Below, in pieces: positions 1-40,177 of a stretch of 40,177 nt of DNA (the stretch's first letter is position 1; each line of letters starts with the position of its first letter). Position numbers and translations under genes: made by a program. Under the pieces are notes generated by a model. It searched no databases. It had not been told where the DNA came from and was given only the letters and a program-made list of their open reading frames with translations. Source of the stretch: Sphingobacteriia bacterium (GTDB lineage: Bacteria; Bacteroidota; Bacteroidia; NS11-12g; UBA9320); NCBI GenBank assembly GCA_008080835.1, contig VMDK01000095.1, positions 1 through 40,177 of the forward strand. Reading direction: 5' to 3'.

Positions 1-60
1 CTCTACATGACTTTTGCAGCCGTTGCAAGACATTCCGGAAACGTGATAGTTGTGCTTCAT
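1..60 (-). CDS. N-terminus of a heavy-metal-associated (HMA) domain protein, partial
   Basis: The first 20 codons of a minus-strand gene start at the ATG whose complement is at 58-60 and run off the left edge. The translation contains GMSCNGCKSHVE, the HMA motif G-M-x-C-x-x-C in which the two cysteines bind a soft metal, usually Cu(I). The motif begins at residue 9, where it sits in CopZ-type copper chaperones and in the first domain of copper P-type ATPases. The rest is outside the window, so the two cannot be told apart. The gene diverges from the lipoprotein at 390, and two perfect palindromes lie between them. No TAnnTTTG box was found upstream. Confidence 0.8.
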   Translation of the reverse strand, partial: MKHNYHVSGMSCNGCKSHVE

Positions 61-249
61 GTGGTTCTTGAATCAACGATCAAAGGAAGGCAAGGTTTGG
101 AATATTTGAGCAAATTCCCTCGACAGAATTCAGCGGGATCTGGCTATCCGCCCGAGAAGCCTTTTACTAAATGCACTCAATTCCAAACACTGTGTAGAAT
201 GTAGTCTTCACGCTCCGTCTGATTCCCTTTTGCGAAATGTGAACTTTCT

Positions 250-266
250 ACGAATTAGTAATTCGT
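250..266. promoter_or_regulatory. Perfect palindrome, candidate operator 1
   Basis: ACGAATTA G TAATTCGT is a perfect 8+1+8 inverted repeat. Its centre (258) is 22 bases from the centre of the next palindrome (280), about two helical turns. The place between divergent genes, one encoding a metal-binding protein, suits a repressor or activator site. The regulator is not identifiable here. Confidence 0.45.
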
Positions 267-272
267 TGATAA

Positions 273-287
273 TCTGTAATTTACAGA
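273..287. promoter_or_regulatory. Perfect palindrome, candidate operator 2
   Basis: TCTGTAA T TTACAGA is a perfect 7+1+7 inverted repeat, 6 bases after the first palindrome. Its sequence differs from its neighbour's, so the two may bind different proteins or tolerate different half-sites. It is not followed by a T-run, so it does not look like a terminator. Confidence 0.45.
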
Positions 288-389
288 CATATCTTATCTC
301 CTGATTTCACCATTCGCGACCCCTAGACATAGGCTGGATTGAACTTTGAACATCCCTGTATGAAAAGAAACCAACCAAATATGCAGGCT

Positions 390-752
390 ATGAAAAGAAC
401 AGTTACTCTCTTATTGATGGCACTATCCTTCGGATTCCTATTACAATCATGTGTCTATGAGGAGACCGTCGTGGTGGCTCCGGCTCAACCGGATGCAGAT
501 GTGTTTTACGACTTTTGGGCAGGTCCCCGCTTTTTGGAAATAGACGGTGAGATCTTCAACGATGGGAACACCTTCATCACATCCGTACAGCTGGAAGTGG
601 TCACTTACGATGACATGGGTTTTGTCATCACCAGGGACTTGATGATGGTCGATGTATTTCTGAATCCACGTGAAGTGACAGGATTCACGCTCGATCTGCC
701 GGTGCGCTACGTTTTCGATGTGGATGTTCGCGTCCGCGATATATGTATTTGA
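390..752 (+). CDS. Small predicted lipoprotein, unknown function
   Basis: A 120-residue protein. From the ATG at 390 it has a short basic start (MKR), a hydrophobic stretch and the lipobox LLQSC at residues 14-18, so the cysteine should be lipidated and the protein anchored in a membrane. The mature part is acidic and rich in beta-type residues (VVVAPAQPDADVFYDFW, then alternating V/T/F). It resembles small Ig-like lipoproteins, but I recognise no family. The open frame extends to a TTG at 339 and an ATG at 360; 390 gives the best signal peptide. A small inverted repeat (766-785) follows the stop. Confidence 0.75.
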   Translation: MKRTVTLLLMALSFGFLLQSCVYEETVVVAPAQPDADVFYDFWAGPRFLEIDGEIFNDGNTFITSVQLEVVTYDDMGFVITRDLMMVDVFLNPREVTGFTLDLPVRYVFDVDVRVRDICI

Positions 753-818
753 CAAGCGTCATACCTTCGCTCCAAACAAAGCGAAAGAACCTTTGTTACC
801 TGAGCATAACGCATTGAT

Positions 819-1187
819 ATGTTCAGTTGGAACAAGAAAAGTATGGCCACGCTCAATTGGAGTCACCTGGAATCGGAAGAGCAATTGCAGGCTGCGATCG
901 AAGAGTCGCACGACAGGCCGGTGGTCTTATTCAAGCATTCGACGCGCTGTAGCATCAGCTTCATGGCCTTGGATCGTATGAATGGTGAGTCGGCTCTGAA
1001 CGAAAAGGATGCCGGACTATACTACCTTGACCTCCTCAAGTTCAGGAATCTCAGTAACAAGATCGAAGAGTTGTTCGAGGTAAGGCATGAAAGTCCTCAA
1101 ATGATCGTGCTTCGTAACGGAGTCGTGGTGCATCACAGCTCTCACGGTGCTATCAGGCCGACAACAGTTTTAGACCTTGTAGCGTAA
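819..1187 (+). CDS. ytxJ: YtxJ-like monothiol bacilliredoxin
   Basis: 122 residues with a thioredoxin-like layout. The line FKHSTRCSISFMAL (38-51) matches the single-cysteine active site (T-R-C-x-I-S, Cys44) of the bacillithiol-system protein YtxJ. A cis-Pro-type turn follows at SPQMIVLRNG. Family members are cytosolic and are thought to remove bacillithiol from protein thiols; bacillithiol use is known in Bacteroidota. The start at 819 gives a normal-length N-terminus; an internal ATG (residue 9) is possible. The thioesterase gene follows after 41 bases with its own promoter-like box. The family call is firm; the biochemical role rests on family knowledge. Confidence 0.8.
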   Translation: MFSWNKKSMATLNWSHLESEEQLQAAIEESHDRPVVLFKHSTRCSISFMALDRMNGESALNEKDAGLYYLDLLKFRNLSNKIEELFEVRHESPQMIVLRNGVVVHHSSHGAIRPTTVLDLVA

Positions 1188-1205
1188 GTCTGGGGAATAG
1201 CGGTG

Positions 1206-1213
1206 TATCTTTG
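1206..1213 (+). promoter_or_regulatory. -7 promoter box TATCTTTG for the thioesterase gene
   Basis: Matches the Bacteroidota -7 consensus TAnnTTTG and ends 15 bases before the ATG at 1229. The nearest upstream TTG (1177-1179) is 26 bases away, rather far for a -33 element. Confidence 0.55.
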
Positions 1214-1228
1214 CCCGCAGAATAATAC

Positions 1229-1633
1229 ATGGATCTGGTAACTACACACGTATGTATGACCCGGGATATCGGGGTTCACGGAAATCTTTTCGGAGGTGTG
1301 ATGATGTCATGGGTGGACGAAGCAGCAGCGGCTCACGCCTGTCTGGTCTGCCATACCCCAAATATGGTCACGGTAAAAGTGAATGAGGTCATTTTCAAGA
1401 AGAAGGTACGTGTGGGATTTTTGATCAAGATCTACGCTGAAGTCGTCTCCATCGGGCGCTCTTCTATCACACTTGGTATCGAAGCGCGTAAGGGTAGTGT
1501 CTACAGCGGGGAAGAAGAAGTTGTTCTGTCTACGCTGGTCACCTTTGTGAGACTAGACGAGGCCGGTGACCCTACGCCGATCCCATCTCCGGTACTGGAG
1601 AAGTACAAGCATTTGAGTAAGTACAACAAGTAG
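1229..1633 (+). CDS. Acyl-CoA thioesterase, hot-dog fold (YciA/ACOT type)
   Basis: 134 residues forming one hot-dog domain. The signature HGNLFGGVMMSWVDEAAAAH (residues 17-36) carries the conserved Asn/Gly-rich turn and the Asp of the central helix that activates water to hydrolyse acyl-CoA thioesters. It is followed by the strands VTVKVNEVIFKKKVRVG and IKIYAEVVSIGRSS typical of YciA-like enzymes. The protein should be a cytosolic hexamer or dimer of hexamer type; chain-length preference cannot be read from sequence. The C-terminal tail ending KYKHLSKYNK is charged. gcvT follows after 83 bases with its own -7 box, so an operon is not needed. Confidence 0.85.
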   Translation: MDLVTTHVCMTRDIGVHGNLFGGVMMSWVDEAAAAHACLVCHTPNMVTVKVNEVIFKKKVRVGFLIKIYAEVVSIGRSSITLGIEARKGSVYSGEEEVVLSTLVTFVRLDEAGDPTPIPSPVLEKYKHLSKYNK

Positions 1634-1688
1634 CCGTCGACGCAGACTTTCCGATACCGGAAACCTGACACCCGACACCCTTTTGTAC

Positions 1689-1696
1689 TATTTTTG
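1689..1696 (+). promoter_or_regulatory. -7 promoter box TATTTTTG for gcvT
   Basis: TAnnTTTG match ending 20 bases before the gcvT ATG. No TTG at the usual distance upstream. A small hairpin (TTTCCG-ATAC-CGGAAA, 1648-1663) lies between the thioesterase stop and this box. Confidence 0.5.
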
Positions 1697-1716
1697 TCGT
1701 CCTTAAAATTCAAGCT

Positions 1717-2820
1717 ATGAGCACAGACGCATTGAAATCCACGGCCCTCACAGATCTTCACATCGAATTGGGTGCGAAGATGGTTCCTTTCGCAGGCTAC
1801 AATATGCCTGTTCAATACACGAATCTTCGGGAAGAACATATGGCCGTTCGAGACTCCGTTGGGATGTTCGATGTGTCGCATATGGGTGAATTCTCTGTGA
1901 CTGGTCCGGATGCAGAAGCATTAGTAGAGTGGATCAGTTCCAATGACGTGAGCAAGCTCATCGACAAACAGGCCCAATACAGCTGTATGCCCAATGAGGA
2001 TGGCGGTATTGTGGATGACTTGATCATTTACAAATGGGACAGCAACGAGTTCTATCTCGTGGTAAATGCATCCAATATTGAAAAAGACTGGAACTGGATC
2101 CAGGCTCAGAAAGATGCGAAAGACTTTGATTGCGAACTCAGCAACATGTCTGAAGACCTTTCGCTTTTAGCGATCCAGGGGCCGAATGCGACCAAAGTCG
2201 TTCAAAAACTCACCGAGGTCAACCTCGATGCCATCGAATTCTATCATTTCGATGCAGGTGCTGTGGCAGGAGTCGAAGATGTGATCATCTCCGCCACCGG
2301 ATATACCGGTTCAGGTGGATTCGAACTCTATGTTTGGAACAAGGATGTTCGCAAAGTCTGGGACGCCGTGATGGAAGCCGGAGCTGAGTTTGGGATCATC
2401 CCATGCGGATTGGGATGCCGCGACACCCTTCGACTCGAAAAAGGATACTGCCTGTACGGAAACGACATCAACGCCACCACTTCTCCTATAGAGGCGGGAT
2501 TGGGTTGGATCACCAAATTCAACAACCCATTCGTGAATTGGGAATATCACCAGGCGATCAAAGAGAACAAACCTGCTCGCCGTTTGGTGGGATTTGACAT
2601 GCTCGATCGAGGAATACCTCGCCAGCATTATATCATCCGTAATGCCGACGACACGATCATTGGTGAAGTAACAAGCGGAACACAGTCACCTTCTCTAGGC
2701 AAAGCGATCGGAATGGGATATGTAGAAAGTGCCTATGCAAAAGCGGGAACGGAGATCTACATCGAGATCCGAAACAAACGCTTGAAAGCAGAGGTCGTAA
2801 AAATGCCATTTTTGAAGTAG
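1717..2820 (+). CDS. gcvT: Glycine cleavage system aminomethyltransferase (T protein)
   Basis: 367 residues, the normal family length. GcvT takes the aminomethyl group from the lipoylated H protein and transfers the C1 unit to tetrahydrofolate, releasing ammonia, in the cytosol. Visible marks are [16 protein letters not shown] (residues 19-34), [28 protein letters not shown] and [18 protein letters not shown]. The Asp of the folate site lies in the expected MGEF-NDV region. The C-terminal beta-barrel ends VVKMPFLK. gcvP and gcvH are not adjacent, which is usual in Bacteroidota. Its neighbours are unrelated housekeeping genes. Confidence 0.95.
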
Positions 2821-2842
2821 ACAGGTAACCATCACTTCTACT

Positions 2843-2887
2843 ACTGTCGCGGTCCTGAAGGTATTCGGGATGTAATCCGCGACAGTG
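2843..2887. repeat. Inverted repeat downstream of gcvT
   Basis: Perfect 10-bp arms ACTGTCGCGG (2843-2852) and CCGCGACAGT (2878-2887) around a 25-base loop. The arm ACTGTCGCGG recurs at 28782-28791 and, reversed, at 6293-6302, so this belongs to a dispersed intergenic family. It could also act as a weak terminator for gcvT, but there is no T-run. Confidence 0.6.
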
Positions 2888-2977
2888 AAATGGGATGGTA
2901 AAAAGGAATAGTGGCCTTGAGTAGTGATTTTTCACACTATCTCTTAATACCTATCCCCTATCAACTCTAAGGTTGCG

Positions 2978-2985
2978 TATTTTTG
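2978..2985 (+). promoter_or_regulatory. -7 promoter box TATTTTTG for mfd
   Basis: TAnnTTTG match ending only 10 bases before the mfd ATG at 2996. If transcription starts a few bases after the box, as is usual, the mRNA leader is about 5 bases or less, too short for a normal ribosome binding site. Confidence 0.55.
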
Positions 2986-2995
2986 CGCCCCTTCC

Positions 2996-5900
2996 ATGAA
3001 TACCCGCGAGTTACTCCAGTTCTATACAGAGAAACAAAGCACTTCAGATCTGTTGCGAGAGCTACAATCGGAGCGGACCTATGTCCATTTGAAAGGAGGA
3101 GTAGGGTCATTCTACACACTTCTGGCGGCATTACTCTTTCAAGAATCAGAACAAAGCGTCTACTTCCTTGTACCCTACATCGAACAGGCCAGATATGCCC
3201 TTCAGGACCTGAAACACTTTCTGGGTAAAGAAGATGTATGGTTACTCCCTTCCTCTTTTTCCAAACCCTTCCACACTGGGATGGTCGATTCGAATCTGGT
3301 TCAGGAGCGTTCGGAGGTACTCATGCGCCTGCAACGGAGTGATGAGAAACACCTTCTCATTCTCACACCGGATTCGATCGCCGAAAAGGTGATTCAGGAA
3401 GAAAAGCTGCGCAAGAGCAGCTTCGAACTGCAGATCGGTGCAACACTCGACATCGAATTTCTATTAGAAATGCTACACGAGTTTGCATTCGAGCGCGAGG
3501 ATTTCGTATACGAGCCGGGGCAGTTCTCGTTGCGGGGAGGCATCATTGATATTTTCAGCTTTGCTCATGAGTATCCTTTTCGAATAGAGCTTGACGGAAG
3601 GGAGATCGAGTCGATCCGGTCATTCGATCCGGTCACCCAGCTTTCGGTAGAAGAAGTCAAATTCACTTCGATCGTTCCCAATATCCGCGAAGAATCTATC
3701 AGCGGAGAGAAAGTTCCTCTGTTCGATTATCTCGACAAGGATGGGATCTTTTTCAGTCCTGCATTGAAGCTGTTCCTTGAAACGCTGAAGGCAGGCCCGG
3801 AAGGGGAAGACCCGGACCCTGCTATGTTCGATGACACCATGGCATTGAAGAAACGCATCGCCTATCGCCGACTTATCGGTGGAGGCAGCAGTCCGTACAA
3901 GACACCGGATTTCAGCATCGAATACGGGATGCAGGCACAGCCTTCGTTCGGCAAACAATTCGATCTGCTCATTGGGCATTTCCAGGAACTTCAGGAAAAA
4001 GGAACGCAGATCCTCGTTTTATCAGAGACGAATAAACAGATCGAGAGACTGCAAACCATCTTCGATGACCTTGGCGCTCATGTTCGCTTCAGTCCGCTCT
4101 ACCACGGGATCGAAAGTGGGTTCCGCGACGAAGAGAACAAGCTTGCGGTCTATACAGAGCATCAAATATTCGGACGACACTACCAGTTCTCCGGTAAGCG
4201 GAAATTTTCCAAGAATCAGGCGCTCACGATCAAAGAATTGAGTCACCTCAAACAAGGTGACTACGTCGTGCACATAGACCATGGTGTTGGAACTTTCGAA
4301 GGCCTTCAAAAAATGGAAATGGGCGGTCGGATCCAGGAAGCGGTCCGACTCAAGTATAAGAACGGTGACCTTCTATATGTGAACATTGGTTCGCTGCACA
4401 AAGTGAGCCGATACACCGGGAAAGAAGGTTTTGAACCTCGCTTGAACAAACTCGGCAGTGACGCCTGGCAAAACCTGAAACGCAAGACCAAGAAAAAGGT
4501 CAAAGACATTGCGCGCGACTTGATCAAGTTGTATGCAAAACGAAAGGCAAAACCGGGTTTCAATTTCAGTCCGGACACCTACTTGCAAGTCGAGCTGGAG
4601 GCCAGCTTCCTATACGAGGACACACCTGATCAAAGCAAGGCCACAGACGACGTGAAAGCCGATATGGAATCACCTCATCCGATGGATAGACTCGTTTGTG
4701 GAGACGTAGGATTCGGGAAAACAGAAGTTGCGATCCGCGCAGCTTTCAAGGCAGTTTGCGACAGCAAACAAGTGGCGGTGCTTGTCCCAACCACGATCCT
4801 TGCGCAGCAGCACTACCATACATTCCGAAGCCGTTTGGAAGGATTCCCGGTAACGGTCGACTACATCAACCGATTCCGCACTACCAAGCAGCAGAACAGC
4901 ACCATAGCCAAGTTGAAAGAAGGCAAGGTCGACATCGTGATCGGTACGCACAAACTCCTGAACGAAAAGATACAGTTCAAGGATCTCGGACTGATGGTGA
5001 TCGATGAAGAGCAGAAGTTTGGGGTTTCGGCCAAAGAGAAACTGAAGAAACTCCGTGTGAATGTTGATTCACTTACTCTCACTGCAACTCCGATCCCAAG
5101 AACGCTTCATTTCAGTTTGATGGGAGCACGAGACCTGTCGATCATCAATACACCACCACCGAATCGTCAACCGATCCGCACGGAGTTGCACGTATTTGAC
5201 ACGGACATTCTGAAAACGGCGATCCGCCAGGAATTGAAGCGTGACGGTCAGATTTTCGTGGTTCATAATCGCGTGCGAGACATTTATGATCTGGCAGCTA
5301 CCATCGAGGATCTTTGTCCGGAAGCTCGAGTGGCCGTTGGACATGGTCAAATGAAAGGAGATGAACTGGAGAACGTCATGCTTCAGTTCATAGAGCACGA
5401 ATACGATGTGCTGGTGGCGACCACGATCATTGAAAGTGGTCTGGACATTCCAAATGCCAATACGATCATTATCAATAACGCGCATTACTTTGGATTGAGT
5501 GACCTTCACCAAATGCGCGGTCGGGTGGGAAGATCCAACCGAAAAGCATTCTGTCATTTGTTTTGTCCGCCTCTGTACTCCCTGACGGAGGATGCACGCA
5601 GAAGACTACAAGCAATAGAGGAATTCAGTGACCTGGGAAGTGGTTTCAACGTGGCCATGCGCGACCTCGATATCCGCGGAGCAGGAAACCTGTTGGGAAG
5701 TGAGCAAAGCGGCTTCATTTCCGAGATCGGTTTTGACATGTATCATAAGATCCTCGACGAGGCCATTCAGGAACTCCGCGAAGGTGAATTCAGTGACTTG
5801 TTTGACGAACAACCGGCCAAGCGCGAGTGCCAGGTGGACACCGATTTGGATGCACGTCTGCCGGACGACTATGTCCAGAACATATCGGAGCGATTGAGCT

Positions 5901-6271
5901 TGTATTCCACTTTGAGCAATATCAGAGATGAGAGTGGTTTGATCGAATTTGAGAAGGAACTTCAGGATCGGTTCGGACCTCTGCCGCTTATGGTCCGAGA
6001 ACTGGTCGACACCATGCGGATCAAGCATTTAGGTATTCAACTCGGCCTTCCAAGGATCAAGATCAAGAAGAGTCAGCTCCTCGCCTATTTCCCTCCCGAA
6101 AGCAACGAGAGCTACTACAAATCGGCTGAATTCGGAATGATCATCAGCAAGATCAATCAGCATCCCGACATCTTCAGTTTGAAGCAGAAAGAATCACAAC
6201 TCCTGTTGGTGATGCGAAATGCCGGCGTGACGCACAAGGTGATCGCCGAACGGCTTCGAATACTTGTATAA
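2996..6271 (+). CDS. mfd: Transcription-repair coupling factor Mfd
   Basis: 1091 residues. Mfd is a cytosolic translocase that pushes RNA polymerase off DNA lesions and recruits UvrA. Domains in order: a UvrB-like N-terminal module with SLRGGIIDIFSF (near residue 180), the RNA-polymerase-interacting CarD-type domain starting GDYVVHIDHGVGTFEGL (421), Walker A GDVGFGKT (569-576), the DEEQ helicase box (670), the motifs TATPIPRTLHFSLMGARD and QMRGRVGRSNRKAFCH, and a TRCF C-terminal domain. Slightly shorter than E. coli Mfd, as expected for this phylum. The ATG at 2996 is fixed by the promoter box just upstream. The next gene, metH, converges. Confidence 0.96.
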   Translation: MNTRELLQFYTEKQSTSDLLRELQSERTYVHLKGGVGSFYTLLAALLFQESEQSVYFLVPYIEQARYALQDLKHFLGKEDVWLLPSSFSKPFHTGMVDSNLVQERSEVLMRLQRSDEKHLLILTPDSIAEKVIQEEKLRKSSFELQIGATLDIEFLLEMLHEFAFEREDFVYEPGQFSLRGGIIDIFSFAHEYPFRIELDGREIESIRSFDPVTQLSVEEVKFTSIVPNIREESISGEKVPLFDYLDKDGIFFSPALKLFLETLKAGPEGEDPDPAMFDDTMALKKRIAYRRLIGGGSSPYKTPDFSIEYGMQAQPSFGKQFDLLIGHFQELQEKGTQILVLSETNKQIERLQTIFDDLGAHVRFSPLYHGIESGFRDEENKLAVYTEHQIFGRHYQFSGKRKFSKNQALTIKELSHLKQGDYVVHIDHGVGTFEGLQKMEMGGRIQEAVRLKYKNGDLLYVNIGSLHKVSRYTGKEGFEPRLNKLGSDAWQNLKRKTKKKVKDIARDLIKLYAKRKAKPGFNFSPDTYLQVELEASFLYEDTPDQSKATDDVKADMESPHPMDRLVCGDVGFGKTEVAIRAAFKAVCDSKQVAVLVPTTILAQQHYHTFRSRLEGFPVTVDYINRFRTTKQQNSTIAKLKEGKVDIVIGTHKLLNEKIQFKDLGLMVIDEEQKFGVSAKEKLKKLRVNVDSLTLTATPIPRTLHFSLMGARDLSIINTPPPNRQPIRTELHVFDTDILKTAIRQELKRDGQIFVVHNRVRDIYDLAATIEDLCPEARVAVGHGQMKGDELENVMLQFIEHEYDVLVATTIIESGLDIPNANTIIINNAHYFGLSDLHQMRGRVGRSNRKAFCHLFCPPLYSLTEDARRRLQAIEEFSDLGSGFNVAMRDLDIRGAGNLLGSEQSGFISEIGFDMYHKILDEAIQELREGEFSDLFDEQPAKRECQVDTDLDARLPDDYVQNISERLSLYSTLSNIRDESGLIEFEKELQDRFGPLPLMVRELVDTMRIKHLGIQLGLPRIKIKKSQLLAYFPPESNESYYKSAEFGMIISKINQHPDIFSLKQKESQLLLVMRNAGVTHKVIAERLRILV

Positions 6272-6275
6272 GTAT

Positions 6276-6301
6276 CAGTCACGGGTAAATACCCGCGACA
6301 G
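6276..6301. repeat. Imperfect 12+2+12 palindrome, dispersed repeat copy
   Basis: Arms CAGTCACGGGTA and TACCCGCGACAG around AA, with two mismatches. The reverse complement of this element recurs at 28783-28809 with a 3-base loop. It lies just after the mfd stop, between convergent genes, and may help end transcription, but no T-run follows. Right after it (6321-6334) is GACTACGGACAGTG, the right half of the hairpin repeat at 33205-33250. Confidence 0.7.
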
Positions 6302-6360
6302 TATGTGAGTGCTCTCTCAAGACTACGGACAGTGTTTATTTGATTGCTTCGTGTCTATTT

Positions 6361-6387
6361 CTTTGTGTCCTCCGTCTCTCCGTGGTT
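6361..6387 (-). repeat. CCACGGAG-type short periodic repeat
   Basis: Read on the minus strand this is CCACGGAGAGACGGAGGAC then ACAAAG, a run of roughly 9-base units related to CACGGAG. It lies 41 bases beyond the metH stop, in metH orientation. Related runs lie at 31825-31850 and 33106-33131, each just 3' of a gene on the sense strand. Confidence 0.65.
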
Positions 6388-6427
6388 CATTCCTCTTTGA
6401 CACAGAATAGAAAATTTATGAGGTCCT

Positions 6428-9091
6428 TTAAACGATGTAAGGTGCGAGCCACTTGGCCGCCTCGCTTTCAGAAATTCCTTTGCGCTTTGCGTAAGCCTTT
6501 ACTTGAGTGGAATCGATCTTCCCTACTCCGAAATAACGCGCTTCAGGATGTGCAAAATAGTATCCTGAGACACTTGCCGCCGGGTACATCGCACAACTTT
6601 CTGTAAGCTTCATACTTATCCTGTTCTCGACGTCTAGAATGTCCCAGATCGTAAGCTTCTCGCTATGGTCAGGGCACGCTGGATAGCCGGGTGCCGGACG
6701 GATGCCACGATATTCCTCACGGATCAGTGATTCGTTGTCGAGTGCTTCTTCGCTCGCGTATCCCCAATGCTTGATGCGCACCTCTCGGTGCAAATACTCG
6801 GCGAAAGCTTCGGCGAGTCGGTCTGCCAAAGCTTTCAACATGATCGAATTATAGTCGTCGTGATGTGCCTCGAATTCTCTGAGATGATCTTCGATCCCGA
6901 TTCCAGCAGTCACTGCAAACAACCCTATATGATCAACCGTACCGCTTTCTTTGGAAGCTATGTAGTCGGCCAATGAGTAATTTGGAACATTTGGTTTAGG
7001 ATCCTTCTGCTGTCGCAAGAAGTAGAGTGTCTCTTCTCCCTGGTCAGTCTTCACGATCACATCCCCGTCCTGTTCGTTAGCCGGAAACAGACCAAAGATC
7101 GCCTTGGCACGTAGCCATTTCTCGCTGATGATGCGATCCAGCATTTCTTTGGCATCCTCAAACAACTTTCTCGCCTCCGTTCCTTGCTCCTCATCTTCGA
7201 GTATGTTCGGGTATTTACCCTTCAGTTGCCAGGTTCTGAAAAATGGCGTCCAGTCGATATAATCACGCAACGTAGAAAGGTCCATATCACTGATCTCATG
7301 AATCCCCGGTTCAGCAGGTGCAGGAGCGGAGGCAACACTGCGATCTTCAATAGCCTTGTGCTCTACCACAGATTCGTATGGTGCCAGTTTCTTTTGGCTG
7401 TTCCTTTCCGCATATGACCTGGCCATTTCTACATATTCGGTCTGAATGATATCGGCATATGCTCCGCGATGCTCCTCTGAGATCAGTTTACCGGCCACGG
7501 TCACACTTCTGGATGCATCCAGGACGTGAACCACCGGATTCTCGTATTGGGGGTTGATCTTTACTGCGGTGTGCATCTTACTCGTGGTAGCTCCACCTAT
7601 GAGCAGAGGCACCTTAAAGTCAAGACGCTGCATTTCCGCCGCCACATGGACCATTTCATCCAAGCTCGGAGTGATCAGTCCGCTTAGACCGATGATGTCC
7701 ACTTGTTCCTCCTTGGCCACTTGAAGGATCTTTTCGGCAGGAACCATCACACCGAGGTCGATGATCTGATAATTGTTACAACCCAGAACGACTCCTACGA
7801 TGTTCTTCCCGATGTCGTGTACGTCACCTTTAACCGTTGCGAGGAGTACCTTTCCTTTAGCACTCCCTGCCTTCTTCTCCGCTTCGAGATAGGGCGTCAG
7901 GTAGGCCACGGATTTTTTCATTACACGGGCGCTTTTCACCACCTGAGGGAGGAACATCTTTCCGGAACCGAACAGATCCCCAACGATATTCATACCGTCC
8001 ATTAACGGGCCTTCGATCACCAGTAGTGGTTGTCCAAGCTTTTGTCGTGCTTCCTCGGTATCTGATTCGATGAACTTCGTGATCCCTTTTACGAGAGAAT
8101 ACTCCAAGCGTTTCTCTACCGTCCATGATCTCCACTCCTCGATCACCTCTGCCTTTTCGGTTTTGGTATTGTGCTTCTCAGCGTATTCGATCAGTTCGTC
8201 GGTTGCTTCTTCCCTTTTGTTGAGTACTACGTCCTCCACCAATTTGAGCAGATCCTTCGGGATGTCGTCATAAACGGTGATCATACCGGGATTCACGATC
8301 CCCATGTCCATTCCGGCCTTGATGGCATGATAAAGGAATACTGAGTGCATGGCCTCACGCACGGTATTATTGCCTCGGAACGAAAAGGATAGGTTGCTCA
8401 CTCCACCGCTCACACTAGCACCCGGGAGATTCTCTTTTATCCATTTGGTCGCCTGGATAAAATCGACCGCATAGTTTCGGTGTTCTTCGATCCCGGTAGC
8501 AATGGCCAGAATATTCGGATCGAATATGATGTCGGACGCAGGGAACCCGGCCTTTTCGGTAAGTAATTTATAGGATCGCTCACAGATCTCTATGCGTCGC
8601 TCGTATGTGTCGGCCTGACCTGTTTCATCGAACGCCATGACCACCACTGCAGCGCCATACATTCGAATACGTCGGGCCCGTTCGAGGAAAGCCTCTTCTC
8701 CATCTTTCAGACTAATGGAATTCACGATGCCTTTACCTTGAATACATTGCAGACCTTTTTCGATGATCTCCCACTTGGATGAATCGATCATCACCGGGAC
8801 CCGACTGATATCGGGTTCAGAGGCAATGAGGTTAAGGAATTTCTCCATGGCAGCAATACCATCGAGCATCCCTTCGTCCATATTCACATCGATGATCTGA
8901 GCTCCGTTCTCCACTTGATCACGAGCCACATCCAATGCTTCTTCGTAATTGTCGTTAAGGATCAGACGGGCAAATCGTTTGGACCCCGTCACATTCGTTC
9001 TTTCACCGATATTGATGAAGTTCTTATCGGAGCTGGCATTGAACGCTTCCAGTCCGCTAAGTCGTAAATTTTCCGATCGGTTCGAATTCAT
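6428..9091 (-). CDS. metH: Cobalamin-dependent methionine synthase, folate/B12/activation modules only
   Basis: 887 residues against about 1220 for full MetH. It starts directly at the methyltetrahydrofolate-binding domain ([14 protein letters not shown], 27-40), then the B12 cap, the B12-binding domain with [16 protein letters not shown] (cobalt ligand His425 in DVHDIGK), and the SAM-binding reactivation domain near the C-terminus ([20 protein letters not shown]). The N-terminal homocysteine-binding zinc domain is absent, and the promoter box at 9147-9154 rules out a longer start. Many Bacteroidota encode that domain as a separate gene; none is in this window. Cytosolic; with its partner it should methylate homocysteine to methionine. 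Confidence 0.93.
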
Positions 9092-9146
9092 GGTTTGGGT
9101 TCGGTTGTCCTTCAGTCCGGCTTCATTGCCTTCCGAGAAAGTGGTG

Positions 9147-9154
9147 CAAATATA
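9147..9154 (-). promoter_or_regulatory. -7 promoter box TATATTTG for metH
   Basis: Minus-strand TAnnTTTG match, 55 bases upstream of the metH ATG and 8 bases past the stop of the glycosyltransferase gene. It indicates that metH is transcribed on its own. Confidence 0.55.
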
Positions 9155-9162
9155 AAAGAGGC

Positions 9163-10647
9163 TCAGGGATCCTTTCGCTCGAGGATCTCGTAGCGTTTCA
9201 CATTGTGATCTTCCTCCAACAAACGAACCCTGAATTGAGTTTGGATGTAGTCGTTCACATTGCCCTGATGGATGATATATTTTTTCCCGGGAACGATGTA
9301 TTTCATCCTGTGCGCGAAGTCAATACTGCTCCCTTCATGATTCATCCAGTTCATGTAGAACTTGTTATGTGCGCAATACACAGTATCTACCAGAATGTGA
9401 TCCTCCAGTTTCTCATCGTTTCGGATCTTATCCCGCAGGAAATATGTCAATCGGTAATAGTCTCTGTCCCATGAGTATTCCTTAGGCTTAAACACCGTGT
9501 CGTACATTCTTGAATAAGGCTTGAATCCTGTTCCAAGGATGAACAAAGCCATAAAAGGTATCAGATATTTTCTCAAATGAACCTTTAACAAGAAATCACT
9601 GAAGATCCTGAAAACACCGAGGCTGGTCACAAACGCGATGAGAGGAAATGTTGGGATATCGTACCATGGCAATTTGGTTTGAGCGGAACTGACCACAAGT
9701 AGGTACCAAACGGCAGCTGAAGTGAACAATGCGCTGATCATGGGTTCTTTACCGGTACCAAAGAACATCAGATATGCTGCAGCAGGTATGAAGAACCAAA
9801 CCCAGCCTCCCAAACGGGCAGGCAAGGCTGAAATATAGTATCCGAACGGATGACCATGACCTTCAACGGCGTCCAGAAGTCTGCCGCCGATCTCATTCTG
9901 ATATACAGCTTCCAAATAGCCCGGATTCACTGCTTCACGTATGAAGTAGTATGATATCGCCACCAATCCGGTCACAATGCATGCTACCCAAAATCGGAGT
10001 GATCCGAATTCCCGTGGCTTCTTTATAGCAACGAAGGGGACCAAAACCGGCAGAAATATCAATGCAGCCACTCCTTTGACCCAAAATGCAAATGCCACAC
10101 CTCCGAGGAAGAGATAGAAATACTTCGACATACGCCTCGGATCATATTCACTGAGGTACAGATAGAATTGATACAGATAAAAGAGGGTGGAAAAGCTCAA
10201 CAGGATATCGTAGTCTCCTGTACGGACACCATGCCATCCTACAAAACCCATAGAAGTAGCTAAGATCAGGGTTGCCAGTATCCCTGGGTAATAGGTATGC
10301 AGCTCGTTTCTCGACATATAGATCAGCAGGACACAGATAAACAATCCGGAAAGAGCCGAAGGTAGTCGTAGGGCCACTTCTTCAATACCCAGTAGTTTCA
10401 TAAAGCCCAGTTGCAACCACAGTAGAACCGGGGGCTTGGTGCACCACATATCCGGTCGTCCTTCAAAATGCGGCACCAGTAGCTCCCCTGTCAAGTACAT
10501 ATGCAGGGAGTTGGAAGCCATTCGTGCTTCATCCCAGATCCTAAGGGTCAGACCATCCAGGTGCAGGAAAAATGGGACATAGACCAGGAACAGTGCAATT
10601 CCGATCGCGCTCAGTAGAAGGATGAATTTTCTCCGGGCTAAAGCCAT
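9163..10647 (-). CDS. Membrane glycosyltransferase, ArnT/PMT (GT39/GT83) type
   Basis: 494 residues, polytopic. A hydrophobic segment (residues 8-26) is followed by the family's acidic loop motif WDEARMA (38-44), where the Asp-Glu pair binds the lipid-phosphate sugar donor and metal. Then come [18 protein letters not shown] and about ten more membrane segments, ending in a soluble C-terminal domain of about 100 residues. The family moves sugars from polyprenyl-phosphate carriers to lipid A, proteins or other acceptors on the outer face of the inner membrane. The acceptor cannot be told. The start at 10647 follows the terminator of the upstream gene; no clear -7 box was found. Confidence 0.85.
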
Positions 10648-10690
10648 TTCAAGAACAAAAAAAGGGAAAGAATCCGAAAGGCATGAAACA

Positions 10691-10718
10691 AAAAAGGCTG
10701 CTCTGGGAGCAGCCTTTT
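10691..10718 (-). terminator. Intrinsic terminator of the giant PKD gene
   Basis: Perfect 8-bp stem GGCTGCTC / GAGCAGCC (10696-10703 and 10707-10714) with a 3-base loop. It is extended by A/T pairs, and on the minus strand TTTTTTGTTT follows. It lies 20 bases past the stop at 10738. The flanking A/T tracts could let it work in both directions. Confidence 0.88.
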
Positions 10719-10737
10719 CGTTTATTCAGAAGTGGAA

Positions 10738-13700
10738 TTAATCTCTGATCAGAGTAACTGTACCTGAGATCGGTTCTCCTCCACCATTTGGTTCCTCATT
10801 TTTGAGGGTGTAGTTGATGATGTAGAAGTATGTTCCTTCCGGACATTCCTTCAGACCTTCATTCATGATGGTACCATCCCAGTGCAGGTCAGGATCCGTG
10901 CTCTCAAATACGAGCTCACCCCATCTGTTGTAGATCTTGATCTCATACTCCGTTGCACCTTCTACTTCGATCTCGAAGTATTTGTTGAAGGCATCACCTT
11001 CAGCATCAGGAGTGAAGACGTTGTAAGGGATGATCTTCTTAATGAAGTTATTATTGATCACCTTACAAGTGGTATCCTTACATCCGAGATCATTCTCAGC
11101 TACAAGACAAACCTCCCACTCACCGATTCTTTCACCCCAGTTGTAACATGGGTTCTCTTCAGAACTGGTAGAAGTTCCATCTGCGTCCTCGAATGTCCAG
11201 AAGTACTTAGTTGCATTCTGTGACGTATTCTCGAAGCAGAATTCCGGTTTATCTTCTTCATCGATCTCAAAGTCTGCGATCACTTCCTGAACGATCACTC
11301 GTCCGGTGGCTGTGTCCACACACTTCGGTCCGAAGTCACCTGCATCCAGGTCATAATCCGGGATCATGCGCACATTATAAGTACCCGGTGAAGAGTAGCT
11401 ATGCTGTACGGTAGTATCCGGATAAGTAGCTGTCAGCGTATCGGTATCACCGAAGTCCCAGGTGAATCGCGTATAGATCGAATCCGACTTGGTCGTGTAG
11501 TTCACGATATCATGCGGACAAACGATCGTGTCGACGATCTCAATTCCCGCAGGAGTGATCGGACGAACGATCACCTTGATCTCACGCGGTGTCTTACCAT
11601 CGATCGTACTCGTGTCAGGGAAGAGGCGTGAACATCTGATATTGGTCCCCTCGATCTCATCGATCTGTATCAAGTGGAGATAGTAGGTTCCCACAGTGTT
11701 GTACGTATGTCCAACCAATTCATTCTTATCCTTAGTAGAGTAAGTGTTGTTGCTTGAGCTATCACCCCAGTAGAAGATCCAGTCAGGATCGTAGATAGGC
11801 TCTTTACTCAAGTTCTCGAGAGTTACAGAGTCACCCACACAGATCACGATCGAATCTTCACCCCATGGGTTGTTTCCACTGAATGCAAACTCAGGTTGTG
11901 GTCCCGGTACGAAGATCTGTTTCTCTATAGAGTCCACACAACCCAGTAACGAGTGTACCTTGAGTTTCACAGTGAACCATCCACTGGATGTATAGTCGTG
12001 AGATGGATCCTTCAGGATACTTCTTCTAGAACCATCACCGAAGTCCCACTCGTACCATACGATACTATCACATGGCTGGTCACATGAATCAACCGGACAT
12101 GGGTCAAATACTACTGTAGAATCGAAGAACGATACAATGTTCTTACAAGACAGCAACTGAGCGTTGTGCTCGAAGTTCGCCTTGATACCTGTTACCATTG
12201 CTGAGAGGAATGCAGTATCGCGACAACCGATACTATCTTTCATTGCTACAGCGATGGTGTATTCTCCCGGCTCATCATAGATGTGAGAGAATCGGATAGA
12301 ACGTTCAAAGTCAACGATCGAATCGTTCCAATCCCAGTCAACCGCTTTGGTCTCGATGTTATTGGCATATCGAGTTGGGTCTTCCCAGAATTTACGAGGG
12401 TCGATTGGGTAAGCCAACGGATCGAAATCATCACCGTACTGCCAGTAGCGGATACTATCATAGATCTCATGCCACATGCCTTTACACACGGCATCATCGA
12501 TCATTTTGAACTGATTCAAGAATCCAACATTGAGCAGCTTGGCATCGGATTTCTCACAACCCACAGTATTGTTGAGGAATACACCCGGGATCATAGGCCC
12601 GTTCGAATTCACCCAAACAGTATCAAATTCTGATCTGTCACAGTATTTCGTTTCGCGTACCTCAGGATGCTGATAAGTGAACTTATAGCAACCAGGGATA
12701 TACTCACCGCGCTTCCAGTTTTTCTCCCACTGTGTTCCACGACCAGTAGTGATGGCATAAGGTGCCAGCAATGTGTCGAAACCTTGGATAGAAGAATCTC
12801 TGAAGTGAAGCACTTCTTCGATGATCACAGAGTCTGTCTGAGCATCGTTGGTGTACAAGTATTTGTACTGACCATGCTCTACGGTATTCTCCGTGATACC
12901 CACCTTACTGAAGGTAAAGTACTGACTGATACCTGTTGTATCAATACAACCGAATGTACCGTCACCCAGGTAGAGTGCAACATCCTCCGGTGGAATATCC
13001 TGAATATCCAGTCCGAGTTGCTCAAATGCATCTTTAATGATGTCACCGGCACGCTCTGTATTTGCTTTCACTGTCCATTGACGGTAAATGCGTTTTACGA
13101 TGGTGTCTACCGGTTGAATTCCGAACACGTCGTCGATGGTGTAGCGTACCAATGTATTAGCCAACCAATTGTCGCTAGGACTCCAGTCAACATCTTCATC
13201 GTTACGTCCGTTCACAGGACCATTGTAATCCTGGAAGTATTTGTGCTCCTCGAAGTATCCCAGGAGACGATCCTGGTAACCCCAGTTCCAACGCAGGAAT
13301 TCGATACTATCCTGGATCGGATTGATGAAGCGGAACCATGCAGTTTCACCCGCACAGATCGCAAGAGGATCGTTATTAGGAACGAGGATCTCGAAGTCCG
13401 CATTCAAGTACATATAACGGAACATGTCGCTGTACCAAGCAGTATCCGTACACTCAGGAGCGATAGGATCACCGTTTGAATTGGTACGTGGAGGTCCGTT
13501 ACCGATGATCAAACCGATAGTGAACGATCCGTTAGGACGCTTGCTAGGATCTGATCCGATCTCACCGGAAGTATAACCTTTCACCCAGCTTGTTCCCCAG
13601 GCTCCAACGATATCGTATGGCAATACGAACGGAATTGGAATACCAGGAGGTGGAGGCGCTAGTACGCCACCGCTATTGTATGGGATCCAGTTATTAGGAC

Positions 13701-16380
13701 CGGTAAGTGAGTCGTAGTTAACCTCGAACCATTGCTGCGTACAACCGGGTTTCGTCTCGGCCATACTGAAGGTGAGGAAGTATTGGGTCTTATCCCCGTC
13801 GATCGGACAAGGGATACCACTTTCCCATTCCAGACCTTTCGCGCTTGGCGGGATCAGGGCAAGGGAAATAGTGTTGCTGCTCTCACATCGCAGTGGGTGC
13901 ACTGTATCCTTGTGCCAAAGCACTACAGTGTTACACTGAGCGATGTTCTCGAAGAACCACTGACGGTGAACCGCTGAATCGATCACGTACACCTGACGTT
14001 GGATCGTTGTTGGAATACCGTTGATCGTAGTGTCCACCAATACAGTACTGAGCTGTGCCGGAACCGTATCTTCAGGAGTGACTTCCATTCGGACCAGAGA
14101 GATGATCGAATCACCTTCCTCTATCTCAAATTGCTTGTCAACCTCCCATTCTACGGTCTTAGGACCGGTCACCCATTCGTACGTTGGTGGGTTCTTGCTG
14201 ATATCTTTCACTCGCACCGTCACACCGGAAGGCACGAAGAATTTCTGATCATCCTTGATCACAGTAGAGATCACTTCACCTTTGTATACGGTGCGTGGTC
14301 TCCACAGGTAGATCCTGTAATGCGCACTGTCAATGATCTCGGGATATTCGGTTTGTGCATCCACAACGAATGTGTCCGTTGCAGCTTGATTGCTGTCGTT
14401 GATATACGGGATCAATGCCGTATAGGTTGAGTCCCATGGCACGAACAAGTTGATCTCACGAGGAACGACCATGATGCTATCCGGGTAGACATTTACTTGA
14501 TAACAAGTACGGCTGTTTCTGCTGAAACGAGTTTGACGAACCGGACGAGTATAGTTCTGTCCACGCTGATAATAGCGATAGATCTCTTCCCATGGAGTAT
14601 ACCAGTGAACCGGCAGGGAATCAATGGTGAAGTTACAGTTCAGATCAACGTTCTTATTGGCATAGGTGTCTGTAGTACACTGAGGTGCATATTGGTCACC
14701 CAAGGTCCAGATACGCAGTACGTGATCTTTTCTTCGGATAGAAGGCACTCTAGGTACAGCTGTTTGATCATTAGATGGTGGATAGTTGAATACATAACGC
14801 TTGGTACCATCCAGTCCGTAGAAGGACTTCTCGTGATACGTAGTATTACCATTATAAACAACCACCAGACTGTCTTTACCGGCGTCATACCAGATCACAT
14901 AACCACGAGCTTTGATCGTATCAGTGAGCTTGTACGCATCGTAACCACCATTCTTGTCGAACAATAGCAAAGAATCCAATCCGGTTCTTTTGTTCTTTCT
15001 GACTCCGGCAATGTTGATATACTCATAAACTACTGAGTCCTCATCGTTGTAATTCGGGTCATCGTGATAGAAGGTAGAGTTGTTCACGAAGTGGATCGAA
15101 TCACGGATGGTACATTGGTATTTCTCTTCTTGAGGTACACGAACAAAAGGTACTTCGATCGTAGATGAAGGACCCACTTTAGTGATCGTGTCAAATACCG
15201 TCACATCACATGGTCCAACCACAATTCTCAGCGAGATCATCCAAGGTCCACCTCCATAATTATGGCAAGGAGTCCAATCGTCATCACTGAAGTTATCATT
15301 TCCGGAAGGAGGATCACCGAACCACCAGATGAATGATGCTCCAGGGATAGCTCCATCACGTAATCTGAAGCACACTTCAGGATCGCTGGTACATGCACTG
15401 TCTTTATCGGCCAGGATGACCGGATCGATCTTGATGTTGGTCGCTGCAGCTTTGTACGTGAATGTCTCGGAACATCCAAAGCGTGAATACACCGTCAGTG
15501 TCGCGTTGAACGTACCATTTTGCTTGTACCAGTATTCTACTTTACCGTCGTTGTTCTTGCCGGTCCAGTACTGGGTGTTGGTTACAGAGTCACCGATGAT
15601 CTTGTTACCATCTCCGAAATCAAAGATAAACTGGGCGACGTCTTTAAGCCCGATGGTAGTAGTAGGATCATTTAACCAGTTCTGGTAAGTCACGTTGGTG
15701 ATCGTGGCCAAAGTAGAATCACAACCCGTTGGCGCGTTACTGTTAAGGAGTACCCCCATCTTCGGCCAAACACGGATCATACTGTCGTACTTGATCTTGG
15801 TCACACAACCATTCGCATCTTCCAATTCCACAGTAACATCGAAGAATCCACCTTTTGGATCCTTGATCTCGTAACAGAATGTGTAAGGAAGTGCAGGGTT
15901 GATCTCCTCGATCAGTCCACCATCGCTAAAGAGATAAGTGGCACGAACGATCTGGCTACCCGGAGCAGGCAAACTGCTGTCCGCGTAACAGAAATTGTTC
16001 CCTTTGAAACATTGTTGAGCGTTGTTGAGCAACTGGAATTTCACAATCGGACTTGGCTTGACAACCACCTGAATGGTCTTTTCACATGGGTCAAGGAATC
16101 CTCTTGAATCCGTTACTTTCAACTTCACGTCGTACGTACCCGGTGCACCATACGTATACGACGGGTCACGTTGATTCGAGGTTCCTTTGGAATCCCCAAA
16201 ATCCCATGCCCAGGTATCGTATCCCGGTGCGTTGGATGTAAACGAAATAGCCGCTCCCACACACTCAGAACCCGTATACTTCGGGTTACACTGTGCAGAG
16301 GCGTCCACATGCCAAAATAGCATGAGTAATGTCGTGAGCACGAATGCCAACGACTTGCCTGTGTTCTTAATCATTTTCAT
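10738..16380 (-). CDS. Giant secreted PKD-repeat protein with T9SS type B (gliding-motility) C-terminal domain
   Basis: About 1880 residues from the ATG at 16380, which starts a clean signal peptide (basic MKMIKNTGK, hydrophobic core, DASAQ cleavage). The open frame continues up to an ATG at 16485, but that would bury the signal peptide. PKD modules are recognisable by WDFGDSKGT and GAPGTYDVKLKV near the start, by WDFGDGSRRS, and by WDFGDTDTL and SSPGTYNVRM nearer the end, with poorly conserved beta-rich blocks between. The last ~90 residues (NVFTPDAEGDAFNKYF, IYNRWGELVFES, WDG, CPEGTYFYII) form the gliding-motility-associated CTD that routes proteins through T9SS to the surface. Last gene of the sigma-factor unit. 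An adhesin or surface-matrix role is inferred. Confidence 0.9.
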   Translation of the reverse strand: MKMIKNTGKSLAFVLTTLLMLFWHVDASAQCNPKYTGSECVGAAISFTSNAPGYDTWAWDFGDSKGTSNQRDPSYTYGAPGTYDVKLKVTDSRGFLDPCEKTIQVVVKPSPIVKFQLLNNAQQCFKGNNFCYADSSLPAPGSQIVRATYLFSDGGLIEEINPALPYTFCYEIKDPKGGFFDVTVELEDANGCVTKIKYDSMIRVWPKMGVLLNSNAPTGCDSTLATITNVTYQNWLNDPTTTIGLKDVAQFIFDFGDGNKIIGDSVTNTQYWTGKNNDGKVEYWYKQNGTFNATLTVYSRFGCSETFTYKAAATNIKIDPVILADKDSACTSDPEVCFRLRDGAIPGASFIWWFGDPPSGNDNFSDDDWTPCHNYGGGPWMISLRIVVGPCDVTVFDTITKVGPSSTIEVPFVRVPQEEKYQCTIRDSIHFVNNSTFYHDDPNYNDEDSVVYEYINIAGVRKNKRTGLDSLLLFDKNGGYDAYKLTDTIKARGYVIWYDAGKDSLVVVYNGNTTYHEKSFYGLDGTKRYVFNYPPSNDQTAVPRVPSIRRKDHVLRIWTLGDQYAPQCTTDTYANKNVDLNCNFTIDSLPVHWYTPWEEIYRYYQRGQNYTRPVRQTRFSRNSRTCYQVNVYPDSIMVVPREINLFVPWDSTYTALIPYINDSNQAATDTFVVDAQTEYPEIIDSAHYRIYLWRPRTVYKGEVISTVIKDDQKFFVPSGVTVRVKDISKNPPTYEWVTGPKTVEWEVDKQFEIEEGDSIISLVRMEVTPEDTVPAQLSTVLVDTTINGIPTTIQRQVYVIDSAVHRQWFFENIAQCNTVVLWHKDTVHPLRCESSNTISLALIPPSAKGLEWESGIPCPIDGDKTQYFLTFSMAETKPGCTQQWFEVNYDSLTGPNNWIPYNSGGVLAPPPPGIPIPFVLPYDIVGAWGTSWVKGYTSGEIGSDPSKRPNGSFTIGLIIGNGPPRTNSNGDPIAPECTDTAWYSDMFRYMYLNADFEILVPNNDPLAICAGETAWFRFINPIQDSIEFLRWNWGYQDRLLGYFEEHKYFQDYNGPVNGRNDEDVDWSPSDNWLANTLVRYTIDDVFGIQPVDTIVKRIYRQWTVKANTERAGDIIKDAFEQLGLDIQDIPPEDVALYLGDGTFGCIDTTGISQYFTFSKVGITENTVEHGQYKYLYTNDAQTDSVIIEEVLHFRDSSIQGFDTLLAPYAITTGRGTQWEKNWKRGEYIPGCYKFTYQHPEVRETKYCDRSEFDTVWVNSNGPMIPGVFLNNTVGCEKSDAKLLNVGFLNQFKMIDDAVCKGMWHEIYDSIRYWQYGDDFDPLAYPIDPRKFWEDPTRYANNIETKAVDWDWNDSIVDFERSIRFSHIYDEPGEYTIAVAMKDSIGCRDTAFLSAMVTGIKANFEHNAQLLSCKNIVSFFDSTVVFDPCPVDSCDQPCDSIVWYEWDFGDGSRRSILKDPSHDYTSSGWFTVKLKVHSLLGCVDSIEKQIFVPGPQPEFAFSGNNPWGEDSIVICVGDSVTLENLSKEPIYDPDWIFYWGDSSSNNTYSTKDKNELVGHTYNTVGTYYLHLIQIDEIEGTNIRCSRLFPDTSTIDGKTPREIKVIVRPITPAGIEIVDTIVCPHDIVNYTTKSDSIYTRFTWDFGDTDTLTATYPDTTVQHSYSSPGTYNVRMIPDYDLDAGDFGPKCVDTATGRVIVQEVIADFEIDEEDKPEFCFENTSQNATKYFWTFEDADGTSTSSEENPCYNWGERIGEWEVCLVAENDLGCKDTTCKVINNNFIKKIIPYNVFTPDAEGDAFNKYFEIEVEGATEYEIKIYNRWGELVFESTDPDLHWDGTIMNEGLKECPEGTYFYIINYTLKNEEPNGGGEPISGTVTLIRD

Positions 16381-16415
16381 TGATCTTTGATTTCGGTTAA
16401 TGCCTGTAATTATCA

Positions 16416-16444
16416 GGCGGCCCTTTAGCTCGCTAAAGCCCGCC
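16416..16444. promoter_or_regulatory. Stem-loop between the anti-sigma gene and the giant gene
   Basis: CTTTAGC (16423-16429) and GCTAAAG (16432-16438) form a 7-bp stem with a 2-base loop, and GGCGG (16416-16420) pairs with CCGCC (16440-16444) outside it. It lies in the 109-base gap before the chosen start of the giant gene. No T-run follows on the minus strand, so mRNA processing, protection or attenuation is more likely than termination. Confidence 0.55.
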
Positions 16445-16489
16445 AAAATAGAGTTATAATCTGTCTTTTTCAAGTAATTAAACATGTCT

Positions 16490-17794
16490 TTACTTTACGA
16501 GGATAAGTCGCCCGTATTTAGTTTCTTCTTTCCCACCATTGCTGTACTTCAGCACGTAGTTGTATCTTCCTTCCGGTAACATCTCTCCTTCATTCATCAA
16601 CTGACCGTTCCAGTACTCGTTCTGGTCGGTCGTTTCGAACACCAATCGGCCACTGTTACTGCGTATTTGCATGTGGTAACTCTTGACCGGATCAAGACGG
16701 ACCTCGAACACATCGTTCTTGCCGTCCTTGATATATGGTGAGAAGATGTCTCCTGCATCAAAATCTATCTTGTCTTCCCAGGAGCATTCGACAGTCTCTT
16801 CGATCGTGTCCTTACATCCTTTGTCATTCACTGCGATCATTACTACATCGTGGTCGCTGTAGTTCTCACATTCGTATTCCACAACTCCGTCAATGGCCGT
16901 TACTTCGATATTGTTCACGAACCAGGACTGCTGCGCCACATCTCCCTGAGCTCTGAGGATCAATCGACCCTTTTCGGATTCGCTAACGATGGATGCGTTG
17001 GTTCGCTGAACGTCAATGATATGCTCGATCTGGACCGGATGGCCATCCTCCGTAAAACGTAGTTTCAACACATGCTTTCCGGCACGAGGGAAGTAGAAAT
17101 TGTAGCGCACTCCACCGACGGCAACCAGTTTGTCGTCCAACCACCACTGTACGCCGTCAGCGTAAATATTCTCGCTATTCTCACTTCTGAGCACCGCTTC
17201 GGATGTGTTTCCTTCACAGACCACATTCGACATCTCAATGGTATGTGGAACGCGGACATGTTCGTCATCCGGTGTATCGGCAGATCCATCCTGAGTATCA
17301 TCGGTCATGGTCGGTGTCTCAGTGGACCCACCATCTGTCGCTTCTGTATATCCGGCTTCGGCCGAACCTGAAGTCGCACTCTGCACGGTGATATCAGAAC
17401 CGTTCGATTCTGTGTTGCGTTGACTCGAAGCTTCACCAGTCTCTGGAGATACTTCGATCGCATCTTTCTCGCCAATAGTTTCTGATGGACTTTCCTGATC
17501 AGTCGTAACCTGATCTTCGGTCTGGGTGATCACCGTCTCCTCAGATACCGGAGTTTCCGGCTCTTTATTGAGAAGGGTCACTGCAGCTGTAACTACGATC
17601 GCTGCACCGGCAACAATAGCTGCCCATTTCCCGATGATGGCTTTACCGGCCACTCCTGCAGCACCGGTTCCCGCTGCACCGGAAGTACCGGATCCAACTC
17701 CCTCCCAAACGGAAGGAGGCACAGGGGTCTCAGCCCCACTCGCCATCTCGCGGATCAGTTCGTCGAATTCCTGTATGTGCTTCTCTGTGCTCAC
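16490..17794 (-). CDS. Anti-sigma-type membrane protein with periplasmic T9SS type B-like C-terminal domain
   Basis: 434 residues. Residues 1-35 form a cytosolic segment with FDELIREMASG and PPSVWEGV, a pattern common at the N-terminus of Bacteroidota anti-sigma-like proteins. One membrane helix follows (about 52-75), then a low-complexity Ser/Thr/Glu stalk (about 80-180), an Ig/PKD-like part with cysteines, and a final ~85 residues (DIFSPYIKDGKNDVFEV, SGRLVFETTDQNEYWNG, LPEGRYNYVLKY) that align by eye with the C-terminus of the giant protein. The ATG overlaps the end of the sigma gene (ATGA-type), showing translational coupling. No zinc-binding HxxxCxxC is seen. The anti-sigma role is inferred from position and the N-terminal motif. 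Confidence 0.75.
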   Translation of the reverse strand: MSTEKHIQEFDELIREMASGAETPVPPSVWEGVGSGTSGAAGTGAAGVAGKAIIGKWAAIVAGAAIVVTAAVTLLNKEPETPVSEETVITQTEDQVTTDQESPSETIGEKDAIEVSPETGEASSQRNTESNGSDITVQSATSGSAEAGYTEATDGGSTETPTMTDDTQDGSADTPDDEHVRVPHTIEMSNVVCEGNTSEAVLRSENSENIYADGVQWWLDDKLVAVGGVRYNFYFPRAGKHVLKLRFTEDGHPVQIEHIIDVQRTNASIVSESEKGRLILRAQGDVAQQSWFVNNIEVTAIDGVVEYECENYSDHDVVMIAVNDKGCKDTIEETVECSWEDKIDFDAGDIFSPYIKDGKNDVFEVRLDPVKSYHMQIRSNSGRLVFETTDQNEYWNGQLMNEGEMLPEGRYNYVLKYSNGGKEETKYGRLILVK

Positions 17795-18327
17795 TTTTGT
17801 GCTTTGATCACTTTCTGCAATTGATTACGCGCTTTGAACAGCTGCGTTTTACTCGTACTCTCTGAGATCTCCAATTGCTCGGCGATCTCCTTGTGCGAAT
17901 AACCTTCGATCACGTACATGTTGAATACGGTACGGTACCCATCAGGCAGAGCCGCGATCGCTTTCATAAGGTCCGCGAGTTGCAGGTTACTCAGACTTTT
18001 CGGGTCGACCCCTTCCTGAATATCCTCAATGTCGCCAAACTGGGCCGACTTCGATTTTCGCAGATGCTCGATCGCAGTATGAACAACGATCCTGCGACAC
18101 CATCCCTCAAAGGAACCGGCAAAACGGAATGAACTCAGTTTTCTGTAAATGCGGATGAACGCGTCTTGCAACACGTCCTGAGCATCGTGATCTGAATTCA
18201 TATATCGAAGTGCAACCGTGTACATTTTAGGCGATAGTTGTTCGTATAAGGTCCTGAATGCCAATTGATCCCCGGCCAGACTCTCCTGAATCAGCCGGTT
18301 TTCTATATCTCGATTTTTCGAGGTCAT
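17791..18327 (-). CDS. ECF-family RNA polymerase sigma factor
   Basis: 178 residues. Region 2 includes the AFRTLYEQLSPKMYTVALRY helix and DAQDVLQDAFIRIYRKL, then SFEGWCRRIVVHTAIEHLRK for -10 recognition. Region 4 includes LPDGYRTVFNMYVIEGYSHK and EIAEQLEISESTSKTQLFKA, a helix-turn-helix for the -35-like element. The length is typical of ECF factors. It heads a unit with the overlapping anti-sigma-type gene and the giant T9SS protein. I found no standard TAnnTTTG box upstream, which would fit autoregulation from a sigma-specific promoter, but that is inference. Start chosen at the ATG at 18327. Confidence 0.92.
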   Translation of the reverse strand: MTSKNRDIENRLIQESLAGDQLAFRTLYEQLSPKMYTVALRYMNSDHDAQDVLQDAFIRIYRKLSSFRFAGSFEGWCRRIVVHTAIEHLRKSKSAQFGDIEDIQEGVDPKSLSNLQLADLMKAIAALPDGYRTVFNMYVIEGYSHKEIAEQLEISESTSKTQLFKARNQLQKVIKAQK

Positions 18328-18401
18328 TAAGAATGATCATTTGACAGACTTTTCCCTAAAGATGGGACTTTGCCCCCATGGGTTGCCTGAGATGTACTTT
18401 T

Positions 18402-18866
18402 TTATTGAATTTTTTTCGCTCCGTATTTTTCGCTGAGATACGGCACGAGTGATTCGGCATAAAAACCGATGCTCTCTATGGGTTCGATGATCTCCACCCT
18501 ATTGATCCCATCGAGCAATCTTCGGTACTGGATCGCGGCCATATTCTCCTCGAAATTTACGGTAAAACTTCCATAGAACATGTGGAAGTTCATGTACAGG
18601 ATCTCCTCCAGGAATTTTTGCCGCAAGGCAGGTTCATCGGGCAGAAAACAAACCGGTGATACGACCTGAAAGATGGCCGCCGGCTCCGGACCCTTGAAGT
18701 ATTCCCACTGCTGATGCTCCTCGGGTTGCCATATGTCGACATAGATCTCAACGGTATTTCTATGTACCAGCCATTGTCCTTCTCCTTCGCAACGTGCATT
18801 TGCGGGTTCTACCCCTATGGTCTCCAGTGCGTCCTCTACTTTCTCCGAATACGGTTTCAAATCCAT
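18402..18866 (-). CDS. YbjN-like protein (type III secretion chaperone-like fold)
   Basis: 154 residues from the ATG at 18866. The pattern of a short N-terminal helix, WLVHRNTVEIYVDIW strands, a middle block FQVVSPVCFLPDE, a helix LRQKFLEEILYMNFHMFYG, and then SFTVNFEENMAAIQYRRLL with long C-terminal helices resembles YbjN / SycN-type chaperone-fold proteins. Their roles in Bacteroidota are unknown. The open frame runs up to 18920, but a -7 box (18872-18879) overlaps that extension, so 18866 is preferred. The gene diverges from the caspase-like gene. Cytosolic, no signal peptide. Confidence 0.7.
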   Translation of the reverse strand: MDLKPYSEKVEDALETIGVEPANARCEGEGQWLVHRNTVEIYVDIWQPEEHQQWEYFKGPEPAAIFQVVSPVCFLPDEPALRQKFLEEILYMNFHMFYGSFTVNFEENMAAIQYRRLLDGINRVEIIEPIESIGFYAESLVPYLSEKYGAKKIQ

Positions 18867-18871
18867 GTGGG

Positions 18872-18879
18872 CAAATTTA
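18872..18879 (-). promoter_or_regulatory. -7 promoter box TAAATTTG for the YbjN-like gene
   Basis: Minus-strand TAnnTTTG match. Only 5 bases (CCCAC) separate it from the ATG at 18866, so transcription may start at or next to the start codon, giving a leaderless message. Confidence 0.55.
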
Positions 18880-18924
18880 CACTCTGCCGTTGAGCCCTCT
18901 GCATTTCCAATGCATACCATTTCG

Positions 18925-18932
18925 TATTTTTG
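18925..18932 (+). promoter_or_regulatory. -7 promoter box TATTTTTG for the caspase-like gene
   Basis: TAnnTTTG match ending 53 bases before the TTG start at 18986. It is 45 bases from the opposing box at 18872-18879, so the two promoters are back to back and might compete for polymerase. Confidence 0.5.
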
Positions 18933-18985
18933 ATCGTTTACCTTAATCCACCCGGATCATATAGATAGCAGTAACCCAAAGCATC

Positions 18986-21900
18986 TTGTTCAGTTCAGGA
19001 CCAAATAGCAAGAAGGTAATCTTCACCTGTCTCTGGGGGATCCTTGTTCTTTTTAACGGATCCCGGGTCTTTGCTCAATCCTCCGAGGTGGCGCAACGCA
19101 CATTCTCCGAAGTAGAATCCGTCCTTCAGGGCCCGGAGATCAATGAGAAAAAGGCGGAACGATTGCTCGAAAAATGCATCGACACGGAGCTGGCCACGGC
19201 TGCACCTGACAACACCTTTCTGGCAAAATGCCATCTCCAGCTCGCCGAATTGTATACCGACCTGAACACGGAAGGCAACAAGAAATACCGAAACCTTTGG
19301 AAGTCGGCGGTCTACACCTATCGCGAAGATCAAATGGACCGCACCGGTCTCATGCTTCAAGATGTGGCTGAACACATTGGACGAATGACCGATTCGAATT
19401 ATCGGTTCGATCCGTTCAATATTCCCGCCACGGAAGGCAAGAAAGATTATCAATATGTAGGCATACGAAGTGTGCGCAAGCTGAACTCCGATTCATTTGA
19501 GATCGTGATCAATGCCGGCTCGGCACTGGGACTCAGTGTCGGACAACGAGGTGGGATCCTGACTGCATCCAACAAGCTGGATAAGGATCGGGGCAACAAA
19601 GTATTTGGGTCTCTCGAGATCATTCGGGTCAGTCCGTCTTTTGCAAAATGTATCGCCGTAAGAGATCCCAAAATAGCGGTGGATCTGTTGGCCGGCGACA
19701 ATGCATGGGTACAACTGAACATGCCCGACCGCCTTTATAAAGGCCTGCTTTACGAACTCGCAACGCTGAATATCTTTTTCAAGAACAGCTATCGAAAGGA
19801 TTTCTATCATCCGCTACAAGTGCGACTGGTGGATGACCCGTCTGACGAGAACATCTTCTACGATGTAATGCTCGCTGATGTGATCTCAACGGCAAAGAGT
19901 TTGTACGACCCTAACGATGAACAAGACACGCTGCAGCGAACCATAAAATCTGGACGATTCGAAGGTTTGAACATGTGGGAAGCGATGCTCAACAGCACAA
20001 CGAGTGACATCCGTGCATTCTTCCGTTTCGTATCCAAGTATCCTGCAAAATACATGGGACGCTCGTTCCGTCTAGATGAGACTTACGCAACATGGATCAT
20101 CAATAATTCTCCCTCCTCGGATTATTACAACGACGAGGCGACGAACAACGAGGCGACCTATTTGATGCGTGATTACAATGAGTTTGGCGCCGCAGACTTT
20201 GCCAATTGGTCGGAGGAGAACAAATACTACTTGAGCCATGCCAAATTCTTGCAATCGAATCTCACGGAAGCTGTGAACGGCTATTTATCCGAACACAAAT
20301 ACGACACCTGCAAGCGCTTACTCGATCAGTTTGGATCCTTTGCGCGCGAGTTGAATGATACATCGATCCTCAGTGCGATCGCCTACGGATCCGGCCACTA
20401 TCAAGCCTCGCAGAATGAGGCGGAAAAGGCCATTGAACATTACACCGAAGCCCTGAACCTCGGGGTGGATGTGCTCAATGCACATTGGTGGCGTGCGGGT
20501 CAGTACGAAAAGATCGGTTCCTACGGAAATGCAAGGAAGGATTTTGAGATCGTGATCGAAGGTGCGCCATTTTATGCAGCCGGCTATGGCTCGCTTGGCT
20601 GGACCCTACTAAAGATGGGCAAGTTCAAAGAGGCAGATCAATACTGCCGAAAAGCTTACGAATTGGATAGCTCTGAAATGGCCTGGACGGTCAATCTGGG
20701 ACATTGTCACCTTCTCCTGGGAAGAGACGATTCAGCTCGCCTTTTCTATTCGAAAACGCTCGATGCGATCAATTACGAATCTGGTTTCAAAGAAGGCATC
20801 ATCGCGGACTTTGAATTGTTCATGGAAAATGGCTGGAAAGAAGATGCCGTGCTCCGACATATGGCATTTGCGGAGCAGGAATGGAACCGTCACTATAAGT
20901 ATAAAGCAAGAGCCAAGGAATACTACAACAAAGGTCTGGATGCCCGAAATGCGAGCCAGCATGAAACGGCATGCCGCTACTTCGACTCGGCCATCAATAA
21001 TGTGCTCAAGGGAGACCACGTCAATTACGGTCGACTTCGCCACTACGAGCGATTTGCCGGAGCCAGCTACTTCTCCGTCAAGAATTACGAGCGTTCTGTC
21101 AATCATTATCGCAACGCCTGGAAGTTGAGTTCGGACCGCTTGCGAGATCTGGATGACCAGTTGGACGATCTGCGCGATATCAGAGTCGTGTACCAGTACA
21201 TGGAAGACGAACTTTCCACAAGCATGTTTCAGCAGCTGCACCACTTTGTGGACCGCCGCATTGACGAGAATGAAGGCAGCAACAACCTCTACGTGGTAGC
21301 CATCGGTAAAAACGATTACCAGGGCGGCTCCTACTTATATGCTGAATCTGATGCCAAAGACCTGGCTGCTGATCTGGGGAAAGTAGGAAAGACCGTCTTC
21401 GACACCGTATACTCTTCTTCATTCATCGGGAATAATGCCGACCCTTCCGAAATCCGAAAAGTGATTCAGAAGATCAAGCGCGAATCGCGATACGGAGATT
21501 GCTTCGTGTTGTATTTCAGCGGATATGCTCAGGCTGGTGAACTATCGCTGGGAGATAATTCCATTGCGACCTGGGAGCTTTATGATTGGCTGCACACCAT
21601 GCGAGCGCAAAAGCAATATATCATACTCGATGCTCCTGATTGTCGACTCATCCATGAGCTCAATGCCAAGGATGCTGCATTCAATTCCGGAGAAAGTAAA
21701 AGAGACCTGAACATCATTACCAACAACGGAAGCCGGATCGAGATCGAAGACGACAAGCACGGTCTGCTTTCGAAATGGGTGATCCGAGCTATTTCGGGCG
21801 AAGCTGTGCCTGGCACCAATAGCGTAGATCTCAGTGCCAAAAAGCTCGAGAGCTACATCTTTGCTTCCATACGCGAGCGCAACGAGCCATTGCAGCTGAA

Positions 21901-23053
21901 CACCTATAGTTCAGGACTCGATTTCAATATCGCACGCTATCCCGGGATGACACGCACATCGACCGATACGATCCCACCGAGGATCGAGCTGTACCAGAGC
22001 AGTTTTACGTATGGAACCCGAGGAGGCAAGTCCACCACAATGGACCAGGAACCGGTAATAGAAGGTCGGGTATTGGATGAAAGTCCGATCGCCATGGTGG
22101 AAGTGAACGGAGTGAGTACTGCCCTTGCGGCAAACGGACGATTTGCAGTGAAGGTGCCCGCAGCCATTCTGGAAGATGTGCGCATCAAGGTCCGTGATGT
22201 GGCCGGGAATGAGAGCTTCTCAAGGTTCGATCTGACTTCGACCAGTGACGTACGTGGGTCATCTACCGCACAAGACAAAGCAGGCAAGAATTACGCAGTT
22301 CTTTTTGCGACCGACGACTATGAAGAATGGAGCGATCTGAACAATCCGATCAACGATGCGGAAGAGATAGGCTCACTTCTGCAGCGCTTCTACAATTTTG
22401 AGGTGAAGATCGTCCGGAATCCGACCAAAGAAGAGATGGAAAAGGTTCTGTTGAATTACTTGACCAAAGAGTACTCTCCAAACGATCAGTTGTTCCTCTT
22501 TTTTGCCGGACACGGCATAAACGACAAGACGCTTGCCGGTCAGTTGGTATGTACCGACACCAAGCTGGAGGATCGACAGAGCTTACCAACCTACGTACCT
22601 TTCAGCTTCATTACCGACAACTTCGATCGGAACAATTGCAAGCATGTGTTCCTGGCATTTGATGTGTGTTTCGGGGGTGCTTATTTCGATCAGACCTTCG
22701 CACCGAAATACGTCGATTCGGATATCGAGCGCATTGGCGTGGATCAGTTCATTCAACGCAAACTGAAGTACAAGTCACGCCAATTCCTGACCAGCGGGAC
22801 CAACGAATATGTTCCGGACGGAACACCGGGTGCTCATAGTCCATTTGCCGGAAAATTCATTGAGACACTGAAAAATGGCAGCGACAAAGGTTACCTGACG
22901 CTGGTGGATTTCGTGGACCACATGCGTCTGATCTCCACGGAAGTCAATTACGGAACATTCGGTAGTCATCATCGAGATGGGGAATTCGTATTCCGCTACT
23001 CAGACGACGCTAGAGTGGTGCAGCAGGCTTCGGGTTCTTTCGAGATCAATTGA
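18986..23053 (+). CDS. Exported TPR protein with two tandem caspase-like (C14) domains, the first degenerate
   Basis: 1355 residues. It starts with TTG: the frame has a stop at 18965-18967 and no ATG before the signal peptide (KKVIFTCLWGILVLFNGSR, VFAQ). Residues to about 450 are uncharacterised, with a small beta domain near 150-215. TPR-like helices span about 470-600. The first caspase-like domain starts near NLYVVAIGKNDYQGG (767); it has FSGYA where active enzymes have GHG (Tyr847) and DAPDC where they have D-x-C. A short Ig-like bridge follows (about 990-1095). The second domain, from KNYAVLFATDDYEEW (1101), keeps FFAGHG (His1176) and DVCFGG (Cys1228). So one dead and one probably active cysteine peptidase lie in one chain. 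The targets are unknown. Confidence 0.85.
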   Translation: MFSSGPNSKKVIFTCLWGILVLFNGSRVFAQSSEVAQRTFSEVESVLQGPEINEKKAERLLEKCIDTELATAAPDNTFLAKCHLQLAELYTDLNTEGNKKYRNLWKSAVYTYREDQMDRTGLMLQDVAEHIGRMTDSNYRFDPFNIPATEGKKDYQYVGIRSVRKLNSDSFEIVINAGSALGLSVGQRGGILTASNKLDKDRGNKVFGSLEIIRVSPSFAKCIAVRDPKIAVDLLAGDNAWVQLNMPDRLYKGLLYELATLNIFFKNSYRKDFYHPLQVRLVDDPSDENIFYDVMLADVISTAKSLYDPNDEQDTLQRTIKSGRFEGLNMWEAMLNSTTSDIRAFFRFVSKYPAKYMGRSFRLDETYATWIINNSPSSDYYNDEATNNEATYLMRDYNEFGAADFANWSEENKYYLSHAKFLQSNLTEAVNGYLSEHKYDTCKRLLDQFGSFARELNDTSILSAIAYGSGHYQASQNEAEKAIEHYTEALNLGVDVLNAHWWRAGQYEKIGSYGNARKDFEIVIEGAPFYAAGYGSLGWTLLKMGKFKEADQYCRKAYELDSSEMAWTVNLGHCHLLLGRDDSARLFYSKTLDAINYESGFKEGIIADFELFMENGWKEDAVLRHMAFAEQEWNRHYKYKARAKEYYNKGLDARNASQHETACRYFDSAINNVLKGDHVNYGRLRHYERFAGASYFSVKNYERSVNHYRNAWKLSSDRLRDLDDQLDDLRDIRVVYQYMEDELSTSMFQQLHHFVDRRIDENEGSNNLYVVAIGKNDYQGGSYLYAESDAKDLAADLGKVGKTVFDTVYSSSFIGNNADPSEIRKVIQKIKRESRYGDCFVLYFSGYAQAGELSLGDNSIATWELYDWLHTMRAQKQYIILDAPDCRLIHELNAKDAAFNSGESKRDLNIITNNGSRIEIEDDKHGLLSKWVIRAISGEAVPGTNSVDLSAKKLESYIFASIRERNEPLQLNTYSSGLDFNIARYPGMTRTSTDTIPPRIELYQSSFTYGTRGGKSTTMDQEPVIEGRVLDESPIAMVEVNGVSTALAANGRFAVKVPAAILEDVRIKVRDVAGNESFSRFDLTSTSDVRGSSTAQDKAGKNYAVLFATDDYEEWSDLNNPINDAEEIGSLLQRFYNFEVKIVRNPTKEEMEKVLLNYLTKEYSPNDQLFLFFAGHGINDKTLAGQLVCTDTKLEDRQSLPTYVPFSFITDNFDRNNCKHVFLAFDVCFGGAYFDQTFAPKYVDSDIERIGVDQFIQRKLKYKSRQFLTSGTNEYVPDGTPGAHSPFAGKFIETLKNGSDKGYLTLVDFVDHMRLISTEVNYGTFGSHHRDGEFVFRYSDDARVVQQASGSFEIN

Positions 23054-23531
23054 CCACAGGCTTGAATCCTTCAAAGGCCTGCTTACAAGAATTACAATAG
23101 TGCAGACTGCGGCATAACGTCGGACCGAACGGACTGTTCAAAGTCGTGTCGTCACTTCCGCAATAAGGGCATTTAGTATCCTCGAGGATCTCCATATTGA
23201 GCGCAGAGCAATTGCGTTTTGGCGGTGCCAATCCGTGTTGTAAAAGTGCTTTGTGCCCTTCCTCCGTGATGAGATCCGTGCTCCATTGTTTTTCGAAGGA
23301 AGTCTTTACCTCCACTTCACCGATGCCATCTTCCTGCTTGATACGATCCGAGACCATCGTCTCCATGATCTTGAGCGCAGGACAGCCGGCAAAGGTCGGG
23401 GTAAGTTCCACGAACACATCATTGCCATCTACCTTGATGTCGGTGACGATCCCAAGGTCGACCACACTGATGGTTGGGATCTCAGGATCCTTAACCTCTT
23501 TCAGTATTTCTCTGATCTCGCTTTCTGTCAT
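23046..23531 (-). CDS. paaD: 1,2-phenylacetyl-CoA epoxidase subunit PaaD
   Basis: 161 residues. The N-terminal part is a MIP18/DUF59-type domain (VKDPEIPTISVVDLGIV near residue 13, then ELTPTFAGCPALK). The C-terminal part has paired cysteines CPYCGSDD and LCRSLHYCNSCK that bind metal or an Fe-S cluster. PaaD is needed to mature or support the PaaABC oxygenase that epoxidises phenylacetyl-CoA. It follows paaC by 8 bases and ends the operon. Its last 8 bases overlap the end of the convergent caspase-like gene. paaE, the flavin/ferredoxin reductase subunit, is not in this window. Confidence 0.92.
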   Translation of the reverse strand: MTESEIREILKEVKDPEIPTISVVDLGIVTDIKVDGNDVFVELTPTFAGCPALKIMETMVSDRIKQEDGIGEVEVKTSFEKQWSTDLITEEGHKALLQHGLAPPKRNCSALNMEILEDTKCPYCGSDDTTLNSPFGPTLCRSLHYCNSCKQAFEGFKPVVN

Positions 23532-23539
23532 GGATATTC

Positions 23540-24313
23540 CTACCAGTCGGCAGTTGGATCTATGCTATACACTTCCGTCATCTCGTCGAGCAGAGGTTGC
23601 AGATGCTCAGTATGCTCTCCGGTACGACCACCATAAAAAGGTTCCCAGGTGCTCTCATCCGGGATCTGGAGGTTTGCTTTTTCCAGCAAAGGAGTCACCA
23701 GCTCAAGCCATTTTTCCTTGAGCACTGCTTCACCTTCAAAGATGCCGGCTTCTTTCAGCGTGGTTTCGTGTGGACCCGGTTCGAAGATGCCCAGTGCGAG
23801 ATTCCAGCTATCGTTCAGGCTGTTCTGCATGCGTGTATTACTCTCTTCATTTCCGGTACCGAGTTGCTTGACCCAGGTATTGGCGTGCATGGTGTGATAC
23901 TTGATCTCACCTTTATACTTTCTGGCGATCTGTGCCAATCCTTCGTAGGTGCTGTTGGCCAACATCTCGAAACGGATCGCTTCGGCCATGTCGAATAGGA
24001 AGTGACGGATCAAACTGAAATCGTATTCACCGATCGGCAATTCAACGAGATGGCAGCAGTGGAATTGTGGCGCGTTTCTGGTGAACGCAACGGTGTCCGG
24101 TTCTGCTTCTCCCAATTCGTGCAACAGACCATACAGGTGCTCGCTTTGTCCAATCTTGTCCTGAGCCATGGAACTGAAGGCAATATCCTCCTCAAGCAGC
24201 GGTCCGAAACCGGTCCACTCTGAATTTCGGTGTCCGATGATCAATTGATCATCCGCCATTTTATAAAGCAGCTCCTTGGCCGCATCTACGTGTGCTTCGT
24301 TGAAAAAGTCCAT
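23540..24313 (-). CDS. paaC: 1,2-phenylacetyl-CoA epoxidase structural subunit PaaC
   Basis: 257 residues, ferritin-like helical bundle. Characteristic stretches are LLYKMADDQLIIGHRNSEWT (16-35), GPLLEEDIAFSSMAQDKIGQ and EYDFSLIRHFLFDMAEAIRF. PaaC pairs with the catalytic PaaA; the family keeps the fold but has lost the full diiron site. It starts 5 bases after the paaB stop, a tight operon junction. The C-terminus (WEPFYGGRTGEHTEHLQPLL) is also typical of the family. Confidence 0.94.
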   Translation of the reverse strand: MDFFNEAHVDAAKELLYKMADDQLIIGHRNSEWTGFGPLLEEDIAFSSMAQDKIGQSEHLYGLLHELGEAEPDTVAFTRNAPQFHCCHLVELPIGEYDFSLIRHFLFDMAEAIRFEMLANSTYEGLAQIARKYKGEIKYHTMHANTWVKQLGTGNEESNTRMQNSLNDSWNLALGIFEPGPHETTLKEAGIFEGEAVLKEKWLELVTPLLEKANLQIPDESTWEPFYGGRTGEHTEHLQPLLDEMTEVYSIDPTADW

Positions 24314-24318
24314 AGTGA

Positions 24319-24690
24319 TTATTTCCCTTGTCGTTCTTTATATGCTTTAATGCGATCCATGACCTTGTACACTGCCGGGTCGCGATATGTCTTCTCGTTG
24401 GTCGTCTCGAATATGTCCTCATCGAAATATTCGGTTGCCGTTACACAGGACGACGGACAAACCCACAGGTTCGCAGTGGTTCCTCTACGGCTGTATTGCT
24501 CCTTGGCGTACAACAATGCCATATTGGCGTTCGGTGCGTGTACGATTCCAACGTGGACGTGTTGCTGGCCACGTTTTTTCTGGTGAAATACCTCGAAGGT
24601 CTGGAACTGGTCCAACTCACCCAACGGCTCGATCTGTTGTTCTACGTCGAGCGCTGCACGGTTTACTCTTGGATCTAGTGATTTGTGCAT
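24319..24690 (-). CDS. paaB: 1,2-phenylacetyl-CoA epoxidase subunit PaaB
   Basis: 123 residues. QFQTFEVFHQKKRGQQHVHV, VHAPNANMALLYAKEQYSRR and LWVCPSSC are the PaaB hallmarks. PaaB is a small bridging subunit of the PaaABCE oxygenase complex and has no catalytic metal. It precedes paaC by 5 bases and follows, by 12 bases, a gene for an exported protein that separates it from paaA. The N-terminal extension before QIEPLGE is slightly longer than usual. Confidence 0.94.
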   Translation of the reverse strand: MHKSLDPRVNRAALDVEQQIEPLGELDQFQTFEVFHQKKRGQQHVHVGIVHAPNANMALLYAKEQYSRRGTTANLWVCPSSCVTATEYFDEDIFETTNEKTYRDPAVYKVMDRIKAYKERQGK

Positions 24691-24702
24691 TTGTAATTGC
24701 GT

Positions 24703-26091
24703 TTATTCTTTAATGATCTTTTGTTCGAAAATGTGAGCTTCTCCTCTCACACGAAGTATGTATGCGCTGGAGGCGAGATCTTCATTGATCGCTATCTTGT
24801 TCGCACCATTCAGCATTCCGCCAGCAACAACTTTTCCCTGGATATCGATGATGCTGTATGCGTTCGCACCAACCCCGCTAGGCAGAGCAATATGGAGCTC
24901 AGATCGGAATGGCGTTGGATAAACGGCCATAGTTGGCGATTCGATATCGGAAATGCCAACGGGATGATCCGTGAATTTCAGGTCGTCGATCACCATGTTC
25001 GAGCCACCGCCTCTTGGTGCATCGGGGTTACATGCTGCTACGGCGACTGTTGCACTGTCGGCAGTCACGATGTTGGTAAGGTATTGCAGCTTAGCACTGA
25101 AATAGGTCCAGTCGCTGGCTGAAGTCGGGGTTCCCCAGCGAACGATGGCCAAAGGCACTCCAAGTGTGAAGAGTCCGGCCATTACAAGCGCGGAATCTCC
25201 GTTATCGGAATTGTACTTATACCATCCTTCGATGAATTTCCAATTCTTGCTCACGCGAAATGCAGGCTTTTCGAAATCGTTTTGGCTATTTCCGGTAAGG
25301 GCAACTCCAGGGATCACGTCTCGTCCTGAACCGGCGTTTGACAGCGACAAGGCGCTGCTTCCGCCATGTGCATTCGATGTTTTCTCCACGAGTTGTGGAA
25401 TACCCGGCACGGCTGCTTCTTCGAAAACATCATCTACCGTGTACCATCCGGTTGGGACTTCACGGTCTCTTTCTACCCAATGTTCGAAGTCGCCATTTGC
25501 CAGCGGTTTCTTTCTGGTACCGATGTTCACGAAATGAATGTCATCTACGATAAGGTATCCATCGCCGTTCACCGTGTCTGTATCCAGGTCCTTTGACGAG
25601 ATCAGCATGATGAGCGTATCGGGAATTGCCGAAACCTGCCAGTTGATCGGTATGGAATAGCGAACAAATGTGTCGGCCGAATTTCCTTCCACTTCCACAT
25701 TGGCGATCGCGATCGGAGTCCCGTTCAATTTGAAAATGGCAACGATATCCGCGTGGTCTCCTGCCGCCAGATCAAACTTCGCAAAGAAGCGCATACTCAT
25801 CGGCGCTTCATCGTATGCTTGTCCTCCGGAAATTCCGTTATTGGCCAGAATCCCGTTGGTCACGATGGAGCTGATGTCATTGTCACCTTCCACCCTTTTG
25901 TTCTCCATGCGCACAGCATAGGAGCCCGAATGGGCATCTGATGAGCGAGTGACGAGGCCGCCTGTCAAAAAGCTATCGAGAGTGACTTTGGTTCTTTTTG
26001 ACCAGGACTCAAAGTCTCCTGATGGAATGTTCTGTGCAGTTGTAAAAAGAACGCTTCCCAATAACACGATAATCAATGTGATGTGTTTCAT
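24703..26091 (-). CDS. T9SS-sorted secreted protein inside the paa operon, two PCMD-like repeats
   Basis: 462 residues from the ATG at 26091, chosen because MKHITLIIVLLGSVLFTTAQ is a complete signal peptide; the frame extends to 26133 without one. Two similar halves start GDFESW and GDFEHW, each followed by a beta-sandwich with SDAHSGSYAVRMEN or SNAHGGSSALSLSN, resembling the Bacteroidota PCMD (putative carbohydrate metabolism) domain. The last ~75 residues (AVYPTPFRSELHIALP and SSAYILRVRGEAHIFEQKII) form a T9SS type A sorting domain, so the product should reach the cell surface or medium. It lies between paaA (56-base gap) and paaB (12-base gap) on the same strand. Its link to phenylacetate use is unknown. 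Confidence 0.85.
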   Translation of the reverse strand: MKHITLIIVLLGSVLFTTAQNIPSGDFESWSKRTKVTLDSFLTGGLVTRSSDAHSGSYAVRMENKRVEGDNDISSIVTNGILANNGISGGQAYDEAPMSMRFFAKFDLAAGDHADIVAIFKLNGTPIAIANVEVEGNSADTFVRYSIPINWQVSAIPDTLIMLISSKDLDTDTVNGDGYLIVDDIHFVNIGTRKKPLANGDFEHWVERDREVPTGWYTVDDVFEEAAVPGIPQLVEKTSNAHGGSSALSLSNAGSGRDVIPGVALTGNSQNDFEKPAFRVSKNWKFIEGWYKYNSDNGDSALVMAGLFTLGVPLAIVRWGTPTSASDWTYFSAKLQYLTNIVTADSATVAVAACNPDAPRGGGSNMVIDDLKFTDHPVGISDIESPTMAVYPTPFRSELHIALPSGVGANAYSIIDIQGKVVAGGMLNGANKIAINEDLASSAYILRVRGEAHIFEQKIIKE

Positions 26092-26147
26092 GATTCTAAT
26101 AGATATATGATCGGTAGTCATTCGGGCGTGCACTGAACAATTTAATC

Positions 26148-27137
26148 TTATGCGAACGGTACACTGTATTTAGCGTCCTCTCCAAGAATGGCTCGACGTA
26201 CCCATCTTCCCTTCTCCTCAGCCATTCGTCTTACGGCCAGGCGCTCCGCATTACACGGACCGTCACCGTTGATGACGCGTTTGAATTCATCCCAATCGGG
26301 TTCTGTATATTCCCATTTACCGGTTTCCTCATTTTTGCGAAGATTCGGGTCGGGGAGTTCCAGTCCCAGGTCCCAGATCTTAGGAACATACATGTCGAGA
26401 TACTGCTGACGCATATCGTCGTTGGACATCATCTTGACCTTCCATTTCATCAACACTTCCGTGTGCACACTCACGCGGTCGGGAGGGCCGAAGAAATGCA
26501 TGATCGGCTGCCACCAGCGTGTGAGCGCTTCCTGAACCATTTGGCGCTGTTTGGCCGTTCCGGTTGCCAGGTGCACTACGTTGTCGTGACCGTATTTCAG
26601 GTGGAATGATTCTTCATAACAGATACGCTCCAGTGCGCGGCAATAAGGACCATAGGATCCTTTGGAATTAGCGAGCTGGTTCACGATCGCTCCTGCATCG
26701 ATCAACCATGCGATGATGGCTGAATCCGCCCAGGTAATGGCCGGATAGTTGAATACGTTAGAGTACTTCGATTTCCCTGTGATCAGGTCGTTGATCATGT
26801 CCTCACGAGGTTTACCCAGGGTCTCTGCTGCAGAATACAGCAATTGAGCATGACCTACTTCATCCTGTACCTTCGCCATGAGAGCGAGCTTGCGACGAAA
26901 TCCCGGAGCACGTGTGATCCACGTTCCTTCCGGCAATGCTCCAATGATCTCGGAGTGCGCATGTTGCTCGATCATTCGGATGAGCTGCTTTCGGTAAAGT
27001 GCAGGCATCCAATCCTGAGGTTCGATCTTCTCTCCGGCGAGAATCCGTGCTTCAAACTCAGCGAGTTTTACCGGATCTTCTCCTTCTACGGTTTTACCTT
27101 TCTGATCTTTAGGGTCGATGTAAGCGTTTCCGTACAT
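26148..27137 (-). CDS. paaA: 1,2-phenylacetyl-CoA epoxidase catalytic subunit PaaA
   Basis: 329 residues, a diiron oxygenase of the ferritin-like class. Two ExxH pairs are visible: Glu93-Val-Gly-His96 in VQDEVGHAQLLY and Glu176-Ser-Phe-His179 in CYEESFHLKYGH, along with QHAHSEIIGALPEG. These hold the iron centre that activates O2 to epoxidise the ring of phenylacetyl-CoA, the committing step of the aerobic hybrid pathway. It follows tetR by 54 bases on the same strand with no -7 box found in the gap, so it is probably read from the tetR promoter. Confidence 0.96.
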   Translation of the reverse strand: MYGNAYIDPKDQKGKTVEGEDPVKLAEFEARILAGEKIEPQDWMPALYRKQLIRMIEQHAHSEIIGALPEGTWITRAPGFRRKLALMAKVQDEVGHAQLLYSAAETLGKPREDMINDLITGKSKYSNVFNYPAITWADSAIIAWLIDAGAIVNQLANSKGSYGPYCRALERICYEESFHLKYGHDNVVHLATGTAKQRQMVQEALTRWWQPIMHFFGPPDRVSVHTEVLMKWKVKMMSNDDMRQQYLDMYVPKIWDLGLELPDPNLRKNEETGKWEYTEPDWDEFKRVINGDGPCNAERLAVRRMAEEKGRWVRRAILGEDAKYSVPFA

Positions 27138-27191
27138 GTCGTTCTGTTATTTGTCTCTGTTATTATATATTATAAATATGTTGCATCAGCC

Positions 27192-27791
27192 TCAATCTGT
27201 TACAATGTCGTAACTCGGCGGCAACTCTTTTTTCAATCCTATTAAAATGAACTTCGTCAGATTCTCGGCGATCTCATCGGGTGAAAGTCGACCGTCTTCG
27301 CGATACCATTCCACGACCCAATTCAGGGAAGACAGGATGGTAAGCGTAGAGAATTTCACGTCGACCTCGTTGAAAGAACCTTCGTCGATCCCTCCTCGGA
27401 TGATATCGCGAATGCCTTCTTCATATTGGTCGCGAAGAGCAATGAAATCCGCTTTGCGCTCGTCGTTCAAAAATCTCCAGTCGTGCTGAAAGACCATAGC
27501 CGCATCGGGATAGCTGGTCAAAATGCCGATGTGGTTCTTCACTGCCATCGCCAATCGCTGAACTGCGTCGAAGTAAATATCATTCACCTCCTTGATGGCC
27601 AGAAGGAATCGGTCGGCCATGTCAAAGCAGATCGCATCGAGCAATTCTTCCTTGCCCTTGAAATGGGAATACAGACTGGCCGGTTCGACCTGTGCTGCGG
27701 CTGCAATGTCTCTGATCGATGTGGATGTGTATCCTTTTTCGCGGAACAGACTTCGCGCCAATTCTAAGATCTCCTTCTTTCTTTCGGTCAT
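27192..27791 (-). CDS. TetR-family transcriptional regulator of the paa operon
   Basis: 199 residues. The N-terminal helix-turn-helix TSTSIRDIAAAAQVEPASLY (residues 22-41) ends in the standard SHFKGKEELLDAI. The C-terminal ligand and dimer domain is all-helical and matches the larger TetR_C fold by type only. It is the first gene of the paa-containing run. An 18-base palindrome sits between its -7 box and its ATG, so repression of itself and of the genes behind it is strongly suggested. The ligand is probably phenylacetyl-CoA or a downstream CoA thioester, by analogy with PaaR; this is inference. Confidence 0.9.
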   Translation of the reverse strand: MTERKKEILELARSLFREKGYTSTSIRDIAAAAQVEPASLYSHFKGKEELLDAICFDMADRFLLAIKEVNDIYFDAVQRLAMAVKNHIGILTSYPDAAMVFQHDWRFLNDERKADFIALRDQYEEGIRDIIRGGIDEGSFNEVDVKFSTLTILSSLNWVVEWYREDGRLSPDEIAENLTKFILIGLKKELPPSYDIVTD

Positions 27792-27809
27792 CTAACGAAC
27801 ATTCGTTAG
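27792..27809. promoter_or_regulatory. TetR-type operator, perfect 8+2+8 palindrome
   Basis: CTAACGAA CA TTCGTTAG starts directly at the base next to the tetR ATG and ends one base from the -7 box. A dimer here would cover the transcription start. The form and length match operators of TetR-family proteins. I found no second copy by eye in the window. Confidence 0.85.
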
Positions 27810-27810
27810 G

Positions 27811-27841
27811 CAAAGATAAAAAACGAAAATGAGAATATCAA
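27811..27841 (-). promoter_or_regulatory. Promoter of tetR and probably the paa operon
   Basis: Minus strand: -33 element TTG (27841-27839), 20-base spacer, -7 box TATCTTTG (27818-27811). This fits the Bacteroidota sigma-A consensus TTG-N17-23-TAnnTTTG well. Confidence 0.75.
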
Positions 27842-27892
27842 TATGGGTGTTTTGTCGGTGGGATTCCTCAGGGAAACGACCGAGAACTATCA

Positions 27893-27923
27893 TTTGATTG
27901 CCGTCGATTGTTGGTTAACTTTG
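27893..27923 (+). promoter_or_regulatory. Promoter of the Crp/Fnr gene
   Basis: TTTG (27893-27896), 19-base spacer, TAACTTTG (27916-27923), 21 bases before the ATG at 27945. It shows that the longer open frame beginning at 27843 is not the real protein start. Confidence 0.75.
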
Positions 27924-27944
27924 AAACGAAGACAAAGCAGCTCT

Positions 27945-28625
27945 ATGGAAGGTATTTCAATGGACAAAGGTGAACTGGAACTGGAGATCAAGCGAGTGTT
28001 CCCGGAATTCTCCAAACCTCTGATCGACGAGATCGTGGAGGCGGGTGTGCTGAAATCGGTTCCACCCGGCGAACAGATCATGGACGTGGGACGACACATC
28101 AATGAAGTTCCCCTGCTGTTAAAAGGAAAGATCAAGGTTTACCGTCCGGACGAGCGCGGCAATGAGCTCTTTCTATACTTCCTCTACCCTGGGGATGCCT
28201 GTGCACTGAGTTTGGTGTGTAGCGCCTCAACGGGAAAGAGTAATGTGCGTGCTGAAACACTCGAAGAGTGCACAATGCTGAATGTGCCGGTGAAATACAT
28301 GGACAGTTGGATGCGGGAATACCGCTCCTGGTACTATTATGTACTGAGTACGTATCGAGCAAGGCTCGAAGAGGTACTCAAAACGGTCGACAATATCGCG
28401 TTCCATAAGATGGACGAGCGCCTGATGCAATATCTACTCAAGAACCAGCGCGCTTCCGGGAGCAACCAACTGCACCTCACACACCAGGACATCGCCTATG
28501 AGCTCAATTCCAGTCGGGAAGTGATCTCCAGACTCCTCAAAAAGCTGGAGCAAAAAGAATGGATCAAACTCGGGCGGAACAGCATTGATATTCTGGTGGA
28601 TCTGAAGGAGAAGCTGGACTACTGA
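27945..28625 (+). CDS. Crp/Fnr-family transcriptional regulator with a cysteine pair in the sensor domain
   Basis: 226 residues from the ATG at 27945 (another ATG at 27960 is possible). The N-terminal cyclic-nucleotide-binding-type barrel contains VPPGEQIMDVGRHINEVPLL and FLYPGDACALSLVCSAS, with Cys86 and Cys92. A long dimer helix follows (SWYYYVLSTYRARLEEVLKT), then a winged helix (LTHQDIAYELNSSREVISRL). It lacks the N-terminal cysteine cluster of oxygen-sensing FNR. The ACxxxxxC arrangement recurs in Bacteroidota members of this group, so thiol or persulfide sensing is possible, but this is inference. It diverges from tetR. A 13-base palindrome before the SulP gene is a candidate target. 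Confidence 0.9.
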   Translation: MEGISMDKGELELEIKRVFPEFSKPLIDEIVEAGVLKSVPPGEQIMDVGRHINEVPLLLKGKIKVYRPDERGNELFLYFLYPGDACALSLVCSASTGKSNVRAETLEECTMLNVPVKYMDSWMREYRSWYYYVLSTYRARLEEVLKTVDNIAFHKMDERLMQYLLKNQRASGSNQLHLTHQDIAYELNSSREVISRLLKKLEQKEWIKLGRNSIDILVDLKEKLDY

Positions 28626-28672
28626 TTGGCTGTTGGCTTTTGGCTTTTGGCTGTTAGCTCCTAGCTCTTAGG
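28626..28672. repeat. Short direct-repeat tract (TTGGCT units)
   Basis: Begins 3 bases after the Crp/Fnr stop codon. TTGGCTG, TTGGCTT, TTGGCTT, TTGGCTG, then TTAGCTC, CTAGCTC, TTAGG: a 7-base period that decays along the tract. It looks like a simple-sequence intergenic repeat with no coding role. The whole gap 28626-28991 holds no gene, only this and the elements listed next. Confidence 0.7.
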
Positions 28673-28715
28673 CGGTCGTCTGGTTGTTGGAAGTATTCGT
28701 TTATACCGTAAAACG

Positions 28716-28757
28716 TGCCAGCCTCTGGCAGGACATAACCTGTCCGCCTTTGGCGGA
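28716..28757. repeat. Pair of mini-hairpins (TGCCAG/CTGGCA and TCCGCC/GGCGGA)
   Basis: TGCCAG-CCT-CTGGCA (28716-28730) and TCCGCC-TTT-GGCGGA (28743-28757), both 6+3+6. Close relatives lie at 31794-31809 and 31854-31868 downstream of moaA. Confidence 0.65.
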
Positions 28758-28782
28758 GGAGCACAAAGGTTGCGCACCTACA

Positions 28783-28809
28783 CTGTCGCGGGTATGTTAC
28801 CCGTGACTG
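28783..28809. repeat. Imperfect 12+3+12 palindrome, dispersed repeat copy
   Basis: CTGTCGCGGGTA-TGT-TACCCGTGACTG, two mismatches between the arms. It is the reverse complement of the element at 6276-6301, apart from the loop, and its first arm is shared with 2843-2852. Confidence 0.7.
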
Positions 28810-28834
28810 GTTTTAGGATGAAGTTTAAACATTA

Positions 28835-28880
28835 GGACGTAGTTACCGCTCACTTTGCTTGCTAAAGACTACGCCCAGTG
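28835..28880. repeat. 10-22-10 hairpin repeat, copy 1
   Basis: GGACGTAGTT (28835-28844) and GACTACGCCC (28867-28876) followed by AGTG. The arms match at 8 of 10 positions. Arm length, the 22-base spacer and the trailing AGTG are the same as in the copy at 33205-33250. Confidence 0.6.
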
Positions 28881-28936
28881 TGGAGAAAAGACCACGATAC
28901 TTTTCCCTGTTCACTGTTCACTCACACTCATCTTCA

Positions 28937-28949
28937 ATGTGATTCACAT
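28937..28949. promoter_or_regulatory. Palindrome ATGTGA-T-TCACAT upstream of the SulP gene
   Basis: Perfect 6+1+6 inverted repeat with half-sites like those of Crp/Fnr operators (TGTGA / TCACA), though the spacer is much shorter than the classical one. It ends 26 bases before the -7 box at 28976, a promoter with no visible -33 TTG, which suits activator dependence. The Crp/Fnr gene just upstream is a natural candidate binder; this is inference. Confidence 0.45.
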
Positions 28950-28975
28950 CACTCCCAATACGCCTCATACTCACG

Positions 28976-28983
28976 TACATTTG
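28976..28983 (+). promoter_or_regulatory. -7 promoter box TACATTTG for the SulP gene
   Basis: TAnnTTTG match ending 8 bases before the ATG at 28992. The leader would be only a few bases long. It rules out the longer open frame that starts at 28878. Confidence 0.6.
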
Positions 28984-28991
28984 CATACAGA

Positions 28992-30713
28992 ATGAAGCGA
29001 TTCTTACCGATCCTCAAATGGTTGCCGAATTATGGGAAGTCGTCTTTCCGGGGCGACCTCATTGCCGGGCTCACCGTAGGCATGATGCTCATCCCACAGG
29101 GGATGGCTTATGCCATGCTTGCTGGACTGGAGCCGATCTATGGATTATACGCCTCGATCACTCCGCTGATCGTGTATGCGATCTTCGGGACGTCAAGGCA
29201 ACTTGCGGTTGGACCTGTGGCTATGGTATCGCTGCTTGTTTCCGCGTCCATAGCATCATTGGGGATCACGGAACCTTCGGAGTATGTGGCGGCTGCCCTG
29301 CTGCTTTCGTTCATGATCGGAGCCATACAGTTCCTGCTCGGGGTCATTCGGGCGGGCTTCCTGGTGAACTTCCTGTCGCATCCGGTCATCAGTGGATTTA
29401 CGTCGGCGGCGGCATTGATAATCGGATTGAATCAACTCAAACATCTCTTCGGGATCTCCATTAAGAAGACGCACTACGTGCACCAAATACTCATCGACAC
29501 CGCCAAGAATTTGGGCGACCTCAACGCCTATGCTCTGGCCATCGGGGCGGTCGCCATTGCCTTGATCATTTTGCTGAAAAAGATCAACCGCTCCATACCC
29601 GGTCCGCTTGTAGCAGTGACACTGGGCATCGTGGTGGTCTCCTCGTTCCAACTGGACGCCTCCGGCGTGAAGATCGTCGGGACCATTCCGGAAGGGCTTC
29701 CATCCTTTCAGATCCCGAACCTCGAATGGAGTTTGATCGAACGACTCATGCCCATGGCTGTCACCATTTCGCTGATCGCATTCATGGAATCCATTGCGGT
29801 CGCAAAGGCGATCCAAAAGAAGCACAAGGATTATCGGGTAGATGCCAATCAGGAGCTGATCGGATTGGGCCTGGCCAATATCGCAGGTTCGTTCTTCCAG
29901 GCATTTCCGAGTACCGGTGGATTCAGCAGAACTGCGGTGAACGACCAGGCCGGAGCCAAGACAGGAATGGCTGCCATCATCAGCGCCATTTTGATCGCGC
30001 TCTCTCTGTTGTTCCTCACCCCTTTATTTTACTATTTGCCAAAAGCCATACTGGCCTCCATCATCATGGTTGCTGTATTTGGACTCATCGATATACAAGA
30101 GGTCAAACATCTATGGAAAACTGACCGGCACGATCTGGTACTCTTGCTCATCACTTTTGTAGCTACACTTGCGCTGGGTATTGAAAACGGGATCCTACTT
30201 GGTGTAGGATTGTCGGTCCTGCTCATCATATTGAAAACGACCCGACCACATTATGCCATACTCGGCAAGCTTCCGTCCACCGGAGTGTATCGGAATGTGA
30301 AACGATTCACGGATGCAGAAATAGATCCTGAGATCCTCATTTTCCGGTTCGATGCTCGCCTGTACTTTGCCAACGTGCAATACTTTACCGATTCCATCTT
30401 CGAGGAGATCGAACGGAAAGGAGATGCGCTTAAGCTGATCGTGGTCGACACCGAAAGCATCAACGATATTGACTCCAGTGGAATGCACGCCTTGGTGGAT
30501 CTGAAAAGCAGTCTGGACGACCGCAATATTCAGATGTATTTCACTTCGGTGAAAGGACCCGTGCGCGATAAGATGTCGCAGGCAGAATTTACAGAGATCC
30601 TGGGTGAAAGTCACTTCAGACTTCGGATCCAGGAAGCCATCGACGCGTACCGAGAAACTACCGCAAACGGGTCCGTGGTGATCGACGAAAATGCTTTACA
30701 GCATGATGATTGA
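28992..30713 (+). CDS. SulP-family anion transporter (SLC26 type) with STAS domain
   Basis: 573 residues. The membrane part shows the SulP signature: FRGDLIAGLTVGMMLIPQGM (about residues 18-37), GLEPIYGLYASITPLIVYAI and FGTSRQLAVGPVAM, then about ten more helices. A cytoplasmic STAS domain follows from about residue 440 (DIDSSGMHALVDLKS near 495-510). The family moves sulfate, bicarbonate, molybdate or dicarboxylates, usually with Na+ or H+. The substrate cannot be read here; the moaA and moeA genes downstream make molybdate or sulfate tempting, but they have their own promoter. The start is fixed by the -7 box 8 bases upstream. Confidence 0.93.
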   Translation: MKRFLPILKWLPNYGKSSFRGDLIAGLTVGMMLIPQGMAYAMLAGLEPIYGLYASITPLIVYAIFGTSRQLAVGPVAMVSLLVSASIASLGITEPSEYVAAALLLSFMIGAIQFLLGVIRAGFLVNFLSHPVISGFTSAAALIIGLNQLKHLFGISIKKTHYVHQILIDTAKNLGDLNAYALAIGAVAIALIILLKKINRSIPGPLVAVTLGIVVVSSFQLDASGVKIVGTIPEGLPSFQIPNLEWSLIERLMPMAVTISLIAFMESIAVAKAIQKKHKDYRVDANQELIGLGLANIAGSFFQAFPSTGGFSRTAVNDQAGAKTGMAAIISAILIALSLLFLTPLFYYLPKAILASIIMVAVFGLIDIQEVKHLWKTDRHDLVLLLITFVATLALGIENGILLGVGLSVLLIILKTTRPHYAILGKLPSTGVYRNVKRFTDAEIDPEILIFRFDARLYFANVQYFTDSIFEEIERKGDALKLIVVDTESINDIDSSGMHALVDLKSSLDDRNIQMYFTSVKGPVRDKMSQAEFTEILGESHFRLRIQEAIDAYRETTANGSVVIDENALQHDD

Positions 30714-30740
30714 GAAAGCTACCGCGCAATTGTACATTTG
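30710..30740 (+). promoter_or_regulatory. Promoter of moaA
   Basis: -33 TTG (30710-30712, overlapping the SulP stop codon), 20-base spacer, -7 box TACATTTG (30733-30740), 39 bases before the ATG at 30780. The TTG at 30738, which would open a longer frame, is part of this box. Confidence 0.75.
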
Positions 30741-30779
30741 AATGCTCTGAAAAAGGAACAGACCAACTCCAAACGACAC

Positions 30780-31775
30780 ATGTCTCAGCCGCTCATTGAT
30801 AAATACGGAAGAACGATAGAATACGTTCGGATGGCGATCACCGATCGTTGCAATCTGCGCTGCTACTATTGCATGCCGGAGTGCGGGATCGACTTCGTCA
30901 AACGACGTGAATTGCTGAGCTATGAGGAGCTCGAACGACTCATGGCCATCATGGCCGGAATGGGCGTTCACAAAGTGCGAATAACGGGTGGAGAACCACT
31001 GGTACGCAAGGGTTCGCCGGAATTCATGGAACGTCTGAAAGCTACGGAAGGCGTTGAAAGTATGCACCTTACAACAAACGCAACACTTACCTACCCACAT
31101 ATCGACCGGCTCGCAGAAATGGGTTTGAGCTCGGTGAATATCAGTCTGGATACGCTGGACGAAGCACGCTTCCTGGCCATCACCAAACGAGAAGGGTTGG
31201 ACCAGGTGCTTGCATCCATCGATGCGTTCCTGGAGAAAGGAATTCGTGTTAAGTTGAACATGGTGGTAATGTACGGCGTGAACGATATGGACATCGCTTC
31301 GATGCTGGAATTGGCACGCAACAAACCGATCGAAGTACGGTTGATCGAAGAGATGCCGTTCAACGGCTCCAGTCACGACCTAAAACCGCACTGGAACTTC
31401 CGCAAGTTGGAAGAATCCATTGCGATGAACTTCCCGGAACTCCAAAAAGATGAAATGTTCCCCGGAGCTACAGCCTATACATTCTCCGATGATTCATGGA
31501 AAGGCAATGTCGGAATTATCGCCGCGTTCAGCAGAACGTTTTGTGGCACGTGCAACCGATTGCGCATTACGCCTACAGGGCAACTGAAAGTGTGTTTGTA
31601 CGACAACGGGGTGCTGGATCTCCGCGAATTGTTGCGCGACGGCAGCACGGATGCCGAGATCGAAGCACGTATACGGGCCGTGGTAGCAGCCAAACCGAAA
31701 GACGGATTTGAAGCCGAGAAGCTTGCCGAAACCTCGGGCGAGCACAGGGAGAGTATGGCTACAATAGGAGGGTGA
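30780..31775 (+). CDS. moaA: GTP 3',8-cyclase MoaA
   Basis: 331 residues. A radical-SAM enzyme that makes the first molybdenum-cofactor intermediate from GTP. The N-terminal cluster motif is Cys24-xxx-Cys28-xx-Cys31 (DRCNLRCYYC), followed by RITGGEPLVR and LTTNATL. The second [4Fe-4S] site is Cys255-xx-Cys258-x13-Cys272 (CGTCNRLRITPTGQLKVC). The chain ends in the Gly-Gly tail MATIGG needed for activity. The ATG at 30780 is chosen because the promoter lies upstream. moeA follows after 132 bases; moaC, moaE, moaD and mogA are not in the window. Confidence 0.95.
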   Translation: MSQPLIDKYGRTIEYVRMAITDRCNLRCYYCMPECGIDFVKRRELLSYEELERLMAIMAGMGVHKVRITGGEPLVRKGSPEFMERLKATEGVESMHLTTNATLTYPHIDRLAEMGLSSVNISLDTLDEARFLAITKREGLDQVLASIDAFLEKGIRVKLNMVVMYGVNDMDIASMLELARNKPIEVRLIEEMPFNGSSHDLKPHWNFRKLEESIAMNFPELQKDEMFPGATAYTFSDDSWKGNVGIIAAFSRTFCGTCNRLRITPTGQLKVCLYDNGVLDLRELLRDGSTDAEIEARIRAVVAAKPKDGFEAEKLAETSGEHRESMATIGG

Positions 31776-31793
31776 GTGTGAAGTGTGAGCTTG

Positions 31794-31868
31794 TTCGCCT
31801 CTGGCGGATGAACAGGAATTTGAACCACCGAGACACGGAGAACATGGAGCTTGTCCGCCTGCGGCGGA
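31794..31868. repeat. Two CCGCC/GGCGG mini-hairpins between moaA and moeA
   Basis: TTCGCCTCTGGCGGAT (31794-31809) and TCCGCCTGCGGCGGA (31854-31868), each preceded by the same GAGCTTG word. They are near copies of 28743-28757. The pair brackets the CACGGAG repeat. Confidence 0.65.
31825..31850 (+). repeat. CCACCGAG/CACGGAG short periodic repeat
   Basis: CCACCGAGACACGGAGAAC followed by ATGGAGC: roughly 9-base units, in moaA sense orientation and 50 bases past its stop. Same family as 6361-6387 and 33106-33131. Confidence 0.6.
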
Positions 31869-31907
31869 AGTGTAAGTACGAAGTGCAAGTGAACAAGAAC
31901 TAGCCAA

Positions 31908-33098
31908 ATGCTAAAAGTAGAAGAAGCAACCCGACTCATCAATGCACAGGTCCGCGACTATGGATCGGAGCGCATCGCGTTGGATGAAACTGTAGGGCGG
32001 GTCCTTGCCGAGGATGTTGCCGCGGATCGTGACTTCCCTCCTTTTGATCGGGTGAGTATGGATGGCATCGCCATCGACTACACGGCGTTCGAGAATGGGC
32101 GCACGGAGTTCAGGATCGAGCAGACCATTGCGGCGGGAGAACCGATCGCTACGCTGAAAAATAAGGACAACTGCATGGAGGTCATGACGGGTGCCGTTTG
32201 CCCGGAGGGCTGCGATACGGTGATCCGCTATGAAGACCTAGAGATCAATGGCGGGGTTGCCCGCATTATGATCGACGATATCCGTCACACGCAAAACGTG
32301 CACAATCAAGGTATCGACCGCACAGCCGGCGACATCCTGATCAAAGTAGGCAAGCTCATCAACGCAGCCGACATCGCCATCATGGCCACGGTCGGGAAGG
32401 CAGAAGTGCTCGTGCGAAAAAATCCGCGGGTTTGCATTTTGAGCAATGGCGACGAACTCGTGCAGGTGCACGAAACACCCGAGCCACATCAGATCAGGCG
32501 CTCGAATGTGCATGCGCTGTCGAACTTGCTCAAAAGCCGACACGTAGATGCCGAAACGCGTCACATCTCGGATGATCGAGAATTGATCCGCGAACATGTG
32601 GAACAACTCCTCCAGGACTTCGACGTGCTGCTGATGAGCGGTGGTGTTTCCATGGGGAAATTCGACCATCTGCCGTCGGTCTTTGATGAACTCGGAGTTG
32701 AGAAGGTGTTCCACAAGATCCAGCAGCGTCCGGGTAAGCCATTCTGGTTCGGGAAGCATCCTTCCGGGACTTTGATCTTTGCCTTTCCGGGCAATCCGGT
32801 ATCGACCTTTATGTGCGCGATCCGCTATTTCATTCCGTGGCTGAACACGACACTCGAGCAGAGAGATATCCCGGAGATGAGCGCCATCCTGAGCGAAGAT
32901 TTTCACTTCCGTCCTACCTTACAATACTTCCTGCCGGTCAAAACGCATATGAAGGATGGTCAGCTTTATGGAGCCCCTCGTCCCGGGCATGGTTCGGGTG
33001 ACCTGGCCAACCTCTCCGATGCGGATGGCTTTCTTGAACTCCCGATCGATCGGAGCGATTTTCAGAAAGGGGAGGCGTTTCGTTTTTGGACTTTTTGA
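31908..33098 (+). CDS. moeA: Molybdopterin molybdenumtransferase MoeA
   Basis: 396 residues, the normal length. MoeA inserts molybdenum into adenylated molybdopterin in the cytosol. Family marks: PPFDRVSMDGIAID (residues 44-57; Ile where many homologues have Tyr), MEVMTGAVCPEGCDTVIRYE, the MogA-like domain with SNGDELV and RSNVHAL, MSGGVSMGKFDHLP, and FAFPGNPVSTFMC. The C-terminal beta domain (FRPTLQYFLPV) completes the four-domain layout. It follows moaA but is separated from it by 132 bases full of hairpin repeats, so expression may be uncoupled. Confidence 0.94.
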   Translation: MLKVEEATRLINAQVRDYGSERIALDETVGRVLAEDVAADRDFPPFDRVSMDGIAIDYTAFENGRTEFRIEQTIAAGEPIATLKNKDNCMEVMTGAVCPEGCDTVIRYEDLEINGGVARIMIDDIRHTQNVHNQGIDRTAGDILIKVGKLINAADIAIMATVGKAEVLVRKNPRVCILSNGDELVQVHETPEPHQIRRSNVHALSNLLKSRHVDAETRHISDDRELIREHVEQLLQDFDVLLMSGGVSMGKFDHLPSVFDELGVEKVFHKIQQRPGKPFWFGKHPSGTLIFAFPGNPVSTFMCAIRYFIPWLNTTLEQRDIPEMSAILSEDFHFRPTLQYFLPVKTHMKDGQLYGAPRPGHGSGDLANLSDADGFLELPIDRSDFQKGEAFRFWTF

Positions 33099-33105
33099 TT
33101 TCTTT

Positions 33106-33131
33106 ACCACGGAGGCACGGAGGACACAGAG
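33106..33131 (+). repeat. CCACGGAG short periodic repeat, third copy
   Basis: ACCACGGAGGCACGGAGGAC then ACAGAG, 8 bases after the moeA stop codon and in the same sense. It is the most regular copy, with three 9-base units. It is followed directly by the palindrome at 33135. Confidence 0.7.
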
Positions 33132-33134
33132 CTT

Positions 33135-33164
33135 GAAAGCCTAAAGATATATCTTTAGGCTTTC
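33135..33164 (+). terminator. Perfect 15+15 palindrome after moeA, candidate terminator
   Basis: GAAAGCCTAAAGATA and its exact reverse complement with no spacer. As RNA it folds to a long stem whose 3' side ends GGCTTTC, with only a short T-run, so it may act as a weak bidirectional terminator. Confidence 0.55.
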
Positions 33165-33204
33165 GGCATTATCGTGATCAGATTCTCCTGTTTGATAATG
33201 GATG

Positions 33205-33250
33205 GTCCGTAGTCACCATTCGCTGCGCTCATTCAAGACTACGGACAGTG
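33205..33250. repeat. 10-22-10 hairpin repeat, copy 2
   Basis: GTCCGTAGTC (33205-33214) and GACTACGGAC (33237-33246) pair perfectly across 22 bases; AGTG follows. Same layout as 28835-28880; only the right half is present at 6321-6334. The gap 33099-33363 holds no gene, only this, the repeat and palindrome above, and a small CCGC/GCGG hairpin near 33306. Confidence 0.65.
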
Positions 33251-33363
33251 TTCGGTGTAATTTCAAGACCGTTCCTAATCCCAAACAGCCCGTTGTCCAA
33301 TGATCCGCTACGCGGCACAAGATTCGGTGCGATATTCTGGTTGAAATCAGAAAGGAGGCAGTT

Positions 33364-34041
33364 ATGGAAACCCGAAAACAGATCAATCGAAATCGCTTTT
33401 TATTTTTCAACGTAGGACTGATCATTTCATGTTCATTCGTGTTGTGGGCTTTTCAATGGAAAGCACCCGAGCGCAACTCTCTCATCGAAGCCACCGTCCA
33501 TACTCCGGATGAGATCCAGATCGTGGCCACCTTCACTCCACCCAAACAGGAGGAGCAAAAAGAAGAAAAGCAAGAGGAACCCGACAAAAAGAACGAAGAG
33601 TTCTCTGAGCGGACCCGACTCAAGGTCGCCGATTTCGCTCCGAAACCGCGAAGGATGCCCATGCTCCATTTGCGCAAGCCCGATTCAGGCCCGACCAAAT
33701 TGGTCCTTCCCCTGGCAGATGCATCCAACATCGTTGTTCCCGACGTCTTGCCATCTTTTCCCGAAGGGAATGCCGCCTTGAAATCCTTCCTTGAGCAAAA
33801 TCTTCGCTACCCGGAGTACGCCCTCGATGCCGGACTGACCGGACGCGTAGTCGTAAAATTCGTAGTGGACGTGAATGGAAACATCATCGATGTGCGCGTT
33901 CTTTCGTCCGATCTGGGCCAGGATGGAGCGCGCGAAGCCCTGCGCGTGATGAAGCTCATGCCCAAATGGGTGCCGGGCTACTACAAAGGCAATAAAGTGA
34001 ACTCCTATTTCATACAGAAATTCTCCTTTGAATTGATGTAG
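33364..34041 (+). CDS. TonB-family energy transducer
   Basis: 225 residues. A short cytosolic end, one membrane helix (about residues 12-31), a Lys/Glu/Pro-rich periplasmic linker (PPKQEEQKEEKQEEPDKKNE) and the TonB C-terminal domain (about 145-225: LRYPEYALDAGLTGRVVVKF, then VDVNGNIIDVRVLSS and the final strand SYFIQKFSFELM). It should couple proton-motive force from ExbBD to outer-membrane transporters. An AGGAGG ribosome site at -7 to -12, uncommon in this phylum, supports the ATG at 33364. A terminator follows at 34089, so it is likely a single-gene unit. Confidence 0.92.
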   Translation: METRKQINRNRFLFFNVGLIISCSFVLWAFQWKAPERNSLIEATVHTPDEIQIVATFTPPKQEEQKEEKQEEPDKKNEEFSERTRLKVADFAPKPRRMPMLHLRKPDSGPTKLVLPLADASNIVVPDVLPSFPEGNAALKSFLEQNLRYPEYALDAGLTGRVVVKFVVDVNGNIIDVRVLSSDLGQDGAREALRVMKLMPKWVPGYYKGNKVNSYFIQKFSFELM

Positions 34042-34088
34042 GATAAAGACGCTGATATGCAGCAACGTTTCATATACACTGTCTATTT

Positions 34089-34119
34089 AACGGTGTCTCC
34101 AAACGCGGAGGCACCGTTT
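34089..34119 (+). terminator. Terminator after the tonB-family gene
   Basis: CGGTGTCTCC / GGAGGCACCG stem (34091-34100, 34107-34116; one G-T pair) with a 6-base loop, AA before it and TTT after it, about 50 bases past the stop. A convincing intrinsic terminator, though its T-run is short. Confidence 0.75.
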
Positions 34120-34196
34120 GTGAATCGATCCCTGCCGCTTATCAACCAAAAAATGAAAACGAAAAATCAGATACTATCTTGAAGTTGAAATCGAAA

Positions 34197-34775
34197 ATGA
34201 AGAAGTACAACACATATATCACCGCACTTATTTTCCTGCTCTGTAGTCAGGGAGCTATGGCGTTCGCCGACAAGGACGACGACGTCAAAAAGGAAAAAGA
34301 ACCCAACTCAAAGATCGAAAAGGTCGACTCGATCGAAGTGAACGACGTCTCCACCGAGGACACGCTGGTCTTTGGCGATTACGACGACGATCATCCGATC
34401 GGCGGTGGCGGGCAGCAGATGGTTCACCGCGACGCCGGTGCGAAGACCATTACCATTGAGTGCCTGGCCAAACTGCCACGCAAAGTGCAGACCCTCGAAA
34501 AACAAACCGGAATGATCGCAGCACCTCCACCGGTTTTCCTTAAAAGCGAATTCGCCATTTATCCGAATCCTGCTGTAACCGGAGAAAACTTGTTTTTAAA
34601 CCTGCCTGATGCACCAAAAAATGCAAGTGTCACCCTGGTGAATATGCTCGGTGAGCAAATAGCCGTGTCGTTGGTCGATAATGCGATATCGACGGTCGGT
34701 TTGGCTGCCGGACAATATATAGCTATCGTGAAATTGGATCGCGAAGTATACACCAAACGGGTGATCCTCCGTTAA
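34197..34775 (+). CDS. Short T9SS type A-sorted secreted protein
   Basis: 192 residues from the ATG at 34197; the frame extends to a TTG at 34179. A signal peptide (MKKYNTYITALIFLLCSQGA, MA) is followed by an acidic, low-complexity segment rich in Asp, Glu and Lys (residues 24-75), a small region with GGGGQQMVHRDAG, and a T9SS type A sorting domain (about 119-192: FAIYPNPAVTGENLFLNLPD, AAGQYIAIVKLDREVYTKR). After the sorting domain is removed, the cargo would be under 100 residues. I recognise no function. It lies upstream of the LytTR regulators on the same strand. Confidence 0.85.
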   Translation: MKKYNTYITALIFLLCSQGAMAFADKDDDVKKEKEPNSKIEKVDSIEVNDVSTEDTLVFGDYDDDHPIGGGGQQMVHRDAGAKTITIECLAKLPRKVQTLEKQTGMIAAPPPVFLKSEFAIYPNPAVTGENLFLNLPDAPKNASVTLVNMLGEQIAVSLVDNAISTVGLAAGQYIAIVKLDREVYTKRVILR

Positions 34776-34785
34776 TAAATTGCTT

Positions 34786-34801
34786 CCCGATAGTTGTCGG
34801 G
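34786..34801. repeat. CCCGA/TCGGG mini-hairpin
   Basis: CCCGA-TAGTTG-TCGGG, 10 bases after the stop of the short T9SS protein. It is followed by the 10-base palindrome CAGCGCGCTG (34805-34814). It may serve as a weak 3' hairpin. Confidence 0.45.
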
Positions 34802-34863
34802 GTGCAGCGCGCTGTTACTGTTGGTCAAATTTTGTAAACCTAAACACCTAAAACCCTACCACT

Positions 34864-35613
34864 ATGATCAAAGCAGTAGTTATCGACGACGAATTGAAAA
34901 GCCGTGAAGTAATGGAAACATTGCTCCGGGATCTGGTAGACGGGATGATCGTGTGCGGAACGGCAGATTCGGTGAGTTCGGGGATCCGCCTCATCAACAA
35001 GACCAACCCGGATGTGGTCTTCCTCGACGTGGAAATGCCGCGGCGCGACGGGTTCCAGCTTCTGGACGAACTAAAACCTTTCGCCTTTGAGGTGGTCTTC
35101 ACCACCGGTCACGATCAGTACGCTATTCAGGCATTTAGAACCAATGCCGTGGACTACCTGATGAAACCTATCGGCCTGGATCAACTCAAGCAAGCCATTG
35201 CACGAGTGGACGATCGCAGGAAGAAGGATAAAATGAATGAAAATTTTGAAGCTTTTGTGGAATCGGTCAAAGAAGCCGACGACCAGCAAAGGCAGATCGC
35301 ATTGTCGAGCTCTTCCGGATTGATATTCGTGAAGATCGACGATATCATATATCTCCGCGGAGATGGGGCTTACACACACTTTTTCTTAAAAAGCGGAAAG
35401 AAACTCACGGTTTCCAAGAACTTGAAAGAGTACGAGCGACAACTGGAATCCTATGAGTTCTTTCGTGTCCATAAGTCCTTCCTGATCCACCTACCTGAAA
35501 TGACCAAATACGTACGAGGAGATGGTGGCTACGTGGTTATGTCGAATGGAGACAACGTCAACGTAAGCAAGCGTAGAAAGGAAGGGTTTATGGCAACTTT
35601 GAGTAAATTGTGA
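34864..35613 (+). CDS. LytTR-family response regulator (first of two)
   Basis: 249 residues. Receiver domain: acidic pocket Asp8-Asp9, phosphoacceptor Asp55 in VVFLDVEMPRRDGF, Thr/Lys in VFTTGH and YLMKPIG. DNA-binding LytTR domain from about 150: IFVKIDDIIYLRGDGAYTHF, FFRVHKSFLIHL and VNVSKRRKEGFM, all features of a working member. The ATG follows a run of ACCCTACCACT. The kinase gene starts 4 bases after its stop. Its receiver begins VVIDDELKSREV, nearly the same as the second regulator's, which points to duplication. It is likely phosphorylated by the neighbouring LytS-type kinase and probably controls the nearby or surface genes; targets are unknown. Confidence 0.93.
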   Translation: MIKAVVIDDELKSREVMETLLRDLVDGMIVCGTADSVSSGIRLINKTNPDVVFLDVEMPRRDGFQLLDELKPFAFEVVFTTGHDQYAIQAFRTNAVDYLMKPIGLDQLKQAIARVDDRRKKDKMNENFEAFVESVKEADDQQRQIALSSSSGLIFVKIDDIIYLRGDGAYTHFFLKSGKKLTVSKNLKEYERQLESYEFFRVHKSFLIHLPEMTKYVRGDGGYVVMSNGDNVNVSKRRKEGFMATLSKL

Positions 35614-35617
35614 CCCT

Positions 35618-38600
35618 ATGCGGTCGACCCTGCTCTCCCTCCTATTTTTACTTCTCGTTTCGCCCATCCAGGCGGATCACGGTACCCCGCATTTTTACAA
35701 TAGCACCCGGGAAAATGGCCTGGCACAAGCTACGGTCACCAGCGTGCTTGAAGGGCGCAAAGGCTTCATGTGGATGGGGACGGCCGAAGGTCTGCACCGG
35801 TACGATGGCTACGAATTCAAGATCTACAAGCATAGCTTGCGCGACAGCAATTCGCTGTCGAACGATCACGTGACGGCACTTTGCGAAGACTCGACCGACC
35901 ACCTTTGGGTCGGGACCTTTGTGGGACAACTCAACCGCTTCGACAAACGCACCGAGACCTTCGAACGATTCGAGATCACCGACAAAGATGGCGCTGCCAA
36001 CCGATATCCGATCACGTGTATCGCCTATGATAAGGACGGGAGCATCCTGGTAGGACTAGACGGAGGAGGTGTGGTCACCATTGACGAGCATACCGGTGAG
36101 CAAGAGCATTTCAGCACGGAAAATTCCGAGCTGACCAACGATTTCATCAAGAGTTTCAATACCGAGGCCAATGACCTGGGTTTCTGGATCGGGACGGTGC
36201 AGGGACTGAGTCTGTTCAAAAGCGGACAGTTCAAGACCTTTGAATCGCTGCGCGTATTCGACAACCAGTTCGTGAGCGATGTACTGCACGATGGAGCCTA
36301 CCTATACATCACTACGATCGGACAAGGCCTGCAGATCTGGAATAGCAAGACCGAAGAGCTACGTTCCATACAGCCGCCCAATTACCGCGGTGCGCGATTC
36401 ATGAACTTCATCGTGAAAGACCGCAGCGGCGATATGTGGATCGGGACGGAAGGTGCCGGATTGCTGCGACTGCACGAAGGCCATTTCGAGCGATTTCGTA
36501 ACGATGCCTACGATAACCGCTCCCTGGTGGGCGATAATGTACGCACAGGTTGTACCGACAGTCGAGGCATGCTCTGGTTCGGCTGTGTGAACGGACTGAG
36601 CCATTACGATCCCTCCTACCACTTGTTCAACCTGTACCGAAGTTTTGAGTACGAGGGAGAATCCACCAATAGCAATGTGTATTGCATTTACGAAGACCGA
36701 CGAGGCATCGTTTGGCTCGGAACCTTGAGCGGAGGACTGGTGCGTTTCGATCCCAAAACCGGAGAACGGAGGGTCTATCCTATTCTTCGTGATGGCAATG
36801 TGGAGACCAAGGCCGTACGCGCCATTTTCGAGGACAGTGGAGGAACCCTTTGGATCGGTTCACGAGACGAAGGACTGTTCTCATTTGACCGAAGGTCGGA
36901 GATCTTCAAACACCATCCGGCGGGTGAAGATGTGAACCTGAAAACGATCCGCTGTATTTATGAGGACAGCAAGAAACGACTTTGGGTGGGATCGAACTGG
37001 GGACTGTTCCGCTACGACAAACGGAACGAGAAATACGCGGTATACGCCAGTCGCTACCAGCGCAATAACCCCATTTACCAGATCTACGAAGACGTAACGC
37101 GCGGAGAGCTCATTTTGTGCACATTCCGCTCAGGACTGCACTTGTTTGACATCAAGAAAGAAGCGTTCACAGTGCTGAGACATGCGGAGGATTCCTCGAG
37201 TCCGAGTGCGAATGCCCTCATGTGCATCGAAGCCATTGGGAAGGACTCCTTCCTGATTGGGACCTATGGCGGCGGGGTGAACATCTTCGAGCGCGATAAA
37301 TACAAATTCACCGCCATGACCAATTTGGCAGGATTGCCGAATAATGTGATTTACGGAATACTCCCGCAGGGCGATCATATCTACTGGCTGAGTACCAACG
37401 ACGGCATCGTGCGCTACGATCTGATGAAGGGAAAGTTCCGTCGCTTCGACCTCAATTACTACCTGCAGGGACTGGAATTCAACGAGGGCGCCTATTGCAA
37501 GTCATCTGACGGCACCTACTATTTCGGCGGACCGGGTGGCTTCAACACCTTCAAACCGGCCGACTTCCCGGTTTTTGAACAACCACGGAATATCGTCATC
37601 ACGAAATTCAAGAAACTGAACGACGAGGTGGATCTGGGGCAGTCGATCATGTACACCGAGCAGGTGGAGATCGAGTTTAACGAAAACCTGATCAGCTTCG
37701 ACTTCGTGGCCCTGAATTACTCTCAGGAAAACAGTTACGCCTATAAGCTCGAAGGCTACGACGGCGAGTGGATCTATACCGGTAAGAACCGAACGGCCTA
37801 CTATACCCGCTTATCGCCGGGCACCTATACGTTCAAAGTGAAGGCGGCTGGTCCGAACGGTGAATACGGCCCGGAGCTCAGCGCCATGAGCGTGATCGTA
37901 AAGCGACCATTCTGGAGCACGTGGTGGTTCATCGGTCTGACGGGCCTGGTGCTCCTGTTGATCATCCTGATCATCTTCAAGGTCCGCACGCGAGCTATTA
38001 GCAGGGAACTTCGACACCGCCTGGTGGATCTGGAACTGCGCGCCCTGCGGAGTCAGATGAACCCGCATTTTATTTTTAACAGCTTGAATTCGATCCAGTA
38101 CTTCGTGCTAAAAAATGAGCCCAAGCAAGCTTATGGCTATCTGACCAAATTCTCCAACCTCATGCGCATGATCCTGCAGAACAGCCGCATGCGGTATATC
38201 AGTCTGGAAGCCGAGGTAAGCTGGCTGCAGACCTACCTCGATCTGGAGAAACTGCGCATGGAGAATGAGATGGAATACATCATCCACATCGATCCGGGAC
38301 TCGACCGGGAGAACATCTTTATCCCGAGCATGATCCTTCAACCTTATGTGGAGAATGCCATCATACACGGACTGCTGCCCAAGGAAACAGACCGCGAACT
38401 CACCATCTCCTTTCATACGGAAAATAAAAAGCTGATCTGCATCGTGCAGGACAACGGTATCGGTCGGAAGCGCAGTGCGGAACTGAACGCCGAGCGAACT
38501 AAAAAGCATCGTTCACAAGGCTTGCGCCTTACCGGCGAGCGACTGGAAATGATGAGCGTACCGGGCAAATCGCGGGCGAAGATGGAGATCCGCGACCTGC

Positions 38601-38686
38601 AGGATGACGAAGGAAATGTACTGGGTACGCAAGTGATCATTGAACTGCCGATCCTGAAGGCGCAGGACGTAAAACCGAGCGAATGA
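35618..38686 (+). CDS. Two-component propeller sensor histidine kinase (LytS/His_kinase type)
   Basis: 1022 residues. Signal peptide MRSTLLSLLFLLLVSPIQA, then about 13-14 propeller repeats (for example LWVGTFVGQLNRFD, MWIGTEGAGLLRLHE, VWLGTLSGGLVRFD, LWVGSNWGLFRYDK), probably two seven-bladed propellers. A Y_Y_Y domain follows (about 700-765: NSYAYKLEGYDGEWIY), then one membrane helix (about 768-792), a dimerisation/phosphoacceptor box SQMNPHFIFNSLNSIQYF (His817) and an ATP-binding domain (VENAIIHGLLP, VQDNGIGRKRS). The large N-terminal part should sense a periplasmic ligand, often a polysaccharide in this family. The second LytTR gene overlaps its stop (ATGA). Confidence 0.93.
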   Translation: MRSTLLSLLFLLLVSPIQADHGTPHFYNSTRENGLAQATVTSVLEGRKGFMWMGTAEGLHRYDGYEFKIYKHSLRDSNSLSNDHVTALCEDSTDHLWVGTFVGQLNRFDKRTETFERFEITDKDGAANRYPITCIAYDKDGSILVGLDGGGVVTIDEHTGEQEHFSTENSELTNDFIKSFNTEANDLGFWIGTVQGLSLFKSGQFKTFESLRVFDNQFVSDVLHDGAYLYITTIGQGLQIWNSKTEELRSIQPPNYRGARFMNFIVKDRSGDMWIGTEGAGLLRLHEGHFERFRNDAYDNRSLVGDNVRTGCTDSRGMLWFGCVNGLSHYDPSYHLFNLYRSFEYEGESTNSNVYCIYEDRRGIVWLGTLSGGLVRFDPKTGERRVYPILRDGNVETKAVRAIFEDSGGTLWIGSRDEGLFSFDRRSEIFKHHPAGEDVNLKTIRCIYEDSKKRLWVGSNWGLFRYDKRNEKYAVYASRYQRNNPIYQIYEDVTRGELILCTFRSGLHLFDIKKEAFTVLRHAEDSSSPSANALMCIEAIGKDSFLIGTYGGGVNIFERDKYKFTAMTNLAGLPNNVIYGILPQGDHIYWLSTNDGIVRYDLMKGKFRRFDLNYYLQGLEFNEGAYCKSSDGTYYFGGPGGFNTFKPADFPVFEQPRNIVITKFKKLNDEVDLGQSIMYTEQVEIEFNENLISFDFVALNYSQENSYAYKLEGYDGEWIYTGKNRTAYYTRLSPGTYTFKVKAAGPNGEYGPELSAMSVIVKRPFWSTWWFIGLTGLVLLLIILIIFKVRTRAISRELRHRLVDLELRALRSQMNPHFIFNSLNSIQYFVLKNEPKQAYGYLTKFSNLMRMILQNSRMRYISLEAEVSWLQTYLDLEKLRMENEMEYIIHIDPGLDRENIFIPSMILQPYVENAIIHGLLPKETDRELTISFHTENKKLICIVQDNGIGRKRSAELNAERTKKHRSQGLRLTGERLEMMSVPGKSRAKMEIRDLQDDEGNVLGTQVIIELPILKAQDVKPSE

Positions 38687-39414
38687 GAGCGATCATAGTC
38701 GACGATGAACTGAAGAGCCGCGAAGTGCTCCGCACCCTGGTGGAGACCTTCTGCGACGACATCGAGGTGGTATGCACCTGCGAGGATATCGACGACAGCA
38801 TTGCAGCCATTAAAAGGGAAAAGCCGGATCTGGTATTCCTGGACATCCATTTAAAGAACGGCGACTCCTTTCAGATCCTGAAAGGGCTGGACGACCTGAA
38901 CTTCGACATCATCTTCGTGACAGCCTACGACGAATATTCGGTCAAGGCGCTGAAGTTCACCGGCATCACTTGTCTGTTCAAACCCATCGACGTAGACGAA
39001 CTCGTACAGGCCATTTCCTCGCTCCGCGAAAAACACCTCGACATGCACACTGCCTATGAAATGGTGGATGGCTTGTTGCGCAGCAAATTCAGCAAAGTTC
39101 CGATCATCACTCCCACGGGACTGACCTTCGTAGGCGTAGAGAACATCCTCTATTTGCGCAGCCTGGACAAAGGTGTGGAGCTCCATACCACAGACGGGCA
39201 TGTGACCCGCAGCATTAAGGATCTCTCCAAATTCCGGGAGGTTTTCATCACCAAGGATTTCATCCCAGTAGGCGAAGGACTACTGGTCAACTCAAACTGG
39301 ATCGACCGCAGCAAAAGCGATCGCGGGGTGATGGTATTCCGCAACGGTGCGACGCTGGAGGTGCAGAAGGAGTTGTTGTACAATACTCTAAAGGCGATGA
39401 TCGGAAAAGCTTGA
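38683..39414 (+). CDS. LytTR-family response regulator (second, with divergent output domain)
   Basis: 243 residues. The receiver keeps Asp7-Asp8, phosphoacceptor Asp54 (LVFLDIHLKNGDSF), FVTAYD and LFKPID. The C-terminal part (from about 145) starts like LytTR (FVGVENILYLRSLDKGVELH), but the segments normally reading R-x-H-K-S and S-R-R-R are FIPVGEGLLVNSNWI and EVQKELL. It may bind a different DNA sequence or act without DNA binding. It overlaps the kinase gene by 4 bases, so translation should be coupled. Alternative: a normal but fast-evolving LytTR paralogue. Confidence 0.88.
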   Translation: MRAIIVDDELKSREVLRTLVETFCDDIEVVCTCEDIDDSIAAIKREKPDLVFLDIHLKNGDSFQILKGLDDLNFDIIFVTAYDEYSVKALKFTGITCLFKPIDVDELVQAISSLREKHLDMHTAYEMVDGLLRSKFSKVPIITPTGLTFVGVENILYLRSLDKGVELHTTDGHVTRSIKDLSKFREVFITKDFIPVGEGLLVNSNWIDRSKSDRGVMVFRNGATLEVQKELLYNTLKAMIGKA

Positions 39415-39458
39415 AGCTAGCAATAGCTGTCATCAAAATTTCCTAGCATTGTACCACC

Positions 39459-40177
39459 ATGGTATTTAGTGGGGCAACCTTCCTCTTCTTCTTCCTGCCG
39501 TGCTTCCTGCTGGTCTATTTTCTCGCGCATGAAAAATACCGGAACATCGTGCTGCTCATGGGCAGTATCCTGTTCTATCAATGGGGTGCGCCGTGGTTCG
39601 TCTTTGTGATCCTGGCCTCCACCTGGGTGGATTTTCACATCGTGAAACGCATGCATCGCTGTGAGGAGAAACAGGAAAAACGAAAGTGGCTGACCGCCTC
39701 TCTGATCATCAACCTGGGATTGCTCGCCTGGTTCAAGTACGCCAATTTCTTCGCAGAGAATATCAAGGTGCTGATGACCGAATTCGGCATGGGCAGCTTC
39801 CACTGGATGGAGGTCATGCTCCCGATCGGGATCTCGTTCTATACATTCCAGACCATCACCTATGCCGTGGATGTGTATCGCGGCACCCATGATCCGCTGC
39901 GCAAGCCGTCGGATTATATGATGTATATCCTGATGTTCCCGCAGCTCATTGCCGGTCCGATCGTGCGCTTCCACGAAGTGGCCGATAGCATCGAAAAACG
40001 CGAACATCGCTTGTCGAGCATTCAATGGGGCGTATTGCGCTTCACACTGGGACTGGCCAAGAAGGTACTGATCGCCAATGTGCTCGGACAAACCGCCGAC
40101 GAGATCTTCTACCAGGGAGCCGAGGAGGTGACCACCGCCACCGCCTGGGTCGGGGCATTGGCCTATACCTTCCAGAT
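39459..40177 (+). CDS. MBOAT-family O-acyltransferase (AlgI type), 3' end outside window
   Basis: 239 codons are visible from the ATG at 39459; the frame is open to the window edge. The start MVFSGATFLFFFLPCFLLVY, then YRNIVLLMGSILFYQWGAP, ILASTWVDFHI, PIGISFYTFQTITYAVDVYR and FPQLIAGPIVRF are the standard N-terminal half of AlgI-like membrane O-acyltransferases. These acetylate extracellular polysaccharides or cell-surface sugars together with an SGNH/DltD-type partner. The catalytic His lies in the missing half. It follows the second LytTR gene by 44 bases on the same strand, so co-regulation is plausible. No promoter box was seen in that gap. Confidence 0.93.
   Translation, partial: MVFSGATFLFFFLPCFLLVYFLAHEKYRNIVLLMGSILFYQWGAPWFVFVILASTWVDFHIVKRMHRCEEKQEKRKWLTASLIINLGLLAWFKYANFFAENIKVLMTEFGMGSFHWMEVMLPIGISFYTFQTITYAVDVYRGTHDPLRKPSDYMMYILMFPQLIAGPIVRFHEVADSIEKREHRLSSIQWGVLRFTLGLAKKVLIANVLGQTADEIFYQGAEEVTTATAWVGALAYTFQ

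Follow-up and report, generated by a model that had tools for sequence, protein, structure and literature searches.

The window analysed here, a stretch of 40,177 nucleotides, carries three genes on the minus strand in the order ECF sigma factor (17791-18327), one-helix membrane protein (16490-17794) and giant PKD protein (10738-16485). The initial annotation had described three same-strand genes, the first two overlapping by 4 bases, and the open reading frames lie as described: the sigma stop codon overlaps the membrane-protein gene, which starts with GTG, in the letters GTGA at 17791-17794. The 178-aa sigma factor was matched by Pfam Sigma70_r2 (E 5e-17) and Sigma70_r4 (E 6e-18) and by TIGR02937 (105 bits), and in a tree it grouped with the sigma factors of the same three-gene unit in relatives. 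The second gene encodes a presumed anti-sigma factor of 434 aa that ends in a T9SS type B C-terminal domain (CTD), and the third a giant T9SS type B cargo in which Pfam detected six PKD_4 stretches and a CHU_C domain at residues 1820-1898 (E 3e-17). The CTD of the cargo (10741-11028, minus strand) also passed TIGR04131, with 39.8 bits against a cut-off of 35. The length of 1,880 residues first given for the cargo holds when it is counted from an inner ATG just before the signal peptide (10738-16380), but the open reading frame caller extends the gene to 16485 and gives 1,915 aa. These data support a single unit in which the sigma factor and the CTD-bearing membrane protein are translationally coupled and joined to a type B cargo.

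Several further features were observed around the unit. The stretch ahead of the cargo signal peptide (16380-16485, minus strand) is an open, putatively coding extension of 35 codons, which is open in many relatives as well. A hairpin lying between the genes for the membrane protein and the cargo was considered and dropped, as its fold z-score was -0.5 in the window and ranged from -5.3 to +1.0 among relatives; within the same stretch it is strong in some relatives (z -5.3 in locus L046) and not in the window. Divergent from the sigma unit, a plus-strand gene at 18986-23053 encodes a 1,355-aa protein that combines TPR repeats with two caspase-like (Peptidase_C14) stretches. It is followed on the minus strand (23046-27137) by phenylacetate-degradation-type genes, with PaaA_PaaC found twice and a PaaD-like gene, and a 476-aa protein with a Por_Secre_tail T9SS domain is encoded among these Paa genes at 24703-26133.

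The membrane protein can be divided into five parts, all encoded on the minus strand. Residues 1-56 (17627-17794) form a presumed cytoplasmic, sigma-binding segment with the motif FDxLFKxxL...PPxVWxxV, delimited from alignments and the AlphaFold model, in which helices were predicted at residues 6-19 and 28-34. Only the motif is conserved in this segment, and its putative function is to bind the sigma factor. Residues 57-75 (17570-17626) are the sole hydrophobic stretch by hydropathy, in agreement with the single membrane helix that had been proposed, and all 34 relatives tested likewise have one such stretch only. A low-complexity tether, predicted to be disordered, follows at residues 76-183 (17246-17569; most of residues 36-153 had a pLDDT under 50), then two Ig-like domains at residues 184-336 (16787-17245; pLDDT mostly above 90) and finally the CTD at residues 345-434 (16493-16762). 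The model, built with 45 relatives, had a mean pLDDT of 74, with low to moderate confidence over the first 70 residues, a dip to about 77 at residues 341-350 and values mostly of 89-97 in the CTD from residue 345. Alignments of relatives confined conservation to the N-terminal motif and the CTD; the middle varies freely and may be present or absent, and the Ig-like domains are missing from shorter relatives of 280-300 aa. Among 87 proteins from two taxonomic orders, the CTD was always the end of the protein and its distance from the helix was never less than 116 residues. About 56 hydrophilic residues precede the helix, and judged by hydropathy only there is no Sec-type N-terminal signal peptide. 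No FecR domain was matched in the membrane protein by Pfam, even at E 1.

The initial annotation had suggested comparing residues 345-434 of the membrane protein with CHU_C/TIGR04131 domains, and a match was obtained for the first of these profiles: Pfam CHU_C (PF13585) matched residues 349-428 with 49.1 bits (E 6e-13) over a cut-off of 27, but TIGR04131 gave 26.7 bits, below its cut-off of 35. CHU_C was present in all 34 relatives of the membrane protein that were scanned. The resemblance between the C-termini of membrane protein and cargo, first noticed by eye, was confirmed as homology by profile-profile alignment with hhalign (99.9% probability, E 2.5e-35, 92 columns), whereas a middle stretch of the cargo, taken as control, gave 2.7% probability. 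When the CTD protein of the window was compared with its own genome, the cognate cargo ranked first among the other proteins with 58 bits, ahead of 51 bits for the one after it. A Foldseek search of the AlphaFold model against the PDB returned generic Ig-like matches only. The FTPNGDG motif is altered in the membrane protein and its close relatives (FSPYIKDG, FTPYYQDG). Together with the score below the TIGR04131 cut-off, this alteration suggests that the CTD of the membrane protein may dock otherwise than a secreted CTD. A vestigial or chance CTD was rejected, since all 34 relatives scanned retain the domain and it also occurs in a second taxonomic order.

The conservation of the unit was assessed by searching genome contigs with the cargo alignment, so that loci were not selected for the sigma or membrane-protein gene. 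Of the 77 loci recovered, nearly all from metagenome-assembled genomes according to their titles, 64 had enough upstream DNA to be evaluated. The ECF sigma gene, the CTD membrane-protein gene and the cargo gene directly followed one another in 62 of these 64 loci; of the remaining two, one holds a second copy of the cargo (L150) and the other a cargo of reduced length (L171). In an overlapping set restricted to the family and taxonomic order of the window, 39 of 40 loci had the same arrangement. The three-gene arrangement is near-universal in relatives and is conserved over long evolutionary distance. The second cargo copy, at 3582-9311 of its locus in UBA6063, is 57% identical to the cargo of the window and has no sigma or regulator gene upstream.

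The pair of sigma factor and CTD protein extends to a second taxonomic order, which was entered through a small CTD protein beside a sigma factor in one genome (G098, locus L214). This match came from a full-length profile search of 297 genomes of the phylum, in which most matches were free-standing CTDs and the other short CTD proteins examined had no sigma factor alongside. The CTD protein matched 35 of 60 relatives in the family of G098, and by hand count full-length matches were found in about 100 of the 249 genomes of the second order, complete one-contig genomes included. A sigma gene lies directly upstream of the CTD-protein gene in 28 of 30 second-order loci, the other two ending at contig edges, and it is adjacent in further second-order sets (26 of 26 loci, and most of 20 loci from several families). 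No cargo gene adjoins the pair in families f8, f54 and f60. In several loci of family f9 (L290, L295, L296, L300 and L306), the pair is followed in the cargo slot by an unrelated type B cargo, a NIDO plus CHU_C protein of 1,185-1,377 aa. These arrangements point to a core module of sigma factor and CTD-bearing regulator to which at least two unrelated kinds of type B cargo have been joined; given the pairs that lack a neighbouring cargo, control of cargo would not be the sole use of the module.

The genome of the window encodes the T9SS proteins SprA and GldM. It also encodes 25 CHU_C proteins over the cut-off compared with only 3 PorP/SprF matches, and thus many type B CTDs, probably including those of the membrane protein and the cargo, must share shuttles, unless shuttles went unrecognised. 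The operon itself contains no PorP/SprF gene. At five further loci of the same genome (L082, L084, L085, L090 and L091), a paralogous ECF sigma gene is followed by a gene for a one-helix, tethered protein with the layout of the Dma anti-sigma factors of Bacteroides thetaiotaomicron. Pfam OMP_b-brl_2 was over the cut-off in the protein of L090 and below it in that of L082; those of L084 and L091 are barrel-like by sequence appearance only, and that of L085 is truncated at the edge of its locus. In a tree, the sigma factor of the window was placed near the sigma factors of these barrel-type pairs. When the N-terminal motif of the membrane protein was searched against this genome, the top non-self matches were barrel-type proteins of the same layout, weak at E about 0.02 in a small set.

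These data bear on whether the membrane protein is a regulator at all. It could instead be a common T9SS surface protein whose signal-anchor is not cleaved, lying by chance between a sigma gene and a cargo gene and having no anti-sigma action; sigma binding is only presumed, and about a fifth of the family has no Trp in the N-terminal 45 residues. Translational coupling to a sigma gene in two taxonomic orders, the conserved cytoplasmic motif, the lack of a Sec-type N-terminus and the barrel-type paralogues beside paralogous sigma factors all speak against this reading, which we hold to be highly improbable.

A candidate ECF-type promoter was found on the minus strand in the intergenic stretch ahead of the sigma gene. 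Its -35-like element, GGCAACC (18381-18387), is followed after 16 nt by the -10-like element CATCTT (18359-18364), which lies 31 nt before the sigma ATG. The motif GGCAAC[CT]-N16-C[AG]TCT[AT], or a close variant, was present in the window and in 13 relatives, and the length of its 16-nt spacer did not vary among them. When up to two mismatches were allowed, it was found at 50 of 63 loci, compared with 1.1% of random 209-nt stretches; with up to three, it was found at 60 of 63, compared with about 7%. A related form, TGCAAC[CT]TTT...GTCT, precedes many second-order sigma genes. The strict pattern occurred once per genome, at the sigma-CTD protein-cargo operon, in four of six related genomes (G001, G005, G009 and G017); G014 had two occurrences and G020 three. 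In the genome of the window, a looser pattern gave 6 matches compared with 2 for a reversed control; besides that at the operon, one match (C76) has a suitable position ahead of a gene whose product is a putative secreted protein of 367 aa. No T9SS components were recognised beside the few other promoter matches. The counts and placement of the motif suggest that the operon is probably autoregulated with a narrow regulon. Directly upstream of the promoter lies a 172-aa gene (18402-18920, minus strand) with no Pfam match at E up to 1; it occupies the same position in loci of the family of the window, but in most of family f2 no copy was recognised next to the unit.

The layout of this CTD-bearing regulator has a described relative in Dma. 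The Dma (dual membrane-spanning anti-sigma) proteins have an N-terminal anti-sigma segment, a helix, a disordered tether and a C-terminal beta-barrel and are encoded beside an ECF21 (Das) sigma factor; Dma1 and Dma2 repress their ECF21 sigma factors, and deletion of dma2 increases vesiculation in a das2-dependent manner (PMC13088901). The protein of the window resembles them in its short cytoplasmic N-terminus, single helix, tether of at least 116 residues, C-terminal outer-membrane module, adjacent ECF sigma gene and occurrence in Bacteroidota. It differs in ending with a T9SS type B CTD where Dma has a beta-barrel, and in that the third gene of its unit encodes a giant T9SS cargo. By analogy it may therefore work in a Dma-like manner, yet it is not classed as Dma, because it has CHU_C where a beta-barrel defines that class.

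This likeness suggests another reading, in which the CTD would be a mere outer-membrane anchor, as the barrel is in Dma. The CTD would then dock once on a PorP/SprF-type barrel, and the regulator would sense the envelope or surface, such as the state of the outer membrane or a PorP-bound ligand, and not secretion traffic. Consistent with an anchor, the Dma layout is retained with only the end module exchanged (PMC13088901), PorP-like proteins hold type B CTDs at the surface (PMC9143113), and the pair stands without a neighbouring cargo in f8, f54 and f60. However, an anchor fits less well with the recurrent pairing, within one operon, with type B cargos of two unrelated kinds and with a promoter apparently dedicated to the cargo operon, which argues for sensing of cargo rather than of the general envelope. 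We therefore regard the anchor as rather unlikely, though a reading to be taken seriously.

Other known systems share parts of this arrangement. Type B CTDs bind PorP/SprF shuttles (PMC9143113); these CTDs depend on five conserved motifs, and one shuttle can be shared among orphan substrates (PMC12618676). As in SprB-SprF and PG1035-PorP, a C-terminal CHU_C domain is present, in the window on the membrane protein as well as on the cargo (PMC9143113, PMC12618676); in contrast to such cargo/shuttle pairs, the membrane protein has no Sec signal peptide and no adjoining shuttle gene. Like FecI/FecR, the unit pairs an ECF sigma factor with a one-helix inner-membrane regulator whose periplasmic part is linked to an outer-membrane transport system, although the FecR domain is lacking. 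In Porphyromonas gingivalis, PorA, a CTD protein, is upstream of PorXY-SigP; an ECF sigma factor and a T9SS-CTD protein belong to one circuit, and the CTD protein is coupled to T9SS gene expression (PMC7712824, PMC4800418). There, however, SigP is reported to be activated by PorX, and PorA is a surface protein acting via PorY, with no inner-membrane anti-sigma-CTD fusion. In Flavobacterium psychrophilum, an ECF-type promoter motif is common to a sigma/anti-sigma pair, gldN and porU (PMC9723704). No description of an anti-sigma factor bearing a T9SS CTD was found in the literature searched, and fusion to a CTD is not described for Dma, PorA or the F. psychrophilum pair.

The initial annotation had proposed a secretion-coupled feedback loop in which T9SS engagement or cargo backlog governs the release of the sigma factor. 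The data support a CTD-bearing sigma/anti-sigma-like pair in the cargo unit, and the autoregulatory promoter makes a loop plausible, but release on backlog is the less likely sign: with the cargo operon as the apparent main target, it would give positive feedback. With a blocked T9SS, the tethered CTD would be displaced and the sigma factor released, and T9SS capacity would be raised. Both the link between a CTD protein and T9SS expression in P. gingivalis (PMC7712824, PMC4800418) and the promoter motif that the F. psychrophilum pair has in common with gldN and porU (PMC9723704) offer precedents for such a response. In the genomes studied here, however, strict promoter matches hardly occur outside the cargo operon, the few other matches had no recognised T9SS component beside them, and making more cargo upon backlog would amount to runaway feedback. 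We consider a backlog sensor improbable.

We propose instead, as a reasonably probable account, that the tethered CTD reports whether T9SS or shuttle sites are free, and that the membrane protein is a sensor of spare capacity controlling its own sigma-anti-sigma-cargo operon. The N-terminal segment of about 50 residues would hold the ECF sigma factor in the cytoplasm, the helix would cross the inner membrane, and the disordered tether would reach over the periplasm to present the CTD to the T9SS translocon, a PorP/SprF-type shuttle or both, the sites that the CTD of the cargo needs. Since the membrane protein is anchored and hence not secretable, its CTD could report on free sites. With little cargo present and the sites unoccupied, the tethered CTD would be captured (and pulled or cut), the sigma factor released and the operon transcribed; new cargo would then outcompete the tethered CTD and shut the response down. 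The anti-sigma action is suggested by gene position, translational coupling and the precedent of Dma, and docking on the T9SS or a shuttle by the homology of the CTDs and the length of the tether. The competition for sites and the sign of the response we only infer. Spare-capacity sensing fits better than backlog sensing because the regulon looks like the cargo itself. Negative feedback is the most coherent sign, as the promoter points to the cargo operon as the main target and the opposite sign would push cargo into a blocked machine.

To our knowledge, it is not known outside PorXY-SigP how Bacteroidota match the production of huge surface proteins to the capacity of the T9SS. A sigma regulator that carries a secretion signal is a direct and genetically simple candidate for a capacity sensor, and it is conserved in two taxonomic orders. 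Its arrangement suggests that the secretion machine itself may serve as the sensor that sets the output of giant proteins. It further suggests a general rule, in which anti-sigma factors of Bacteroidota would exchange their outer-membrane end, a barrel or a T9SS CTD, to choose what is monitored. If this is true of the CTD regulators, the route of outer-membrane assembly would have its corresponding class in the Dma beta-barrel proteins.
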